Shown here: one piece after another, positions 1 through 64,000 of the stretch
Layout of the letters: the number at the start of each line of letters is the position of its first letter
How positions within the stretch are numbered: the stretch's first letter is position 1
NCBI GenBank assembly: GCA_021786265.1
Contig: JAJYNP010000144.1
Location: 61,320-125,319 of the forward strand
Length of the DNA: 64,000 nt
Direction of reading: 5' to 3'
From: Chloroflexota bacterium
GTDB lineage: Bacteria; Chloroflexota; Limnocylindria; Limnocylindrales; CSP1-4
Notes under the pieces: generated by a model
What the model was told of the DNA's origin: nothing
What the model saw: only the letters and a program-made list of their open reading frames with translations
Databases searched by the model: none
Translations under genes and position numbers: made by a program

Positions 1-840
1 GGTGGGATTGACGCCGACGGTCTCCAGCGTGAGCTCCGCGTCCCGGTGGGCCGCGCCGGCCACCAGCCAGAACGCGGCCGCCGAGATGTCACCCGGGACC
101 CGTTCGTCGCGCGGTTGCACGGTGCCGCCGTCCTCCATTCTGACCACCCATTCGCCGTCTGCCGGCCCCTCCCGAACGTCGATTCCGCGCGCCCGGAGCA
201 TGCGCTCCGTGTGATCGCGCGTGGCGACCGCCTCGCGCACCTCCACCACCCCCTCGGCCGACAGCCCGGCGAGCAGGACGGCCGACTTGACCTGCGCGCT
301 GGGGACGAGCGTACGGTGGGCGATCGCCGAGAGCGACGAACGCCCCACGATGGTGAGGGGTGGAAGAGTGTCTGCGGCCCGGGCGTGGAGCGTCGCGCCC
401 ATGCGACGCAGCGGCTCGATGATACGGGCCACCGGACGGCCACGCAACGAAGCGTCCCCGTCCAGAACGGCGTACACCGGGGTCCCGGCGAGCACGCCCG
501 ACATGAGCCGGAGCGTCGTGCCGGAGTTCCCCGCATCCAGGATACCGGCCGGCTCGTGCCAGCCCTGCCGCCCGGGTGAACGCACCACGCGGTCCACGCG
601 GCCGCCGCCGGCGTGCCCCAGCCGCTCGATGGTCACGCCCAGCGCCGCAAGCACGCCCGCCGTGCTGTTGCAGTCGAGCCCGTCCGAGCCTCCGTACACG
701 TGCGACTCACCCTCCGCCAGCGCGCCGAGGATCAGCGCGCGGTGGGTGATCGACTTGTCGCCGGGCAGGCGGAGGGTCCCGCGCAGTCGCGCCGCCGGGT
801 GCACCACGGTCCTGGACGAGGCGCCGGGGCTGGCGAGCAT
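1..840 (-). CDS. aroA: 3-phosphoshikimate 1-carboxyvinyltransferase (EPSP synthase), N-terminal 280 residues
   Basis: Sixth step of the shikimate pathway: transfers enolpyruvyl from PEP to shikimate-3-phosphate in the cytoplasm. The frame opens with ATG at 840 and is still open at the left edge, so only the first 280 codons are visible. Near the start it reads PGDKSITHRALILGALA, the family's phosphate-binding signature, followed by DCNSTAGVLAALG and DAGNSGTTLRLMSGVL, the second EPSP synthase signature. The start lies 16 bases after the aroF stop, so the two genes form one transcript under the attenuator at 1973-2081. The visible part looks intact. The start is chosen by the homologous N-terminus; no strong ribosome-binding site is seen. 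Family identity is secure; the C-terminal half is outside the window. Confidence 0.93.
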   Translation of the reverse strand, partial: MLASPGASSRTVVHPAARLRGTLRLPGDKSITHRALILGALAEGESHVYGGSDGLDCNSTAGVLAALGVTIERLGHAGGGRVDRVVRSPGRQGWHEPAGILDAGNSGTTLRLMSGVLAGTPVYAVLDGDASLRGRPVARIIEPLRRMGATLHARAADTLPPLTIVGRSSLSAIAHRTLVPSAQVKSAVLLAGLSAEGVVEVREAVATRDHTERMLRARGIDVREGPADGEWVVRMEDGGTVQPRDERVPGDISAAAFWLVAGAAHRDAELTLETVGVNPT

Positions 841-856
841 GACGAACGGTGCCGGA

Positions 857-1933
857 TCAGTGCTTGCTCGAGCCGCCGACGCCCAGCGCGGCGGTCTCGA
901 GGACGGGGTCGCGGTGGAGGCCGCCCACCTCCCGGTGGATGGCGCGCAGTGCCGGCATCAGCTCTCGAAACTGGTCGAGCGTCAGCGACTGCTCGCCGTC
1001 CGACAGCGCGGTCTCGGGACGTGGATGCACCTCGACCATGATCCCGTCCGCGCCCGCCGCCACGCCGGCCAGCGCCATCGGCTTCACCAGCCAGCGCTTG
1101 CCGGTAGCGTGGGACGGGTCGACGATCACCGGCAGGTGCGTGAGGTGGTGGAGCAGCGGGACCGCCGAGATGTCCAGCGTGTTCCGGGTGTACGTCTCGA
1201 AGGTGCGGATCCCGCGCTCGCAGAGGATCACGTTGGGGTTGCCGGCCGACACGATGTACTCGGCCGCCATGAGCCACTCCTCGATGGTGGCGCCGTAGCC
1301 GCGCTTCAGCATCACCGGGGCATCGATCCTGCCCACCGCCTGCAGCAGCGAGTAGTTCTGCATGTTGCGGGTGCCGATCTGGAGGATGTCGGCGTAGCGG
1401 TTCACGGCGTCGACCTGCCCGGGTTCCATGACCTCCGTCACGACCGGCAGCCCGGTCTCGCGGCCGGCCTCCGCGAGGTAGCGGAGCCCCTCCACGCCCA
1501 GCCCCTGGAACGAGTAGGGGCTGGTACGCGGCTTGAAGGCACCGCCGCGGAGCACGGTGGCGCCTTCGGCGGCGACGGCCAGGGCGGTCTCCATGAGCTG
1601 CTCCCGGCTCTCGATGGAGCACGGCCCGGCCATCACCGTGAGCGACCCATCTCCGATCGTGGCGCTGCCCACGCGAATGACGGTGTCCCGCGGGTGAAAC
1701 TCCCGGCTGGAGAGCTTGAAGGGCCGCGTGATCGGCGTCACCGACTCCACGCCCGGCAGCGCCGAGAGCCGGTACATGAGGGCCTGCTTGCGCGGGCCCA
1801 CGTCGCCCACCACGGCGATCACGACCCGGTCAGTCCCCGGGCTCTCGTGGGGGTGCAGCCCTTCGGCGAGGACCTGCGCCTTCACGGCGTTGACCTCCGC
1901 CTCGCTCGCCCCCACGGCCATCACGACGAACAT
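857..1933 (-). CDS. aroF: 3-deoxy-7-phosphoheptulonate (DAHP) synthase, type I-beta with N-terminal ACT-like domain
   Basis: Commits PEP and erythrose-4-phosphate to aromatic amino acid synthesis. The 358 residues split into an N-terminal ferredoxin/ACT-like domain (about 1-80, starting [14 protein letters not shown]) and a TIM barrel. Visible barrel motifs are AGPCSIES (about 101), [50 protein letters not shown] and DPSHATGKR; these contain the PEP/metal ligands of the family (Lys/Arg of KPRTSPY, Cys of PCS, the late His). The N-terminal domain matches the Thermotoga-type enzyme, where it mediates Tyr/Phe feedback inhibition. The start is preceded by GGGAAGGG at about 8-15 bases. First structural gene of the aroF-aroA transcript; a Phe/Tyr leader peptide and terminator lie upstream, so control is probably both transcriptional (attenuation) and allosteric. 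Confidence 0.95.
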
Positions 1934-1972
1934 CTGACCGACCCTTCCCGGCGCTTCCCGCTGCGGATAAAC

Positions 1973-1999
1973 AAAAAAGCAGAGGTCCGAGACCTCTGC
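1973..1999 (-). terminator. Intrinsic terminator of the aroF attenuator
   Basis: Read on the minus strand: GCAGAGGTC, three-base loop, GACCTCTGC (perfect 9-bp stem, 1999-1979), then six T residues (1978-1973). It sits between the leader peptide stop (2043) and the aroF ATG (1933), so it would stop transcription before aroF. An upstream segment GAGACC (2027-2022) is complementary to GGTCTC inside the stem (1994-1989), giving a possible antiterminator that opens the stem. The hairpin is directly visible; the switch mechanism is inference from position and from known phe/trp attenuators. Confidence 0.88.
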
Positions 2000-2042
2000 C
2001 CACCCGGCACGACCCGGCTCGGGTCTCAGGACCCCCGAGCGG

Positions 2043-2081
2043 TCATGCCGGGCCGCGGTAAAAGAAGAAGAACGTTCTCAC
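2043..2081 (-). CDS. Phenylalanine/tyrosine-rich attenuator leader peptide (12 aa)
   Basis: A GTG-initiated frame encodes [12 protein letters not shown] and then stops with TGA. Four consecutive Phe codons followed by Tyr in 12 residues, directly upstream of a terminator hairpin and a DAHP synthase gene, is the layout of an aromatic amino acid attenuator such as the pheA leader. Scarcity of charged Phe-tRNA (or Tyr-tRNA) would stall the ribosome on the FFFFY codons and favour the antiterminator. The start GTG lies only 9 bases downstream of a good -10 element (2091-2096), so the transcript is probably leaderless or has just a few 5' bases, which explains the lack of a ribosome-binding site. 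The frame is open further upstream, but promoter position and the compact architecture decide for this GTG. Confidence 0.82.
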
Positions 2082-2090
2082 GGTGCGCGA

Positions 2091-2120
2091 ACAGTACGCG
2101 AGGTGGCGCGGGGGTGTCAA
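2091..2120 (-). promoter_or_regulatory. aroF-aroA promoter
   Basis: Minus strand: -35 TTGACA at 2120-2115, 18-base spacer, -10 TACTGT at 2096-2091. The start point would fall about at 2084-2081, at or just before the GTG of the leader peptide. The perfect -35 hexamer in a GC-rich spacer makes this one of the clearest promoters in the window. Confidence 0.8.
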
Positions 2121-2139
2121 CGAGGGCGGGGCGCAAGGC

Positions 2140-2540
2140 GGGAGCCGGTGGCTCGGTGAGCGCGCAATGCGACGGCCCCGTGGCTCGGCGTGCGCAATTC
2201 GACGATCAGTGAACAGCGGAGGCTTCTCGTGCTGGCGCCTGCGCCAGCGCACCCCCGCGACGACAGACCGGCAATACGGCCCCGCCCGGCCCTCGGTCAC
2301 GCAGCATGCAACCGCCGTTGGTCTGACGAGCCGTGGCCTGACACGCCCTGGCGTTTGACCATCCGTGGCCCGACTGACACCCGACGAGCCCTGGCGTTCG
2401 ACAAGCCCTGGCGTTCGACGAGCCCGGTTCTGTCAAGCCCTGGCGCCCGATCCCTGTTCACTGATCGTGGAAACGTTGCCGGCGAACACGCAGCCCACCG
2501 GACGCCCAGTGCTGTTCATGGATCGTGGAAAGTGGCGCGG
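2140..2540. repeat. Repeat-rich non-coding spacer with a 14-bp inverted repeat and 17-bp direct repeats
   Basis: No convincing gene is present between the aroF promoter and 2782. The stretch holds several short repeats. CGATCAGTGAACAG at 2203-2216 is repeated as its exact reverse complement at 2454-2467, and a near copy (CTGTTCATGGATCG) begins at 2512. A unit like GACRAGCCCTGGCGTTC occurs in tandem at 2383-2399 and 2400-2416, with degenerate copies at about 2339 and 2433. GTGGCTCGGYGWGCGCAAT occurs twice at about 2149 and 2180. This could be a decayed mobile element or an intergenic repeat family; nothing shows function. Confidence 0.55.
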
Positions 2541-2781
2541 GAAGAAGTGCGCGGGAAGTGGCGTGCGGACGGCCACCGGGATGAACTCGGAGGCCGACCC
2601 CGTGCGGAACCCTGCGCCAGGGTGCGGCGCGACTCCGTCGGCGGGGATGGGGTGGCCGGAAGGGGCCGGGGCCGGACGCCGCCGTCGACCGGGCGGGCCG
2701 AGTGGGGCTACTCTCCCGCTACCGGCTCCTCCAGCCCCGGCCCGCCCGCCGACACGACCCAGTCGGCCAGAGGGGGATCGC

Positions 2782-3507
2782 ATGCAACCCTGGGCCCGTC
2801 CGTTCGCCGGCCGTCTCGAGGAGGCGGTCCTGGAGAGCCGCGTGCTCCGCGGCAACCCTCTCGGCGATCCCGCCGATCGCCCGATCTGGGTGTATCTCCC
2901 GCCCGGCTACGACGAGTCGCCGGGAAGTCGAGCGGCGGGTACGGTGCGATGGTCACCCCGATGCTCCGTCCCGACCAGTGGGGCGGGCTGGCGACGCACG
3001 CCGGGGACGCGCTGTTCGAGGTCTGCTACCTGCCCGAGTTCGGCCAGGCGGCGCGTGTCCTTCGCGACCGTTACCAGGGGTCGTTCGAGCGGTTCTGGGA
3101 GGACTTCCGGCGGCGACCGGCGATGTCCCGCCCGGCCGACGGGATCCTGGTGAACCAGTGGGCGATGGCGGCGTGCTACTCGGCCGACCCGGACGGCTCC
3201 GTCCGGCTGCCGTTCGATCCGACGACCGGCCGGCTGGTCCCCGACGTGTGGGAGCGCTGGCTCCGCTGGGATCCGGTGCGGATGGTGCCGGCGCACGCCG
3301 ACGCGGTCCGTTCTCTGCGCGCGATCTACATCGACGCGGGGACCCACGACGAGTACTTCCTGGACCTCGGCGCCGAGGCCTACCGGCAGGCCGTGGCGGA
3401 CACCGGGGCTTCGGAGCCGTTCTTCGAGTTGTTCGACGCGGGGCACGGGGCGATCGAGTACCGCTCCCGGCGCGATCCGTTATCTGGTCGAGCGGCTCCA
3501 GCCGTGA
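2782..3507 (+). pseudogene. Broken alpha/beta-hydrolase esterase (putative-esterase/EntF-Fes-like family)
   Basis: ATG 2782 follows AGAGGGGG and opens a typical esterase N-terminus (about 50 residues, ending WVYLPPGYDES). The text then jumps, in another frame, straight to the nucleophile elbow GKSSGGYGAMVTPMLRP at about 2925-2975 and continues with THAGDALFEVCYLPEF through the catalytic Asp region (IDAGTHDEYFLDLG) and the His region (FELFDAGHGAIEYR). The segment between the oxyanion strand and the elbow, normally roughly 100 residues or more, is missing. A second one-base shift at about 3465-3475 returns to a third frame that ends naturally (AIRYLVERLQP, TGA 3505-3507). Catalytic residues survive but the product cannot be made as one chain. 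Internal deletion plus frameshift marks it as a pseudogene. Confidence 0.8.
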
Positions 3508-3658
3508 CGCTCTCGACCCGCTCGCTCCTGGTCGACGGTGTCCCGTAGAGGGTGCTGCTGGTGGAACCGGAGGGCCGCGCGGCGGGAATCCTGCCGAGCC
3601 TGCACGGCAGCCGGTGGCGGGCGCGCGGGCGGTGGGGCATGAGCCAGGCGGGAAGAGG

Positions 3659-3734
3659 TGGCGCGCCCGGCGAGACTCGAACTCACGGCCTTCAGGTCCG
3701 CAACCTGACGCTCTATCCACTGAGCTACGGGCGC
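3659..3734 (-). tRNA. tRNA-Arg, anticodon GCG, CCA encoded
   Basis: Cloverleaf on the minus strand: acceptor GCGCCCG/CGGGCGC, D stem GCTC/GAGC, anticodon stem TCAGG/CCTGA with loop TTGCGGA (anticodon GCG, reads CGC/CGU), T stem GTGAG with loop TTCGAGT, discriminator G, then CCA in the DNA (3661-3659). All stems pair. The anticodon is GCG rather than the ICG (gene ACG) used by most bacteria. It lies 8 bases downstream of tRNA-Ser and is probably co-transcribed with it. Confidence 0.95.
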
Positions 3735-3742
3735 GCAGGAAC

Positions 3743-3834
<92 letters not shown>

Positions 3835-4429
3835 GCGTTCGGTGAACCGGTCAGACGATACCGCTTGCGGCCACCTGATGACACCAGAGTGGCGTCAGAC
3901 GTGGCGTCACGACCCCACCCCCGAACGGCCAACATCGAACCTGTCCACGGCGCGCGAGTGTAGCACGCGGCTGTTGCTTGAGCGCGGAGGAGGGGAGCGG
4001 TTCGACGTCTGCGCGGGTCTCCGGGTGAGCGAACATGAGAGTGATTGGGCAACTTGTTGTCATGCCCGCCACCGACGTGCAGCGGCAGTCCCGCGTGCCC
4101 GACCGCGTCGTGATCCGTTTGTCCGTGGCCACTGTCGGCATCAGGAGGCAGCAACTGCGGCGGGCCTCGACATCGTCGGGACCGGCCATCCCTCCCACCC
4201 CATCGGTGCGGAGGAGGAGTCGCCACGCGGTCCCTATGCCGCTGGTACCATCGAGCCCCGGACGGCTCTCGAACGCCAGTGGACAATCCCACAAGTGGTC
4301 CGGCATTTGCCGGGCGATCACGTGAGCGACTGTGCGCGTCTCGACGGTGCCGGCACGGGTTCTTCCGGCCGGATGGATCCATCGTCGCCCGCTCCAATCC
4401 GGGTGGGTGCGCGACTGGGCGCGCCTCGC
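3835..4429. other. Intergenic region upstream of the histidine kinase
   Basis: About 600 bases without a supported gene. It holds the probable -10 (TATCGT, minus, 3860-3855) of the tRNA pair and a short direct repeat TGGCGTCA at about 3891 and 3902. Open frames on both strands here lack coding-like protein sequence. The kinase might start earlier, at ATG 4373 in the same frame, which would shorten this gap. Confidence 0.5.
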
Positions 4430-7147
4430 ATGAGGCGCCTTGCTCGCTTCTGGGCGGACCGATCGCTGCGCACGAAGGCGCTGGCGGTAGCAGCGATCCC
4501 GCTCGCCGCACTCCTCGTGGCGGCGTTGAGCTTCGGCTGGGCACAACGCCAGGAGCAGCAGACCTCCAGCCTCGTCACCCACACGGTCGGGGTGAAGGCG
4601 CAGCTCGGGGATGCCCTGACGTTGCTCCTCGACGCAGAGACCGGCGTCCGCGGCTACCTGCTCACCGGCCAGGCGGAGTTTCTCGGACCGTACACGCAGG
4701 CGCAATCGAGCTTACCCGCGACGCTCGACCAACTGACGGCGCTCGTTGCCGACAACCCGGCGGAGGAAGCGCGTGCCTCGACCCTGCGCCAGCTCGCCGC
4801 CCAATCGCTCGGGCTCCTCGCGCAGCTCCGCGCCGCGGCACCCAACACGGGTGGGGCGCCAGACGTCCTCGGGCCGCTCCTCGCCCAGAGTCGTGCCGCG
4901 ACGGACGCCGTTCGCGCGCAGGTCGCGGCGATGACCGGCGCGGAGGACGCGTTGCTCGCCGAGCGGCAGACGGCGCTCGATGCCGCGCGGTCGGCGGGTA
5001 CCCTCGTCGTCGGGGCAAGCTTGCTCGGCGGCCTGGGCGGCGGGCTCCTCGCGGTCCTGCTCTTGAGTGGCGGGATCGTCGAGCGCACCCGTCGACTCGA
5101 GCGGGCGGCACATGAGCTCGTGCGAGGCGAGATACCGGGCGAGCTCCCCGCGGGGGCCGACGAGATCGGCCGGCTCGGGGCAACGCTCACCCAGGCTGGG
5201 ACGCTGCTCGTCCAGCGCGAGCGCGAGCTGCAGGAGGCGCGCGGCTTCCTCGAGCATCTCATCGCGACCGGCCCGGTCCTCATCCTGCGGCTCTCACTGC
5301 CGGGCCCCACGACGACCTATGTCAGCCCGAACGTCGAACGGATCCTCGGCTACCACCCCGAGGAGGTCGTCGGGAGCACGGACTGGTGGCGCTCGCATGT
5401 CCACCCCGACGATGTCGACGCGATTGCGGCGGCCGGACGGGCGGCGCAGGCGACTGGGGCCGCGCAATGGGCGATGACGTGGCGCTTCCTCGCGCCCGAC
5501 GACCGGACGATCTGGCTCGAGAGCGTCCTTCTGCCCGAGCTCGACGCCGATGGTCGGCCCGCGAGCACGCTCGTGTACTGCCTCGACGTCAGCGACCGCA
5601 CGGCGGCCGAGGCTGAGCTGCGGGCGGCCCTCGCCGAGCTCGACGATCTGTACAACGAGGCCCCCTGCGGGTACCACTCGGTCGACGCGCAGGGCGTCAT
5701 CGTCCGCATGAACGACACCGAGCTGCGCTGGCTCGGCTACGCGAAGGACGAGCTCGTCGGGGTGAAGCGGATCGATGAGCTGATGACTCCCGCGAGCCTC
5801 GAGACGTTCCGCGCCAACTTCCCAGGTTTCCTGGAGCGCGGCTGGGTCCGCGACCTCGAGTTCGATTTCGTGCGCAAGGACGGCACGGTCCTGCCCGTGC
5901 TCCTGGGCGCCACCGCCGTGCGCGACGCGGACGGCCACTTCGCTATGAGCCGCTCGACTCTCATCGACCACACCGCTCGCCGTGAGGCTGCGGCCGCGCG
6001 TGAGGCGGCACGGCGAGCGGCCGAGGCGGCCAGCCTCGCGAAGAGCGAGTTCCTCTCGCGCATGAGCCACGAGCTGCGGACCCCCTTGAACGCGGTGCTC
6101 GGCTTCGCCCAGCTCCTCGAGATGGAGCCGCTGCCCGACGAGGAGCGCGAGAACGTCCACCACATCACGCGGGCCGGTCGGCACCTGCTCGAACTCATCA
6201 ACGAGGTCCTCGACATCAGCCGCATCGAGAGCGGCCAGATGACGATCTCGCCCGAGCCGGTAGCCGTGGGTGACCTGCTCGACGATCTCGTAGCGCTGGT
6301 CGGCCCGCTGGGCGACGGGCGGGGTGTCACCGTCGACGCGAGCGAGGCGACCTGCGCCCGCCACGTGCTCGCCGATCGTCAGCGGTTGAAGCAGGTGTTG
6401 CTCAACCTGCTGTCGAACGCGATCAAGTACAACCGCGAAGGCGGCTCGGTCAGCGTCCACTGCGCCGCGCGCGGCGACCAGCTCCGTCTCGCAGTGGCCG
6501 ACACCGGCTTCGGCATCCCGCCCGAGCGGCTCGATCGGCTCTTCCGGCCCTTCGAGCGCCTCGGCGCCGAGCAGGGCAGCGTGGAGGGAACCGGCATGGG
6601 CCTGGCGCTCTCGAAGGGGCTCGTCGAGGCGATGGGCGGCCGGATCGGCGTCGAGAGCGCGCTCGGTGTCGGCTCGACGTTCTGGGTCGAGCTTGCGCTC
6701 ACCGAGGGCCCCCTTGAGCGCTACGACCGCACCCACCGCTCGCCTGAGGGGAGCCCTGAGCCGGCCGGCGATCGGCGTGTCGTCCTCCACATCGAGGACA
6801 ACCTCCCGAACCTCAAGCTCGTCGAGCGGATTCTCGCGCGCCGACCGGAGCTCAGCGTCCTCACCGCGATGCAAGGGCGGCTGGGCCTGGAGCTCGCGCG
6901 CGAGCACCGGCCAGACGTGATCCTGCTCGATCTCCACCTGCCGGACCTCTCTGGCGCCGAGGTGCTGAGCCTTCTGCGCACGTATCCGGAGACACGCGCG
7001 ATCCCGGTCATCGTGGTCTCGGCCGATGCGACGAAGACGCAGATCACCCGGCTGACCGAGGCGGGTGCCTTCGGCTATCTCACCAAGCCGCTGGACGTGG
7101 GCGAGTTCCTGGGCTTCGTCGATCAGGCACTGGCGGCCCGAGCCTGA
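4430..7147 (+). CDS. Hybrid sensor histidine kinase (CHASE3-HAMP-PAS-PAS-HisKA-HATPase-REC)
   Basis: Membrane sensor kinase, 905 residues from ATG 4430. N-terminal TM segment (about 16-37), a CHASE3-type extracytoplasmic helical domain with DAETGVRGYLLTG, a second TM (about 190-212), HAMP, two PAS domains, then HisKA with the H-box FLSRMSHELRTPLNAVLGF (phospho-His about 547). The ATPase N-box LLNLLSNAIKY, G1 VADTGFGIPPERL and G2 GTGMGLALSKGLVEAMGG follow, then a C-terminal receiver with acceptor Asp about 834 (VILLDLHLPDLSG) and Lys in YLTKPLD. All catalytic boxes are intact. The signal is unknown. It ends 4 bases before the next gene, a REC-PAS-GAF-EAL protein whose receiver is a plausible phosphorylation target. 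The alternative start ATG 4373 would add 19 residues; neither start has a strong Shine-Dalgarno. Confidence 0.9.
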   Translation: MRRLARFWADRSLRTKALAVAAIPLAALLVAALSFGWAQRQEQQTSSLVTHTVGVKAQLGDALTLLLDAETGVRGYLLTGQAEFLGPYTQAQSSLPATLDQLTALVADNPAEEARASTLRQLAAQSLGLLAQLRAAAPNTGGAPDVLGPLLAQSRAATDAVRAQVAAMTGAEDALLAERQTALDAARSAGTLVVGASLLGGLGGGLLAVLLLSGGIVERTRRLERAAHELVRGEIPGELPAGADEIGRLGATLTQAGTLLVQRERELQEARGFLEHLIATGPVLILRLSLPGPTTTYVSPNVERILGYHPEEVVGSTDWWRSHVHPDDVDAIAAAGRAAQATGAAQWAMTWRFLAPDDRTIWLESVLLPELDADGRPASTLVYCLDVSDRTAAEAELRAALAELDDLYNEAPCGYHSVDAQGVIVRMNDTELRWLGYAKDELVGVKRIDELMTPASLETFRANFPGFLERGWVRDLEFDFVRKDGTVLPVLLGATAVRDADGHFAMSRSTLIDHTARREAAAAREAARRAAEAASLAKSEFLSRMSHELRTPLNAVLGFAQLLEMEPLPDEERENVHHITRAGRHLLELINEVLDISRIESGQMTISPEPVAVGDLLDDLVALVGPLGDGRGVTVDASEATCARHVLADRQRLKQVLLNLLSNAIKYNREGGSVSVHCAARGDQLRLAVADTGFGIPPERLDRLFRPFERLGAEQGSVEGTGMGLALSKGLVEAMGGRIGVESALGVGSTFWVELALTEGPLERYDRTHRSPEGSPEPAGDRRVVLHIEDNLPNLKLVERILARRPELSVLTAMQGRLGLELAREHRPDVILLDLHLPDLSGAEVLSLLRTYPETRAIPVIVVSADATKTQITRLTEAGAFGYLTKPLDVGEFLGFVDQALAARA

Positions 7148-7151
7148 ACCG

Positions 7152-9293
7152 ATGGAAACGGTCGCCGAAACACTCCCCATGGCTCGCCTCTACGTCGCCG
7201 AGGACGATGCCGCGAACCGGCTCCTTCTCGAGCGGATTCTGGGACGCGCCGGCTATGCGGACGTCCACGCCTTCGCCGATGGCGAGACACTCCTCGCCGC
7301 TGTCGCGGCGGTCGAGCCTGACCTCATCCTGCTCGATCTCCACCTGCCCGGCGCTGATGGACTGGAGGTGCTTGCGGCGATCAGCGCTCAGGTGGGCGCC
7401 GATGGCTACCTGCCCGTCCTCGTATTGACGGGCGATCTCGATCGCACGGTGCGAGACCGCGCCCTGGCGAGCGGAGCGGCGGACTTCCTCACCAAGCCGT
7501 TCGACGCAGGAGAGGTCGTCTTGCGCGTGCGTAACCTGCTGCACAGTCGCACACTCCACGAAATGCTGCGCGCGCAGAATCGCACGCTCATGGGGGACGT
7601 GGCCCTGCGGACACAGGCCCTCGAACAGACCGCGGACTCGATCGTGGTCATCGACCCCGACGGCACGGTCACCTACGTCAACCACGCCTTCACCCGCCTG
7701 TATGGCTACGAGCCCGCAGCGGTGTTGGGCCAGAACGCACGCATCCTCGACAGCGGTCAGCGCGACGCGTCGTCCTGGTCGGCATTCCACGAGCAGATTG
7801 CGTCCGGCCGAAACTGGAGTGGCTCGCTGGTGAACCGGCGCAGCGACGGCACCCCTGTCGAGGTCGAGTCGGTCGTTTCGGCCATTCGCGATGCCGATGG
7901 TCGGATCACGCACTACGTGCAGGCCGATCGCGACGTGAGCCGCGAGCGCAGCCTCGAGCGCGCGTTGGCGCGACGTGCTCACGAGCGCGCGGCGATCGAA
8001 GGCGCGCTCGCACACCTCGACCCGGGCGCAGCGCCCGAGGCGATCGCCGCCACCGCGTGCGCGGCAATGGTGGAGCTTCCCACCGTGCACTCGGTCTGGG
8101 TGACGGTCTTCGCCGGGGACCACGCACAGGTGCTCGGGATCGCGGGGCAGCTTGCCGGCGCGTTTCCGCCCGGTCGGCTCATCCCCATCGAGCGCGCACG
8201 CTACCTCCGTGAGCGTGCCGCGGCCGGGCCGTGGACTGACGACTGGCGCAGGCACCCTGTCGGCGGGACGTATGGCGAGGTGGTCGCCGCGACCGGATTG
8301 CGCCTCGGGGCCACCGCCCCCCTCAGGGGTCCACAGGGGCTCCTGGGCATCGTCGGCTTCGGCAGCCACGACAGTGTGAGCCCAGACGAGTTGATCGAGC
8401 ACCTGCCTGGGCTCACCACGTTTGCCTCTATCCTCGGGACGCTGCTCGCGCCAGGGCTGGCCGCGCGCCAGGATGCCGCCGCCGCTCGGGCGGATGTTCA
8501 GGCGCTCCTCGATCAAGGGGCGTTCGCGCCCTTCTTCCAGCCCATCGTCGAGCTCCACACGGGCGCCGTGGTCGGCCACGAGGCCCTGACGCGCTTCACG
8601 GACGGGCGCCGGCCGGATCACGTGTTCACGGCCGCTGCTCAGGTCGGACTGGGGACCGCGCTCGAGGTGGCCACGCTCACCGCGGCCCTTGCAGGGGCCA
8701 CAGTCCTTCCCGAAGGCACGTACCTGAGCCTGAACGTGTCGCCGGATCTGGTCGGCTCCCCTGAGCTCACAGTCGTGCTCAGTCGATGCGAGCGGCCGAT
8801 CGTGCTCGAGATCACTGAGCATGTGGCGATCGATGATTACGGCCTGCTGCGGGCGCGGCTGCAGCTGCTTGGCTCGGACATCCGGCTCGCCGTTGACGAC
8901 GCCGGGGCAGGCTATGCGAGTCTGCGGCACGTCGTCGAACTCGAGCCAGACCTCGTGAAGCTCGATCTCGGTCTCGTCCGGGGAATCGATGCCGATCCAG
9001 CACGCCAGGCGCTCATCGCGGGCATGTGCTACTTCGGGGCGAAGCGACACATCAGCCTCGTCGCGGAGGGGATCGAGACCGAGGCCGAGTTCACCACGCT
9101 GCGTTCGCTGGGGGTGCAGTATGGGCAGGGGTATCTGCTCGGACGGCCGCGCGACGGGCGCGCGAGCGGCCCGTGGCCGACACAGTTCGCGCTGCTCACC
9201 GAGATAGTGCCTCGGGCTCGACGCCAGGGCCTGCATCACCCGTCACCGCCCGCAACCGGCGTCCCATCAGCCGCACGTGCAGGGGCTGGTTGA
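7152..9293 (+). CDS. Response regulator c-di-GMP phosphodiesterase (REC-PAS-GAF-EAL)
   Basis: 713 residues. Receiver first (acidic pocket VAEDDAAN, acceptor Asp about 62 in LILLDLHLPGADG, Lys in FLTKPFD), then a PAS domain with a PAC tail, a GAF-like region (about 285-425) and a C-terminal EAL domain. The EAL catalytic set appears complete: GHEALTRF (Glu about 477), LSLNVSPDL, VLEITEH, AVDDAGAGYASL, LVKLDLGLV, SLVAEGIETEAE and QYGQGYLLGRP. An active hydrolase of c-di-GMP to pGpG is therefore expected. The gene follows the hybrid kinase by 4 bases, so the pair should be a two-component route to lower c-di-GMP. Its 3' end overlaps the convergent membrane-protein gene by 58 bases. ATG 7179 is a possible later start. 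Confidence 0.9.
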   Translation: METVAETLPMARLYVAEDDAANRLLLERILGRAGYADVHAFADGETLLAAVAAVEPDLILLDLHLPGADGLEVLAAISAQVGADGYLPVLVLTGDLDRTVRDRALASGAADFLTKPFDAGEVVLRVRNLLHSRTLHEMLRAQNRTLMGDVALRTQALEQTADSIVVIDPDGTVTYVNHAFTRLYGYEPAAVLGQNARILDSGQRDASSWSAFHEQIASGRNWSGSLVNRRSDGTPVEVESVVSAIRDADGRITHYVQADRDVSRERSLERALARRAHERAAIEGALAHLDPGAAPEAIAATACAAMVELPTVHSVWVTVFAGDHAQVLGIAGQLAGAFPPGRLIPIERARYLRERAAAGPWTDDWRRHPVGGTYGEVVAATGLRLGATAPLRGPQGLLGIVGFGSHDSVSPDELIEHLPGLTTFASILGTLLAPGLAARQDAAAARADVQALLDQGAFAPFFQPIVELHTGAVVGHEALTRFTDGRRPDHVFTAAAQVGLGTALEVATLTAALAGATVLPEGTYLSLNVSPDLVGSPELTVVLSRCERPIVLEITEHVAIDDYGLLRARLQLLGSDIRLAVDDAGAGYASLRHVVELEPDLVKLDLGLVRGIDADPARQALIAGMCYFGAKRHISLVAEGIETEAEFTTLRSLGVQYGQGYLLGRPRDGRASGPWPTQFALLTEIVPRARRQGLHHPSPPATGVPSAARAGAG

Positions 9294-10345
9294 TGCGCGG
9301 TCCCCACCATCCGAGCGCTGCCCTTGCGTGGCTCGCCGGCCACGCCCCACCATAACGCGAGCAGGAGACCCACCGTCGCGAGGGCGGCGAGCAACGCCTG
9401 CACCGTGAGGATGAAGTCGCCAGCGGCGGCCCAGACGGGAAGCGCGAGCAGGCCCAGCGGGATGGCTCCTTCCGTCAGGAGCGCGGTCCCGAACCAGAGG
9501 ACCCCGGCCCCGGCCGCCAGCGTCCAGGCGCGCCGCGGGTAGGGGACGCCGGAGCGCCCCTGCACGGTGACATGCGCGAGCCAGGCCCCGGCGAGCGGCA
9601 GCAGCACGGCCGACGGGAGGTCGAGCAGGGCGGAGAGCGGCGCCTGAGCCCAGTGGCCGGTCAGGGCGAGGAGGGCGTAGGCCAGGCTGACCGCGCCCGC
9701 CGGCACGACGAGGACCACGGCGAGGCGCCGTCCGTCCCCGCGACGTTGGGCGCGCACGGCGCGACCGGTGGGTCCCGTCAGTCGGCCGAACCCGAGGGCC
9801 AGCAGGGCCAGCCCGGCGGTCAGGGCCGCGTCGCCGAGGACATGGCCCCCGACCTGCAGCGCCAGCAGGAGCCCCACCCACGCCAGGGAGTACGCTGGCA
9901 GTCCGGCGAGCCCGAACAGGATCCACGGCACCAGCGCTGCCGCCGCGCACGCCTCACTCGCCGCCAGCACGAGGGTGGCGGCGAGGAGCGTCGGGCAGGC
10001 TCGCGCCGCGTCGGCCCGGCGGGCCAGGAGCGCCGCCGGAAGCAGGAGCAGAGCCAGGCCGCGCAGCCAGGACAGCCCGAGCACCGGCGCCCAGGCCCAG
10101 CTCCACCCCTGGCCGGCAGCGAGGAGCCAGTACAACTCGGCACCCCGCAGCGCCGTGTCGAGGAGGAGGACGAGCGCGACGCCCGTCACTGCCAGCGTGC
10201 GCCGAGAGGGCCACACCCGCTCGGGATCGAGCGGCGAGCCGTCGAGGTTCGTCACCAGCGCCTGGTCCACCAGCCGGGCCTGGAGCTGGTCGGCCGGCGG
10301 GGCCAGGAGCGGGAGGTCGTGAGCGGCCATTGTCGGGTCGGGCAT
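9236..10345 (-). CDS. Polytopic membrane protein of unknown function
   Basis: 369 residues from ATG 10345, with about nine hydrophobic segments rich in Ala/Leu (for example TLAVTGVALVLLLDTALRG and LALLLLPAALLARRA) after a roughly 60-residue soluble N-terminus. No motif assigns a function. It starts 7 bases after the stop of the lipoprotein gene at 10353-10865 and is the last gene of the sigma/anti-sigma/serpin cluster. An earlier ATG-less extension upstream would run into the lipoprotein gene. The convergent overlap with the EAL gene is 58 bases. Confidence 0.7.
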   Translation of the reverse strand: MPDPTMAAHDLPLLAPPADQLQARLVDQALVTNLDGSPLDPERVWPSRRTLAVTGVALVLLLDTALRGAELYWLLAAGQGWSWAWAPVLGLSWLRGLALLLLPAALLARRADAARACPTLLAATLVLAASEACAAAALVPWILFGLAGLPAYSLAWVGLLLALQVGGHVLGDAALTAGLALLALGFGRLTGPTGRAVRAQRRGDGRRLAVVLVVPAGAVSLAYALLALTGHWAQAPLSALLDLPSAVLLPLAGAWLAHVTVQGRSGVPYPRRAWTLAAGAGVLWFGTALLTEGAIPLGLLALPVWAAAGDFILTVQALLAALATVGLLLALWWGVAGEPRKGSARMVGTAHQPAPARAADGTPVAGGDG

Positions 10346-10352
10346 CGAACAC

Positions 10353-10865
10353 TCAGCTCGGGAGAGCAGTCGGGTGAGGATAGACCGGCACGCTCGGGTA
10401 GACGCCGAGGATCTGCCCGGTGGCATCGTCGATGACGATCGTGCCGGCAGGGCCCGGGCCGCCGCACGTGAGCCACGTTGGATCCGGCTGCTCGGCCTGC
10501 GGCGGGATCGGCGACCACGGATGGTCGCGAAGGTTGAGATAGTCCCCCTGGCCCCTGGTGACCCACACGATCTGATCGGAACGCTGTGACGGGATGCAGT
10601 CGTCGAGCAGGTGTGCCTGCGCCGCGCGAATGGCCCACACCGCGGTCACCGTCGGGGCGACGTGCAGCTGCGGCGCGGCGATCAGCGGCGTCTGCGCGTC
10701 GAGGTAGTCACGGGTGATGCGCACCGCATCATCGGCGCTTCTGCTCGGATGCAGCCCGGGCGCGATCGAGACCGCGTACGGCCCGTTCATGGACGACGCG
10801 ACGCACCCGGCCGTCATGGCGCTGCAGACCAGAAGCACCACGATCCAGCGTCTCCGAGCATCCAC
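10353..10865 (-). CDS. Small secreted lipoprotein of unknown function
   Basis: 170 residues from GTG 10865, preceded by GAGGGGG at a good distance. N-terminus is a lipoprotein signal: charged start, hydrophobic core WIVVLLVCSAM, then T-A-G-C with the lipid-carrying Cys at 21. The mature part contains a conserved-looking ITRDYLDAQTP helix, then AVWAIRAAQAH, and near the end GTIVIDDATGQILGVYPSVP. That last stretch resembles the tail of peptidase-propeptide/YPEB-like small domains, but this is only a resemblance. Part of the serpin cluster. Confidence 0.68.
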   Translation of the reverse strand: MDARRRWIVVLLVCSAMTAGCVASSMNGPYAVSIAPGLHPSRSADDAVRITRDYLDAQTPLIAAPQLHVAPTVTAVWAIRAAQAHLLDDCIPSQRSDQIVWVTRGQGDYLNLRDHPWSPIPPQAEQPDPTWLTCGGPGPAGTIVIDDATGQILGVYPSVPVYPHPTALPS

Positions 10866-10906
10866 GTGGGTCCCCCTCGGGTCTCCCACGGAGGCCGTGA
10901 ACCGTC

Positions 10907-11212
10907 TCACGAGGTCGGGCAGCCGTCCGCCGCCTGCGGCACGCCGGACGCGACGGCGACCGACGGAGCGGCCTGCGTGCGGCCAACGGCGCCGATGCCG
11001 ACACGCGACCAGTAGACGGCGTTGATCAGGCGCACGGTCTGGCCGGCCTGGAAGGCAAGCACCTCGCTCCGATAGGGCTGGCCGCGCCCGCCACCCTGCC
11101 AGGCGCCGCTCGTCGGACCGCATCGGACCGTCCAGCACGCCCGCCGACGACCTCCGGCGGCGACCGCCAGTCCGAGACGGAACACGGCGAGACCAGGTCC
11201 GTTCATCGGCAT
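10907..11212 (-). CDS. Possible small protein, unknown
   Basis: A 101-codon frame (ATG 11212, alternative ATG 11206) between the serpin gene and the lipoprotein gene. The C-terminal half (VLAFQAGQTVRLINAVYWSR) has balanced composition and could be real, while the N-terminal half is Arg/Gly-rich. No ribosome-binding site and no recognisable family. It could equally be a decayed gene or chance in GC-rich DNA. Confidence 0.3.
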   Translation of the reverse strand: MPMNGPGLAVFRLGLAVAAGGRRRACWTVRCGPTSGAWQGGGRGQPYRSEVLAFQAGQTVRLINAVYWSRVGIGAVGRTQAAPSVAVASGVPQAADGCPTS

Positions 11213-11232
11213 GCGTCGGACCACCACATTCC

Positions 11233-12702
11233 CTACCTCGCCGTCGGGTCGGTCACGCGACCCAGGAACAGGACCGCGCCTGTCGCGCGGTCGCGCAACG
11301 CGAACAGGAAGGGCCGGTCGACGCGCAGCTCGGGCCAGGGCCCCTGGTAGCCGGGGCCGGCCGTGCTGCCAATGACCGCGGTGGCGGCCGCAGCTTCGGT
11401 CCCCTTCTCGTCGACGTCGATGTTGGCCTGGTGCACGACCGCGCTGATGTACAGCGCCTCCTCGGCGGTGATGCCCGAGAAGTCCGCCCGCTGCTGGTCG
11501 AACGCGAGCGGCATGCCCATCGCGATCAGGTCGTCGGCGAGGCTGATCGGCCCGGTGTCGACCCCGAAGCGGGGGAGATGCAGGGCGATGGGCCGCGGCG
11601 ACAGGGCGCCCGTGATGCGGGCGAGCTGGGCCGGCGTGAGGGCGGCGCTGAAGCGGGACAGGTCGTCGGGCACGATGATCGTGAGCGCGAGCGTCCCGAG
11701 ATAGGGCAGCTCGACCGCCCACCAGCCGTTGCCGGCCGCGTGGCCATAGGAGCCGCGGGCACTCATGGTCGGGACGCTCAGCGTCGAGCCATCGGCGCGC
11801 GTGAATGGCTCTGGCATCGTCGCCTTCGGATCGAACGGCTCGAGCCAGGGCGCCTTCAGGTAGATCGTGTTGACGAGCACGAGGCGCGTCAGGGTCGTGA
11901 TCGTGGGCGGGGAGAGCAGCGCCGGAATGCGGCCCTTCGTCTGTGCCTTCACCCAGGCGTTGACGAGCTGGCGCGCACCGTCCGGATCGGCCTGGAAGTC
12001 GACCAGCCGCAGTCCGGCGCCGAAACGTGTGGCCAGGGCGTCGAGGTACGCGGGCTGGAGCGCCATGTCGCGCTGGGCGAAGGGGGCGTTGGCAAGCTGC
12101 AGGACGACCTCGGGCGGCGGGCCCTGGCCGCCGGACCAGTTGTCGTAGACGCGGTCGAGGGCCGAGAGCGACTGGTCGAGCGCGTTGACGCCGGCCGCAT
12201 CGGCGTCCGACCCGAACGAGCGCAGCACGCGGTCCATCTGCGCCGCGGTCTCGCCCTTCGCCCCGGCGCGGGCCATCGCCAGGGCGATCGCGATGCTGGC
12301 CGGCGAGACGACCACGTTGCCGGAGCCCGTCGCGACCCGCCGGAACAGGTCCAGGCCGAACGCGTTGACCTCGGCTGCCGCACCGGTGGCCTCCTCAGGC
12401 GTCGTCGAGGGGCGGGCTGCCGAGGAGATCGCGAGGGCGATGCCGTCGGTGCCCGTCGAGATCGTGGGCCCCGGGGCAGGCGCCGGGGTCGGGGTCACGA
12501 TCGGCTCGGGCGACACCGGGACGGCCGACGGAGAGGGCGAGGTCGCCGTGGGAAGCGCGGCTGCCGAGGCCGGCGGGCTCGCCGCGGGCGTGATCGTGGG
12601 CGCCGCCGAGCCGCACCCCGCCAGCACGACGGCCGCCAGGGCGAGGGCAAGCCAGCGTCGCCCACCCGTCCTGCCGGGATTCCTCATCGAGCGGTCCGCC
12701 AT
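11233..12702 (-). CDS. Secreted serpin lipoprotein (serine protease inhibitor)
   Basis: 489 residues from ATG 12702, which has a strong GGGAGG 8 bases upstream. Signal peptide with lipobox L-A-G-C (Cys30), a Pro/Ser/Ala-rich spacer (about 33-100), then a full serpin fold. Recognisable parts are NAFGLDLFRRVA, NVVVSPASIAIALAMARAGAKG (helix B), LVLVNTIYLKAPW (strand 3A), the hinge NIDVDEKGTEAAAATAV and the C-terminal signature PFLFALRDRATGAVLFLGRV. The Ala-rich hinge predicts an inhibitory rather than storage serpin; the reactive loop lies between the hinge and RVDRPFLF, but the P1 residue cannot be fixed by eye. Anchored outside the membrane, it would trap extracellular or envelope proteases. 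It lies in one strand-consistent cluster with two sigma factors and an anti-sigma factor. Confidence 0.93.
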   Translation of the reverse strand: MADRSMRNPGRTGGRRWLALALAAVVLAGCGSAAPTITPAASPPASAAALPTATSPSPSAVPVSPEPIVTPTPAPAPGPTISTGTDGIALAISSAARPSTTPEEATGAAAEVNAFGLDLFRRVATGSGNVVVSPASIAIALAMARAGAKGETAAQMDRVLRSFGSDADAAGVNALDQSLSALDRVYDNWSGGQGPPPEVVLQLANAPFAQRDMALQPAYLDALATRFGAGLRLVDFQADPDGARQLVNAWVKAQTKGRIPALLSPPTITTLTRLVLVNTIYLKAPWLEPFDPKATMPEPFTRADGSTLSVPTMSARGSYGHAAGNGWWAVELPYLGTLALTIIVPDDLSRFSAALTPAQLARITGALSPRPIALHLPRFGVDTGPISLADDLIAMGMPLAFDQQRADFSGITAEEALYISAVVHQANIDVDEKGTEAAAATAVIGSTAGPGYQGPWPELRVDRPFLFALRDRATGAVLFLGRVTDPTAR

Positions 12703-12992
12703 CTCATCGCCTCCCGGGGATACCAGGCCCGCAGCCAGCTCTGCCGCCGACAGGCAGGCTCCGGGGCGCCGGCGGCGTGGATGCGCACGAGATGGAAGCG
12801 CTGGCTCCACGAGCTCTGAAGCAGGTCGGGCGGTTGCGAGGACACGGGCGCGCCGTTGTACGAGCGGAGCCGGACGTCGTAGTCCGTCCGCACGCTCGCT
12901 TCGGCGCCCGTGATCGCGAGGTCAGCGTAGCTGATCGCCCGAGACGACGACCAGCGCCCGGGCGCACGCTCACCGCTCGTCGCTCCGCGCAA
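12684..12992 (-). CDS. Possible small protein overlapping sigma and serpin genes
   Basis: 102 codons filling the gap between the second sigma factor and the serpin. It overlaps the sigma gene's 3' end by 23 bases and the serpin start by 19. The middle (SYADLAITGAEASVRTDYDV, LLQSSWSQRFHLVRI) looks protein-like, which a pure antisense or shadow frame rarely does. No family recognised and no clear ribosome-binding site. It could be a remnant of a longer gene. Confidence 0.33.
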   Translation of the reverse strand: MRGATSGERAPGRWSSSRAISYADLAITGAEASVRTDYDVRLRSYNGAPVSSQPPDLLQSSWSQRFHLVRIHAAGAPEPACRRQSWLRAWYPREAMRWRTAR

Positions 12993-13611
12993 GGGACGGT
13001 GCGCCGAGCGGACGCAGCTGGGGCCGCGTCGGCGCCGCGCGAGGCGTATCGCGCACGGGGTCGGCGACGCTGTCCGCGTCCGGTCCGATCGCGCGGGCCA
13101 GCATGCCCAGGCCCCTGGACAGGTGCGCGTGGCAGGCCGTGCTGGAGATGTCCAGGGCGGCCGCGGTCTCGTCTGCGCTCAGACCCATCGCGAATCGCAG
13201 CACGAGCGCGGCGCGCGCCTCGAACGGCAGGCTCGCCAGGGCGTCGACGATGGGTGCGCGCTCCGGCTGGCCGGCCGGCAGCCCGTGGCCACGCGTGCGC
13301 TGGCGATCCCGCCCGGCGAGCGGCTCGCGGCGGCGCGCCTCCTGCACGCAGCGCCCGGTGAGCCATGCTGCCAGGGGCAGGCGTTCCTCCCCGCGCTCGA
13401 TGGAGCGGAACGCGCCACGGAACGTGGCCTGGGCCGCGTCCTCGGCCGTGGCCCGCGAGCCGCTCAATCGGACGGCGAGGCGGAACAGGCGCCGGCCGTG
13501 GGCGGCGATCAGCTCGGTATAGGCGGCCTCCGATCCCGCCCGGCAGCGTCGCACGAGGTCGCGCTCCTGCGCGGCGGCGCCGGCCGCCAGCGGTGCCCGC
13601 CCCGCGATCAT
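12970..13611 (-). CDS. ECF-type RNA polymerase sigma factor (second of the cluster)
   Basis: 213 residues. Region 2 (RRCRAGSEAAYTELIAAHGR to FRLAVRLSGSRATAEDAAQA) and region 4 (LPFEARAALVLRFAMGLSAD, then ETAAALDISSTACHAHLSRG) are both present with the usual spacing, followed by a roughly 35-residue tail rich in Pro/Arg. Its ATG (13611-13609) overlaps the stop of the anti-sigma gene as ATGA, so its translation is probably coupled. Two ECF sigma genes around one anti-sigma gene is uncommon; whether both are bound by the same anti-sigma is unknown. Confidence 0.88.
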   Translation of the reverse strand: MIAGRAPLAAGAAAQERDLVRRCRAGSEAAYTELIAAHGRRLFRLAVRLSGSRATAEDAAQATFRGAFRSIERGEERLPLAAWLTGRCVQEARRREPLAGRDRQRTRGHGLPAGQPERAPIVDALASLPFEARAALVLRFAMGLSADETAAALDISSTACHAHLSRGLGMLARAIGPDADSVADPVRDTPRAAPTRPQLRPLGAPSLARSDER

Positions 13612-14687
13612 CGCCCCGGCACCGCGAACGTGAAGCTCCACGGTCCGACCACCGTGCGGTCGGACCCGCTCATCCCGATGCTCCGCAGGGAGATCACCCG
13701 CAGGGTGGCCGTGCCAGTGGCGTGGTCGAAGCCCTCGAGCGAGGAGAGCTCGATCACCTGCGCCCCGTCGACGGTCTCGGCCGGGAACGTCTGCAGGTCG
13801 ATGGTGCGCCCGTCGAGCGCGAAGGAGACGGTCGGGTCGAGGTTCTCGAGCGGTGGACCCTCGACGCGCAGGCGCGCGCGCACCATCGTCGCCGAGATCG
13901 ACGCCGACTCGAGCGTGATCGTGTAGCCCGAGGCGGTCTCGCTCGCGTCGGGCGGCGACGCCAGGGCCACGCCGCCGGCGGCCACGTCGGCGCGGAAGTG
14001 GAACGTGATCGGCCCCGGCATCGGGGTGAACGTCGTGCCCGGTGACGGCCCCACGAGCTGGGCGTGGGCGGAGACGTCCAGGCGGATCGTCAGGGTGAAG
14101 TCCATGGGACCCGCGGCCAGCGGCTCGTCGGGCAGGAAGCTGATGATGGTGCCGAGCGCGTTCCCCTCGGGGTTGCCGCTGGCGAAGTCGACCCCGTAGG
14201 CGTGGCCGGCGGCATCGGTGAGCGCGTAGTCGGGGGCGAGTTCGACCGGCGTCGCGCCAGCCGCCTCCACGACGCTCACACCCACCAGCACCCGGTTCGT
14301 GTCGGCGTAAGCGCGCTCCAGGGTGACGGTGTACGGCCTCGCGATCTGCACGATGCCCGGGCGCGCCGCGCGGTCCCAGGCGAGGTGCCATCCCTTGACC
14401 GGCCCCAGCATCGGCTCGAAGAGCCCGACGTAGGCGGCACCGGCACCGACGAGGGCGAGGCCGGCCATACCCAGGGCGAGCGGGCGGAGCAGGCGCAGGC
14501 GCCGACGCGAGGGAAACGCCAGGCCGAACCGGGGGCGGTGCCCGGGTCGGGCCACGGGTACCCGGTGGCGGAGCGCGATGGCGGCGGCGACGCGTCCGTC
14601 CATGCGGGCGCTCGCGGCCGGCGATGGCGTCATGGCGAACGCGGCCCCGAGCAGCTTCTCGAGCCGGAGCAGCTCCATCGGCGCCAT
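13608..14687 (-). CDS. Membrane-anchored anti-sigma factor-like protein with large extracytoplasmic domain
   Basis: About 359 residues. A short cytoplasmic N-terminus with MELLRLEKLLGAAF (anti-sigma-like helix), basic linker, one TM segment (LALGMAGLALVGAGAAYVGL, about 80-100) and then a roughly 260-residue extracytoplasmic beta-rich domain containing PYTVTLERAYADTNRVLVGV, ISFLPDEPL and VVGPWSFTFAVPGR near the end. This architecture matches DUF4179/DUF5643-type anti-sigma factors. It lies directly after one ECF sigma gene and overlaps the next one by four bases. Start is uncertain: GTG 14708 overlaps the upstream sigma gene, ATG 14687 and ATG 14678 are both possible; AGGGGGG precedes the ATGs. 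Confidence 0.75.
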   Translation of the reverse strand: MAPMELLRLEKLLGAAFAMTPSPAASARMDGRVAAAIALRHRVPVARPGHRPRFGLAFPSRRRLRLLRPLALGMAGLALVGAGAAYVGLFEPMLGPVKGWHLAWDRAARPGIVQIARPYTVTLERAYADTNRVLVGVSVVEAAGATPVELAPDYALTDAAGHAYGVDFASGNPEGNALGTIISFLPDEPLAAGPMDFTLTIRLDVSAHAQLVGPSPGTTFTPMPGPITFHFRADVAAGGVALASPPDASETASGYTITLESASISATMVRARLRVEGPPLENLDPTVSFALDGRTIDLQTFPAETVDGAQVIELSSLEGFDHATGTATLRVISLRSIGMSGSDRTVVGPWSFTFAVPGR

Positions 14688-14694
14688 GTCCCCC

Positions 14695-15327
14695 CTATGC
14701 CCGTCCACGGTAGGCCTCCCGGAGCACCTCGAGCGCTCGACTCAGCAGCTTCTGCGTGGCCGCCTCGCTCTTCCCGATGACCGCCCCGATCTCGCGTGCC
14801 GAGAGCCCCGCGCCGTAGCGGAGGGCGAGTGCCTCGGCCGCCGGCTCCCCCAGCCGCCGGACCCGGCGGCGCAGCTCGTCGAGTTCGGCCGCGCGCATGA
14901 CCGACGCCTCGGGGTCGTCTTCCGCGGGTGGGTGGGCGAGCGGAGGGAGATCGTCCAGCGAGCGCGTGCCGCGGTCCCGCCGCGCCGCGTCGATCGCGGC
15001 GTTCCGGGCGATGCGCAGCAGCCAGGCCGGGAAGCCGCCACCCGAGGGGCGGAAGCGCTCGAGCCCGGCCAGGGCGCGCTCGAACGTCAGGGCCGCGAGG
15101 TCGGAAGCCGCGTCATCGGAGCCGGTCCGGGCGCGCAGGTAGCGGTACACGGCCAGGCCGTGACGCTCGTAGAGGACCGCGAAGGCCGACGGATCGCGTC
15201 GGGCGGCATCGACCAGGGCCTCGTCGCTCGCGGCTACGAGGCCTGTCATGCTGGTGTCCAACGGCCCGGCCGGCAGGTCCAGTTCCTGCTCCACCCTTCC
15301 CTCGGCTCTCGGGCGCGCCTCCGTCAC
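14695..15327 (-). CDS. ECF-type RNA polymerase sigma factor (first of the cluster)
   Basis: 210 residues from GTG 15327, or 184 from ATG 15249 (MTGLVAASDEAL), the latter closer to the usual ECF length. Region 2: DPSAFAVLYERHGLAVYRYL to AWLLRIARNAAIDAARR; region 4: ALALRYGAGLSAREIGAVIG to KSEAATQKLLSRALEVLREA. First gene of a minus-strand cluster running sigma, anti-sigma, sigma, serpin lipoprotein, lipoprotein, membrane protein. ECF operons are commonly autoregulated, but I cannot identify the cognate promoter with certainty. Confidence 0.9.
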   Translation of the reverse strand: MTEARPRAEGRVEQELDLPAGPLDTSMTGLVAASDEALVDAARRDPSAFAVLYERHGLAVYRYLRARTGSDDAASDLAALTFERALAGLERFRPSGGGFPAWLLRIARNAAIDAARRDRGTRSLDDLPPLAHPPAEDDPEASVMRAAELDELRRRVRRLGEPAAEALALRYGAGLSAREIGAVIGKSEAATQKLLSRALEVLREAYRGRA

Positions 15328-15951
15328 ACCCCATCCGGGTAACGCAGGCGACCGCGGAATCCGGACACGCTCCGACCGTCAACCCTCAGGTCCCGCGCCG
15401 CGGGAAAGACAGGCTTGCATCGCCGGTGTGTCGATGCTCGACGCGTCGTGGACCGCAGCAAGTGCCACACGGATCTGAGCCCTCCCGCCCTGCACGGTCA
15501 GGTCCATGCTGAAGGACGGGTCACCATGCGAGAAGGCCGAGCAGGACGCACCCTGGCGCGGTGCGAGCGCGAAAGCAGGATCCTCGTCTCGGGCAACTGC
15601 TCCCGGCTCGCGCCGCCGTCGCTCGTCCGGTGGGTCGCGTGCCGTCCGTGAGCGGTCCCGTCCCGTCCGGCGCGCTCGCCGCTTCGAGCCTCACCGCTTC
15701 CCCCACCATCCATCGGCTCCCTCCGCCCGGACTGCTCCGGGCTATCCGTACAGACGAAGCCGCCGCCCGAAAGGTTCATGGACGGCGGCCATGTACCCAG
15801 GAGCCGAAGGGACGGCATCGGCGACGGCTGCGCCATCGAGCGAGGCGAGCGGCACCGGCCATCGTCACAGCAACGACACACAGCAACGACCCGGTGCGGC
15901 ATAGCCGGTTGGTAAGTCACTGCAGTCGCTCAGGCCACCTTTGAGGCCGCC
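15328..15951. other. Intergenic region, no gene supported
   Basis: About 620 bases between the divergent sigma operon and the repeat element. Open frames on both strands have shuffled-looking Arg/Pro/Ser-rich translations. CACAGCAACGAC is repeated at about 15864 and 15876, and there is a weak hairpin GCCGCC...GGCGGC at about 15761-15790. The sigma operon promoter should be here but is not identifiable by eye. Confidence 0.5.
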
Positions 15952-16058
15952 CCGTATCCTCCGCGGGAAGGACGCAGCCGTCCGAAGCATGCGGTTCATG
16001 CTCGTGCTAACCGCTGAGGCAACCGTATCCTCCGCGGGAAGGACGCAGCCGTCCGAAG
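15952..16058. repeat. Two identical 36-bp direct repeats separated by 35 bp containing an inverted repeat
   Basis: Positions 15952-15987 and 16023-16058 are identical over 36 bases. Each copy contains a small hairpin GGACG-CAGC-CGTCC. The 35-base spacer itself carries an inverted repeat, GCGGTT (15991-15996) and AACCGC (16009-16014). The period of 71 bases superficially resembles a one-spacer CRISPR, but there is no third copy and no cas gene in the window. It lies about 160 bases upstream of the ATPase gene. Confidence 0.85.
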
Positions 16059-16125
16059 AGCGGCGACGTGCGTCCTGGAGCACGGTGCCACGACCGTGCA
16101 GCGATCCGTTGAACGTGGCGTCCCG

Positions 16126-16194
16126 ACTCGTTACATTGTGGAACCTTGACTCGTTACAATCAGGCGTCTACACTCGCTACAACTCGGCGTCTGC
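16126..16194 (+). repeat. Three tandem 23-bp repeats over the ATPase promoter
   Basis: ACTCGTTACA begins at 16126 and 16149, and ACTCGCTACA at 16172: an exact 23-base period, with the second and third units also sharing GGCGTCT. About two helical turns separate the units, so a protein could bind them on one face. They overlap the probable promoter at 16146-16174, which suggests an operator. Confidence 0.7.
16146..16174 (+). promoter_or_regulatory. Probable promoter of the DUF4143 ATPase gene
   Basis: -35 TTGACT (16146-16151), 17-base spacer, -10 TACACT (16169-16174). The start point would be near 16181, giving a roughly 40-base 5' UTR with GAGGA before ATG 16220. It is embedded in the 23-bp repeats. 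Confidence 0.55.
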
Positions 16195-16219
16195 ACGAGT
16201 TCTGTCGCGAGGATGCCCG

Positions 16220-17482
16220 ATGAAGGTCGCCAACTATCGCCCCAGGGTCGTCGATGCCGAGCTATCAGCGAAGCTCGACGCCGTGGGCGCGGTCCTCATC
16301 GAGGGCGCTCGCGGATGCGGCAAGACCTGGACTGCCCTCACGCGGGCTGCGAGCGCCGTCCGCCTCGACGTGGAAGACGCCATGCGCGAGGCAGGACTCG
16401 TTGCGCCGCAAGTGCTTCTCCCGGGTGCCAGGCCCCGCCTCATCGACGAGTGGCAGCTCGTTCCGTCGATCTGGAATCACGTGAAGGTTGCCGTGGACCA
16501 GACCGGAGAGAAGGGCCAGTTCATCCTGACGGGATCGGCGGTCCCGGCCGACGACAAGACCAGGCATACGGCCAGCATCCGCTTCGCGCGCCTGCGGATG
16601 CGGCCGATGTCGCTCACGGAGAGCGGTCATTCGAGTCGTGCCGTCTCGCTCGGTGCCCTGCTCGAAGGGACGGCGCAACCGGCGCCGGATCCCGGCCTCG
16701 ACATCGACGCTCTAGCCGAGCGCATCGTCATCGGGGGCTGGCCAACATTGGTCGACGAGACCCCGGAGCTGGCCCTGACGGCACTTCGCGGCTACCTCGA
16801 GGACGCGAGTCGAGTCGATCTCGAACGCCTGGACGGCGTGCGCCGGGATCCGGTGAATGTCGAACGCGTCCTGCGGTCCATCGCCCGCAACGTGGGTACG
16901 GCCGCGTCTGCGAAGTCGATCGGTGAAGATGTCGCCGGTGCGGACGACGCGATTGACCGCCACACGGTAGCGGACTACATCCGCGCGCTGAGTCGCATCT
17001 TCGTCGTCGAGGACCTCTCCGCGTGGAGCCCTGCTCTTCGGTCGCGGAGCATCTTGCGCAAGACCGCGAAGCACCACTTCGTCGATCCTTCGCTGGCTAC
17101 TGCGGCCCTGGGCATCCTTCCCTCTCGGTTGACCCGCGACGTGGCCACGATGGGCTTCCTCTTTGAGTCCCTGGCGATCCGGGACCTGCGCATCTATGCC
17201 CAATCGATCGACGACTCCCGCGTTCATTTCTACCAGGACAACACCGGGCTCGAGGCCGACGCGATCGTTCAGCACCGCGACGGACGGTGGGCGGCCTTCG
17301 AGGTGAAGCTCGGACAAGCTCCCATCGATGGGGCCGCAGGGAACCTCCTGGCGCTCGCTGACCGTATCGACGTCGGGGTACACGGGCGACCGGCTGTGCT
17401 GGCCGTCATCACCGGATGGGGCCCAACGTACCGACGGCCAGACGGTGTGTGGGTCGTCGCGCTCGGAGCCCTGTCGCCGTAG
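16220..17482 (+). CDS. AAA-family ATPase with DUF4143 domain
   Basis: 420 residues. N-terminal AAA_14 domain: P-loop IEGARGCGKTWTA (about 28-40), Walker B-like PRLIDEWQLVP (about 75), sensor FILTGSA (about 101). C-terminal DUF4143 with a PD-(D/E)XK-like pattern: NTGLEADAIV followed by WAAFEVKLG (Asp...Glu-x-Lys). Start ATG 16220 has GAGGA 8 bases upstream. The molecular role of this widespread family is not settled; the genes are often single, poorly conserved between strains and accessory. Here it stands alone, flanked by non-coding repeats on the upstream side, which fits an acquired gene with its own regulated promoter. Confidence 0.88.
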   Translation: MKVANYRPRVVDAELSAKLDAVGAVLIEGARGCGKTWTALTRAASAVRLDVEDAMREAGLVAPQVLLPGARPRLIDEWQLVPSIWNHVKVAVDQTGEKGQFILTGSAVPADDKTRHTASIRFARLRMRPMSLTESGHSSRAVSLGALLEGTAQPAPDPGLDIDALAERIVIGGWPTLVDETPELALTALRGYLEDASRVDLERLDGVRRDPVNVERVLRSIARNVGTAASAKSIGEDVAGADDAIDRHTVADYIRALSRIFVVEDLSAWSPALRSRSILRKTAKHHFVDPSLATAALGILPSRLTRDVATMGFLFESLAIRDLRIYAQSIDDSRVHFYQDNTGLEADAIVQHRDGRWAAFEVKLGQAPIDGAAGNLLALADRIDVGVHGRPAVLAVITGWGPTYRRPDGVWVVALGALSP

Positions 17483-17766
17483 GGAGACGGGGCGTGGATT
17501 CGCCCGAATGCCTTGTCCGGCGGCACGTGCGCCGCGAGCCTGGCAACCGAACTGGGGCGTGACGCCGCAGCTGTAATGATCAGCCGGGCGCCGCGGGCCG
17601 CTGGAAAGCATCGCCGGCGGCGGCGCGGCGCCAACGGACCGGACAGTCTCGACGTCTTGCGTTGGAACTCGGTAGGTCGGGTTCCCGGACCCCGCATTAC
17701 CAACCGGTGCTATGCCGCACGGGCAACGACCAGCCCTTGACAAGGGCTCATCACGCGGCGCAGCCT
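17483..17766 (+). other. Intergenic region upstream of padR
   Basis: About 280 bases with no supported gene. A TTGACA at 17737-17742 could be the -35 of the padR operon, but no matching -10 at normal spacing is seen; the padR operator begins at 17767. Confidence 0.4.
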
Positions 17767-17787
17767 CTACCTCACAAGATGAGGTAG
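17767..17787 (+). promoter_or_regulatory. Palindromic operator upstream of padR
   Basis: Perfect inverted repeat CTACCTCA, five-base spacer, TGAGGTAG, ending 11 bases before the padR GTG. PadR-family repressors bind such dyads in their own promoters, so autoregulation of the padR-membrane protein operon is likely. Confidence 0.75.
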
Positions 17788-17798
17788 GCAGAGGACCG

Positions 17799-18140
17799 GT
17801 GCGCTCGCAGCTGCTGAAGGGGACCACCGCGTTGCTGGTGTTGGGCGTCCTGCGCGACGGCGAGCTCTACGGGTACGAGATCGGGGCCCGGATCCGCGAG
17901 CGCAGCGGGACCCTCATCGAGCCCGGGGAGGGCTGGCTCTACCCGGCGCTCCATCGCCTGGAGGCGGAGGGCGCGCTCGAGGCCTCCTGGCGGGAGGGCG
18001 ACCTGGGGCCGCGCCGGCGCTACTACCGGATCACGGCCGCAGGCCTGCGACTGCTGGCCGAGCAGGAGCGCGAATGGGACGCGTTCACGCGGAGCGTGCG
18101 CCGGGTTACCCGCGGGGAGGTCGCCGATGGACCCGCGTGA
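17799..18140 (+). CDS. PadR-family transcriptional regulator
   Basis: 113 residues from GTG 17799 (AGAGGA just upstream). Winged-helix PadR domain: LLKGTTALLVLGVLRDGELY, GYEIGARIRER, EGWLYPALHRLEAEGALEAS, RRRYYRITAAGLRLLAEQ. The wing motif YPALHRLE...G...S and the YYRIT strand are diagnostic. The 3' end overlaps the next gene by 14 bases. A perfect palindrome immediately upstream is the likely operator. PadR regulators paired with a DUF1700-like membrane gene typically sense membrane or drug stress; the ligand is unknown here. Confidence 0.93.
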   Translation: MRSQLLKGTTALLVLGVLRDGELYGYEIGARIRERSGTLIEPGEGWLYPALHRLEAEGALEASWREGDLGPRRRYYRITAAGLRLLAEQEREWDAFTRSVRRVTRGEVADGPA

Positions 18141-19446
18141 CGCGTTCCTCGCACGGGTCGCGGCGCGGCTCCCCTTCGCCGAGGAGGAGCGGCGGGAGAT
18201 CGTCGCCGAACTGGCCGACCATCTCGCGGATGCCACGGCGGCCCTCGAGGCCGAGGGGCTGTCGGACGCTGCGGCGGCACGCGCAGCGCTCGACCGCCTG
18301 GGGTCGCCCGAGGACCTCGCCGACGCGCTGACGCGGGCGCGGCGCACGCCGCGCCGGCTGCTGGCTGCCGCCGGGGCCGGGACCTGGGCCCTGGCGACCG
18401 GCGGCCTGTACGGGCTCCTCGTCGGGCTTGCCGTCATGGCGGTCGCGGAGCTCGCGCTCCTCGCCGTGATCGGCCTGGGATCCGCGCTGCTCGGCCACCC
18501 GGGGCAGCTGTTCACGGACCTGGGCTGGAACTCCGCGCTGACGCTGCTCGGGCTCGGCGTCGCCGTCTACGTGGCGGGGCGGCGGCTGACGCCGGTCCTG
18601 GCGCGGCGGGCCGGATACCGTGTGGCCACCGTGCGCCGCCTGATCGCGCCGACCGGCGGGGTCGCCCTGGCCGCCTACGCCCTGGTCGGCTGGTCGGGGG
18701 CGCTGAACTGGCCGGCGGTGGCGGTCCTGCTCGCGCTGCCCGCGTGGTGGGCGGTGGGCGCCTGGCAGGGCCGGGACCTCGTGTTGCACGGCCGTCGCCG
18801 GGTCGTGCTCGGGCTCGGCGGCGTGCTCGTCGTCGCGCTCTCCCTGCTGCTCGTGCTTGAGGCTCCCGGCCTGGGCGTCGTCTCGTCAGGCGGGGTGTCC
18901 ACCGCCGCTCCTGACCTCACCTCGTACGACCGCATCGCGGCGCCGGCACCCGACGCCATCACGGCCGGGAGCGACGCGTCGGGTTCCGGGGGTCCGGTCG
19001 CTGCTGACCCGCGCACGTGGGTCGCGGTCATCCTTCGCGATCCGGCCTCGCTGGCCGGCTGGCACGACCTGCGCATCGAAGCCTGGCGAGGCGTGGGCGC
19101 CGGTGGCAACGGGGGAGGACCGGCGGCCGTGGATCCGGCGGCGCGCGGTCCGTTCGCGCTGGGGGCCGTCGGGGTGGGCCCGCCGCCGGTCTCGCCCGAT
19201 GGGGGGTTCCGCTTCCCGCCGCCGGATCCCGGCGCCCCGGCGGCGCAGTGGTGGCCGGCGGGCTCGGTCATGCTGAGCGGCGCGCTGTGGGTGGACCGCG
19301 AGCCCGGACTGGTGTGGGCGCTGGTGGCGATCACCGGGATCGCGCCCGACGGACGGCGCCATTTTGTGACCGGGCCCGACCCGATCCAGACCGTCTTCCG
19401 TGGCACCGCCTGGGACTGGTTCGGGGCCCTCGGCAAGGGACGCTGA
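18127..19446 (+). CDS. Membrane protein with N-terminal DUF1700-like helical domain
   Basis: 439 residues. The first 75 (FAEEERREIVAELADHLADA, GLSDAAAARAALDRLGSPED) form the cytoplasmic helical permuted domain common in proteins encoded next to PadR regulators. Five to six TM segments follow (about 80-270), then a roughly 170-residue extracytoplasmic domain (from APGLGVVSSGG) with AGSVMLSGALWVDREPGLVW and ending in WDWFGALGKGR. The start overlaps padR by 14 bases, so the two are co-translated. Function is unknown; it may be the effector or the sensor partner of PadR. Confidence 0.75.
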   Translation: MDPRDAFLARVAARLPFAEEERREIVAELADHLADATAALEAEGLSDAAAARAALDRLGSPEDLADALTRARRTPRRLLAAAGAGTWALATGGLYGLLVGLAVMAVAELALLAVIGLGSALLGHPGQLFTDLGWNSALTLLGLGVAVYVAGRRLTPVLARRAGYRVATVRRLIAPTGGVALAAYALVGWSGALNWPAVAVLLALPAWWAVGAWQGRDLVLHGRRRVVLGLGGVLVVALSLLLVLEAPGLGVVSSGGVSTAAPDLTSYDRIAAPAPDAITAGSDASGSGGPVAADPRTWVAVILRDPASLAGWHDLRIEAWRGVGAGGNGGGPAAVDPAARGPFALGAVGVGPPPVSPDGGFRFPPPDPGAPAAQWWPAGSVMLSGALWVDREPGLVWALVAITGIAPDGRRHFVTGPDPIQTVFRGTAWDWFGALGKGR

Positions 19447-19535
19447 GGAGGGCCGCTCCGGCCGGTCCAGGCGTTGCGGGTCACCAGCACTTGACGCGTG
19501 CGGCTCGCGTGGCACAGTGCACGGACAGGGGTCCG

Positions 19536-20114
19536 ATGGAGGGTGTCGTGTCCGATCGGTTCGCCCGTGCCGGCATCGCGCTCGTCGCGGCCGCCGGGAT
19601 CCTCGTCCTCGCCGGCTGGCTCGACGGGCAGGTGTTCGTGGAGATCCGCCGCCAGGAGGCCGCCTCGTTCGACCCGGGCCAGCTGGCCTGGACGCTGCCC
19701 GTCGGGTACCTCGCGGTGGCGGCCGGGGTGCTCGCGGTCACTGGCCTTGCTCTGTGGTCGAGGAGCCTGCTCGTGGGCGTCGCGTACATGCTCGTCGGCA
19801 CGTTCTTCGCCTTTCTCTTCACGATCGTCTGGCAGTTCAGCGCGGAGATCAACGGGGCCCCGCCGGTGCTGCCGCGTCCGGTCGCGCAGCTGGTCGGCAA
19901 TCTCGACGCGTGGGGCGCTCAGGGTCCGCTGAACGCCTGGTCCGTCATCGGGGCCGGCATGCTCCTCGCCGGCCTGGCGACGATCTCGCGCGTCGTCCGA
20001 CGGCGCGCCGCCAGGCGACGGTCTGGAGCCCCTGCGCCCGAGGGTCGACTCCTCGGCACCGTCAGCGGACAGGCGGCCGTGACGCCGAGGTCCACGGAGC
20101 CGAAGCGCGCATGA
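19536..20114 (+). CDS. Small membrane protein, four TM segments
   Basis: 192 residues from ATG 19536 (AGGGG 5 bases upstream; GTG 19548 is an alternative). TM segments at about 9-25, 45-68, 75-100 (LVGVAYMLVGTFFAFLFTIV) and 130-150. No known family recognised. The gene is followed by another membrane protein gene with an ATGA overlap, so the two probably act together; both lie downstream of the PadR pair. Confidence 0.65.
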   Translation: MEGVVSDRFARAGIALVAAAGILVLAGWLDGQVFVEIRRQEAASFDPGQLAWTLPVGYLAVAAGVLAVTGLALWSRSLLVGVAYMLVGTFFAFLFTIVWQFSAEINGAPPVLPRPVAQLVGNLDAWGAQGPLNAWSVIGAGMLLAGLATISRVVRRRAARRRSGAPAPEGRLLGTVSGQAAVTPRSTEPKRA

Positions 20115-21010
20115 GCGGTGCTGAGCCTCCTCCCGACGGCCCCCAGCTGCCGGTGGAGGCCCTGGGCCCCCGGCTGCCCATTCCCGACTGGCTCGAGCTT
20201 CGGCCGCTCGGATGGCTGTTCGTGGTCGGCGCCGCGTGCGTGATCGTGGCGCGCCTGGACCGGCTCGTCGGGACCTCGCCCGCGACCACCGTGCTGTCTG
20301 CGAGTCCGCAGGCGATCGCAGCCGCGCTCGTCGCGCTGCTGCCGGCGGCCCTGCTCCTCCGCGTGCCCGACGCGCCCACCGGCCGGCGGCCCCTCTTCGT
20401 CGGTCTCGCCGCGACGGCGCTGACCGAGTGGGTGCAGGCCGCCGTCTTCGCCTGGTCGTCGCCCCTGCTGCCCTCCACGCCGTCGGTGTGGACGGTGCTG
20501 TCCGACGTGCAGGTGCCGCTGGGGGTCCTGGCGTCGCTCCTGATCGCCCTTGGGCTCCTGCGGCTCCGCCCGGGCGGAGCCACGCGGCCCTGGCTGCTCG
20601 TGGTCATCGTCGGGCTCGAAGTTGGGTTCCTGGGGCTGCAGGTCAGGCTGGTCGCCACCTGGGCCCACCCGTCGTTCGACCTCGTCGCCTTGGGCCCGGA
20701 CGTCCTCCTGACCGCGGCAGGCGGCGTCGCGGCCTGGGTGCCCGTCAGCGCCTGGCTCGATCGCGACACACCGCGCGCGTTCTGGGGCCTGCTCGCCCTG
20801 GGATTCCCGCTCGGCCTCGTGGCGAGCGTGGTCGGGCTCACCCAGACGGTCGCCATGATGTCCGCCCCGTCGATGGGGCTCTCGTCGGACGCACTCTTCC
20901 TCGTCGCGACCGCGCTGGGCGCCCTCATCGGTGCCGTCGTGTCGCTCCTGGCGATCGTGGCCTACGCGCGCGAGACGCCGCTGCCCGGGAGCCCGTCCCA
21001 GCCGTCCTGA
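20111..21010 (+). CDS. Polytopic membrane protein, unknown
   Basis: 299 residues from ATG 20111, overlapping the previous stop as ATGA. About eight hydrophobic segments, including LGWLFVVGAACVIVARLD, AALVALLPAALLLRVP, VPLGVLASLLIALGLLRL and ALFLVATALGALIGAVVSLL. No catalytic motif recognised. Likely forms a unit with the upstream 192-residue membrane protein. Confidence 0.65.
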   Translation: MSGAEPPPDGPQLPVEALGPRLPIPDWLELRPLGWLFVVGAACVIVARLDRLVGTSPATTVLSASPQAIAAALVALLPAALLLRVPDAPTGRRPLFVGLAATALTEWVQAAVFAWSSPLLPSTPSVWTVLSDVQVPLGVLASLLIALGLLRLRPGGATRPWLLVVIVGLEVGFLGLQVRLVATWAHPSFDLVALGPDVLLTAAGGVAAWVPVSAWLDRDTPRAFWGLLALGFPLGLVASVVGLTQTVAMMSAPSMGLSSDALFLVATALGALIGAVVSLLAIVAYARETPLPGSPSQPS

Positions 21011-21108
21011 CACGTCCGCCACGTTGGTCGCCCATGCTGCCCGGAGCCACGGGGCCCTCTCGCGGCGCGACTCCTGCACCCACGTCAGGCGCCGACGCCA
21101 TCGGACCG

Positions 21109-21150
21109 CAGGCGCTGATCCCGGCGAGTTGACCGTGCGGTCAGCGCCTG
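21109..21150. promoter_or_regulatory. 10-bp inverted repeat between operons
   Basis: CAGGCGCTGA at 21109-21118 is exactly reversed as TCAGCGCCTG at 21141-21150, with a 22-base loop. It lies 100 bases after one membrane gene and 53 bases before the next frame. No U-tract follows, so an operator or a Rho-assisted terminator are both possible. Confidence 0.45.
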
Positions 21151-21202
21151 GCCCGCGATCGAGCGCGGAACCGCGCTGGCCCGCGGCGCGTCGAACGCTC
21201 AC

Positions 21203-22842
21203 ATGCCGATGGTCCATGCCCCTGCCAGCCGACGCCCGCGCCTTGCCGTTCCGCGTACCCGGCGCGGGCGCGCGGTGGTGCTCCTCGCCCTCGCAGTCGC
21301 CGGGGCCGCGCTCGTCGGGACGGGCACCATCGGCGGAGGGCCCGCGGCGTCGCCCGGTCCCGTGTCCGTCCTGGACGCGGCGCAGCTGCGCGCGGCGATC
21401 ATCGCCCAACAGGCCGGGATCCTCGCACCGCAGGACGTGGTTGCGGACGTCGCGATCGACCCCTCACGGCGCACGCCACCCCTCGACCGGGAGTGCGTCC
21501 CGCTCGGGCACTGCACGGTGATCGGGACCCTCGCGAGGTTCGACGATCCGGCGGGGACGGTGACGATCCGGCAGCAGGACCAGGTGCTGCCGCCGCCCAC
21601 CGACGCGGCCGACCTGCAGGCGCCCGTGGCCGTGCGCCTCTCCGGCGCCGGGCCCATCGAGTTCCTGGGCCACGTGCACCTCACCCCCGACGGGCTGGCC
21701 TTCGGGGTCCCGGCTGCCCGGGCGGCCACGGCCAGCGCCACGGCCGGCCAGGTGATCGCCGCCACGGGCTGGCTGGTGGGGGTCGGCGTCGGCTTCTCCT
21801 GCGGCCCGGTGCCGCCGCCCGGACCGCCAGTGCCCGCCCCGTTCGCCTGCGGGGTCCCCGAGTTCCTCACCGCCCGGCCGGCGAAGCCCGTCAGCGGCTT
21901 CGGGAGCAGCTTCGAGATGACGGCACCGGCGGGGAGCGTGGCGGTGCAGCGGGGCGCCTACGACGCATACGCGCCGCAGCCTGGCTTCGACGGCGTCAAC
22001 GACGTCCCGCGTCTGGCGACCTACCTGCTGCGCATGGTGGTCGACGATGCATCGAACTGCCCGGGCTGCCGGGGCTGGCTCCTGGTGGGCCGGCTCGACG
22101 CGACGCCCACGCGGGCGACACCGGCACCCAGCGGATACCAGCCCGTGGTGCGCTCGCCCGGGGAGCTGGCCGTGCTCCTGACGGCGGACCGTGCGGGCCT
22201 CGTCGGGCACGTCGTCTTCGTGGACGGGCAGATCCTGCCCGGGCGCGCGCCCGGGTGCACCGACCCCGGGCCCTGCAGCATCGGGGTCCTGCAAGGGACG
22301 CAGGAGGGCGTGGTGGCCACCCCCTACACGGTCTCGCTGCTGCTCCCCGACACCGACTTCCCGACCCACGACGTGCTGGCCCTGGTGGTGCGGTCCGGCG
22401 GGCTCGAGTACCTCGGGTTCGGCGGGATGATCCTCCCGCTCGCCGAGATGGCCGACCCTGAGGTCCTGAACGGCCGCGGCCCGGGCGTCCACGTCGTCAC
22501 CGCATGGGGCTGGTTGGGGAGGGACCGGTGCCCTGCGCCTCGTCGGCGTTCCCGGCGCCGCCGGACACGCCATTCGACACCTGCGGCGGTTCCTGGCTCA
22601 CGCCGGAGGCGGATCAGCCAGTGCAGCGGAACGGAGGTGGCTTCTCGATCGTGCCGCCCGCGGGCGCCATCCGCGTGCAGCCCGCGGCGTACGCGGAGTT
22701 CGCCCCCGATCCGGCCTCGGAGCCCGACGGCACCGGTCTCGTGCCGCGCCAGGGCACGTATCTTGTGCGCATGGTGCCCGACCCCCGTCCCGGCGCCCAG
22801 CCGGCCTCGGGCTGGCAGATCGTCGTGCGGCTCGCGCCGTGA
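21203..22842 (+). pseudogene. Secreted two-module protein interrupted by a one-base frameshift
   Basis: The frame opening at ATG 21203 encodes a signal anchor (RRGRAVVLLALAVAGAALVG), then about 430 residues. It breaks in a G-rich run at about 22510-22520, right after HVVTAWGWL. The natural continuation (EGPVPCASSAFPAPPDTPFD to SGWQIVVRLAP, stop 22840-22842) is in the frame one base back, so a single G appears deleted. The protein has two tandem copies of a roughly 200-residue module. Copy 1 has CTVIGTLARF, PIEFLGHVHLTP, VIAATGWLVG, TYLLRMVVDD and WLLVGRLD; copy 2 has CSIGVLQGTQ, GLEYLGFGGMILP, VHVVTAWGWL, TYLVRMVPDP and WQIVVRL. It may be a true pseudogene or a sequencing/assembly error. The stop overlaps the next gene (GTGA). 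Function unknown. Confidence 0.72.
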
Positions 22843-24665
22843 GCACGACATCGATGGTTGCTCGGGCGGGGTCGCGGGCGAGTGCCCCGGGCTACGCCGT
22901 CGCCCTGCTCGCGTCGCTGCTCCTCGCCGCCTGCGGCGGCCCGGCGCCGTCGGCGACCATCCGGCCGGCGACGGCGAGCCCTGCGGCGCCCGCGCCCACC
23001 TCGTCGAGCCCGACGAGTGCGAGGCCCTCGTCCTCGCCGACGTCGATCGCGAGCACCCCGCCTGTTCCGTCGAATGCGTCACCGTCCGCGAACCAGGTCG
23101 GCATCACCGTGACCTCGGCGCTCGGACGCACGACGAGCGGGCTGTTCAGCCGGTCCACGAAGGTGCCCGCGCTCGGCCAGGCGGTGACCTGGCGGTTCGA
23201 CGGGGGACCGGACCTCGCGGGCCGGACGATGCGGATCCAGTCCCTCACGGCGCTCCGCCCCACCACCTGGACGACGATCGCGACGGTGACCGCCGACGCG
23301 AGCGGCATCGCGACGTACACCGCTGCGTTCGATCGCCCGACCTTCCTCTCGCTGCGCGCGCTCGTACCCTCCGGGGACGGAGCCGCGGGCGGTTCGTCCG
23401 ACGGCCTGCAGGCCAGCTGGCGCGGGACCGGGGCGTGCCCGGAGGTCGTCATGGCGCCCGGGCCGGTGACGTACCAGGGTCCGCTCACGACCAGTCCGGG
23501 CGGCACCCACTACCAGGTGATGACGGGCCCGGACGCGGCCGGCGACGAGCAGTCGACACTCACGGTGAGCTCCCTGTCCGATGGATCCACCGGCTGGACC
23601 TATGTCTTTCCGGCCTGCCAGTCCCCGTCGTCGCCGGTAGTCGCCGCCGACGGCACGGCCTACGTCCTGACCGCGGATCCCCGCCGGCGGTTCACCAGCG
23701 GCCGGCTGTACGTCTTCGCACCGGCCGGCCTGCGCGTGACGCGGGCGCTCACCGGACTCCTCGGCAGTCTCGTGCGCGCCCCGGACGGGACGGTGTATCT
23801 CGCGGCCGATGAGGAGACCGCTCGCCCCGGCAGCAGCTGGCAGGGGATCTGGCACGCCTCGTACCTCGCGGCTCTCGACCCGACGGGTCGCCCGAAGCCG
23901 GGCTGGCCGTACGTGTCGTCGGTCCCCCTGTCGGCCCCGTCCTTCGGCGCCAGCGGCGCGCTCTACCTCGCCGCCGGCTTCCAGATCGGGCTGACGGACG
24001 TGCCGGCCGCGGCCCAGCGCGTCCATACGGTCGTCGCGCTGCGTCTGGACGGATCGCTCGTGCCGGGATGGCCGTTCACGCTCCCGGCGGGCACGAGTGC
24101 GACGCTCACCTCGATCAGCGAGGGCAACGACATGGTGTTCCCGCAGCCCCCGATCGTGGGCAGCGACGGCACCGTCTACGTCGTGGCCTCGAAGGGCAGC
24201 TGGGGCGGGGATGGCGATCTCGTCTTCGCCCTGGCGCCCGGCGGCTACCTCAAGGCCGGCTGGCCGTACGCCATCACGCTCGACCGGGGCGGCTTCCTCG
24301 TCGCCACGGGCGGCGCGCCGGGCGCCACCCCACCCGCGATCGGGCGCGACGGCACGGTGTACCTGGCCCACCGCCTGGGCTCGCTGACGACGGGGCACGA
24401 CGAGATCCTCGCCCTTGCGCCCGACGGTCAACCTCGGACGGGGCGGCCCGTGGCCCTGCCCGATCGCGCAGCGCCCGCGACGGCCGCCTGTCCCGCCTCG
24501 GGCGGCTTCTACGCCGGATGCTGGCTGCGCCTCGCGTCGGACGGTCAGCTCGTGGTCCACGTCTTCACCGATCGGCCGGACGTCACGACGCCCGTGTGCC
24601 TGGCCCCGGACGGACGGCGGGTCACGTGCTCGGCCGCGGCCAGCACGGCGATCCTGCTCCCGTGA
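22839..24665 (+). CDS. Lipoprotein with beta-propeller (PQQ-like) repeats
   Basis: 608 residues from GTG 22839, overlapping the previous stop (GTGA); ATG 22854 is an alternative. Lipoprotein signal ALLASLLLAAC (Cys32), a Ser/Pro/Thr-rich linker (about 35-90), an Ig-like segment (about 90-190), then repeats of the type DGTAYVLTADP, DGTVYLAADEE, SGALYLAAGF, DGTVYVVASKG and DGTVYLAHRLG, each followed by a LAPDG or LDPTGRPKPGWPY strand. Such repeats build a PQQ/YVTN-type propeller. It is probably exposed on the outer face of the membrane; ligand unknown. The stop overlaps the next GTG (24662). Confidence 0.75.
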   Translation: MSTTSMVARAGSRASAPGYAVALLASLLLAACGGPAPSATIRPATASPAAPAPTSSSPTSARPSSSPTSIASTPPVPSNASPSANQVGITVTSALGRTTSGLFSRSTKVPALGQAVTWRFDGGPDLAGRTMRIQSLTALRPTTWTTIATVTADASGIATYTAAFDRPTFLSLRALVPSGDGAAGGSSDGLQASWRGTGACPEVVMAPGPVTYQGPLTTSPGGTHYQVMTGPDAAGDEQSTLTVSSLSDGSTGWTYVFPACQSPSSPVVAADGTAYVLTADPRRRFTSGRLYVFAPAGLRVTRALTGLLGSLVRAPDGTVYLAADEETARPGSSWQGIWHASYLAALDPTGRPKPGWPYVSSVPLSAPSFGASGALYLAAGFQIGLTDVPAAAQRVHTVVALRLDGSLVPGWPFTLPAGTSATLTSISEGNDMVFPQPPIVGSDGTVYVVASKGSWGGDGDLVFALAPGGYLKAGWPYAITLDRGGFLVATGGAPGATPPAIGRDGTVYLAHRLGSLTTGHDEILALAPDGQPRTGRPVALPDRAAPATAACPASGGFYAGCWLRLASDGQLVVHVFTDRPDVTTPVCLAPDGRRVTCSAAASTAILLP

Positions 24666-25237
24666 GCTGCGCATCCGGCGCGCGAGCGTCCCGTGTCGTG
24701 ACCGGCCGCGACCTGCGCCGGAGCTTCCTCGCCGCGTCGGCGACCGTCGTCCTGGTCGCTGCCTGCACGGGGCGGACGTCGTCGCCCACGGTCCCGCCGC
24801 TCGGCCAGAGCGCCCCGCCGCCCCCGAGCGCAGCATCCGCCCCGCCTCAGCCGGCATCGCCGTCGCCGGCCGTCTCGCCGCCAGTCACACCCACCACGAG
24901 CTTCCAGCCGGGCGCTCTCGCCTTCCGGGGCGCGCAGCACGGCCTGCTCGGGGGAGGGTTCCTGAGCCAGGATGAGTCGGGTCCCGGGATCGTCCTGGCA
25001 ACCGCGGACGGCGGCGCCACCTGGCAGGTGCGCGCCCTGGTCGCCGCCCCACCCGCGCCGCGCGTGGGCTCGCTCCCCTACGGCGGCTACATCCGGGGGA
25101 TCGCCGTCGCGCGCGACGGCACGGCCTGGCTGTGGGGGGATCGCATGGCCCCGCTCGCCAGCACCGACGAGGGCGCGACCTGGCGACCGAGGACATGGGC
25201 GGCCCGACGGTACTCGATCTCGTCGCAGGGCGCGTGA
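24662..25237 (+). CDS. Lipoprotein, BNR/YCF48-like, probably truncated
   Basis: 191 residues from GTG 24662 (GTGA overlap with the previous gene; GTG 24698 is an alternative). Signal peptide FLAASATVVLVAAC, low-complexity Pro/Ser linker, then one and a half BNR/Asp-box-like blades: GPGIVLATADGGATWQVRAL and PLASTDEGATWRPR. The frame then degenerates (AARRYSISSQGA) and stops, far short of a full beta-propeller. Another frame with WD40-like text starts across the break (25195), so this looks like a fusion scar between two propeller genes. Confidence 0.55.
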   Translation: MSCASGARASRVVTGRDLRRSFLAASATVVLVAACTGRTSSPTVPPLGQSAPPPPSAASAPPQPASPSPAVSPPVTPTTSFQPGALAFRGAQHGLLGGGFLSQDESGPGIVLATADGGATWQVRALVAAPPAPRVGSLPYGGYIRGIAVARDGTAWLWGDRMAPLASTDEGATWRPRTWAARRYSISSQGA

Positions 25238-25578
25238 TCCGGATGAGCGGCACCGCCTCGCCGGTGGGCTGGAGCCCCGACGGCCGCCTCGTGCTCGTCG
25301 CGGCCGACGGCACCTCGCGGCTGTGGAGCCCCGACGGACGCTCGACGCCGACCGACCTGCCGCCCGGCGACCCGCTCTACGGCCCCACGCTCGCCCGGGT
25401 CGCGATCCGTCCGCCCATCGGCGGCACCGTGTTGGTCCTCATCGGCCGCGGAACGACGCTGACGCTGCCGGCCGACCCGGGGAGCAGCGCGATCTGGGCG
25501 CCGGACGGCCGCTCGTGCGTCGTCACGACGGTGGGGCAGGGGACTCCGATGGTCCTCGTGCGGGTCGGACTGCCGTGA
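25195..25578 (+). pseudogene. C-terminal fragment of a WD40/TolB-like propeller protein
   Basis: 127 codons from ATG 25195 (or GTG/ATG further upstream in the same frame). Contains propeller strands GWSPDGRLVLVAADGTSRLW, SPDGRSTPTDLP and IWAPDGRSCVVTT. No signal peptide, so it looks like the last two blades of a longer protein joined to the truncated lipoprotein gene upstream. A similar tail fragment occurs at 48811-48927. Confidence 0.5.
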
Positions 25579-25797
25579 GCGTCAGGGCAGGGGGCCCAGG
25601 CGCGACGCCGCGAACCAGGGCCTCCCCCTGGTCGGAGGCCTGAGCGATCTCGCAGGCATCCCGTCATCGCCTCGGCCGCGCTCGCCGATGGCACTCATGC
25701 CCGGGCCGCGGACGTGGAGCACTCCCTCCGCGCTGCCGTCGACCGGGGTCTGAACAGGTCCGGGGAACCGAGGCGGCTGACCACCCGTCTCGTCGGC

Positions 25798-26341
25798 ATG
25801 ATGGCGTCCCGCTCGCGTTCCGGCCGGCTGCTGGTTGCCCTCGTTGCGATGGCGAGCGTCGTGGGTTGCGCGTCGTCGCCGGGGTCGGGCGCACCGCATG
25901 CGAGCGCTCTCCCCTCCGCCGCGCCCTCGGCTGCCATCGCCCGGTACCCTGACGGGCTGCCCGCGTCTTCGACGATCAGGCGGTGCTGCGGGGGTCCGCC
26001 GCCCTGGTGCACGCGCGGGCGGCCACGGATGCCACGGCATTCCTCCTGGGCGGCTGGGTCACAAACGTGCCCGGACTGGCCATCCCGTGCCCGGCCATGC
26101 CCGCCGGTGGCGCGTCGACGTGGCTCTTCGCATGCGGTCAGCCGTTCTTCAGCGACCTCGCCGGCGACGCGAACGGGAACCTGGTGGCAGCGGGCGAGCT
26201 CACCTCCGCTTCGCCGACGTCAGCCACCTCGAGAGCGGTCCGGCGATCCCGCGGGTCCACGTCCACGACCCGCGGGCCGGGCAGTGCGGCACCGAGGAGG
26301 TAACCTGTGCCCGGGCGATGGTCGTCCACGCGATCCTCTAG
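25798..26341 (+). pseudogene. Frameshifted secreted lipoprotein
   Basis: ATG 25798 opens a good lipoprotein signal (LLVALVAMASVVGC). After about 55 codons the coding text moves to a second frame (VFDDQAVLRGSAALVHARAA, FLLGGWVTNVPGLAIPCPA, LFACGQPFFSDLAGDANGNL) at about 25965, and to a third frame at about 26210 (RFADVSHLESGPAIPRVHVH to VVHAIL, TAG 26339-26341). Two shifts in 540 bases mark it as decayed. Family not recognised. Confidence 0.6.
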
Positions 26342-26371
26342 ACGGGTGACGCGAGGACGACACCCCACCCG

Positions 26372-27019
26372 ATGGACTTCGCGGCTGCGTCAGCGGCCCT
26401 GCGGGGCGTCGCGCCGGACGCGCTCGCCCGTGCCCTGCCCATCCCGTCGGGCGTGGCCGGGGCGCTCGAGGACGGCCTCATCGGCATCGTGAGCTCCGGT
26501 GGTGGCCCACCAGTCGGAGGGTTCGAATGCCGCTGGCTCCGCTTCGAGAACGTCGCCGTCCTGGTGCGCACGAGCGGCCCGCCGAGGAGTACTGACCGCG
26601 CGTTCCTGGATCGGCTCGTGGCGGCCCTCGACGTCACGCACGAGCAACCGATTTCGCCGCCGTTCGTTGCGCAGGTCCCAGGCCTCGCCCCGGCGACAGC
26701 TTGTCCCCACCTCGCCGGGCTCGACCTGCGCGACCCCGACGGCGACCGTACCTGGAGCCCGACGCCGCCGGGCGTGCCGGACGCCGTGCTCTCTGGCGGG
26801 ACGCGGCTACCGGATGATCGACGAGGGTTCGGGCTCGTCTTCAACTTTCGCGCGGAGACGATCACCGGGTCGGACGACGACGGGCGGAGAGTGGCCTCCG
26901 TCTCGGCGCTGCCGTCGACTGGGGTTTATGCACCGGATTCGGTGCGGTCCGGTCTGCTCGGATACATCTCACCGCTGAGTCCGGCGACCCACGTCCTGGA
27001 TGGCGTCCGGCGGCGCTGA
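26372..27019 (+). CDS. Hypothetical, chimeric open frame
   Basis: 215 codons. The first roughly 180 residues (ALPIPSGVAGALEDGLIGIV, CRWLRFENVAVLVRTSGPP, FLDRLVAALDVTHEQPISPP) look like part of a secreted or lipoprotein domain but lack a signal sequence. From about 26918 the text becomes an ABC-2 permease tail. The frame is therefore probably a fusion of two gene fragments and may not make a functional product. Confidence 0.4.
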   Translation: MDFAAASAALRGVAPDALARALPIPSGVAGALEDGLIGIVSSGGGPPVGGFECRWLRFENVAVLVRTSGPPRSTDRAFLDRLVAALDVTHEQPISPPFVAQVPGLAPATACPHLAGLDLRDPDGDRTWSPTPPGVPDAVLSGGTRLPDDRRGFGLVFNFRAETITGSDDDGRRVASVSALPSTGVYAPDSVRSGLLGYISPLSPATHVLDGVRRR

Positions 27020-27374
27020 CCGAGGGGACCCCGATCACCGCCCTGCTCGACCACGTCGCCGCGCTCGTCGTGATGGGCCTCGTGCTCATCCCGGTCGGGC
27101 TGTTCGTGTTCGCCCGCGCCGCGATGATCCAGGGCCCCGCGAGGCGTCCCTCAGGTAGCCGGTCACTCCCCCCGAGATCTGGGCCGATGCGAACCGCGAG
27201 GAAAGCGAGCCGTGCTTCCGCCTCGATCCCGCGCGACGAACCGCGGGGCACGATGACCGTCGCGCGATCGAGGAACGGCAGCCGCTCGCTGTCGAGGAGC
27301 AGGGTCGGCTCCGGGCCGGGGGCGCTGTACCACACGAGCTCGCCCGGTCGGATCAGCTGCCGGGCGTCTCCCAT
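26862..27374 (-). pseudogene. Truncated gene downstream of narI
   Basis: ATG 27374 starts inside the narI 3' end (22-base overlap) and encodes a coding-like stretch: MGDARQLIRPGELVWYSAPG, PTLLLDSERLPFLDRATVIV, ARLAFLAVRIGPDLGG. At about 27130 it runs into the antisense of the ABC permease remnant, so only the first roughly 80 residues look native. It may be the stump of a fifth gene of the nar operon. Family not recognised. Confidence 0.45.
26918..27120 (+). pseudogene. Remnant of an ABC-2 type transporter permease (C-terminus)
   Basis: Reads TGVYAPDSVRSGLLGYISPL, SPATHVLDGVRR, then after a one-base shift at about 27013 ALTEGTPITALLDHVAALVV and MGLVLIPVGLFVFARA. This is the last periplasmic loop and final TM helix of an ABC-2 permease. 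Everything upstream of this fragment is missing. It abuts the truncated minus-strand frame behind narI, so a rearrangement junction lies at about 27120-27135. Confidence 0.65.
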
Positions 27375-28075
27375 CCGCGACGCGGTGCGCGCGCCCCGGT
27401 CCGGGAATCGCGCGTGCGGTACACCACGTACGGCCGGGCAAGGTAGCCGACGGGCACGCTGAACACGTGGACGAGCCGTGTGAACGGCCACAGCCCGAGC
27501 AGCGCGAACGCCAGCAGCGCATGGATCTGGAACGTGATCGGCGCTCCGGCCATCAGGGCGGCGTCCGGCTGGAGCCAGAAGACGCTGCGGAACCACACGG
27601 CGACGTCCAGCCGGTAGTCGTGCCCGGGGCCGAGGAGGTTGATCGCGATCGTGTTGAAGGCACCGATGGCGATGACTGCCCCCAGGAGCAGGTACATCGC
27701 CTTGTCCATCCGGGTCGTGACCCGGAATACGGACGGCGTGAGGCGGCGCCGATACACCAGGAGGGCGAGCCCGGTGGCCGTCATGAGGCCGGCGACGCTG
27801 CCGGCCGTCGCGGCGACCGCATGGTAGAGCCCCTCCGAGATGCCGAGCGCCCCGGTCACCGACTCGGGGATGACCAGCCCGATGAAGTGGCCGGCGAGGA
27901 CGCCCAGGATGCCGAAGTGGAAGAGCGGACTCGCCCAGCCCAGCAGACGGCGCTCGTAGATCTGTGACGAGCGGGTCGTCCAGCCGAACTTGTCATAGCG
28001 GTAGCGCCAGAAATGGCCGACGACGAAGCTCGTCAGGCAGATGTACGGGAACGCGACCCACAGCACGTTGCTCAC
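27353..28075 (-). CDS. narI: Respiratory nitrate reductase, gamma subunit (cytochrome b)
   Basis: 240 residues, five TM helices. Takes electrons from quinol and passes them through two b hemes to NarH. The four heme histidines keep the family spacing: His53 and His63 (LFHFGILGVLAGHFIG, ten apart) and the late pair in QIHALLAFALLGLWPFTRLV followed by H (eighteen apart). Start GTG 28075 overlaps the narJ stop (GTGA). Last intact gene of the narGHJI transcript. Length is normal for the family. Confidence 0.95.
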   Translation of the reverse strand: MSNVLWVAFPYICLTSFVVGHFWRYRYDKFGWTTRSSQIYERRLLGWASPLFHFGILGVLAGHFIGLVIPESVTGALGISEGLYHAVAATAGSVAGLMTATGLALLVYRRRLTPSVFRVTTRMDKAMYLLLGAVIAIGAFNTIAINLLGPGHDYRLDVAVWFRSVFWLQPDAALMAGAPITFQIHALLAFALLGLWPFTRLVHVFSVPVGYLARPYVVYRTRDSRTGARAPRRGWETPGS

Positions 28076-28743
28076 GTGCGGATCCCGGGTTCGGCGCCGC
28101 TGCCCCATGACTCGAGGCCGACCTGCTCGGCAGGCGGCCCCTCGGTCTCCAGCCGTCGGGCCGCCTCGAGGACGGCTCGTGAGGGCGGCGGCAGCGCGGC
28201 CTCCAGCGCGACGATGACGTCCGCATATGGCGAGCCGGCCTGCTCGAGAGCGTGCCCGAGCGACTCGATGGCCGGCTGATGCTCGACCAGCAGGTCCAGG
28301 GGTTCGGCCACCTCGGGTTCGGCGGCCTCGGATCCCGGCTCGATGGCCTCGGTCTCGGCCGCCAGTTCGAGCACGGCCGGGAGGAAGTCGGGCAGCTCGC
28401 CGGACGCGAGTGAGTAGCCGTGGCTCCGGTAGAGCTCCTGGAAACGCCACAGCGCCATTCCTCGCCGGCGGGTGTCGCCGTTGAGGTGGTAGCTCAGGTA
28501 GAGGCAGTACCGCCGGCGCAGGTCGAAGGTCGCCACGTAGTCGGCCTGAAGATCGAGCAGCGCGCTGCGGTGGGCGTGCTCGATGAACCGCAGGAGCGGG
28601 CGACCCGCCCGGGCCGCGATGCCCTGCGCGGCCTCGCGGAGCAGCGGCAGCTGGTCCAGCAATCCGTCGTCGGGGTACTGGAGGAGCCGAGACGCGGCGG
28701 CGAGGACGACCCGGCGCTCCGGTTCCGAAAGGTGGGACCTCAT
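28072..28743 (-). CDS. narJ: Nitrate reductase molybdenum-cofactor assembly chaperone
   Basis: 223 residues, all-helical TorD/NarJ family. Dedicated chaperone that holds apo-NarG for insertion of the Mo-bisMGD and FS0 cofactors. Typical features: ASRLLQYPDDGLLDQLPLLR near the start, LQADYVATFDLRRRYCLYLS with the YVxTFDL motif, HLNGDTRRRGMALWRFQELY and GELPDFLPAVLELAA. An acidic linker (about 130-150) separates the last helices. ATG 28743 overlaps the narH stop (ATGA) and the stop overlaps narI. Confidence 0.94.
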   Translation of the reverse strand: MRSHLSEPERRVVLAAASRLLQYPDDGLLDQLPLLREAAQGIAARAGRPLLRFIEHAHRSALLDLQADYVATFDLRRRYCLYLSYHLNGDTRRRGMALWRFQELYRSHGYSLASGELPDFLPAVLELAAETEAIEPGSEAAEPEVAEPLDLLVEHQPAIESLGHALEQAGSPYADVIVALEAALPPPSRAVLEAARRLETEGPPAEQVGLESWGSGAEPGIRT

Positions 28744-30425
28744 GCCCCGGCGCCTCGACCGGCATCGTCTCGCGCGTCGAGTCCGGCGTCGTCGCGGGCC
28801 TTGTGGCCGGGTTCGGCGTTGCCGGCGCCACGTGCCTGCGGGTCGACCGCGCCGCGGCCCTCCGGCAGGTCGGCGTAGCGGGAGGCCTTGGCTCGCTGCC
28901 GGGCGAGGGCGAACGTCTCGACGGAGACCGGCGTCGCCGGCACCTCCCCAAACGGGCCGACCCCGCCCATCCCCGGTCCGCCCTGGTAGTCCAGGCTGCA
29001 GCCGGCCGCCTCGTCGAGCGAACGGGAGGCCTCGACGTGGGCCGTGGGAATCACGTAGCGGTCCTCGTACCTGGCGATGGCGAGCAGGCGGTAGAGGTCC
29101 TCGATCGCCTGCGGGGTCAGGCCGACCGACGCCGCGATCGTCTCGTCGGGCGCCTCGCCGAGGTTCACCCGGCGCATGTGGACCCGCATGGCCGCCAGCA
29201 TGCGCAGGCTCGCGACGACCGGTCCCGGATCGCCGGCCGTGAACAGCTCCGCGAGGTAGCCGACCGGGATGCGCAGCGCGTCGATGGCGGCGAAGAGGGT
29301 GACCCGGTCCTCTCCGTCGAAGCCCGTGTCGCGGACCACGTCGACCATCGGGGAGAGCGGCGGGATGTACCAGACCATGGGCATCGTGCGGTACTCAGGG
29401 TGGAGAGGCAGGGCGATGCGGTAGCGGTTGGTCAGGGCGTACACGGGCGAGCGGCGGGCCGCCTCGAGCCAGTCCTCGGCGATCCCGGCCCCGCGCGCCG
29501 CGGCGATCACCGCCGGGTCCTCGGGATCGAGGATCACCGAGCGCTGAGCCTCGAGCAGGTCCCGCTCGTGCTCGACCGAGGCGGCCTCGAGCACCCGGTC
29601 GGCGTCGTACAGGAAGAGTCCGATGTAGCGCAGCCGGCCCACGCAGGTCTCGGCGCAGACCGTCGGCTGGCCGGCCTCCACCCGCGGGTAGCAGAAGGTG
29701 CACTTCTCGGCCTTGCCGGTCCGGTGGTTGAAGTACACCTTCTTGTAGGGACAGCCCGAGACGCACATCCGCCAGCCCCGGCAGCCGTCCTGGTCGACCA
29801 GCACGATGCCGTCCTCGGCACGCTTGTACATCGCGCCCGACGGGCAGGCGGCGACGCACGACGGGTTCAGGCAGTGCTCGCAGATGCGGGGCAGGTAGAA
29901 CATGAACGCCTGCTCGAACTCGAGCTTCACCCGATCGCCGATCCGCTGGAGGACGGGGTCGCGGGGGGCATGCTCCGGCGCTCCCCCCAGGTCGTCGTCC
30001 CAGTTGGCCGACCAGCGGATCTGCATGGGCTCGCCGGTGAGGAGCGACTTCGGTCGGGCGACGGGGACGTCGGCCTGCGCGGGCGCGGTGATGAGGGTGT
30101 CGTAGTCGTACGTCCAGGGCTCGTAGTAGTCGGCGAGCTCGGGGAGGGTGGGGTTGCTGAAGATCCGGAGGAGCCGCCTGATGCGACCTCCGGCCCGCAG
30201 CTCGAGCCTGCCCGTGCGCGTTCGGACCCACCCGCCTTCCCAGCGCTCCTGGTCCTCGTAACGCCGCGGGTAGCCGAGCCCCGGCCGGGTCTCGACGTTG
30301 TTGAACCAGGCGTACTCGACGCCGGTGCGGTTGGTCCAGGCCTGCTTGCACGTCACCGAGCAGGTGTGGCAGCCGAGGCACTTGTCGAGGTTCATGACCA
30401 TGCCCAGCTGGGCCATCACGCGCAT
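28740..30425 (-). CDS. narH: Respiratory nitrate reductase, beta subunit (iron-sulfur)
   Basis: 561 residues. Carries one 3Fe-4S and three 4Fe-4S clusters between NarI and NarG. Cysteine groups visible: CLGCHTCSVTC (about 17-27), CEHCLNPSCVAACPSG, CRGWRMCVSGCPYKK (Trp replaces one Cys, the 3Fe-4S site) and KCTFCYPR with CAETCVGR. The middle and C-terminal parts (LPLHPEYRTMPMVWYIPPLS, MLAAMRVHMR) match NarH; the last 40 residues are a low-complexity Gly/Asp/Arg tail that looks lineage-specific. Start ATG 30425 lies 4 bases after narG; ATG 30416 is an alternative. Confidence 0.96.
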   Translation of the reverse strand: MRVMAQLGMVMNLDKCLGCHTCSVTCKQAWTNRTGVEYAWFNNVETRPGLGYPRRYEDQERWEGGWVRTRTGRLELRAGGRIRRLLRIFSNPTLPELADYYEPWTYDYDTLITAPAQADVPVARPKSLLTGEPMQIRWSANWDDDLGGAPEHAPRDPVLQRIGDRVKLEFEQAFMFYLPRICEHCLNPSCVAACPSGAMYKRAEDGIVLVDQDGCRGWRMCVSGCPYKKVYFNHRTGKAEKCTFCYPRVEAGQPTVCAETCVGRLRYIGLFLYDADRVLEAASVEHERDLLEAQRSVILDPEDPAVIAAARGAGIAEDWLEAARRSPVYALTNRYRIALPLHPEYRTMPMVWYIPPLSPMVDVVRDTGFDGEDRVTLFAAIDALRIPVGYLAELFTAGDPGPVVASLRMLAAMRVHMRRVNLGEAPDETIAASVGLTPQAIEDLYRLLAIARYEDRYVIPTAHVEASRSLDEAAGCSLDYQGGPGMGGVGPFGEVPATPVSVETFALARQRAKASRYADLPEGRGAVDPQARGAGNAEPGHKARDDAGLDARDDAGRGAGA

Positions 30426-30429
30426 CGGC

Positions 30430-33400
30430 TCAGTACTCGACGTCCTGCGAGCGGCGCCGGATCACGGTCACCTCGTCGCGCTGGTTGCCCGTCGGACCGT
30501 AGTAGTTGAAGCCGTAGGACAGCTGGGCGTAGCCGCCGATCAGGTGGGTCGGCTTGATCAGAAGGCGCGTGAGCGCGTTGTGGATGCCGCCCCGACGCCC
30601 GCTCAGCTCGGACTTCGGGGTGTCGATCGTGCGGTCCTTCGCGTGGTACATGTACGCGGTGCCCTGGGGCATCCGGTGGCTCACCACGGCGCGTGCCACG
30701 ACCACCCCGTTGCGGTTGTAGGCCTCGATCCAGTCGTTGTCCCTGACCCCGATCCGGGCTGCGTCCTCCCGGCTCAACCAGAGGTCCGGCCCGCCGCGCG
30801 ACAGGCTCAGCATGAACAGGTTGTCCTGGTACTCCGAGTGGATCGACCACTTCGAGTGCGGCGTGAGGTAGCGGACGGTGACCTCGGCGCCGCCGCCGCC
30901 CCCCTGGTCGCCGAAGATGCGGCGCATGTCGAGGGGCGGACGGTAGGTCGGGAGTTGCTCGCCGAGCTCGGCGATCCAGTCGTGGTCCAGGAAGAACTGC
31001 TGGCGCCCGGTGAGAGTGTGCCAGGGCTTGAGCCGCTCGACGTTGATGGTGAACGGCGAGTACCGGCGCCCGCCGTGCTCGCTGCCCGACCACTCGTGGG
31101 ACGTGACGACCGGCTGTGGGCGTGCCCGGGTGTCGGCGAACGTGATGCGGCGGCCGGCCTGGTCGGCGGCAAGGTCGGCGAGCGGCCGTCCGGTCCGCTG
31201 TTCGAGGACGCCGAGGCCGGCGGTCGCGAGGCGGCCGTTGGTGGTCCCGGAGAGGGCCAGGATCGCTTCGCAGGCCTGCTCGGCGCGGGCCAGCGACGGC
31301 CGGCCGTGGGCGAGCCCGCCGCGGACGGTCCCGCAGATGCGCCCGAGCTCCTCGATCTCGGCAGTGGGTGCCAGGGTGACCCCCTTGACCGTCGTCCCGA
31401 GCGCGTCGATCTTCGGCCCGAGCGCCACCATCTGCTCCGCGATCGCGGCGTAGTCTCGCTCGACGACCGTGAATGCGGGCATGGTCCGGCCGGGGATCGG
31501 GTCGCAGTCGCCGTGCCGCCAGTCGAGCACCCGGCCGCCGGGCTGGGCGGTCTCACCAGGGGAATCGTGCAGCAGCGGCGTGGCCACCAGGTCCCCCCGA
31601 ACCCCGAGGTGGCGCGCCGCGAGGGCGCTGAACACCCGGGCGAGGGCCACGAAGGTCTCGTAGTCGCTGCGCGCCTCCCACGGCGGGCTGATCGCCGGGC
31701 TGAACGCGTGCACGAACGGGTGCATGTCGGTCGATGACAGGTCGTATTTCTCGTACCAGGTGGCGGCCGGCAGCAGGACGTCGGAAAAGAGGCCGGTGGA
31801 CGTCATCCGGAAGTCGAGCGAGACGAGCAGATCCAACTTGCCCTCGGGTGCCTCGTCGTGCCAGGTGACCTCGGCCGGCCGGCGGTCCTCCGCCGCCGGC
31901 TCGGCCCGGATGGCGGCATCCGTACCCAGGAGGTGACGCAGGAAATACTCGTTGCCCTTGCCCGAGGAGCCCAGCAGGTTGGCCCGCCAGACCGTCAGCA
32001 CCCGCGGGAAGCTCGTCTCCGCGTCGGGGTCCTCGCAGGCGAAGCGCAGCCCGCCCGCCCGGAGCCGGTCGACGACGTACGCCGCCGGGTCGACCCCCGC
32101 CGCCCGCGCCTCGTCGACCAGGTCGAGCGGATTCCGGTCGAAGGTCGGGTACGACGGCAACCAGCCCAGCCGGGCCGACTGGGCCACGGTGTCGACCAGG
32201 GCGCGTCCCTTGAACAGCCCCCGTCCGAGCGGCGTGGCGAGCTCGTCCGCCCCGAACCCGTCGTAGCGCCACTGGTCGGTGGCGAGGTACCAGAACGCGG
32301 TGCCGGCCATCTGGCGGGGCGGCCGGACCCAGTCGAGCGCGAACGCGAGCTGAGACCAGCCGGTCAGGGGGCGCACCTTCTCCTGGCCCACGTAGTGCGC
32401 CCATCCGCCGCCGTTGACTCCCTGGCAGCCCGTGAGGGTGGTGAGGGCGAGCATGGCCCGGTAGATCTGGTCTGAGTGGAACCAGTGGTTGGTCCCGGCG
32501 CCCATGACGATCAGCGACCGGCCCCCCGAGCGCTCGGCGTTGTCGGCGAACTCCCGCGCGATCCGGGCGACGGTGGCGGCTGGGACGGAGGTGATCGGCT
32601 CCTGCCAGGCCGGCGTGTACGGCGCCGGGTCGTCGTACCCGCCCGGCCAGCTGCCCGGCAGCCCCGGCCGGGCCACGCCGTACTGGGCGAGCAGCAGGTC
32701 GAAGACGGTCGTCACGAGGCGGCCGGCAATCCGCCGCACCGGGACGCCCCGGTGCAGGACCGAGCCGCCCTCGTTGGCCCCCTCGTTGACGTCGAAGCGG
32801 GGCAGGTCGAGCGCGACGTTCTCCCCGACGTCGAACAGCGAGAGCGCCGGGACCACGCCCTGCAGGTCGAGGTTCCAGCGGCCCATGCCGCCGGCCGTGT
32901 AGCGGTCGCCGATGCTTCCGTTCGGCACCACCGGCTCGCCGGTCGTCGCGTCCAGGAGGACCGTCCGCCAGGCATCACCGTCGCCGGCCCGCCCAAGGTC
33001 CGCGGCGGTGAGAAATCGGTCCGGCACGAAGACGCCGGGAACATCCTCGCGTTCCCGGAGCGTGACGAGGAGGGGCAGGTCCGTGTACTGCCTGACGTAG
33101 TCTCGGAATCTCTCGACCTCGCGCTCGACGAAGAACTCCCGCAGGATCACGTGGCCCATCGCCATGGCCAGCGCGCCATCGGTCCCGGGCCGGGCGGCCA
33201 GCCACTCGTCGGCGAACTTGGTGTTGTCGGCATAGTCCGGGCTGACCACCACCACCTTCTGGCCACGGTAGCGGGCCTCGGCCATGAAGTGCGCGTCGGG
33301 GGTCCGGGTCACCGGCAGGTTCGAGCCCCACATCACGAGGTAGGAGGCGTTCCACCAGTCCGCCGATTCCGGCACGTCGGTCTGGTCCCCGAAGACCTGG

Positions 33401-34122
33401 GGCGCGGCGATGGGCAGGTCGGCGTACCAGTCGTAGAAGGACAGGACGGTGCCGCCGATGAGGCTCGTGTACCGGGCGCCGGCGGCATACGACACCATGG
33501 ACATGGCCGGGATCGGCGAGAAGCCGGCGATGCGGTCGGGCCCCCACGTCCGGATGGTGTGAACCTGGGCGGCGGCGGCGATCTCCAGCGCCTCGTCCCA
33601 GTGAACCCGGACCAGCCCGCCCTTGCCCCGGGCCCGCATGTACGTTCGGCGGCGCTCCGGGTCGCCCACCACGTCGGCCCACGCGGCCACCGGGTCGCCG
33701 AGCCGCGCCTTCGCCTCGCGGTACATGCCGAGCAGGACGCCGCGCACGTAGGGGTAGCGCACGCGGGTCGGTGAGTACGTGTACCAGGAGAAGGCCGCGC
33801 CGCGCGGGCAGCCGCGGGGTTCGTACTCGGGGGAGTCGGGACCCACGGCCGGGTAGTCGGTCTCCTGGGTCTCCCAGGTGATGATGTCATCCTTGACGTA
33901 GACCTTCCAGGAGCACGATCCGGTGCAGTTCACACCGTGCGTGGACCGGACGATCCGGTCGTGGCTCCAGCGGTCGCGGTAGAAGACATCCGCGTCCCGC
34001 CCGCCCTGGCGGGTGATGGTCCGCAGGTCGTCCGAGACTGCATCCGGCTGGAGGAGGCGACGGGTGCGGAGGAGCGCCTGGACGAGGAGATCCGCGTTCA
34101 TCGCGATGTGGCGGTCAGCCAT
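30430..34122 (-). CDS. narG: Respiratory nitrate reductase, alpha subunit (Mo-bisMGD)
   Basis: 1230 residues, the usual NarG size. Reduces nitrate to nitrite on the cytoplasmic face. The N-terminal FS0 cluster motif is H62-x3-C66-x3-C70-x34-C105 (THGVNCTGSCSWKVY ... EPRGC), with His as first ligand as in membrane-bound bacterial NarG. Further motifs: FSPIPAMSMVSYAAGARYTS, YLVMWGSNLPVTRTPDAHF, GCQGVNGGGWAHYVGQEK, KGNEYFLRHLLGT and near the end YAQLSYGFNYYGPTGNQRDE. There is no Tat signal, so the enzyme faces the cytoplasm, unlike archaeal-type outward Nar. Start ATG 34122 (GGGAA upstream) overlaps the regulator's stop by 8 bases; ATG 34101 is an alternative. The frame is open further upstream but runs antisense-free through the regulator gene, so that is not used. 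Confidence 0.96.
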   Translation of the reverse strand: MADRHIAMNADLLVQALLRTRRLLQPDAVSDDLRTITRQGGRDADVFYRDRWSHDRIVRSTHGVNCTGSCSWKVYVKDDIITWETQETDYPAVGPDSPEYEPRGCPRGAAFSWYTYSPTRVRYPYVRGVLLGMYREAKARLGDPVAAWADVVGDPERRRTYMRARGKGGLVRVHWDEALEIAAAAQVHTIRTWGPDRIAGFSPIPAMSMVSYAAGARYTSLIGGTVLSFYDWYADLPIAAPQVFGDQTDVPESADWWNASYLVMWGSNLPVTRTPDAHFMAEARYRGQKVVVVSPDYADNTKFADEWLAARPGTDGALAMAMGHVILREFFVEREVERFRDYVRQYTDLPLLVTLREREDVPGVFVPDRFLTAADLGRAGDGDAWRTVLLDATTGEPVVPNGSIGDRYTAGGMGRWNLDLQGVVPALSLFDVGENVALDLPRFDVNEGANEGGSVLHRGVPVRRIAGRLVTTVFDLLLAQYGVARPGLPGSWPGGYDDPAPYTPAWQEPITSVPAATVARIAREFADNAERSGGRSLIVMGAGTNHWFHSDQIYRAMLALTTLTGCQGVNGGGWAHYVGQEKVRPLTGWSQLAFALDWVRPPRQMAGTAFWYLATDQWRYDGFGADELATPLGRGLFKGRALVDTVAQSARLGWLPSYPTFDRNPLDLVDEARAAGVDPAAYVVDRLRAGGLRFACEDPDAETSFPRVLTVWRANLLGSSGKGNEYFLRHLLGTDAAIRAEPAAEDRRPAEVTWHDEAPEGKLDLLVSLDFRMTSTGLFSDVLLPAATWYEKYDLSSTDMHPFVHAFSPAISPPWEARSDYETFVALARVFSALAARHLGVRGDLVATPLLHDSPGETAQPGGRVLDWRHGDCDPIPGRTMPAFTVVERDYAAIAEQMVALGPKIDALGTTVKGVTLAPTAEIEELGRICGTVRGGLAHGRPSLARAEQACEAILALSGTTNGRLATAGLGVLEQRTGRPLADLAADQAGRRITFADTRARPQPVVTSHEWSGSEHGGRRYSPFTINVERLKPWHTLTGRQQFFLDHDWIAELGEQLPTYRPPLDMRRIFGDQGGGGGAEVTVRYLTPHSKWSIHSEYQDNLFMLSLSRGGPDLWLSREDAARIGVRDNDWIEAYNRNGVVVARAVVSHRMPQGTAYMYHAKDRTIDTPKSELSGRRGGIHNALTRLLIKPTHLIGGYAQLSYGFNYYGPTGNQRDEVTVIRRRSQDVEY

Positions 34123-34927
34123 TCCGCGTTCCCCGTGGCGCGCCGAGCGGCGGTCGATGGCTGGCCACCGCGGCGCCTTCATTCTGGACCCGCGGAAGTG
34201 GCGGACGCGAATCGGGGCCCTCGGGGGCGGAGCGCCGGAGGTGGACGACGCACAGCAGCGGATCGTCGGCGGCAAACGGCTCGAGTTCGGCAACGCACAC
34301 GGCGGTCCCCAGGCGCTCGAACGTCTGCTCGAGCATCCCGGCGTGGACCCCGCAGACCACGGCGCGATGGTCTCGCGCGACCGCCTCGAAGGGGCAGCGG
34401 CGGAGCATGATGCGATCCCCGGCAACGGGGAGGTCCGGTGCGAAGCCCAGGTGATCCATGAGGCCGGCGACCGTGTTGACGGCGTCGTCGGCGGCCAGGG
34501 GACCCGCGGCGGCATCGGGAATGACGTCGAGGGCTTCCACCCAGCGCCGCCCCGCCGAGCGGGCCGCGCCGGAGGGGTCGGCCAGGCCCGAGAGCTGACT
34601 CGCGAGCACGCTTGCCAGGCGGCGGTAACCATCGGTGGCACCGGGTGCCGCGGCTGGCTCCGCCTCGCTGCGAGCGTCGCCGCTCGCGCCGGCCCGGGCG
34701 ACGTAGCGGATCCGCGGCCGGCCGGCGGTGCCGCGCCGCTCGACCTGGCGGTCGACGAGACCGGCGGAGACGAGCAGGTCGAGGTGGAACCGGGTCGTGC
34801 TCGGATGGAGCCCGAGCACCTCCGCCGCATCCTCCACCGACAGCGCGTGTCCGGCGGCGCGCAGCGCCGTCAGCAGCGCGGCACGGCTCTCGGCTGCCAG
34901 CACATGCTGCACGCGCGTCTCCGTCAT
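34115..34927 (-). CDS. Winged-helix regulator with C-terminal cysteines, probable Fe-S redox sensor of the nar genes
   Basis: 270 residues. ArsR/DeoR-like wHTH at 8-75 (ALSVEDAAEVLGLHPSTTRF, HLDLLVSAGLVDRQVE, GRPRIRYVA) and a C-terminal ligand domain with Cys178, Cys192, Cys211 and Cys226 (RCPFEAVARDHRAVVCGVH). The CPF...VCxxH pattern is that of SufR-type regulators, which bind an iron-sulfur cluster; calling it a redox or NO sensor is inference. It is the first gene of the minus-strand transcript into narGHJI and is divergent from narK. Its ATG lies only 8 bases downstream of a TATAAT, so its mRNA is probably leaderless. A perfect palindrome at 34932-34945 is the likely binding site. No Fnr or NarL gene is present in the window. 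Confidence 0.82.
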   Translation of the reverse strand: MTETRVQHVLAAESRAALLTALRAAGHALSVEDAAEVLGLHPSTTRFHLDLLVSAGLVDRQVERRGTAGRPRIRYVARAGASGDARSEAEPAAAPGATDGYRRLASVLASQLSGLADPSGAARSAGRRWVEALDVIPDAAAGPLAADDAVNTVAGLMDHLGFAPDLPVAGDRIMLRRCPFEAVARDHRAVVCGVHAGMLEQTFERLGTAVCVAELEPFAADDPLLCVVHLRRSAPEGPDSRPPLPRVQNEGAAVASHRPPLGAPRGTRNG

Positions 34928-34931
34928 AGCT

Positions 34932-34945
34932 GTGATTATAATCAC
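34932..34945. promoter_or_regulatory. 14-bp palindromic operator overlapping divergent -10 elements (narK / nar regulator)
   Basis: GTGATTATAATCAC is a perfect palindrome. It contains TATAAT on the plus strand (34937-34942, towards narK) and, by symmetry, on the minus strand (34941-34936, towards the regulator and narGHJI). One bound dimer would cover both -10 hexamers and block both transcripts. No good -35 is obvious on either side. It differs from the Fnr consensus (TTGAT-N4-ATCAA). Confidence 0.75.
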
Positions 34946-34997
34946 CGCAAACAGCGTTGTGCCGAGTGTGATGCGCGTCCCGAGGAGCGCAGTGACC

Positions 34998-36386
34998 ATG
35001 ACGTCACCGGATCGTGTGGCAGAGGCGGCCGCGGGCGGGACCGGCGGATCGGGAGCGAGGGCGATCCGGGGGACCCGCTCCCAGGCGCTCTGGCTCGCCA
35101 CGCTCGGGTTCTTCGGGGGGTTCGCGGGCGTCTCGATCTTCGGGCCGATGGTCCCGAAGTTCACCGACCTGCTCGGCCTCAGCCCATTCGAGGCCGGCCT
35201 GCTCGCGGCGATCCCCGCGCTCACCGGATCGCTGCTCCGGATCCCCTTCGGGGCGGCGGTGGACCGGGTGGGCGGCAGGCGGCCGTTCCTCGCGCTGCTC
35301 GTGCTCGCCAGCGCCGGGGTGGCCGGGCTGCTCTGGCTCCTCGCGAGCACCTATCCCGACCACATGGCCGGCACCTACCCGCTCCTGCTCGTCCTCGGCG
35401 CCCTCATCGGCTGCGGGATCGCGACCTTCTCGGTGGGGATCGCGCAGGTGTCGTACTGGTTCCCCAGGCGGGAGCAGGGCGGCGCACTCGGCGTCTACGC
35501 CGGGCTGGGCAACACGAGCCCCGGGCTCTCGACGATGGTCCTGCCGATCGCGGTCGGGTCCCTCGGCATGCTGGGCGCGTACAGCATCTGGTTCGGCATC
35601 CTGCTGGCGGTCACGATCGTGTACGCGCTGGCCATCCGGGACGCGCCCTGGTTCCAGCTGCGGTCGTGGGAGGCATCCGTCGACGCCATCCGGGTGGTCG
35701 AGGTCGGCGGAAGCGAGCTGACGCCGAGCGGGAGCGCGCTGGCCGGACTCCGCCGTGCGGCGACGATCCCGGCCACGTGGGCCCTCGTCTTCTTCTACTT
35801 CCTCTCTTTCGGCGGCTTCCTTGCCTTCACTTCGTGGCTGCCCACGTTCTGGCACGCGATGTACGGCTCGGCGCTTCGGGACGCCGGTGTGCTGACGGCG
35901 ATCTTCTCCCTCGTGAGCGCGTTCATCCGGGTGCCCGGCGGACTGCTGTCCGATCGCGTGACGATCCGTTTCGCGCTGCCGCTCAACTTCGTGCTGATGC
36001 TGGCCGGCACGCTGGTGCTCGCGTTCTCCGACGTGTTCTGGGTCTCGCTGGCGGCGACCGCCGCGGTCGGTCTCGGCATGGGACTGCAGAACGCCATCGT
36101 GTTCAAGCTGCTCCCCTCGTATGTGCCGGACGCCGTGGGTGGGGCCTCCGGATGGGTCGGCGGCCTGGGCGCCCTCGGCGGGTTCGTCATCCCGCCGATC
36201 ATGGGCATCGGCACCGGCCTGGTCGGAGGCTCTGCGGCCTATGCCAGAGGGTTCCTCCCGTTCGCGGTGCTCATCGTCCTTGCGTTCCCGATCGTCTGGT
36301 GGCTGAGCCGCTGGAGCGCCCGCCGGCACGACGTGGCCACCCCGGCGCCCGCCTCCGGGACCGGGCCGGGGAGAGTTCCCGCGTGA
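34998..36386 (+). CDS. narK: Nitrate/nitrite transporter, major facilitator superfamily
   Basis: 462 residues from ATG 34998 (GAGGAG about 10 bases upstream; GTG 34992 also possible). Twelve predicted TM helices. NarK/NasA features: GFFGGFAGVSIFGPMVPKF in TM1, RIPFGAAVDRVGGRRPF (MFS loop 2-3 motif), GIAQVSYWFPRREQGGALG and the nitrate signature region GLGNTSPGLSTMVLP in TM5, and a second Gly-rich stretch GLQNAIVFKLLPSYVPDAVG, then GASGWVGGLGALGGFVIPP in TM11. One conserved Arg in each half (RIPFG; RVPGG) would bind the anion. Supplies nitrate to NarG or exports nitrite. Divergent from the regulator-narGHJI operon and shares its operator. Confidence 0.92.
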   Translation: MTSPDRVAEAAAGGTGGSGARAIRGTRSQALWLATLGFFGGFAGVSIFGPMVPKFTDLLGLSPFEAGLLAAIPALTGSLLRIPFGAAVDRVGGRRPFLALLVLASAGVAGLLWLLASTYPDHMAGTYPLLLVLGALIGCGIATFSVGIAQVSYWFPRREQGGALGVYAGLGNTSPGLSTMVLPIAVGSLGMLGAYSIWFGILLAVTIVYALAIRDAPWFQLRSWEASVDAIRVVEVGGSELTPSGSALAGLRRAATIPATWALVFFYFLSFGGFLAFTSWLPTFWHAMYGSALRDAGVLTAIFSLVSAFIRVPGGLLSDRVTIRFALPLNFVLMLAGTLVLAFSDVFWVSLAATAAVGLGMGLQNAIVFKLLPSYVPDAVGGASGWVGGLGALGGFVIPPIMGIGTGLVGGSAAYARGFLPFAVLIVLAFPIVWWLSRWSARRHDVATPAPASGTGPGRVPA

Positions 36387-36460
36387 GCGTCCGGCCAGAC
36401 GCGGCCACCGCGAGCCGCGCGGCCCAGGCGGCCCGACCGGCACGGGGCATCCGATCGTGA
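36383..36460 (+). CDS. 25-codon bridging ORF between narK and ywiC
   Basis: GTG 36383 overlaps the narK stop (GTGA) and its own TGA (36458-36460) overlaps the ywiC GTG in the same way. It encodes a basic, Ala-rich peptide (MSVRPDAATASRAAQAARPA, then RGIRS). It may exist only to keep ribosomes translating from narK into ywiC. No family. Confidence 0.35.
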   Translation: MSVRPDAATASRAAQAARPARGIRS

Positions 36461-37239
36461 GTGCGGCGACACCGGGCGCGCTGGCGCGGCATGGCGCGCG
36501 GGTGCGCTGGATACCCCGGCAGCACGGTGCCTGGGCGATGCTCGCGGTCCCCCTCCTGCTCGGGGTCGCTGCCAGCCGCCCGGGTCCCTGGCAGGCGGTG
36601 CTGTCCGTGACCGCCATCAGCGGCTACCTGGCATCGAGTGCGGCTCTCGACTGGATCCGCGCTCGCCGGCGGGCTTACCTCGAGCCGGCCGCGGTGTTCG
36701 GCACCGTCTTCGTGGTGTCCGGAACCGTCCTGCTGGCCGCGTTCCCCCGGCTGATCGTAGTCGCCGGCATCGTGGGCCCCGCCGCCGTCGTCGCCGGTTG
36801 GGCGGCCATGACAGGCCATCCGCGGAGCCTGGTCGCCAGCCTCGCCCATGTGGCCCAGGCTATCGTGCTCGTCCCGGCGGCGGCCGTGGTGGCAGGTCCC
36901 GTCAACGGGCCGACGGTCGCACGGGCTGCACTCGTGGCCGGCCTGTACCTCGTGAGCTCGGTGCTCGTGGTCCGCTCGATGATCCGCGAACGGGGCAACC
37001 GCGGGTTCGTCGCGGCGTCGATCGGCTATCACGCGGTGGTCGTGGCGGTCGAGGCCTGGCTGCTGCCCTGGGTCTACGCGCTGCTGGCGCTGGGGCTCAC
37101 GCTCCGGGCGGCCGCGCTCCCGGTGCTGCAGGTGCGCCTTGAGGGTGGGGCACGACGCCTGCGCCCGATCCACCTGGGGCTCGTGGAGATTGCCTCGTCG
37201 GTGGCGCTGCTGCTGCTGGCCTTCCTCGTGCGGTTCTAG
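36457..37239 (+). CDS. YwiC-like integral membrane protein
   Basis: 260 residues from GTG 36457. The N-terminal signature WIPRQHGAWAMLAVPLLLGV is diagnostic of the YwiC-like family; about seven TM helices follow (for example GYLASSAALDWI, VFGTVFVVSGTVLLAA, LYLVSSVLVVRSMI). In Bacillus the founding member lies in the nar region next to narK/fnr, so the same linkage here supports a role in nitrate respiration, still undefined. Translation may be coupled to narK through a 25-codon ORF. Confidence 0.85.
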   Translation: MSAATPGALARHGARVRWIPRQHGAWAMLAVPLLLGVAASRPGPWQAVLSVTAISGYLASSAALDWIRARRRAYLEPAAVFGTVFVVSGTVLLAAFPRLIVVAGIVGPAAVVAGWAAMTGHPRSLVASLAHVAQAIVLVPAAAVVAGPVNGPTVARAALVAGLYLVSSVLVVRSMIRERGNRGFVAASIGYHAVVVAVEAWLLPWVYALLALGLTLRAAALPVLQVRLEGGARRLRPIHLGLVEIASSVALLLLAFLVRF

Positions 37240-37343
37240 GCGAAGGTCCGCGGGCTTCGCGCGCTGGCGACGCGCCTGGTCGGCGACGCCTGGCCGCTGG
37301 TCGCGATGGGCGCCGTGCCTGTGACCGCCGTCCACCCACGAAC

Positions 37344-37372
37344 GGAGAGGGTCCGTGGCGTGGGCCCTCTCC
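37344..37372 (+). terminator. Hairpin downstream of ywiC
   Basis: GGAGAGGG (37344-37351), 13-base loop, CCCTCTCC (37365-37372): a perfect 8-bp stem about 105 bases after the ywiC stop. There is no T-run, so termination would need Rho or be weak. Confidence 0.4.
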
Positions 37373-37483
37373 TCCGCGGCTCGGGAGGATCGGCGGCAAC
37401 CAGCGGTACGGCTCTTGCGTCCGCGCGCCCCTGACCGAGGGACGCGGCGATGACGACACGATCGGCCCGGCGCGGCCGCGAGC

Positions 37484-37975
37484 GTGAGGAGGCGCGGCAC
37501 GACCAGCATCGCCGGCGTCCTGCCGGTGCGGCTCTCCATGGCCGGCTTCGACCCCAGGGTCATCGACGCGAAGGTGGGCCAGACGGTCAAGCTCGACTTC
37601 TGGAACGCCGACAACGCCATGCACCTCGACGGGGGCGGGGTCCACACCTTCATCATGGACAGCCAGCACATCTACGTGACGATCCCGGCCGGGGCGGGCA
37701 AGGCCTACGCGTTCACGGCCCCGGCCGCGCCGGGCGTCGACGGGGCCGCGATCCTCGGGCTGGCGGCCGCGGTCGAGGCGGACTCGGCGCACAGGTGCGG
37801 CCGCAGCGTCAGGCGTCGGCGATCGACCGGCGGATGCGCGCGATCTCGCCTGCGTCCCACAGGCCCAGGAAGGCGTCCACGACCGCGGGGTCGAAGCTGT
37901 TCCCCGACAGACGACGGATCTCGGCCAGGGCCTCTTCGTCCGGCCAGGCCTCCTTGTAGTGGCGCTTGGTGGTGA
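37484..37975 (+). pseudogene. Cupredoxin-domain fragment
   Basis: The part at about 37520-37745 reads as a cupredoxin: LPVRLSMAGFDPRVIDAKVG, QTVKLDFWNADNAMHL, GGGVHTFIMDSQHIYVTIPA, GAGKAYAFTAPAAPG. The copper-site His (VHTF) is there, but the C-terminal Cys-x-x-x-His-x-x-x-Met loop is missing: the frame goes on into Arg-rich nonsense and overlaps the convergent HD-GYP gene by 167 bases. No signal peptide. Likely the stump of an exported copper protein, perhaps a nitrous-oxide or nitrite reductase accessory or a plastocyanin-like carrier. Confidence 0.55.
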
Positions 37976-39497
37976 GCGCGTCGAACACGTCGGCCACCGA
38001 GGTCAGCCGAGCGCACAGCGGGATCTCCTCGCCCCTGAGTCCGCCCGGGTAGCCGGTGCCGTCCCAGCGTTCGTGATGGTTGCGCGCGATCTCCCGGGCC
38101 ACGGCGAAGAAGTCACGGTCGCCCAGGATGCCTGCGCCGTGGGCCGGATGGCGGCGCATCTCCACCCATTCTTCCTCGGTCAGCTTGCCGGGCTTGCCCA
38201 GGATCTCGTCGGGCACGAGCAGCTTGCCGACGTCGTGCATGATGCTGGAGTATCCGATGACCTCGATCTCGTCCTCGGGCAGGCCGAGCGTCCGGGCCAG
38301 CGCCTCCGTGTACGCCTGGACGCGCCTGAGGTGGCTGCCGGTCAGGCCGTCGCGGGCCTCCACGGCAGCCGCCAGCATGAACATCGCGTTCTTGTGCGCC
38401 TCCTTCTCGGCCCGGTAGGCCTCCTCCAGCTGCTGGCGGAGCGCATGCTCCTGCTCGAACAGCCGGGCGTTGACCACGGCGACCGCGGCCTGATCGGCCA
38501 GGTGGCGGAAGCGCCGGCGCTCGTCTTCCGAGAGACTCCGGTGCGACTGGTAGACCACCGCGAGCACACCGATGAGCTCGTGATCGGCGAGCATCGGCCA
38601 GGCATAGTCCTCGACGATCCCGTAGCGGTCGAACAGCGCGCGGACCGCGGGCGGCGCGATCGGGTCGATCGCGCGAAGGGCAGGCGCTTCGCGGCGGTGC
38701 CACGCCGCCTGGGTTGCCGGGTCGATCGACCCGGTGAACCGCGTTCCCACCAGCCCCTCGATCGGCGCCCCGTCCGGGGAGGCGACGGACCGCACCTCCC
38801 ACTCCCCGTCCCCGGAGACGAGGACCACCAGCACGGTTCCCGAGCCTGCGAACTCGCGTGCTCGCTGCACGAGCAGCGCAAGGAGCGTGTCGAGGTCGTG
38901 CGTCATGGTCAGGGCCAGTCCGATCTCGTTGACCGTCCCGATCTCGCTCTCCATCTTCTCGGCGGCGCCCATGAGCAGCTCGATCACCTGCCCGCGCTCG
39001 AGGGACAGGATCGTGTCCTCGGGGGCAACGGGAGGCGGCACCCGCGATGCGGAGAGCCTGGCGCGCCACATGCGGATGTCGTCCACGATGCGCGCGACGC
39101 GCGTGGAGAGGACGGCTGGCTCGAGCGGCTTGGTGATGTAGTTGTCCGCTCCGACCTGCACGGCCCGCACGATGTCGGTCGCGCGGTCGCGGTGGGTCAC
39201 CAGGACGAAGGGGATCGAGCGCAGATGCGGGTCGTGCTTGGCCTGCGCGCACATCTCGAACCCGTCGACGCCGGGCATGTCGATGTCGGCCAGCACGATG
39301 TCCGGGTGTTCTCGGGTCATGAGATCCAGACCCGCGTGGCCGTCGTGGGCGACGAGCACGCGATGCCCGTCCGCCCGCAGGACGTTGACCGCCCAGGCTG
39401 CCTGCGTCCGGCTGTCCTCCACCACCAGCACGGTCGCGGGCACCGGATCTGCCCTGGCGTCGTCCTCAGAGCGACCTTCCCTTGACGCGCGCTCCAT
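37809..39497 (-). CDS. Response regulator c-di-GMP phosphodiesterase (REC-GAF-HD-GYP), output of the Che cluster
   Basis: 562 residues from ATG 39497, which has AAGGGAGAG at ideal distance (GTG 39524, overlapping cheB's stop, is the alternative). Receiver domain with acceptor Asp about 71 (IVLADIDMPGVDG) and Lys in YITKPLEP; a GAF domain (about 170-330: SVASPDGAPIEGLVG, LADQAAVAVVNARLFEQE); then HD-GYP: VEARDGLTGSHLRRVQAY, SSIMHDVGKLLVPDEIL, HPAHGAGIL, ARNHHERWDGTGYPGGLRGE, ARLTSVADVFDALTTKRHYK. HD and GYP residues are intact, so it should hydrolyse c-di-GMP when phosphorylated. Last gene of the cheW-cheR-cheW-mcp-cheA-cheB operon. It sits where Wsp systems carry the cyclase WspR. Confidence 0.93.
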   Translation of the reverse strand: MERASREGRSEDDARADPVPATVLVVEDSRTQAAWAVNVLRADGHRVLVAHDGHAGLDLMTREHPDIVLADIDMPGVDGFEMCAQAKHDPHLRSIPFVLVTHRDRATDIVRAVQVGADNYITKPLEPAVLSTRVARIVDDIRMWRARLSASRVPPPVAPEDTILSLERGQVIELLMGAAEKMESEIGTVNEIGLALTMTHDLDTLLALLVQRAREFAGSGTVLVVLVSGDGEWEVRSVASPDGAPIEGLVGTRFTGSIDPATQAAWHRREAPALRAIDPIAPPAVRALFDRYGIVEDYAWPMLADHELIGVLAVVYQSHRSLSEDERRRFRHLADQAAVAVVNARLFEQEHALRQQLEEAYRAEKEAHKNAMFMLAAAVEARDGLTGSHLRRVQAYTEALARTLGLPEDEIEVIGYSSIMHDVGKLLVPDEILGKPGKLTEEEWVEMRRHPAHGAGILGDRDFFAVAREIARNHHERWDGTGYPGGLRGEEIPLCARLTSVADVFDALTTKRHYKEAWPDEEALAEIRRLSGNSFDPAVVDAFLGLWDAGEIARIRRSIADA

Positions 39498-39520
39498 CTG
39501 ACTCTCCCTTCCCACTTCCG

Positions 39521-40600
39521 TCACGCGTCCGGCACCCCCTGCCTCCGGCTCTGGGCTGCCAGCGCGGCGACGGTGCGGCCCATGGCGTCCAGCGCAACCG
39601 TGTGCCCGGCTGCGCCAGCTTCGAGCGCCGCCTGCGGCATGCCGAACACGGCGCAGCTCGCCTCGTCCTGCGCGAGCGTCAGCGCGCCGCGCGACCGCAT
39701 CGCGAGCAGCCCGTCGGCGCCGTCACGGCCCATGCCGGTCAGGATGATCCCCATGCCGCGCGGCCCGTACGCCTCGGCAACCGACCGGAACAGGGCCGTG
39801 GCGGAGGGGCGGTGACCGTCGACCGGCGCGTCGTCGCGGAGCCTGATGCGCCCCGCCGGCTCCACGCGCAGGTGGAGCCCGTCCGGGGCGATGAACACGC
39901 TGCGCGGCGCGACCCGATCGCCATCCCGCGGCACCACCACGGGACCGGGAGCGGCGTCCTGGAGCCAGCGGACGAGTCCGTCGACGAACCCCTCCGCGAT
40001 GTGCTGCACGACCAGGATCGGCGGCTCGAATCCCCGGGGCAGATCGCCGAGCAGCCGATGCAGGGCGGCCGGGCCCCCGGTCGATGCCCCGACGGCGATC
40101 AGCTCCACCGGCGCGCGTGGCGCCGGAGGAGAGGTCTGCGACACAACCCTCGAGGGCGGACGCGATGGCACGTCGATGCGACGTACCAGCCTGACGCCGG
40201 CCATGAGCCGGAGCTCGTCGAGGAGCGCCTGCCGGCGCTCCTCGTACCGCGCGTCAGCCGGACCGACAGGACGAGCCACCACCGAGAGCGCCCCCGAGGC
40301 GAGCGCGTCGAACGTGGATCGCCCGTCGACGTTCGAGCTCGCGGTGACGACCACGATCGGCGTGGGAACTTCGCGCATGATCCGCCGCGTCGCCTCGACG
40401 CCATCCAGTCGCGGCATGTGCAGGTCCATCGTGACCACGGCCGGCCGCAGCCGGGCAACGGCCTGCAGCGCCGCCTCTCCGTCGCCCACCGCCCCGACGA
40501 GTTCGAATCCTTCGGCGCGCGACACGATGCCGGCCAGCAGCGCACGCGTCACGGCGCTGTCCTCCACGACGAGCACCCGGATCGGTGCCCCCGCCGGCAT
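39521..40600 (-). CDS. cheB: Chemotaxis-type protein-glutamate methylesterase
   Basis: 359 residues. N-terminal receiver (VLVVEDSAVTRALLAGIV, acceptor Asp59 in VVTMDLHMPRLDG) and C-terminal methylesterase with the catalytic triad motifs AVGASTGGPAALHRLL (Ser), LVVQHIAEGFV (His) and TGMGRDGADGLLAM (Asp). Removes methyl groups from the cluster's MCP to reset the signal after CheA phosphorylation. Its ATG overlaps the cheA stop (TGATG). Confidence 0.95.
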   Translation of the reverse strand: MPAGAPIRVLVVEDSAVTRALLAGIVSRAEGFELVGAVGDGEAALQAVARLRPAVVTMDLHMPRLDGVEATRRIMREVPTPIVVVTASSNVDGRSTFDALASGALSVVARPVGPADARYEERRQALLDELRLMAGVRLVRRIDVPSRPPSRVVSQTSPPAPRAPVELIAVGASTGGPAALHRLLGDLPRGFEPPILVVQHIAEGFVDGLVRWLQDAAPGPVVVPRDGDRVAPRSVFIAPDGLHLRVEPAGRIRLRDDAPVDGHRPSATALFRSVAEAYGPRGMGIILTGMGRDGADGLLAMRSRGALTLAQDEASCAVFGMPQAALEAGAAGHTVALDAMGRTVAALAAQSRRQGVPDA

Positions 40601-42990
40601 CAGCCCACCACGGAGCGGATCGTCTGGAGCAGCACGCGCTGGTCGAACGTGCTCTTCGGGATGTACGCGTCGGCGCCGGCCAGGAGCCCATGCTCCTGCT
40701 CCTCCGCGGACTCCAGGGCCGACACGAGGATCACCGGGAGAGCCCGCAGCGCCGGGTCGGATTTCACCCGACGGGTCAGCTCGAGGCCGTCCATGCGCGG
40801 CATGTCGACGTCCGCGACCACGAGGTCGTAACGGGCGCGACGCAGCTCGCCGAGCGCGGCCAGTCCGTCCACGGCCACGCCGACCGCGAAGCCGGCCGCC
40901 TCGAGAATGCTCTTCTCGAGCGTTCGCGTCGTAATCGAGTCGTCCACGATGAGCACCGCCGCCGGGCGCTCGGCCGTCCCCGCCTCTGCGTGGTGCGACA
41001 CCGGGGACGGTCGCACACGATGCTCCTCCGCGGCTCGCACGAGCTGGACGGGGTCGAGGATCAGCGCCAGGTCGTCCTCACCGAGGAGCGCCGCCCCGCT
41101 GACGAGCGAGGTGCCGCCGGCTCGCATGAGGAGATCGCCGAGCCCGCGCGCCAGCACGCGCCGATCGGCGATCACCTCCCCGACGACGAAGCCGACGGTT
41201 CGGCCGGCGCTGCGCACGACAACGACCGACCGGCAGGAGTCGTTCTCGTCCGCCTCGCCGTCGCCGACCAGATGGGCGAGGTGGGCGAGTGGGACCGTCT
41301 CCCCCTCCAGGCGGATGGTCTCGCGCCCGGCTACCTGGGTGACATCCCCTGGAGCGAGCCGCAGACACCGCTCCACGGCCGCGATCGGGAGCGCGTACCG
41401 CCGCGCGTGTCCGCGCACGAGCAGCACGTGCGCCATCATCAGGGTCAGCGGCAGCAGCAGCGTGACGCGCGTGCCGCGGCCGACCTCCGATGCGACGCTC
41501 ACCGACCCGCCGATGCGGGCGACGGCTTCCCCCACGGCATCCAGCCCGACCCCGCGGCCCGACACCTCCGTGACCGCATCCGCCGTCGTCACGCCACCGC
41601 GCAGGACGAGGGCGATGGTCGCGGCCGCGTCCGACGTGGGTGGCAGGCTGGCTTCAGGGATTCCAGCCCGCAGCGCCGCGGCGTGCACGCGCTGCGGGTC
41701 GATCCCGCGGCCATCGTCGCGCACTTCGACGACGACGCCGCCTCCGCGCTGGCCTGCCTCGAGCACGATCGTCCCGACCGCCGGCTTGTCCGCCGCCAGC
41801 CGCTCGGCGGCGGTCTCGATCCCGTGGTCGACCGCGTTGCGCAGCAGATGCATCACGGGATCCTTGAGCCGCTCGAGGATCTGCCGGTCGATCTCCGTCT
41901 GCCAGCCCAGCTCCCGCAACTGGACCTGCTTCCCTGCCGCACGCGCCAGTTCCCGGACCATCAACGGGAACTGGCCGAATGCCGTCTGGGCGGGCACCAG
42001 GCGCAGCTCGAGCGCGTCCCGGGTCACCTCGGCGGTGAGACCGGCGATCCGGCTCCGATCGGCCGCCGCGGTGGCCGTCAGGCGCGCCAGCTCACGCTCC
42101 AGGCGCTGGAGATGCGCGCCAGCCTCGACGGCGAACGAGTGGACCGCACTCCACGGCGGAGCAGCGTCCACGGGGGCGGTCGTTTCCAGTGTTCCCCGGA
42201 GATGCTGCCAATCCCGGCGCCACGACGCGACCGATCCGCGAAGCCGGCGTACCTCGGCGTGCAGGTGGCCCGCGCGCTCCTCCACCGTGAAGAGCTCGCC
42301 GCCCCGGGCGAGCAACCCGTCCAGACGGGCCGTGCGGACCCGCACACTGTCGGGGCCCAGGGTGGCCTGCGTTCCCTCTGCGGGAGCCGGCACCGGGAGC
42401 GTCCTCTCCGCACGCGCCGCCGGGTCGGCGTCAGCTCTCCCCTCGGGCCAGGACTCGCTCTCCCGGGCCTGCGGCCAGAGACCGGTGCCCCGCACCTCCT
42501 GCGCCGGGGCCGTGCCGCTCCGTCTCGAGGCTGCGCGTCGCGCCCGTGACCGCGGGTCTTCGCCTGCAGCGCTCCGTGGCGGCTGCCGGGCACGTACGGG
42601 CGGCACGGGCCGCGGATCGAGCCGGCTCACCGCGGCCGCGACGTCCACGGTGTGCGCCGTGCTCGGGTTCACGAGCGCCCCCAGCGACGCAATCGTGTCG
42701 AACAGCGGTTGGAGCGACGCGCCCCCCGGGCCCTCCGCCCGCAGCATGGTGCCGAGGGTGCCCTCGAGGGCGTGGGCCACGGCACTGACGTCCGGCAGCG
42801 AGACGACCTGGGCGGCTCCCTTCAGGCTGTGGGCATCGCGGGTGAGACGGGTGAGCAGCTCGACGGCGGCAGGTCCGTCCGGCGCAGTTTCGAGGGCCAG
42901 CAAGTCCCGCTCCAGGCTGCGAAGGCGCTCCTGCACCTCGACCGCAAAGGTCGCGGCCAGCTCCCGCTCGAGCGCACGGTCCATGGCCAT
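40600..42990 (-). CDS. cheA: Hybrid chemotaxis histidine kinase CheA with C-terminal receiver
   Basis: 796 residues. Hpt domain with phospho-His54 (TRDAHSLKGAAQVV); a roughly 110-residue Pro/Arg-rich linker with no recognisable CheY-binding P2 domain; dimerisation helices; ATPase with LLRNAVDHGIETAAERLAAD (N box), VRDDGRGID (G1) and SGRGVGLDAVGEAV (G2); CheW-like coupling domain; and a C-terminal receiver (VLIVDDSITTRTLEKSIL, acceptor Asp about 727 in VVADVDMPRMDG, YIPKSTFDQ). A fused receiver and loss of P2 are WspE-like, suggesting that phosphate goes to receiver-output proteins (CheB, the HD-GYP protein), not to a flagellar CheY. ATG 42990 overlaps the mcp stop (TGATG). Confidence 0.94.
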   Translation of the reverse strand: MAMDRALERELAATFAVEVQERLRSLERDLLALETAPDGPAAVELLTRLTRDAHSLKGAAQVVSLPDVSAVAHALEGTLGTMLRAEGPGGASLQPLFDTIASLGALVNPSTAHTVDVAAAVSRLDPRPVPPVRARQPPRSAAGEDPRSRARRAASRRSGTAPAQEVRGTGLWPQARESESWPEGRADADPAARAERTLPVPAPAEGTQATLGPDSVRVRTARLDGLLARGGELFTVEERAGHLHAEVRRLRGSVASWRRDWQHLRGTLETTAPVDAAPPWSAVHSFAVEAGAHLQRLERELARLTATAAADRSRIAGLTAEVTRDALELRLVPAQTAFGQFPLMVRELARAAGKQVQLRELGWQTEIDRQILERLKDPVMHLLRNAVDHGIETAAERLAADKPAVGTIVLEAGQRGGGVVVEVRDDGRGIDPQRVHAAALRAGIPEASLPPTSDAAATIALVLRGGVTTADAVTEVSGRGVGLDAVGEAVARIGGSVSVASEVGRGTRVTLLLPLTLMMAHVLLVRGHARRYALPIAAVERCLRLAPGDVTQVAGRETIRLEGETVPLAHLAHLVGDGEADENDSCRSVVVVRSAGRTVGFVVGEVIADRRVLARGLGDLLMRAGGTSLVSGAALLGEDDLALILDPVQLVRAAEEHRVRPSPVSHHAEAGTAERPAAVLIVDDSITTRTLEKSILEAAGFAVGVAVDGLAALGELRRARYDLVVADVDMPRMDGLELTRRVKSDPALRALPVILVSALESAEEQEHGLLAGADAYIPKSTFDQRVLLQTIRSVVG

Positions 42991-44636
42991 CAGGCTCCCT
43001 CGCGTGCGGTGTGTTCCCCCGCCAGTCGGAAGCGCTCGCTCAGTTCGCGGAGGTGCCCGGCGAGCATGGTGAGCCCCTCCGTCTCCCGCTGCAGCTGGTG
43101 CGCGGCGGCGACCGTCTGTGTGGATACCTGGCCGATGTTGCCGGTGCCGGCCGCGATCTGGTCGACGCCCACCCGCTGCTGGCCGGCCGAGGCGGCGATC
43201 TGGCGCGCCGCCGCCGCGGCCTCGCCGATCGCGGCCACCAGCTGATCGATCACGATGCCCGCCTGCTCGACCCGCTCGACCGCGGCGCGAGCCCCCTTGG
43301 TTCCCTGCTCCGTGACCATCACCGCGGCGTTGGCGGCCTTCTGGATCTCGCCCAGGATCCCCGAGATCTGGGCCGTCGCCTCGCGGCTCTGGTCGGCCAG
43401 GTGCCGCACTTCCTGCGCCACGACGGCGAAGCCCCGGCCCTGCTCGCCCGCCTTGGCCGCCTCGATCGCGGCGTTGACCGCGAGCAGGTTGCTCTGGTCG
43501 GCCAGGTCGGTCACCGTCGTCACGATGTCGCCAACCGCCTGCGTCTGCTCCGAGAGCGCCATGATGCGCTGCGCGATGACGTCGACCTTCGAGGCGACGT
43601 CGGCGATCCCTTCCCGGGCGGCGCCCACGGAGGCCTGGCCCTCGGCCGCCGCCTCGCTGGTGCGCCCGGCGGCATCGGCCACGGATCTCGCCAGCTCGGC
43701 AGCCTGCTCGGCGGTGACGCGGACCTCCTCCACCGTGCTCATGATCTGGGTCACCGCGGCGGACTCCTCCGTCGCTCCTGCGGTGAGCTGGTTGACCGCG
43801 GCCTGGATCTCGGCGGAGGCGGAGGAGAGGTTGATCACGGCGTCGCGCTGCGCCTCCAGGTTTCCGCGCAGGCTCGCGGTCATGTCGGTGAACGCGGTCG
43901 CCAGCACTCCAACCTCGTCGGTGCGCCGGCTGCCCGGCACCGTGGACGAGAGGTCCCCGCCGGCGACCCTGCGCGTCACCTGTGCGAGCGATTCGATGGG
44001 GCGCACCACCGCGCGGCTCACCCAGATGGATGCGAGGAGAATGAAGAGGCCGATGAGGAGCGCGCCTGCCAGCCCGAGGACGCGGAGGAGGTCGAGCGCC
44101 GACGCGAGGTCGGACGCGGCGGCCTGTGAGGCGCTCTCGAGACTGTCCAGGAACTGGCCGTTGGTTCGCACGACCGTGTCCACCGAGGCGGTGGCATCCG
44201 TGCTGGCCGCGGCGGCGTTCAGGACCGCCTGAGCGGCGGTTTCGTACGGGGTCCACTGCTGCTGGACCACGGCCATATCCGCGGCGATCGCGGGACCCGC
44301 CGGCGGGACCTCGACGGTCTGCCCCCCGCCACCGGTCACCACGGGGAGCGGCGCGGCGCCGCCGTTGACGAGTGCCTGGACCGTGCGATCGAAGCGGTCC
44401 ATGACCGCGCTCAGGTCGCTGCGCACGGCGGGATCGTTGCCTCGCGCGAGCAGGAGCACGTCCTTCACGATGATCTGGCTGCGCGCACGCTCGGCGTCGG
44501 CGAGTCTGCTCACGCGTCCCGACATGGAGACGCGATCGCTGAGCGTCACCAGGGCGAAGATGTCGAGCGCGGCCAGCAGCAGAATCGCCAGGCTGGCGAC
44601 CGCGACGCGGCCGCGCAGGGTGTGCAGATCCATCAT
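42990..44636 (-). CDS. mcp: Methyl-accepting chemotaxis protein
   Basis: 548 residues. TM1 (about 12-32), an extracytoplasmic helical sensor of about 150 residues with a Gly/Pro-rich loop ([18 protein letters not shown]), TM2 (about 185-210), HAMP, then a long signalling coiled coil. The hairpin tip is typical: [40 protein letters not shown]. There is no C-terminal CheR-tethering pentapeptide (it ends HTAREGA). Methylation sites are expected in the Ala/Glu-rich flanks. Sensor ligand unknown. Its ATG overlaps the stop of the upstream cheW (ATGA). Only MCP of the cluster. Confidence 0.95.
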
Positions 44637-45142
44637 GCAGACCTCCCGCTCACGATGCGGATGATGTCGTCGAACAGGTGCATCGGCTCCAGGACCAGGC
44701 CGGCATGGGCGTCGAGCCCCAGCCCCACGGCCTGCGCGAGGCGCGAGAGGCTGTCCGGCGGGCGTTCCAGGGTCGCGCGGGCGATGGTGCCGATGCCGGT
44801 CACGTCGTCGGCCAGCAGGCCCGCCGTCAGGGCACCCCCCGTCACCACGACGATCGTGCGGGCCGGCTCGACCACCGCCGCACCGAAGAGCGCGGCAGGA
44901 TCGATGGCCACGACGACCTCGCCGCGGATGGCGACGACGCCCGCGACGAGGGCAGGGGCCCCGACCAGTGGCTCGAGGCGCGGCAGCGGCCGCACCGTCT
45001 GCACTGCGGCGGCCGGAACGGCGTAGCGAGCCCCGCGACGGAACGTGACGACGGTCTCCTGCTCGGCGTCCGGCGGTTGCTCGAGCGGGCGTGCCAGCAC
45101 CTGGGCCCTGCGCTCGAGGATGGCCCGGTCGTCCGCCTCCAC
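44633..45142 (-). CDS. cheW: CheW-type coupling protein
   Basis: 169 residues from GTG 45142, 5 bases after the cheR stop; the GAAGGG directly before the GTG is unusually close. CheW fold visible: [59 protein letters not shown] and LFDDIIRIV at the end. An extra N-terminal helix (about 25 residues) precedes the fold. Couples the MCP to CheA. Second CheW of the operon, located between cheR and mcp. Confidence 0.87.
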
Positions 45143-45147
45143 TCCCT

Positions 45148-46626
45148 TCAGGCCTCGAGCGTGACGATGGCAGAGCGGACGCGACCCACGGTCAGCCCCT
45201 CGCCCTCGTCGAGCAACATGGCGTCCGGGCGACCGTCCAGGAGCGCCTCTGCCGCCCGCAGGCGCGCGCGCGCCCGGGAGGTGCGGCCGCGTCGCCACTC
45301 CAGCAGCCCCAGCCGGAATTGCAGCAGCGGATCGTCGGGTCGCAGGTAGATCGCCCGACCGAGCGCATCGCACGCCCCGTCGAGGTTCTCACGCGCGTCG
45401 GCGACCGCGGCGAGAAGGACGTACCCGCTCACGGCGCGCCGGTCGAGCGTGAGCGCGCGATGGCAGGCATCCTCCGCTGCCGCCAGGTCGCCCGCGTCCG
45501 CCAGGCGGCGCGCCCGCAGGAGCAGATCCCCCGCACCGGCCGCAGTTGCCAGGCGGACGGACGGGACGGCCGGAGGCCGACCCTCATACGGTCGGCCCCA
45601 CGGGGCGGGCGGCCTCATCGTCGCGGTCCGGGCCGGTTCCGACGCAGCGGGTTGTGCCGGCGCCTCGGCCGCGATGGACGGGGCGCCGGCCAGCGGCCTC
45701 TGGTACAGCGTGAAGCCGTCGCGCTGATGCGCGACGAAGCGCCGGTACAGGTCGGGCGACGGCTCGACGGGCCCGACCAGAAGCCAGCCCCCCGGCGCCA
45801 GCGCCTCGAAGAGGCGGTCGACGATGCCGCGCACCGTCTCCTGGCCCATGTAGATCGTGACGTTGCGGCAGACGATCGCGTCGGCGGATCCTGCGAGGGC
45901 CGCCGGCAGCGGGACCCTCGCGTCGGCCAGGTTGTGCGCCTCGAACGAGACGAGCGCGGAGAGCGCCGTGTGCACCCGCCTGCCCCCGCCGGTCGGCACG
46001 AACCACCGTGCCTGGTACTCGCCAGGGACACGGAACGACCAGCGACCGTAGGTGCCGCGACGTGCGTGTTCCAGGGCCGCCTCGTCGATGTCCGTGCCCA
46101 CCACGCGCACGTCCCAGCGCAGGGGGTCGCGCAGCGTTTCCGCTACCAGGATGGCGAGCGTGTACGCCTCCTCGCCCGTCGAACAGCCCGCGCTCCACAC
46201 CCGGAGCGAAGGTCCGGGCCGGTCCTGGCGAGACCGAACGAGCGGCGTGAGCGCAAGCTCGCGAAAGGCCTCCAGCTGCTCGGCGTGCCGGAAGAAGTAC
46301 GTCTCCCCGACGGTCACCAGCGATACAAGACGCCGCCAGGCCGGACTGCCTGGCGCGCTCAGCTCGGCGAACGCCGACGGCGCGGGACCGAATTCGTCGA
46401 GCCAGGCGGCCGCCGCGCGCTCGAGCTGTGGCCGCCGCGCGGTGTCGAAGCGCAGCCCCGTGCGCTGCTCCAGGAGGGCCGCAATGCGGTCGACACCGTC
46501 GCCGGGCGCGAGGTTGAGGCCGCTGTGGGGCGGACCAGGCTGCCCCGTGGGGGCGCGCTCCTGCCCTGTGGGGGCGCGCTCGTGGGCGCCCCCCGGAAGC
46601 GGCCCTGATCGCTCGGCGAACAGCAT
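45148..46626 (-). CDS. cheR: Chemotaxis-type protein-glutamate methyltransferase with C-terminal TPR region
   Basis: 492 residues. A low-complexity N-terminus ([18 protein letters not shown], a tandem duplication visible in the DNA at about 46540-46580), CheR helical domain ([35 protein letters not shown]), SAM-binding domain ([75 protein letters not shown]), Pro-rich linker, then TPR-like helices ([60 protein letters not shown]). The TPR tail matches WspC-type CheR. The ATG overlaps the upstream cheW stop (TGATG). Confidence 0.94.
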
Positions 46627-47171
46627 CAACCGGGCGATCCAGCGGTGGTCCGGGTGATGCCGCCCCTGCCCGGCAGCGCGCCACGGATGCTGGCGGCGAC
46701 ATGGCCGAAGAGCAGCTCGGGGTCGGAGACGATCACGATCTCGGTCTCGCTCCCGAAGAATCGCGCCGGACTCAGCCCGCGCGCCTCCTCTTCGGGCGCC
46801 GCTCCGGGCGGCTCCAGTGCAGAGTCCGGCGGCGGCAGGGCGTCGTATTCGAGCGAGACCACGTCGAGCGCGCGGTCGACCGGCACCGCCATCGTGCCAC
46901 CGGCGCACGTCACGAGCACCATCCGGTCCGACGTGCGCATTCCGCGTCGTGGCAAGTGCAGCGTCGCGCGTGCGTCGACGACCGGGACGAGATCCCCGCG
47001 CACGTTGATGAAGCCAAGCAGCGTCGAGGAGTGGCCGCCGAGGGGCGTGATCGCGACGGCACGAACCACCTCGCGGACGGTGGCCAGGGGCAGAGCCCCA
47101 ACCCAGTCGTCGATCGCGACAAGCAGCGCCGTCATCCGGTTGTCCGTGTCCTGGCTTCCCGGCTGGATCAA
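46626..47171 (-). CDS. cheW: CheW-type coupling protein, first gene of the operon
   Basis: 181 residues from TTG 47171, which has GGGGGAAAG at good distance; ATG 47136 lacks a ribosome-binding site. CheW fold: TALLVAIDDWVGALPLATVR, EVVRAVAITPLGG, LLGFINVRGDLVPVVDARAT, LVTCAGGTMAVPVDRALDVV, LSPARFFGSETEIVIVSDPE. Two CheW genes flanking cheR is the Wsp-like arrangement. A hairpin at 47229-47253 lies 58 bases upstream. Confidence 0.9.
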   Translation of the reverse strand: MIQPGSQDTDNRMTALLVAIDDWVGALPLATVREVVRAVAITPLGGHSSTLLGFINVRGDLVPVVDARATLHLPRRGMRTSDRMVLVTCAGGTMAVPVDRALDVVSLEYDALPPPDSALEPPGAAPEEEARGLSPARFFGSETEIVIVSDPELLFGHVAASIRGALPGRGGITRTTAGSPG

Positions 47172-47228
47172 CGGCTCTTTCCCCCGCGTGCCGATAGGCG
47201 TCGCTGGCGGTCAGTGGTGCTGTCCGCC

Positions 47229-47253
47229 ACGGACGTTGTCCATCAACGTCCGT
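47229..47253. promoter_or_regulatory. 10-bp inverted repeat upstream of the che operon
   Basis: ACGGACGTTG (47229-47238), loop TCCAT, CAACGTCCGT (47244-47253). It lies between the divergent cheW and diguanylate cyclase genes, next to an AT-rich TAATAC (minus strand 47257-47252) that may be the che -10. It could be an operator at the transcription start or a 5'-UTR hairpin. Confidence 0.6.
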
Positions 47254-47475
47254 ATTATTCGACCTGAACTGACGACATGTCCAGACTGGATTTACCCGTG
47301 CACCGCGTCACGCCCGCTGACGCGACGAGCAGGGTGATGCCGGCCGGACGCTTCGGGGCGTTCAGCTTGCTGAGGGCGTGTTGGATGTGATTGCGGGCAG
47401 TCGTAGGATCGTCGCGATGCGTCCCCGACCCCTACCCCTGGCTCGATGGACTGCGCGCGCGTTGGGGAGGGAGGG

Positions 47476-48708
47476 GTGAGGGTCGTTGCCAGCCAGCGCG
47501 TTGCGAGGCGCGCGCGACCGGGGCGCGAAGAGCTGCGCCACAACGCCGCCCGGCGACGGGCCGTGCGTTCCTCGCTCACCCTCTTCGCACTCCACACCGT
47601 CGGGATCTCGCTCGCGGTTCTCGTGGCTTTCCCTGCCTTCTACGGCGAGACCAGTCCCTCCGTGACGGCGCTCGAGGTCGCGCAGGCCGCGTGCGCGGGC
47701 ATCGCGTTCATCCTGGCGCGCGGTCCGCTGCGCCGTCACCCTCAGCCCGTCGCGTTCGCCCTCGGGCTGGCGGTGGTCACCGTGAGCCTGTCCGTCTTCG
47801 CGAGCGCGCCGGAAACCCACGTCATCGTCGGCGTCGGACTGGCCGTCGCGATCGTGGCGGTGGCGCTGTTCTTCCCGTGGAGCGAGCTGACGCATCGCCT
47901 CTGGCTGTCGGCGTGTGCCGTCCTCGCCGGGGTCTTCGCCCTCTCGCCGGTCGCACCGGCCGCGCTGGGCTTCGAGCACCGCCGCGACGTCTTCGTCGGC
48001 ATCGCCTTCGCCATCGCGGTGAGTGCGATGGCCCAGCCCGTGATCGAGCGTTCCCGCCGGCGCGCCTTCTCCCAGGAGCAGCGGCTGCGCGCCGTAGTGC
48101 GGACGAGACGCCAACAGGAATCGGTCCTCGAGCGGTTGGTCAGGGAGCTTGCGGAGACCGCGCGGAACGACGCGCTCACCGGCGTCGGCAACCGCCTTCG
48201 CTTCGACGAAGACCTGGCTACGGCCCGGGCTCGCTTGCAGCGCTACGGGCAGGGCTTCGCGCTCATCCTGATCGACGTCGACCACTTCAAGGCGTACAAC
48301 GACTGCTACGGTCACGTGGCAGGCGATACGGCCTTGCGGCAGCTCGCAGCGTGTCTCCGAGAGAAGAGTCGCGCCGGTGACGCCGTGTACCGGATCGGCG
48401 GCGAGGAGTTCATGGTCCTTCTGCCGGATCAGTCGCCGCAGGCTGCACGCGTGGCCGCAGAGCGGCTCCGCCAGGCGGTCGCCGGGCTGGCGGTTCAGCA
48501 CGCCGGCAACTCACCCTGGGGCGTCGTGACGGTCAGTCTCGGCGTCACGGCTGCGCAGCCAGGCGACGGCCGCTCGGTCGACGCCTGGCTGCGCGACGCA
48601 GATGCCAGGCTGTACGCCGCCAAGCGGGCGGGCCGCAACCGTGTCGCCGTGGCCCGGCCGGCGAGCGGGAGTACATCTCGCGTTGGTGGGCAATCGGCGA
48701 TGCCGTGA
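47476..48708 (+). CDS. Membrane diguanylate cyclase (GGDEF family)
   Basis: 410 residues from GTG 47476 within GGGAGGGAGG. Six TM helices (about 30-210), a short coiled coil (QQESVLERLVRELAETARND) and a GGDEF domain: DALTGVGNRLRFDEDLA, LILIDVDHFKAYNDCYGHVA, active site RIGGEEF (GGEEF at 308-312), LRDADARLYAAKRAGRNRV. RAGD five residues before GGEEF is a product-inhibition I-site. It therefore should make c-di-GMP with feedback control. Transcribed divergently from the Che cluster whose output protein degrades c-di-GMP, so synthesis and breakdown genes face each other across a 300-base regulatory gap. Confidence 0.93.
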   Translation: MRVVASQRVARRARPGREELRHNAARRRAVRSSLTLFALHTVGISLAVLVAFPAFYGETSPSVTALEVAQAACAGIAFILARGPLRRHPQPVAFALGLAVVTVSLSVFASAPETHVIVGVGLAVAIVAVALFFPWSELTHRLWLSACAVLAGVFALSPVAPAALGFEHRRDVFVGIAFAIAVSAMAQPVIERSRRRAFSQEQRLRAVVRTRRQQESVLERLVRELAETARNDALTGVGNRLRFDEDLATARARLQRYGQGFALILIDVDHFKAYNDCYGHVAGDTALRQLAACLREKSRAGDAVYRIGGEEFMVLLPDQSPQAARVAAERLRQAVAGLAVQHAGNSPWGVVTVSLGVTAAQPGDGRSVDAWLRDADARLYAAKRAGRNRVAVARPASGSTSRVGGQSAMP

Positions 48709-48810
48709 AGGCGAGCAGATGCCCTGACGGCCGGTTGGCGCCGGGCCGGTCGGGAAGCATCCCTCTTGCTGTGACAACTCAGGCTGGGGCTCGGTCCGCG
48801 CCGCCGGGCG

Positions 48811-48927
48811 GTCGTGTCTGACCTGGCGACCGGCACGGCCCGCCACATCCCGGGCGGCGGGATTCCGGGCGACTGGACCCCCGACGGACGGCTCGTGATC
48901 GGACGTGCCGGGGCGTCCGCGCCGTGA
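48811..48927 (+). pseudogene. C-terminal remnant of a WD40/TolB-like propeller protein
   Basis: The frame ending at TGA 48925-48927 reads VVSDLATGTARHIPGGGIPG, then DWTPDGRLVIGRAGASAP. This is one propeller strand pair plus a C-terminus, with no start or upstream domain. It resembles the fragment at 25195-25578. Remaining bases 48709-48990 hold nothing else recognisable. Confidence 0.45.
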
Positions 48928-48996
48928 GGGTCGATTGCCTCGCAGCTCTGCGTAATTCCGTTGCCGCATACCTACTCATAGTGCCACAATATGTAC

Positions 48997-49299
48997 ATGA
49001 GCAGCCGAGTTGGAGAGCGCGGGCAGATCACCCTCAAGAAGTCGATCCGCGAGGAGCTGGGGATCTACGCCGGCGACGAGGCGGTCCAGCGGATCGAGGA
49101 CGGCCGGGTCGTCGTGGAGATCGTCCCCGCACGCCACCGCCGGTCGCTCGCAGGGATCCTCGCCGGTGCGGCCACGCGCCATCCACCGGACGAAGCGTGG
49201 GAGACCCTGCGCGCGGCCGCTGCCGCCGCCCCGGACCCCGACCGCTCGGACCTTCCCCCGTCTCTGCACGCCGACGGGAAAGCGGAGGGATCCGCGTGA
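48997..49299 (+). CDS. vapB: AbrB/SpoVT-type antitoxin (VapB-like)
   Basis: 100 residues from ATG 48997 (ATG 48991 two codons earlier). Swapped-hairpin AbrB domain: SSRVGERGQITLKKSIREEL, GIYAGDEAVQRIEDGRVVVE. The C-terminal half (GILAGAATRHPPDEAWETLR) would wrap the toxin. It directly precedes and overlaps a PIN-domain toxin gene (GTGA), the standard antitoxin-toxin order. The start codons lie in an AT-rich ATATGTACAT stretch, probably autoregulated. Confidence 0.88.
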   Translation: MSSRVGERGQITLKKSIREELGIYAGDEAVQRIEDGRVVVEIVPARHRRSLAGILAGAATRHPPDEAWETLRAAAAAAPDPDRSDLPPSLHADGKAEGSA

Positions 49300-49691
49300 T
49301 CTCCGCGGACACGTCCGTGCTGGTGCGCTACCTGGTCGGCTCCCCGCCCGACCAGGCGGCCCGAGCCGCCCGGCTGATCGACGAGTCGGAACGTCTCGGC
49401 GTGTCGCTCCTCGCTCTGGTCGAGTGCGCCCACGTGCTGCGGACGCAGTACGGCGTGGGCCGTACGGATGTGGTCAACGCGCTGATCGGGCTCGTACGAC
49501 GAGAGAACGTCCAGGTGCTGGGGCTGGATACGAACGACGCCACCGACGCGCTGCTGCGCGCCCGCGCCATCGTCTCGTGCCCGATCCCGGACGCCCTGAT
49601 CGCCGTGCAGGCGAGAGCGACTCGGGCCCTGCCCCTGTACACGTTCGATCGTGGCCTGTCCCGCATCGGGGTTCCCGTCGCCGAGCCGTAG
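49296..49691 (+). CDS. vapC: PIN-domain ribonuclease toxin (VapC family)
   Basis: 131 residues from GTG 49296 with GGAGGG 7 bases upstream. Four acidic catalytic residues are present: Asp5 (SADTSVLVRYL), Glu43 (ALVECAHVL), Asp99 (CPIPDALIA) and Asp118 (YTFDRGLSRIG), so it should be an active Mg-dependent RNase. Neutralised by the upstream AbrB-type antitoxin. Confidence 0.9.
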   Translation: MISADTSVLVRYLVGSPPDQAARAARLIDESERLGVSLLALVECAHVLRTQYGVGRTDVVNALIGLVRRENVQVLGLDTNDATDALLRARAIVSCPIPDALIAVQARATRALPLYTFDRGLSRIGVPVAEP

Positions 49692-49847
49692 CCGGGGGGT
49701 GGGGCCAGCCGGACCCGGCCCGGCCCGTGCATACTTGGCCGCTGGACGCAGTGATCCGGCCGCGCCCGCCCACCGGCGAGGGACGTGCCAACTGCTGCCG
49801 CGGCCAACCGGCCGCGCGTGACCGGCAGCTCGCGAGGCAGTGACTGG

Positions 49848-50936
49848 ATGAACCCGACGGGGCATGCACCGACCGTGGTCTGGGCCGGCGACGCGATCGA
49901 GATCGTCGACCAGACGAAGCTTCCGGACGTGCTCGAGGTCCTCCGCCTCACCAGCGTCGACGCCGCGGTGGATGCGATCCGGCGGCTGGCGGTACGCGGC
50001 GCCCCGGCGATCGGTGGCTGCGGTGCGCTGGCCATGGTGGTCGGCCTGGACGAGGCCCGCCCCTCGTCGGTGGAGCAGGCGCGTGCCGCGCTCGACGCGC
50101 TCGCGGCACGGATCGGGGCGGCCCGCCCCACGGCCGTGAACCTCGCCTGGGCCGTGCGGCGCGTGCGCGATGCTGCCGCAGGCGAGGCCACGCCGAGCGC
50201 CATCCGCGAGCGGGCGCTCCAGGAGGCCCAGCGGATCGTCGACGAGGATCGCGACGCGTGCCGGCTGATCGGGGAGTACGGGCGGGCCGAGCTGCCCGGC
50301 GCGACGACGATCCTGACCCACTGCAACGCCGGCCGGCTCGCGACGCTCGGCTGGGGGACCGCGCTCGGCGTGGTGTACGCCAAGGCCGCGGCCGGCGAAC
50401 CGGTGCGCGTCTTCGCCTGCGAGGCTCGGCCGCTGCTGCAGGGTGCGCGACTCACGACCTGGGAGCTGATGGAGGCCGGCATCGACGTCACCCTGGTCGT
50501 GGACAGTGCGGCCGCCTCGCTGCTCCACTCGGGCCGAGTGGACGCCGTGATCGTGGGGGCCGACCGGATCGCCGCCAACGGCGACACGGCCAACAAGGTC
50601 GGCACGTTCTCGCTCGCGCTCGCCGCGCAGCACGCGGGCGTGCCCTTCTACGTCGCGGCTCCCGCCTCGACCTTCGACCTGGCCACACCCTCGGGGGACG
50701 CCATCGTGATCGAAGAGCGAGCGCCCGATGAAGTGCGCGGGTGGCAGGGCCGCCGTACGGCTCCCCTCGGGGTGGCCGCCTGGAACCCGGCGTTCGACGT
50801 CACGCCGCACGAGATGATCACCGGGTACATCACCGAGGTCGGAGTCATCCACCCGCCGTTCGCGGCGTTGCGGGATGCCCCGGCGGGTGTCAACGCGCCT
50901 GCGCGCCAGGTCGGATCGGTGGAGCCGCGGCGGTGA
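49848..50936 (+). CDS. mtnA: S-methyl-5-thioribose-1-phosphate isomerase
   Basis: 362 residues from ATG 49848 (GAGG about 10 bases upstream). Converts methylthioribose-1-phosphate to methylthioribulose-1-phosphate in salvage of methylthioadenosine. Motifs: IRRLAVRGAPAIGGCGAL (RGAPAIG), ILTHCNAGRLATLGWGTALG (catalytic Cys), CEARPLLQGARLTTWELMEA, VIVGADRIAANGDTANKVGT (catalytic Asp), FYVAAPASTFD and NPAFDVTPHEMITGYITEVG. Translationally coupled to a class II aldolase-family gene (GTGA). Could in principle be a ribose-1,5-bisphosphate isomerase-like paralogue, but length and motifs fit MtnA. Confidence 0.94.
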   Translation: MNPTGHAPTVVWAGDAIEIVDQTKLPDVLEVLRLTSVDAAVDAIRRLAVRGAPAIGGCGALAMVVGLDEARPSSVEQARAALDALAARIGAARPTAVNLAWAVRRVRDAAAGEATPSAIRERALQEAQRIVDEDRDACRLIGEYGRAELPGATTILTHCNAGRLATLGWGTALGVVYAKAAAGEPVRVFACEARPLLQGARLTTWELMEAGIDVTLVVDSAAASLLHSGRVDAVIVGADRIAANGDTANKVGTFSLALAAQHAGVPFYVAAPASTFDLATPSGDAIVIEERAPDEVRGWQGRRTAPLGVAAWNPAFDVTPHEMITGYITEVGVIHPPFAALRDAPAGVNAPARQVGSVEPRR

Positions 50937-51622
50937 GCACCCCCGCGAGCTGGCAGGTGGCCCGTGAGCACGTCCTGCTGTTCAGCCGGCGCCTCCTGGC
51001 CGAGCGGCTCGTCTACTTCACCGCGGGCAACATCAGCATGCGCATCGCCGACGATCCGGATCTCGTGGCGGTCACGCCGGCGAGTACGCCGTACGACACC
51101 ATGCGGCCCGAGGACATCGTGATCGTGCGCACCGACGGTCGAGTCGTGGACGGTGCGCTGCGGCCGACGAGCGAGCTGCCGCTCCACACGCTCACGTACG
51201 TGCGCCGCGGCGACGTCGGCGGCATCGTGCACACGCACAGCGCCGCGGCGATGGCCGTGGCGGCCATGGGGATCGGCATCCCGCCGATCCTGCACGGTCT
51301 GGTCTCGGCCTGCGGGGGCGGCATCGTGACCGCGCCGTACGCCCGGGGCGGCACGGCCGAGGTCGCCGAGCTGACCGCCCAGGCGTTGCGCGGCCGGAGC
51401 GCGTGTCTGCTCCGCAACCACGGGGTGCTCGCGATCGGGCCCACCGTGGACCACGCGTACAACGCGGCCTCGGTCGTGGAGGGTGCCGCCGACGCGTACC
51501 TCCGGGCCTTCGCCTTCCGGCCGGTCCCGCAGATCGCCCCCGACGAGGTCGAGCGGATCAGGCGCGAGCAGTGGGCGCCCGCCTGGGCCCGCGGTCCGCT
51601 CGCGCCGACTCACGGCGGATAG
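50933..51622 (+). CDS. Class II aldolase/adducin-family protein, probable methylthioribulose-1-phosphate aldolase or dehydratase
   Basis: 229 residues from GTG 50933, overlapping mtnA's stop. Zinc-site pattern of the family: TSELPLHTLTYVRR (Glu), IVHTHSAAAMA (His-x-His) and LLRNHGVLAIGP (His); GNISMRI at the start binds substrate phosphate. By fold alone it could be FucA-like aldolase or MtnB dehydratase. No mtnC or mtnD is adjacent, which favours an aldolase splitting methylthioribulose-1-phosphate to DHAP and methylthioacetaldehyde (the DHAP shunt), but this is context inference. Confidence 0.85.
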   Translation: MSTPASWQVAREHVLLFSRRLLAERLVYFTAGNISMRIADDPDLVAVTPASTPYDTMRPEDIVIVRTDGRVVDGALRPTSELPLHTLTYVRRGDVGGIVHTHSAAAMAVAAMGIGIPPILHGLVSACGGGIVTAPYARGGTAEVAELTAQALRGRSACLLRNHGVLAIGPTVDHAYNAASVVEGAADAYLRAFAFRPVPQIAPDEVERIRREQWAPAWARGPLAPTHGG

Positions 51623-51743
51623 GGGGCGGGTCGGACCTCGCGGCGGGACCTGGGGCGAGGGTGGCCCCCGTCGACCCGGGGCACCCCGCCGGCCGAGAGG
51701 CACGCCCGGGGCCGATTCACCCGTCCTCGGGTATCGTGCGCCG

Positions 51744-52481
51744 ATGGCGAGGGAGTGGGACGCGGAGACGTACGACCGGGTCGCCGATCCGCAGGCGCGC
51801 TGGGGGGCCGGCGTCATCGGGCGACTCGACCCTGGGGTGCGCCGCGTGCTCGACGCGGGCTGTGGCAGCGGCAGGGTCACCGAGCAGCTGCTCGATCGGT
51901 TGCCCCACGCGCACGCGGTGGCGCTCGACGCGTCCGCGCGGATGCTCGAGGCGGCGAGCCGGCGGTTGTCCCGGTACGGACAGCGGGTCTCGTTCGTCAA
52001 TGCCGATCTCCGTGAGGCGCTGCCACTCGACCAGCCCGTCGAGGCGATCGTGTCCACGGCCACCTTCCACTGGGTGCCCGACCACCCGGCGCTCTTCCGC
52101 CGGCTCGCGGCGGTGCTGGCGCCGGGTGGCCAGCTGATCGCCCAGTACGGGGGAGCCGGCAACATCGCGAGCGTCGCCCGGGCACTCGCGGTGCTCGGCG
52201 ATCCACTCCCCGGGCGATGGACGTACCCGGAGCCTGGCCCCGAGCGCCGTTCGCTGCTCGATGCGGGCTTCGTCGACGTGCAGGTCTGGCTGCAGCCCGA
52301 GCCGACGGCGTTCGAGCCGGGCGAGCCGTTCGAGACGTTCCTCGCGACGGTGGTGCTCCGCGAGCACGTGGCCCTGCTTCCGGAGGAGGAGCGGCCCGGC
52401 TTCGTCCGGTCGGTGGCCGCGCTCCTGCCGGGTCCCTCGCTCGACTACGTCCGGCTCAACGTGGTGGCCCGCCTGGGTTGA
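51744..52481 (+). CDS. SAM-dependent methyltransferase, trans-aconitate methyltransferase-like
   Basis: 245 residues from ATG 51744. Class I methyltransferase motifs: VLDAGCGSGRVTEQLLDR (I), AVALDASARMLEAASRRL (II), VSFVNADLREALPLDQPVEA, IVSTATFHWVPDHPALFRRL (the FHWV of the trans-aconitate methyltransferase group) and VLAPGGQLIAQYGGAGN. Substrate unknown. A TATCGT at 51731-51736 lies 7 bases before the ATG, suggesting a leaderless transcript. Its end overlaps the convergent ATPase gene by 26 bases. Confidence 0.86.
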   Translation: MAREWDAETYDRVADPQARWGAGVIGRLDPGVRRVLDAGCGSGRVTEQLLDRLPHAHAVALDASARMLEAASRRLSRYGQRVSFVNADLREALPLDQPVEAIVSTATFHWVPDHPALFRRLAAVLAPGGQLIAQYGGAGNIASVARALAVLGDPLPGRWTYPEPGPERRSLLDAGFVDVQVWLQPEPTAFEPGEPFETFLATVVLREHVALLPEEERPGFVRSVAALLPGPSLDYVRLNVVARLG

Positions 52482-55400
52482 GCGGGTCGCGGACGGCCAG
52501 CAGCTGGAGGTTCGGCCCGAGGACGATCTCGCGGTCGGCCTCCAGGGGCACCCGGTCGTGGCATGTCAGGTAGAGCACCTGGTGGCGGTCGCCGAGGGTC
52601 CGGATGGACCGTCCCACGCGTTCGGCGCGCTCCGGGTCGAAGTTCACGAGCACCTCGTCCATCACGATCGGGAGCGGCTCGGCCTGGGTCGCGTAGTGCT
52701 CGATGAGGCCAAAGCGGAACGCCAGGTAGAGCTGTTCGCGGGTGCCGCGCGACAGTTCCGGGGGCCGCACCAGCGACCCGTCGTCGGCGCGACGCGCCCC
52801 CTGGACGCGCTCCCCGAACGGGACTACGAGCCCAGCGTACTCCCCGCCCGTCCACTCCACGAACAGCCGCTCGGCGGCGGCGACCACAGCGGGCCGGTGG
52901 ATGCGCTCGAAGCGAGCGCGGGCCGCGGCGATCAGCTCCACGGACAACCGGGCGACGAGGTACTGATCGGCCTGCTGGGCCAGCATCGCCAGCGCGTTCT
53001 CGCGGCGCTGCCGGAGATCGGCCGTGTCGGTCTCGCTCTCGACCCGGCGCAGCTCCTGCTCCACTGCGCCGAGCTCCGTGGTGAGCGCGTGCCGGCGCCG
53101 CACGAGCGTCTCCAGCGCCTCGTCCAGTTGCGACCGCAGCACCGACGGCCCGGCGACGCCGTCGGTGGCCGTGAGCCGGCCCTCCAGCTCGGACGGCGAC
53201 TCGGCATCTCCGGCGAGCGCCGCGATCGTGGCCCGGTTCCTGTCCCGGGTCACCTCGAGCGCCACACCGCGGGTCGCCCGCGCGTGCCGCGCCTCCAGGT
53301 CGGCGCGGTCGGCGAGGCCGTGCCGGGCGAGGAACGCGCGGTACTCCTCGCGCGCGGTCGTGAGCAGCTCCCTGGACGCATCCGCCTCCCGTGTCGCGGC
53401 CTCCAGGGCCTGGGCGGCCGACTTCCGCGCGGCATCGAAGCGGACCGCATCCTGCAGGTCCGCGAGGGCGACGCGGATGAGCCCGTGGCAGTCCGGACCC
53501 GCATAGCCCAGCGGGTCGAGCACCTCGCGGACGCCCCGCTCCCAGCCGCGGCGCCGTTCCTGCGCCGTCTCGATGGTCGCGGACAGCTCGTCGAACGCCC
53601 GCAGGGCCGTCCGTGCGGCCTCCGCGCGCTCCAGCAGGCGCCCCAGGGCGTCCGGGTCCAGCGGCGGCAACCCGTCCGTGGCGAGCACGCGGTCCCACCC
53701 GGCTTGCGCTGCCGCGATCCGGGCCTCGGCCTCTGCCAGCCGTGCGGCCGCGTCGTCCGCCGCTCGACGCCGGAACGCGGCCTGGGTCGCGGCGGCATCG
53801 TGCTGCCGCTCCAGCGCAGCGCGGTCGCGTTCGACCCGGACCAGGTCGCCGACCCGTTCCCGGAGCGCGAGCGGCACGGACTCGGTGCCCGGCGGGAGAC
53901 CCAGCGTGGCCAGGGCGGCGTCGAGCAAGGCGCGCGCGGCGAGGAGCCGCTCGCCGGCCGCGCGGGCCCGCGCGGCAGAGGAACCGCCTTGCGCGATGGT
54001 GGCACTCCCACCGGCCGTGGTGGCACCATCGCCCCAGGGCGCGATCGGGACGCGCGCTGCCCACCCGGGGCGAGCGACCACCACGGCAACGATCAGCGCG
54101 ACAAGGCCCGCCAGCGCGCCGGCGATGGGGCCGGCGACGACCGCCGCCACCGCGGCCACTGCCAGGACCAGTACGGCCGCCGCCGCGACCGCCACGCGTG
54201 TGCCCCGGGGCCCCTGGCGCCGCGCGGTCTCGCGGGCCTCGGCGAGCGCCGCATCGGCGAGCGCCGCCTCACTCGCAGCGCGTGCCGTTGCCGATTCCAG
54301 GATCGCCCGATCAGCGGCATCGACGGTGGCACGCAGCCCCTCGGCACTCCATCGGGGATCGACTGGAAGCGCCGCCAGCGAAGCGCCGAGCTCGCGTTCC
54401 TCGTCCGCCGCGACGACCGCCTCGCGAGCCGCGCTCGAGGCGGCGGACCGGGCCTCGGCAAGCGCGACCGCCGGCGCGTCGAGCAGGTCGCGCGCGCGGG
54501 CCAGCAGGCGGTCGCGCTGCACGATGAAGGAGCCGGCCGCCCGGAGCCGCGCCTCGTTCCAGCCCGGGCCCAGGTCCGCCACCGCGACGGCGACATCGCC
54601 GGCCAGCGCGTCGTGGCGTCGCCGGTCGGCCGCGAGGGCGCGGTCCTCCACGTCACGGCCGGCCGCCGACGCGCTGAGCGGGGCGATCGCACTGCCCGCA
54701 TCGAGCAGCTCGCGACGCGGCTCCGGCGCCTCGGCCAGCCCCACCCGCCGTCGTTCGATCTCCTCCAGCGCCTGCCGGTGCCGTGCCTCCGCCGTCGCGA
54801 CCGCCCCAGCCAGGCGGGCCTCCTCGGGCAGCAGGTCCTGCACGGCGGGGGCGGATCCCAGGGCCGCCAGCTCGGCCTCGGCCGTGCGCAGTTCGACCCA
54901 GGCCGGCCACGCGCGTACCAGGCGGTCGCTTGCGGCCCGCTCCCCGGAGCGTTCGGCCGCCTCCCGGTCGAGCGCCTCCAGGCGCACCCGGACCGAAGTG
55001 GCCCGGACCTGGAGGGACGCGTACTCGTGGGGGACGTCGCGCGACGCCAGGGCGGTCTCGATCCCGGCCAGCTGTGCCAGCGTCGCGTTGATGGCCTGCC
55101 GCCGGCCGCGGGGCCGGAACAGCTGGTCCGACTCCTCCCGCAGGGCGTGTTCGATCTCGATGATGGACCTGGAGGCGCCCAGGCTCGCGCCGTAGATCCG
55201 CGCGCTGACCTCGCCGCCCTCCAGCCGTCCGGCGTCAGCCAGCTCATCGATCCCGAACGCAAAGATCGCCTCGAACACGTCGCGGTTGGCGCCACCGAGC
55301 AGCTCCAGCAGGCGCTCGTGCGGGTCGCCGGCCACGGGGGCGGTGCCGTCGTCGAGAAGGTTCAGGTCGCCGCGTCCGCCGCGCGCGCCGTGTCGTTCGA

Positions 55401-55635
55401 CCCGGATCCGGCGGCCATCGGCCATCGCAACATCCAGGTGGCCCCCTCGTCGACCACCCCGGACCGCGGGGTACATCCCCGGCCCGAACCCGAACAGCAT
55501 CGCCCGGATGAACGCGTTCAGCGTGGTCTTGCCGGTGCCGTTCAGGCCGCTCACGACGGTCACCCCGGGCGCCAGGCCCAGGTCAGCCTCGCTGGCCCGC
55601 CCGAACCCGTCGATCCGGACCCGCTCGATGCGCAC
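52456..55635 (-). CDS. YhaN-like SMC/Rad50-type ATPase
   Basis: 1059 residues from GTG 55635 (GGGAG upstream), 3 bases after the nuclease gene. N-terminal ABC half: MRIERVRIDGFG, Walker A SGLNGTGKTTLNAF (about 29-42), YhaN-type IFAFGIDELADAGRLEGGEV. Long Ala/Arg/Glu-rich coiled coils follow, interrupted in the middle (about 485-530) by two hydrophobic helices (VAVAAAAVLVLAVAAVAAVV, then LAGLVALIVAVVVA). C-terminal half: signature PPELSRGTREQLYLAFRFG, Walker B LPIVMDEVLVNFDPER and switch His YLTCHDR. With the YhaO-like nuclease it should form a Mre11-Rad50-like DNA end-processing complex; the membrane hairpin at the coil tip suggests membrane tethering, as noted for Bacillus YhaN-type proteins. 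Confidence 0.9.
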   Translation of the reverse strand: MRIERVRIDGFGRASEADLGLAPGVTVVSGLNGTGKTTLNAFIRAMLFGFGPGMYPAVRGGRRGGHLDVAMADGRRIRVERHGARGGRGDLNLLDDGTAPVAGDPHERLLELLGGANRDVFEAIFAFGIDELADAGRLEGGEVSARIYGASLGASRSIIEIEHALREESDQLFRPRGRRQAINATLAQLAGIETALASRDVPHEYASLQVRATSVRVRLEALDREAAERSGERAASDRLVRAWPAWVELRTAEAELAALGSAPAVQDLLPEEARLAGAVATAEARHRQALEEIERRRVGLAEAPEPRRELLDAGSAIAPLSASAAGRDVEDRALAADRRRHDALAGDVAVAVADLGPGWNEARLRAAGSFIVQRDRLLARARDLLDAPAVALAEARSAASSAAREAVVAADEERELGASLAALPVDPRWSAEGLRATVDAADRAILESATARAASEAALADAALAEARETARRQGPRGTRVAVAAAAVLVLAVAAVAAVVAGPIAGALAGLVALIVAVVVARPGWAARVPIAPWGDGATTAGGSATIAQGGSSAARARAAGERLLAARALLDAALATLGLPPGTESVPLALRERVGDLVRVERDRAALERQHDAAATQAAFRRRAADDAAARLAEAEARIAAAQAGWDRVLATDGLPPLDPDALGRLLERAEAARTALRAFDELSATIETAQERRRGWERGVREVLDPLGYAGPDCHGLIRVALADLQDAVRFDAARKSAAQALEAATREADASRELLTTAREEYRAFLARHGLADRADLEARHARATRGVALEVTRDRNRATIAALAGDAESPSELEGRLTATDGVAGPSVLRSQLDEALETLVRRRHALTTELGAVEQELRRVESETDTADLRQRRENALAMLAQQADQYLVARLSVELIAAARARFERIHRPAVVAAAERLFVEWTGGEYAGLVVPFGERVQGARRADDGSLVRPPELSRGTREQLYLAFRFGLIEHYATQAEPLPIVMDEVLVNFDPERAERVGRSIRTLGDRHQVLYLTCHDRVPLEADREIVLGPNLQLLAVRDPLNPGGPPR

Positions 55636-55638
55636 CGC

Positions 55639-57015
55639 CTACTCCCGCCCCGCCAGCTCGTCGACGATGCGCCGGTGGGCCCGCCGCACGAGGTCGGCGA
55701 TCTCGGCCTCGTCCGGGCGACGCAGGCGGGTCTCGCCGGCCGCCGCCGAGCGGATCGCGGCCGCCACCTGCGGATTGCCGAAGAGCTCGTCGGCGACCGC
55801 ACGGGCGTCGAACCCGACCGATGGGTCCCTGCCGGGATCGTCCGGTCCGTCGGCGTCGCGCACGGCGCCCGAGCCGGGATCGCCCGATGCGTCCGGATCG
55901 CCTCCGGCCCCTGCAAGCGCCAGCCCTACGACGGCTTCCAGCTCGCCCAGGAAGTCGCCGGCGCGCTCGATCGCGCGCGCCTCCTCGGGCCGGGTCCCGT
56001 TGTGCAGGGCCGCCAGCCAGGCGAACGGTTCCCCCGACGCGAGCCGGTCGACCAGGCGCTCGCGGAGGTCCCGGATCGCATCCGGCCGCTGCAGCTCGGC
56101 ATGCAGGCGCCCGAACCCGGTCAGCTCGATCCGGGCGATCACCGACCGCCCGGCGGCCGTCCTGGCTGCTTCGATCTCGCGCTCGAGCCCGCCCAGCAGG
56201 GCGTCGAGATCCGGGAACCCGGCGACATCCACCGCCCGGACCACCCAGCGGATCTCGTCGAGTTCGCGCAGCTCGAGCTCGACACGACCTGCGCGGTCCA
56301 CCGAGGCGAGCATGGCGCCGCGCGGCTCGAGCTCGCCCGCGTCGCGTCCCTGCGGGTTGCCGGCGTACACGACCGCCGGGCTGCCGTCGCGCAGCACCTG
56401 CGGCCGGTGCACGTGGCCGAGCGCCCAGTAATCCATGCCCGCCGCGACCAGGTCGCCGATCGAGCACGGCGCGTAGTTCTCGTGGCCCGGCTGCCCGCCC
56501 ACGTTCGCGTGCAGCAGACCGATGGCGAAGGGGCTGCCCGGCTCCTTCCGAAACCGGGCCGCGAGGTTCTCTCGCACGTCGCGGACGCCGTAGCTGATCC
56601 CGTGCACCCGGGCGATCTCGACGCCGTCGCGCATCACCGGCCGCGACTCCACCTGCTCGGCGCCGAACCGGTACGCGCCGGCCGGCCAGGCAAGTGACGG
56701 CTCCCACCCGGACAGCGGATCGTGGTTGCCTGTCACGACGAAGGACGGGATGGCCGCCTCGCCGAGTGCCCGGAGCCCGTCGACGAACGCCAGCTGTCCC
56801 CGGATCGTCCGCTCTTCGCTGTCGAACACGTCGCCCGCGACCAGCGCGAAGTCGACCCGCTCGGTGATCGCCAGCTCCACGATCCGGCGCCAGGACCCGA
56901 GGGTGGCGCGGCGCACCGCGGCCGCGACGCCCGGCGGCGCCGCCTCCGACAGCCCGCCGAACGGGCTGTCCAGGTGGAGGTCGGCGGCGTGCAGGAAACG
57001 GAAGGCCGCGCTCAT
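55639..57015 (-). CDS. YhaO-like metallophosphoesterase, DNA exonuclease subunit
   Basis: 458 residues from ATG 57015. Mre11/SbcD-type phosphoesterase motifs in order: FLHAADLHLDSPF (Asp12, His14), ALVAGDVFDSEE, FVVTGNHDPLSGWEP, IGLLHANVGG, WALGHVHRPQ. The C-terminal roughly 200 residues form the capping and ATPase-binding region, with an acidic Gly/Asp-rich insert (about 380-405). Partner of the following YhaN-like ATPase. The ATG overlaps the stop of a 32-residue small ORF (ATGA). Confidence 0.91.
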   Translation of the reverse strand: MSAAFRFLHAADLHLDSPFGGLSEAAPPGVAAAVRRATLGSWRRIVELAITERVDFALVAGDVFDSEERTIRGQLAFVDGLRALGEAAIPSFVVTGNHDPLSGWEPSLAWPAGAYRFGAEQVESRPVMRDGVEIARVHGISYGVRDVRENLAARFRKEPGSPFAIGLLHANVGGQPGHENYAPCSIGDLVAAGMDYWALGHVHRPQVLRDGSPAVVYAGNPQGRDAGELEPRGAMLASVDRAGRVELELRELDEIRWVVRAVDVAGFPDLDALLGGLEREIEAARTAAGRSVIARIELTGFGRLHAELQRPDAIRDLRERLVDRLASGEPFAWLAALHNGTRPEEARAIERAGDFLGELEAVVGLALAGAGGDPDASGDPGSGAVRDADGPDDPGRDPSVGFDARAVADELFGNPQVAAAIRSAAAGETRLRRPDEAEIADLVRRAHRRIVDELAGRE

Positions 57016-57110
57016 CCGTTCCGCGTCTGCCCGGCGAGCACCATCGCGACCGCCTCCGCGATGCGCCGGCGACGTGCCACCCGTCCGGCGTCGAACCCCA
57101 GCCGCTCCAT
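57012..57110 (-). CDS. 32-residue small ORF coupled to the YhaO-like gene
   Basis: ATG 57110 has a strong GGAGGAG 4-5 bases upstream, better than most genes here, and its TGA overlaps the nuclease ATG (ATGA). It encodes a short basic amphipathic helix: MERLGFDAGRVARRRRIAEA, then VAMVLAGQTRNG. It could be a genuine small protein or a translation-loading leader that provides the ribosome-binding site for the nuclease gene. Confidence 0.5.
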   Translation of the reverse strand: MERLGFDAGRVARRRRIAEAVAMVLAGQTRNG

Positions 57111-57362
57111 GACGCTCCTCCAGCACGGACGCTCGGCCCGGAGTATGCGCCGGTCGGGCGTCGCGCCACGTGCCGGTCCTGGGCGCCCGGCGCGCCTGCC
57201 AGGGCCTCGAGGGCCCGGCCTTCCTGCCCCTGCGCTCCTGGCCCAGTCCTTGACCCGTTCTTCACCGCCAGCCCCCAGGCTTGGCCTCGACAACTCAACC
57301 CGGGGCCCGGCCGTGCGGCTGGCGACCGGTCCGACCCGTCAGACGCATGGAGGTACCACGTC

Positions 57363-57956
57363 ATGCTCCAGTCCATTCGAGGCCACAGGGCTCGGTTGCT
57401 CGCGGGGGCGGCCGGGGTCCTGCTGGTGGGTACACTCGGCGCCGGCGTGGCGATGGCAACGAGCGGTGGCCCTGCCGGGAGTGGTACCGCGACAATCGGG
57501 AGTCCGTCGGCGGCGGCCCCAACTTCCGTGTTCACGGCCACGACCACGGCCACCACCCCTTCGGCGGCCACGCCGGCCAGGCGGCCCACCCTTCGGGCAC
57601 TGGTCAACGTCCTGGACCGCCGCTCCTTCAGCGGGGACGTCACCTTCAGGACCAGGACAGGCTTCCGGACGATCCACTACGAGCGCGGGACCGTCACCGC
57701 GGTCGGGACGTCGAGCCTGACGGTCCAGATCCCCGACGGGATCAGCACCACGTTCGCGGTGACGGACAAGACCCACATCCGGCAGGCGGGTCACGCGATC
57801 CAGCTTTCGCAGCTGAGCGCCGGCGACCGCGCGCTGGTCCTGGCCACCGGCACCAGCGGATCCGGTGGCCCGTTCACGGCCTACCTGGTGCGCTCTGCGC
57901 CACCCGCCGGGTCGGCGACGCCGCAGGCGAGCCCGGTGGCGCCGGGCAACTCCTGA
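57363..57956 (+). CDS. Secreted protein with DUF5666-like beta domain
   Basis: 197 residues from ATG 57363 with GGAGGT at ideal spacing. Signal sequence RLLAGAAGVLLVGTLGAGVA with an AMA-like cleavage site, Thr/Ala/Pro linker, then a small beta domain with GTVTAVGTSSLTVQIPDG, TTFAVTDKTHIRQAG and LSAGDRALVLATG: the OB-like DUF5666 pattern (G-x-V-x-x-V, TLxV, DxxTxI, GDxVxV). Function unknown; probably extracellular. Confidence 0.8.
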   Translation: MLQSIRGHRARLLAGAAGVLLVGTLGAGVAMATSGGPAGSGTATIGSPSAAAPTSVFTATTTATTPSAATPARRPTLRALVNVLDRRSFSGDVTFRTRTGFRTIHYERGTVTAVGTSSLTVQIPDGISTTFAVTDKTHIRQAGHAIQLSQLSAGDRALVLATGTSGSGGPFTAYLVRSAPPAGSATPQASPVAPGNS

Positions 57957-58013
57957 CCCACGAGACGGTCCCCACCCCGGAGATCGTCTGATCCGCCCGA
58001 TCCATCCGATCCG

Positions 58014-58047
58014 CAGCGCCCGGCCGGCATTGCCCGACCGGGCGCTG
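58014..58047. terminator. Hairpin between convergent genes
   Basis: CAGCGCCCGG (58014-58023), 14-base loop, CCGGGCGCTG (58038-58047): perfect 10-bp stem about 60 bases after one gene and 50 before the end of the convergent one. No U-tract on either strand; probably a bidirectional, U-less terminator. Confidence 0.5.
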
Positions 58048-58096
58048 CCTTGGCCGGGGTCGGCTGGTCGGCAGCGGCTCCCCGCGACCCACGCCG

Positions 58097-59335
58097 TCAG
58101 TCGAAGCGAGGCGGCGCGGCCTGCACGATCTCGCGCAGCACGCGGAACCCATCCACGTAGGTGCCGCTCGCATGGGCCGTGCCGCGCGCCAGCTGCTGCA
58201 GGCGCAGCGTGGCGCCGAGCAGGCTCGCTCCCGCGACCTGCCGTGCCGGCATCGGCGCGGGCGGCAACGGGACAGTCTCCGCCGCGGCCGCGGCGAGCCG
58301 ATCCGTGGCGCCGGCGTCGAGCCAGACCGTCGCCGCGCCGAGCTGTCGCAGCTCCCCGGCCAGCAACTCCAGGTACGCCTCGAGATCCGGAGATCGCGGC
58401 CCCGGCACGATGACGAACCCGACGTCATGCGGCCCGACGGCCTCCACCTGCCCGTGCCGGAACTCGCTGACGGTCGTGCCCACCGCCTGCCGATGCACCT
58501 TCTCGTGCCACAGCAGTGACCCTGCGTGCGCCAGGCCGGCCGTCGGCCCGAGGCCCATGATCCACGTCCGGCGGGCCACGGCCAGGCGCGTCACGGCCGG
58601 CAGGACCGCCTCCCACGACTCCACGATGCTCGACAACCACGAGCGGATCGCCGTGACCCCGGGCCGATCCACCGGCAGGTTGCCGGCGAGCGCGAGCAGG
58701 GCTGCCAGGGTGGCCAGCTCGGACTTCGTCGCGGCGCCGCGCTCGTCCCCGATCGGCAGCACGACCGTGTCCGTGGCCACCACGGCCAGGGGCGAGGCTT
58801 CGTGCGCGGTGACCGCGAGCACGCGGGCACCGGCGTCGACGGCAAGCCGGGCCGCCGCGAGCGTCTCGGGGCTGCTGCCCGACTGTGAGATGGCCACGAC
58901 CAGGTCTCCCGGCCGGAACGCGTCGCCGTCGACCCCACCGAAGACCGCTTCCGCCGACTCGCGCACGAGTACCGCGCGGGGGTGCGGCCCGGCACGCTCA
59001 CGGGATCGCCACGACGGTGCCGCGGCGCGGGCCATGGCGAGCGAGGCACCGGTCCCCAGCAGGACCAGCCGCTCGGCGGCTGCGAGACTGGCGTCGAGAG
59101 CGTGCGCGTGGTCGCCCGTGAGCCTCAGTGTCGCGGCGACCGCCTCGTGCCCCTCGGCCAGCTCCCGGCCCATCTCGTCGGGTCCGTCCGGGCGGAGCCG
59201 GCGCAGGCGCGCCATCGCGGCAGCGGAAAGGCGAGGGGCGCGCTCCTCCCCGGCGGCATCGCCGGCCTCGGGACGCTGGGCATCGCCAGGACGCTGGGCA
59301 CCGCTAGGACGCGAGATCGCGCCGTCCGTGCTCAC
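58097..59335 (-). CDS. Double-SIS-domain sugar isomerase/deaminase-like protein (AgaS/GlmS C-domain-like)
   Basis: 412 residues from GTG 59335, overlapping the permease stop (GTGA). After a variable N-terminus, two SIS domains: first VLLGTGASLAMARAA, LVVAISQSGSSPETLAAARL, AVTAHEASPLAVVATDTVVL and GDERGAATKSE; second WIMGLGPTAGLAHAGSLLWH, VGTTVSEFRHGQVEAVGPHD and VIVPGPRSP. The Ser/Thr-rich SQSGSSPET loop binds the sugar phosphate. There is no glutaminase domain, so it is an isomerase or deaminase of an amino-sugar phosphate rather than GlmS. Last gene of the ABC uptake operon, implying that the imported sugar is an amino sugar. Confidence 0.87.
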   Translation of the reverse strand: MSTDGAISRPSGAQRPGDAQRPEAGDAAGEERAPRLSAAAMARLRRLRPDGPDEMGRELAEGHEAVAATLRLTGDHAHALDASLAAAERLVLLGTGASLAMARAAAPSWRSRERAGPHPRAVLVRESAEAVFGGVDGDAFRPGDLVVAISQSGSSPETLAAARLAVDAGARVLAVTAHEASPLAVVATDTVVLPIGDERGAATKSELATLAALLALAGNLPVDRPGVTAIRSWLSSIVESWEAVLPAVTRLAVARRTWIMGLGPTAGLAHAGSLLWHEKVHRQAVGTTVSEFRHGQVEAVGPHDVGFVIVPGPRSPDLEAYLELLAGELRQLGAATVWLDAGATDRLAAAAAETVPLPPAPMPARQVAGASLLGATLRLQQLARGTAHASGTYVDGFRVLREIVQAAPPRFD

Positions 59336-60234
59336 CCCTTGACGCTCCCCGCCGTCAGCCCCGCGACGATGTAGCGCTGGAAGACGAACGCAATGATCAC
59401 CGGCGGCAGCGCGGCGATCACGCCACCGGTCGCCAGCAGTCCGAAGTCCACGCCGTGGCGCCCGATGAAGTCGTTGATCGCCACCGGCAGCGTCTTGGAT
59501 GCGTTGGTCTGCGTGATGATCAGCGCGTAGAGGAACTCGTCCCAGGCCATCAGGAAGGCCAGCAGCCCGGTCGACACCAGCCCGGGTGCCGCGACCGGCA
59601 CGATCACCCGGACGAGCACCCCGAGCCTCGAGCACCCGTCCACCCGCGCCGCGTCGTCGAGCTCGGAGGAGATGGTCTCGATGTAGCCCCGCATGATCCA
59701 GATCACGAACGGGGTGACGAACGAGGCGTAGATGATGATCAGCGCCAGCGGCGTGTCCCGCAGGTGCAGCGCGCTCATGATCTGGTACAGGGGCAGGATC
59801 AGGGCGATCGGCGGCAGCATGTAGGTCGCCATGAACGCCAGGATCAGCCAGCTGCGGCCGGGGAAGCGGAGCCGCGCGAAAGCGTACGCGGCGAGGGTCC
59901 CGACCGCGATCGAGAGCACGGTCACGCTCGACGCGATGATCGAGCTGTTGACCAGCGCCGCCCGGAAGCTCAGGGCGCTGTCGTCCGGCGAGCTCCCCAC
60001 GGTCAGCGCCGCGAAGCGATCAAGGCCGACGTGTGCGGGGATCCAGCTCAGGGGCCGTCCCAACAGGTCGACGGGCGCCGCCACGCTCGAGATCAGCAGC
60101 CACGCGAACGGCGCCAGGATGATCACCAGCGCCACGACCATCGCCGCGTAGAGGAATGCGCCACGGCCAAGGCGCCGCAGGCGTACGGTTGCGCCCGCGC
60201 GGTGACGGACATGCACGGCGGGGCCCGAGCTCAC
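59332..60234 (-). CDS. Sugar ABC transporter permease (MalG/CUT1 type)
   Basis: 300 residues from GTG 60234. Six TM helices and the ABC-permease EAA loop near DDAARVDGCSRLGVLVRVIV (E/D-x-A-x-x-D-G). The ending GLTAGSVKG is the classic MalG-type C-terminus (GLTAGAVKG). It starts 2 bases after the first permease. No ATPase gene is in the window; CUT1 systems often share a distant MsiK-like ATPase. Confidence 0.93.
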   Translation of the reverse strand: MSSGPAVHVRHRAGATVRLRRLGRGAFLYAAMVVALVIILAPFAWLLISSVAAPVDLLGRPLSWIPAHVGLDRFAALTVGSSPDDSALSFRAALVNSSIIASSVTVLSIAVGTLAAYAFARLRFPGRSWLILAFMATYMLPPIALILPLYQIMSALHLRDTPLALIIIYASFVTPFVIWIMRGYIETISSELDDAARVDGCSRLGVLVRVIVPVAAPGLVSTGLLAFLMAWDEFLYALIITQTNASKTLPVAINDFIGRHGVDFGLLATGGVIAALPPVIIAFVFQRYIVAGLTAGSVKG

Positions 60235-60236
60235 GG

Positions 60237-61169
60237 TCAGGTCCTCCCCAGCCGGCCGAGCAGCCGCAGGTAGACCGCCGCAAGGACCATGATGACCAGC
60301 GCGATCAGGTAGCCGAGCGCCGCTCCTCGCCCGAAGTCGTACCCCTGGTAGGCGGTCTGGTAGGCGTAGATCGCGATGGTCTGGGTGGCGTTGGCGGGGC
60401 CGCCGCCCGTCATGATCCAGACGATGTCGAAGACCTTGAACGCTTCCATCGTGCGCAGGACCAGCACGATCAGGATCACGGGCACGATCAACGGGAGCAG
60501 CACGTGCCGGAGCGCCTGGAGGGTGTTCGCTCCGTCGACCCTGGCCGCCTCCACCATCTCCGGCGAAACCGACTGCAGCGCGGCGAGCAGGAGGATTGCT
60601 ACCAGCGGCGTCATCTTCCAGACGTCGGCGAGGATCACCATCCACATCGCGAGGTCGCTGTTCGACAGCCAGACCTGGTAGCTGTGCAGGATTCCGAGCT
60701 GCGTGAGCAGTGCGTTGAGCGCCCCGTACTCGGCGTTGTCGATCCAGCGCCACATCAGCGCGTTCACGATGGTCGGCAGCGCCCACGGCAGGATCACGAG
60801 CGTTCGCAGCAGCCAGCGGAACCGGAGCGGCTGGTCCATCAGCAGCGCCAGCGCCAGGCCCAGGCCGAGCTCGAGCGCCGTGGACACGACGGTAAACCAG
60901 AGCGCGCGCCAGGTGGCGGCCCAGAAGTCACCACTGGTCAGCTGGTCGATGTAGTTGCCCAGCCCCACGAAGGGTTCGTCTCCCGGGCGGACCAGGCTGA
61001 TGTCAAAGAGGCTCATCCAGGCCGCGCGAGCCAACGGGACCACGACGACGAGCAGGATCACGAGGGCGGCGGGGGCAATGAACGCCGCCGCCACCCACGT
61101 TTCCGGCCATGGTCTCCGGACGCGCCCGGGGCCCGTGCCCGAGGAGCGCGCCCGGAGCGCCTGGCTCAT
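60237..61169 (-). CDS. Sugar ABC transporter permease (MalF/CUT1 type)
   Basis: 310 residues. N-terminal TM AAFIAPAALVILLVVVVPLA, then the CUT1 features SLFDISLVRPGDEPFVGLGN, WLLRTLVILPWALPTIVNAL, EMVEAARVDGANTLQALRHV (EAA loop with VDGA), FDIVWIMTGGGPANATQTIA. Forms the channel with the next gene. Lies 22 bases after the binding-protein gene. Confidence 0.94.
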   Translation of the reverse strand: MSQALRARSSGTGPGRVRRPWPETWVAAAFIAPAALVILLVVVVPLARAAWMSLFDISLVRPGDEPFVGLGNYIDQLTSGDFWAATWRALWFTVVSTALELGLGLALALLMDQPLRFRWLLRTLVILPWALPTIVNALMWRWIDNAEYGALNALLTQLGILHSYQVWLSNSDLAMWMVILADVWKMTPLVAILLLAALQSVSPEMVEAARVDGANTLQALRHVLLPLIVPVILIVLVLRTMEAFKVFDIVWIMTGGGPANATQTIAIYAYQTAYQGYDFGRGAALGYLIALVIMVLAAVYLRLLGRLGRT

Positions 61170-61191
61170 CGGATCGCCCTTGCGGTGGCTG

Positions 61192-62472
61192 CTACTTCTG
61201 GAGATCGGGCAGCTTCGCCGCCACGTCGTTCAGCGCCTGCTGCGGGGTCTCCTTGCCCTGCAGCGCCAGCTGGATGGCGACCTGCAGCGCGTTGGAGAGC
61301 TTCGTGTAGTACGGCACGACCGGCCGCGCGACGAGGTTCGCGAACTGGTCCTGCGCGGCGGCGAAGAACGCCGGGTTCGCCTTCGTGACGTCCGGGTTCG
61401 CAAACGACGCCTTCCACATCGGGAACGCGTTGGCCGTGTCCATCTCCTGGCTCTTCTCGCTCGCGATCCAGAGCGCGTACTTCAGGGCCTCGTCCGGGTG
61501 CCTGGAGCTCTTCGTGATCGCGAGGCTCATGCCGCCGTTCACCCCGCTGGTGGCCACGCTGCCCTCGCCGGGGCTCGCGATCACCTCGATCTGGCCGGCG
61601 ACTTTCGACTGCTTCGGGTCGTTCATGACGTTGTAGCCATAGGTCCAGTTCAGCGCCATCGCCGCCTGGCCGGCCGCCATGGTGCTGTTGACGTCGTCCT
61701 CGATGAAGCCCAGCGACGCCGGGTTGACCAGACCCTGATCGAGCAGGCTCTTCATGAACTGGAGCGCGCCGAGCCCGCCGCCCGTGTTGAACGTCGCGTT
61801 GCCCTGCGCGTCCATGAAGTTGGCCCCGCCGAAGACGGCCGCCAGCTGCGTCCAGTCGCAGATGACCGCCTCGACCTGCTTCCAGCTGGCCACGATCGGA
61901 TACTGGACGATCCCCTTCGCCTTGATCGCCTTCGCGTCAGTCACCACGTCGTCCCAGGTCCTGGGTGCGGACGTGATCCCCGCCTGGGCGAACATCTGCT
62001 TGTTGTAGAAGAAGAACTTCGTATCGTTGATCCACGGCACGCCGTAATAGCGCCCGTTGTAGGTCGCGGCGGTCCAGGCCGACGGGAAGACGCCGCTCTT
62101 GAAGTCGGCCGGGATCTTGTCGGTAATGTCCGTCACGATGTTCGCCTTGACGAACTCGGCCGGCCACGGCGTGTCCATCAGGACGATGTCGTACAGGCCG
62201 GAGCCGCCGACCTGGTCGGTGACGATCTTGTCGTGGAGCGCGTCGTAGCCCACGTACTCCGGCACCACGGTGATGTTCGGGTTGGCGGCGGTGAAGGCGT
62301 CGGTCATCGCCTTCACGTCCGCGTCGCTGTACGCGGCCTGCTTCATGAACAGCGCGTGCAGCGTGACCTGCGCACTCCCACCCGGCGCCTGGGTGGCCGC
62401 TCCCGTGCACGCCCCGAGGACCGTTGCCACGGCCAGGAGCGCAAGCATCGTCCGCCCTCGCGAACGTCGCAT
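61192..62472 (-). CDS. Extracellular solute-binding lipoprotein of the sugar ABC transporter
   Basis: 426 residues from ATG 62472 (GAGGAGG 8 bases upstream). Lipoprotein signal MLALLAVATVLGAC (Cys22). Family 1 binding-protein fold: AMTDAFTAANPNITVVPEYV, YDIVLMDTPWPAEF, YYGVPWINDTKFFFYNKQMF, PRTWDDVVTDAKAIKAKGI, MAAGQAAMALNWTYGYNVM, GVNGGMSLAITKSSRHPDEA. Captures the sugar at the cell surface for the two permeases downstream. 64 bases separate it from the ROK regulator gene upstream. Confidence 0.94.
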   Translation of the reverse strand: MRRSRGRTMLALLAVATVLGACTGAATQAPGGSAQVTLHALFMKQAAYSDADVKAMTDAFTAANPNITVVPEYVGYDALHDKIVTDQVGGSGLYDIVLMDTPWPAEFVKANIVTDITDKIPADFKSGVFPSAWTAATYNGRYYGVPWINDTKFFFYNKQMFAQAGITSAPRTWDDVVTDAKAIKAKGIVQYPIVASWKQVEAVICDWTQLAAVFGGANFMDAQGNATFNTGGGLGALQFMKSLLDQGLVNPASLGFIEDDVNSTMAAGQAAMALNWTYGYNVMNDPKQSKVAGQIEVIASPGEGSVATSGVNGGMSLAITKSSRHPDEALKYALWIASEKSQEMDTANAFPMWKASFANPDVTKANPAFFAAAQDQFANLVARPVVPYYTKLSNALQVAIQLALQGKETPQQALNDVAAKLPDLQK

Positions 62473-62536
62473 CTCGAACCTCCTCTTCCTTTCCCCCTGT
62501 CCCTGCCCGGGTCCTGTCGCCGGACCCGGGTCCCGA

Positions 62537-63799
62537 CTACCCGACGACCGCGGTCGCGGCCCCTGGTCCCACTTCCTGCACCACCTCCGTGCCCCCTCCC
62601 ACATCGAACACACCGAACAGCGACGACGGGGCGGCCTTCCGCCGCACGCTCTGCAGCGCGGCGGCCACGGCGCCGATCACCGTCGAATCCGACCCGAGCG
62701 ACGAGATGACCAGCCGCGGCGCCGACCACAGGCGGGCGGCGAGGCGAGCGGACAGCCGGTCGAGATACGGCCGCAGCGAGCGTCCGACGCTCCCGTCGAT
62801 GACGATCAACTCGGGATCGAGCAGTGCGCCGACCGCCACGAGGGCGAGCGTCACGTGGTCGAGCGTCTCGTCGATGACGGCGCAGGCGATCGGGTCTCCG
62901 TCCGCCGCCGCCCGAAACACGGCCGCCGGCGTCACCTCGGCCGCACGCAGCAGCGACGGCTCACCGGACGACGCCAGCAGCTCGGCCGCACGGCGCGCGA
63001 TGCCCGGCCCCGAGGCGCGCTCCTCGAAGTCGCCGACACCGTCGCGGAGCGGTCGGGCGAGCCGGTCCGCGGAGAGCGTCACGTAACCGATCTCGCCGGC
63101 CCCGTTGCGGTGCCCCTTCACGAGCCGCCCGTTCGCCACCACGGCAGCCCCGATGCCCGTGCCGATCGAGATGGTGACGAAGTCGTCGACGCGACGGCCA
63201 TCACCGCGCCAGGCATGGGCGAGTGCGGCGAGGTTCACGTCGTTCTCCACGATCACGGGCACGTCCACGTCGGCCGCCAGCCGGGGGACGATCGCGAAAT
63301 CCTGCCACTGGACGTTGGGGCCGCTGACCGCCACGCCGGTGTCCGCGTCGAGGATGGCGGGGACGCCGACGGCCCCCCCGAGCACGGGCAGGCCGCGGCG
63401 CCGGGCTTCTGCCCGGAGGTCGGAGATCGCGCCGAGGAGGGTCGGGTACGGCTCCGCGTCTCCGTGGGTGGGTCGGCGAATCTCGTGGAGGATCGTGCCG
63501 CTCAGGTCCGCGAGCGCCGCCTGGCACTTCGTGCCGCCGAGGTCGACCCCGATCACGCAGCCGGCCTGGCGGTTGAAGGTGATGCGGGCCCGGGGCCGTC
63601 CCGGCACGTCGGTCGAGCCCGCCGACTCGACGATCAGGCCCCCGTGGATGAGCCGGCCGACGATGCGGCTGACCGATGAGGCGGACAGCCCGAGCGCGTG
63701 GGCGATATCCGGTCGGGTCGTCTCGCCGCGGTCCCGGACGAGGTCGAGCACGAGGAACTCGTTGACCTCGAGCATGGCCGCATGTCGGAGACCTGGCAT
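62537..63799 (-). CDS. ROK-family transcriptional regulator
   Basis: 420 residues from ATG 63799 (AGGCAGGA upstream). N-terminal wHTH (about 10-75: LVLDLVRDRGETTRPDIAHA, LGLSASSVSRIVGRLIHGGL) followed by the ROK sugar-kinase-like fold: GVDLGGTKCQAALADLSG, GGAVGVPAILDADTGVAVSG, VPVIVENDVNLAALAHAWRG (catalytic Asp), DDFVTISIGTGIGAAVVANG, KGHRNGAGEIGYVTL. The zinc-binding CxCGxxGC loop of many ROK proteins is absent. XylR/NagC-like repressor of the downstream ABC operon; a dyad just upstream of its own gene is the likely operator. Confidence 0.93.
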   Translation of the reverse strand: MPGLRHAAMLEVNEFLVLDLVRDRGETTRPDIAHALGLSASSVSRIVGRLIHGGLIVESAGSTDVPGRPRARITFNRQAGCVIGVDLGGTKCQAALADLSGTILHEIRRPTHGDAEPYPTLLGAISDLRAEARRRGLPVLGGAVGVPAILDADTGVAVSGPNVQWQDFAIVPRLAADVDVPVIVENDVNLAALAHAWRGDGRRVDDFVTISIGTGIGAAVVANGRLVKGHRNGAGEIGYVTLSADRLARPLRDGVGDFEERASGPGIARRAAELLASSGEPSLLRAAEVTPAAVFRAAADGDPIACAVIDETLDHVTLALVAVGALLDPELIVIDGSVGRSLRPYLDRLSARLAARLWSAPRLVISSLGSDSTVIGAVAAALQSVRRKAAPSSLFGVFDVGGGTEVVQEVGPGAATAVVG

Positions 63800-63810
63800 A
63801 GTTCCTGCCT

Positions 63811-63827
63811 GTTAGAAATGAACTAAC
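63811..63827 (-). promoter_or_regulatory. Probable ROK operator
   Basis: GTTAG, seven bases, CTAAC: read on the minus strand GTTAGTTCATTTCTAAC. The TTAGTT half-site resembles XylR/NagC-type ROK operators. It begins at the expected transcription start and ends 12 bases before the ROK ATG, so binding would block the operon. Confidence 0.7.
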
Positions 63828-63834
63828 GGGGCGC

Positions 63835-63863
63835 ACGATAGCAGGGACGCGCACCGGAATCAA
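63835..63863 (-). promoter_or_regulatory. Promoter of the ROK-ABC operon
   Basis: Minus strand: -35 TTGATT (63863-63858), 17-base spacer, -10 TATCGT (63840-63835). The start point is expected at about 63828, giving a roughly 29-base 5' UTR holding the operator and AGGCAGGA. The TATCGT -10 recurs at 3855-3860 (tRNA) and 51731-51736 (methyltransferase). Confidence 0.75.
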
Positions 63864-63885
63864 TGCGCGCCGTCGGGGCTGTGGA

Positions 63886-64000
63886 CGGCCAGTGAATCTG
63901 TCCGAGCTACGCGGCCAGTGACTTTGTCACCCTCGGTGGCATGGATCCGAGGGAAACCGTCGCTCTGAGTGTCCAGGCGCAGCGGCGCCTCACCATCCTC
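63886..64000 (+). mobile_element. Left end of a probable insertion sequence (cut by the window edge)
   Basis: Two copies of CGGCCAGTGA (63886-63895 and 63912-63921; 26-base period), each followed by a CTGTC/TTGTC-type extension, precede a transposase-like start at 63941. Short repeated ends before a transposase gene fit an IS terminus. The true end and target duplication cannot be defined because the other end is outside the window. Confidence 0.5.
63941..64000 (+). CDS. Transposase-like protein, first 20 residues only
   Basis: ATG 63941 opens MDPRETVALSVQAQRRLTIL and is still open at the window edge. The MDPRE...AQRRL start is like that of DDE transposases with an N-terminal helix-turn-helix (ISNCY-like), recalled from family knowledge rather than tested. 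GGTGGC upstream is a weak ribosome-binding site. Confidence 0.5.
   Translation, partial: MDPRETVALSVQAQRRLTIL

What the first reader, a model, noticed from the sequence alone, without database searches (positions are those of the whole stretch)
37809..47171. Wsp-like chemosensory operon with an HD-GYP phosphodiesterase in place of the WspR cyclase
Gene set: CheW, CheR with TPR tail, CheW, MCP, CheA with fused receiver and no P2, CheB, then REC-GAF-HD-GYP. This parallels WspABCDEF, where the last protein WspR makes c-di-GMP. Here the output should destroy c-di-GMP, so receptor activation would have the opposite sign. All catalytic residues look intact and genes overlap by 1-4 bases up to cheB, indicating one functional unit. 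No flagellar genes or cheY are present.
Basis: partly seen in the sequence, partly recalled or inferred. Interest (0 to 1): 0.8.

Follow-up and report, generated by a model that had tools for sequence, protein, structure and literature searches.

The report
Chemosensory operon ending in c-di-GMP phosphodiesterase
This is a seven-gene bacterial sensing operon, built like the Wsp surface-sensing system, whose last gene should destroy rather than make the signal molecule c-di-GMP; the same layout recurs in related bacteria, and a sister version carries a different enzyme on a similar receiver.

Summary
On the minus strand, 47171-37809, lie CheW, CheR (weak TPR tail), CheW, MCP, CheA-REC without P2, CheB and REC-GAF-HD-GYP. 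Gaps are 5 bp or less; cheB and the HD-GYP gene overlap by 4 bp. Phospho-acceptor and HD-GYP ligand residues are intact. Two other genomes of the same class (probably Limnocylindria, Chloroflexota) keep the exact order and the 4-bp overlap, at 41-60% identity (weaker for the CheWs). It is most likely a chemosensory array controlling a c-di-GMP phosphodiesterase.

The layout is Wsp-like, but CheAs of five REC-GGDEF clusters are distant, so this is not a Wsp system with WspR replaced. The sister CheA clade, where output could be linked, has a hybrid histidine kinase sharing the HD-GYP protein's REC-helix-GAF part (39-43% identity) up to about residue 372, inside the helix leading to the effector: HD-GYP and kinase alternate. 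The sign of signalling is untested; a divergent diguanylate cyclase lies next door.

ACF systems with varied outputs, including EAL and a "metal-dependent phosphatase", are in print (PMC3447774). Verdict: new variant of a known kind, moderately interesting.

The parts
46626..47171 (-). CheW1 (TTG start 47171, or ATG 47135)
   Evidence: PF01584 1e-19
45148..46626 (-). CheR with weak C-terminal TPR; overlaps cheW1 by 1 bp
   Evidence: PF01739 1.4e-44, TPR_2 2.1e-4 below cut-off; gaps
44633..45142 (-). CheW2 (GTG start), 5 bp after cheR
   Evidence: PF01584 1.3e-16
42990..44636 (-). MCP: two TM segments, PilJ-type N-terminal domain, HAMP, MCP signalling domain; overlaps cheW2 by 4 bp
   Evidence: PF13675, PF00672, PF00015; hydropathy
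40600..42990 (-). CheA: Hpt (H54), HATPase, CheW, REC (D727); no P2 hit; overlaps mcp by 1 bp
   Evidence: Pfam; motifs
39521..40600 (-). CheB: REC + methylesterase; overlaps cheA by 1 bp
   Evidence: PF01339 2.4e-57
37809..39524 (-). REC-helix-GAF-helix-HD-GYP output (GTG 39524, or ATG 39497); overlaps cheB by 4 bp
   Evidence: PF00072, PF01590, PF13487; 4mcw match 2e-50; model mean pLDDT 82
47254..47283 (-). only promoter-like match in 37300-48800, upstream of cheW1
   Evidence: 10 of 12 consensus matches, shuffles mean 0.2; weak evidence
47229..47253 (.). perfect inverted repeat, two 10-bp arms with 5 bp between, beside the promoter-like site (possible operator or leader hairpin)
   Evidence: only exact copy in the window; not found in L132 or L133

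Best explanation
An ACF-type chemosensory array whose dedicated output is a c-di-GMP phosphodiesterase. The membrane receptor (PilJ-type N-terminal domain), coupled by two CheWs, controls CheA. CheA phosphorylates its own REC, CheB and the REC of the HD-GYP protein. Phosphorylation is passed along a helix, the GAF domain (a second, unidentified input) and a predicted 60-residue helix to the HD-GYP domain, which hydrolyses c-di-GMP. CheR and CheB give adaptation through receptor methylation. Shown: gene content, coupling by overlapping genes, conservation of order in two other genomes, intact residues. Inferred: phosphotransfer, activation by phosphorylation, and that hydrolysis is the output. 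Unknown: ligand and sign.
For: Domains and motifs. Overlaps, including cheB/output ATGA or GTGA, in the window, L132 and L133. Same order in two genomes of the class. CheA and HD-GYP homologues are listed with the same longest-contig length in five cases (14269, 9121, 6340, 30813, 17669), circumstantial except 17669, which L133 confirms in DNA. In the family alignment of the window plus 30 homologues (the 30 best of 536 hits), 31 of 31 rows keep REC D80, T110, K132 and HD-GYP H398, H430, D431, K434, H459, H483, H484, D512. The best solved relative is 4mcw. For RpfG, another REC-HD-GYP protein, phosphotransfer is stated to stimulate PDE activity (passage in PMC9758175).
Against: No biochemical data. 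The family lacks the third-metal ligand of PmGH (L in 30 and F in 1 of 31 rows), so the substrate could differ; 5z7c, a 3'3'-cGAMP phosphodiesterase, is the second-best PDB sequence hit. The sister operon uses a kinase on a similar receiver module, so the conserved function may lie in the receiver module rather than in c-di-GMP turnover.
Confidence: 0.65

Rival explanations
1. The HD-GYP domain hydrolyses another cyclic dinucleotide (such as 3'3'-cGAMP), or acts mainly as a c-di-GMP-gated partner protein; the array controls that instead.
For: Solved 3'3'-cGAMP phosphodiesterase 5z7c is the second-best PDB sequence match; RpfG can work as an adaptor independently of PDE activity (passages in PMC9758175).
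Against: Of the metal-ligand columns only the position of PmGH's E185 is changed; the others are invariant in 31 of 31 rows. The c-di-GMP phosphodiesterase 4mcw is a better match. The window encodes a diguanylate cyclase next door.
Confidence: 0.12
2. The functional unit is wider: the divergent diguanylate cyclase (47446-48708) and the phosphodiesterase form an opposed pair, and the array sets the balance between them.
For: Only 274 bp separate them and that gap holds the one promoter-like site and an inverted repeat; the cyclase has GGEEF and an RxxD site.
Against: The cyclase has no receiver, and no GGDEF domain was found in L132 or L133, which reach about 4.8 and 7.7 kb upstream of the operon.
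Confidence: 0.13
3. The array primarily steers motility or pili through c-di-GMP or through proteins elsewhere in the genome, and the HD-GYP gene is one of several outputs.
For: The receptor has a PilJ-type domain; freshwater CSP1-4 relatives are reported to carry flagellar and chemotaxis loci (passages in PMC13212565).
Against: No single-domain REC gene in the window; the last gene is translationally coupled to cheB in three genomes. The rest of the genome could not be searched.
Confidence: 0.1

Closest known systems
Wsp system of Pseudomonas and relatives (WspA-F, WspR)
   Same: MCP, two CheWs, CheR-TPR, CheA-REC, CheB, then one multidomain receiver protein as last gene (wsp gene content and order recalled)
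   Different: Output is REC-GAF-HD-GYP, not REC-GGDEF; the MCP gene stands before cheA instead of first; CheA is far from five CheAs of Proteobacterial REC-GGDEF clusters (these were chosen by domain order, not by the name Wsp)
ACF-class CheR-TPR clusters with multidomain response regulators (PMC3447774; abstract, section 9 and passages seen)
   Same: CheR-TPR, REC fused to an enzymatic output; the text lists an EAL regulator and the figure legend a 'metal-dependent phosphatase cd00077' (that cd00077 is the HD superfamily is recalled)
   Different: The passages and section seen do not name HD-GYP; its Table S2 was not seen
Hybrid-kinase operons of the sister CheA clade (L158; P0241-P0247)
   Same: CheA 51-56%, CheB 64%; output coupled to cheB by 4 bp; shared REC-helix-GAF part, 39-43% over 348-390 alignment positions
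   Different: After about residue 372: GAF-PAS-HisKA-HATPase-REC instead of HD-GYP
REC-HD-GYP genes further along CheA-REC/CheB clusters of other phyla (L028, L030, L066; L060 before the MCPs)
   Same: HD-GYP with receiver in the same cluster
   Different: Not directly after CheB; the receivers of L028, L030 and L066 lie outside the window's receiver clade (L060 not included)
RpfG-type REC-HD-GYP; PmGH 4mcw
   Same: Receiver- or GAF-linked HD-GYP with the HD/GYP ligands
   Different: RpfG is fed by the hybrid kinase RpfC (passage in PMC9758175); PmGH has a third metal ligand absent here

Membership tests
ACF-class chemosensory system | multidomain response regulator as output | tested here: met
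   REC-GAF-HD-GYP coupled to cheB
ACF-class chemosensory system | CheR fused to TPR | tested here: inconclusive
   TPR_2 E 2.1e-4, below the curated cut-off; no TPR hit at 1e-4 in the L132 CheR
ACF-class chemosensory system | CheA assigned to class ACF by the published class models | not tested
   those models were not available
Wsp system | REC-GGDEF (WspR) output | tested here: not met
   HD-GYP in its place; the GGDEF protein next door has no REC
Wsp system | CheA groups with CheAs of REC-GGDEF clusters | tested here: not met
   five such rows on their own 100% branch, a sixth (L004) elsewhere, none in the window's clade; quick tree with long branches
Wsp system | gene content of wspA-F | tested here: met
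   all six kinds present, MCP in another position
HD-GYP c-di-GMP phosphodiesterase | HD/GYP metal ligands and GYP motif | tested here: met
   4mcw alignment
HD-GYP c-di-GMP phosphodiesterase | hydrolysis of c-di-GMP | not testable with these tools
   needs assay

The most novel reading that the evidence does not exclude
Limnocylindria chemosensory arrays use a standard receiver 'socket' (REC-helix-GAF-helix) onto which different effectors are spliced at the same point in the helix: a c-di-GMP phosphodiesterase in one lineage, a hybrid histidine kinase in its sister. The same array thereby changes between phosphorelay and second-messenger control, and here runs with the opposite sign to Wsp.
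Probability: 0.33. Interest if true: 0.65.

Novelty: new variant of a known kind. Interest (0 to 1): 0.47.

Why it matters
The best-studied chemosensory control of c-di-GMP runs through a cyclase, WspR. A conserved array dedicated to a phosphodiesterase would be a natural sign-inverted counterpart. The paired sister operon with a hybrid kinase on a similar receiver module offers a natural experiment on how a signalling helix lets effectors be exchanged while the kinase partner stays of the same kind.

Tried and rejected
Centre genomes in other groups gave one full-length family member (G372, seen three times) at a contig end, so its upstream neighbours could not be seen.

Rejected: 'Wsp with WspR replaced'; 'gene order not conserved'; 'the neighbouring cyclase is part of the conserved unit'. 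I first supposed that the HD-GYP gene had been swapped into the hybrid-kinase clade. The tree needs only one change of output and does not tell its direction by itself; HD-GYP on both sides of the first fork of the 22-row clade makes a later kinase more economical, but outputs of nine of those rows, P0138-P0140, P0155 and P0156 among them, are unknown. Whether the exchange was a splice in the helix or replacement by a related gene is not resolved: the receiver-module tree neither joins nor rejects the kinase rows plus P0061 as one clade (p-AU 0.098). In it, window, c14269 and kinases stand against five HD-GYP proteins of the distant CheA clade (100/99), as in the CheA tree, but other HD-GYP rows are unplaced. 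Against the splice idea, the window's GAF-helix part is nearer to the HD-GYP proteins of the distant clade (39-41%) than to the kinases of the sister clade (28-32%), although CheA says the reverse (42-44% against 51-56%).

Rows dropped: one search used 83 CheAs (L158's, a fragment, was represented by P0129); one search used 30 of those 83. One search used 12 CheA-output pairs; the contig-48922 pair was left out because P0250 lacks the N-terminal receiver, and P0241 stood for the L158 output.

Full report
What is there. Seven genes on the minus strand, 47171-37809, were confirmed by Pfam: CheW; CheR with a weak TPR tail; CheW; an MCP with a PilJ-type N-terminal domain and two hydrophobic segments; CheA with Hpt, HATPase, CheW and REC but no P2 hit; CheB; and REC-GAF-HD-GYP. 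Distances between neighbouring genes are -1, +5, -4, -1, -1 and -4 bp, so the last gene is coupled to cheB as tightly as the others. Motifs for phosphorylation and catalysis are present. The best PDB sequence match of the output is the HD-GYP phosphodiesterase 4mcw (2e-50). By that alignment the ligands correspond, except that the position of PmGH E185 (name recalled) is L394. In the family it is L in 30 and F in 1 of 31 rows, while the other ligand columns are invariant in 31 of 31 (the window plus the 30 best of 536 hits). This suggests a two-metal rather than a three-metal site (inference). A model (mean pLDDT 82, pTM 0.55) shows REC, two linker helices (136-158, 168-207), GAF and one helix (333-392) running into the HD-GYP domain. 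Foldseek ranks 4mcw first; 4r8z is the first match of the HD-GYP part alone.

Where it comes from. No genome is held for the window. Its DAHP synthase (857-1933) is 95% identical to that of G240 and 92% to G144, then 69-79% in 16 further genomes of the 301 sampled, several of which (such as G120, G063, G248, G200) appear in the class of G240. That class has 177 held genomes. One of its contigs, G735:C87, has the length (17669) of the contig holding P0015, which NCBI labels Candidatus Limnocylindrales, and its CheA is identical to P0149 over the compared part. The window is therefore most probably Limnocylindria, Chloroflexota (inference). PMC13212565 (passages) reports nitrate reductase in sediment members and flagellar and chemotaxis loci in freshwater members of CSP1-4, the sister clade of Limnocylindraceae; this window has narGHJI.

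Conservation. The HD-GYP family (profile of 31 rows) was found in 2 of 177 class genomes at E 1e-90; in the rows shown at most 7 candidates per genome were scored, so misses are possible. Both hits, G727 (L132) and G735 (L133), have the same gene order CheW-CheR-CheW-MCP-CheA-CheB-output, with 41% (CheA), 49% (CheB), 47-49% (MCP), 42-43% (CheR) and 58-60% (output) identity, and a 4-bp cheB/output overlap. One CheW in each did not pass E 1e-4 in tblastn: the first CheW of L133 was seen by domain search, and the second of L132 by Pfam (69.4 bits). CheB at E 1e-25 was found in 21 of 177 genomes (at most 11 candidates scored in the rows shown); in 12 of the 21 the match covers only the methylesterase half. 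G240, the nearest genome by DAHP synthase, had neither at these thresholds. The operon is thus patchy even among near relatives, with genome incompleteness as a caveat. In other groups the family gave 0 of 5, 1 of 301 (partial match), 11 of 148 at 1e-70 with one full-length (G372), 1 of 5 (G372 again) and 1 of 393 (G372 again) genomes; samples overlap.

The output is what varies. I surveyed 80 CheA loci from other bacteria, typed by single-sequence domain searches whose sensitivity is limited. The next gene after CheB with a searched domain was a receiver without detected GGDEF, EAL or HD-GYP in 27, GGDEF in 10, GGDEF+EAL in 5, and HD-GYP in 0. In the rest no CheB was seen (15), none of the searched domains followed (17), the contig ended (4), or another Che part followed (2). 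In some (such as L044, L045, L050, L072) a REC-GGDEF gene lies between CheA and CheB instead. HD-GYP occurred elsewhere in 5 of 80 loci (L004, L028, L030, L060, L066). Of 11 class loci examined, HD-GYP followed CheB in 2 and another receiver protein in 4; of 15 further loci from the phylum, in 0.

The sister operon. The CheB closest to the window (64%) among the 177 genomes is in G718. There (L158) the gene coupled to cheB encodes a hybrid kinase. Its full-length homologue P0241 is REC-GAF-GAF-PAS-HisKA-HATPase-REC. The 459-residue CheA fragment of L158 equals P0129, a member of a 16-row clade, P0123-P0137 plus P0141 (50-53% identity over 99-100%, P0141 57% over 65%). Five rows of the clade are listed with the same longest-contig length as hybrid-kinase homologues (10313, 135028, 57560, 12738, 48922). 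This is circumstantial, and the 48922 partner, P0250, is a shorter gene call without the N-terminal receiver. The HD-GYP protein and the kinases P0241-P0247 and P0061 align as one stretch with 39-43% identity, stopping at window residue 352-372 in 8 of 8 comparisons, that is, inside the helix leading to the effector. In the receiver tree of 71 rows the kinases' receivers sit in one 42-row branch (97/95) with the HD-GYP family, P0061 and one long-branched output (L181); the other outputs lie outside. A CheA tree of 30 rows, whose midpoint root separates eight outside rows, puts the kinase clade beside the window's (95/92), with a second HD-GYP clade next to both. One change of output suffices; direction and route are open.

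How it most likely works. Receptor state sets CheA activity. CheA passes phosphate to its own receiver, to CheB (adaptation) and to the HD-GYP protein, where the change runs along helices through GAF to the phosphodiesterase. Phosphorylation raising activity is by analogy with RpfG (PMC9758175, passages). A diguanylate cyclase with GGEEF and an RxxD site is transcribed away from the operon across 274 bp, so local control may be a balance of both; it is not conserved in L132 or L133.

Known or new. CheA without P2 is common (nearly 52%) and with REC is found in about 35% (PMC10782961, passages). ACF clusters with CheR-TPR carry outputs including kinases, GGDEF, EAL and a 'metal-dependent phosphatase cd00077' (PMC3447774, abstract, section 9 and passages; that cd00077 is the HD superfamily is recalled). 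So a phosphodiesterase output of such a system is not new in kind. I noticed no paper describing HD-GYP as the sole coupled output, or this exchange, in the listings of ten searches of the held library; six papers were opened in part, and supplements were not readable. I rate it a new variant of a known kind.

Noticed in passing
window 47446-48708 (+): Divergent diguanylate cyclase, six hydrophobic segments (weak MASE8 match), GGEEF and RxxD site; no GGDEF beside the operon in L132 or L133.
   Followed up: partly
window 47229-47253: Perfect inverted repeat (10-bp arms, 5 bp between) next to the promoter-like site of the che operon; only exact copy in the window.
   Followed up: partly
window 4430-9293 (+): CHASE3-PAS-kinase-REC followed by REC-PAS-EAL: a second, receiver-driven candidate c-di-GMP phosphodiesterase in the same window.
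   Followed up: no
window 27353-37239: Nitrate reductase narGHJI (minus strand), an MFS transporter and a YwiC-like protein beside the operon.
   Followed up: no
window 11233-12516 (-): A serpin (protease inhibitor; PF00079, 9e-98), an uncommon find in bacteria (recalled).
   Followed up: no
window 48991-49691 (+): PIN-domain gene after a small AbrB-looking gene (the latter without Pfam hit): looks like a VapBC-type toxin-antitoxin pair.
   Followed up: no
window 12970-15294 (-): Two ECF-type sigma factors flanking a gene without Pfam hit that may be an anti-sigma factor.
   Followed up: no
L097 15078-16721: Full-length REC-GAF-HD-GYP relative (46%) in a genome of another class, at a contig end, so its che neighbours, if any, are unseen.
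   Followed up: partly
P0061: REC-GAF-HisKA-HATPase protein sharing the receiver-GAF part without the extra GAF/PAS: a possible third effector on the same module; context unknown.
   Followed up: no
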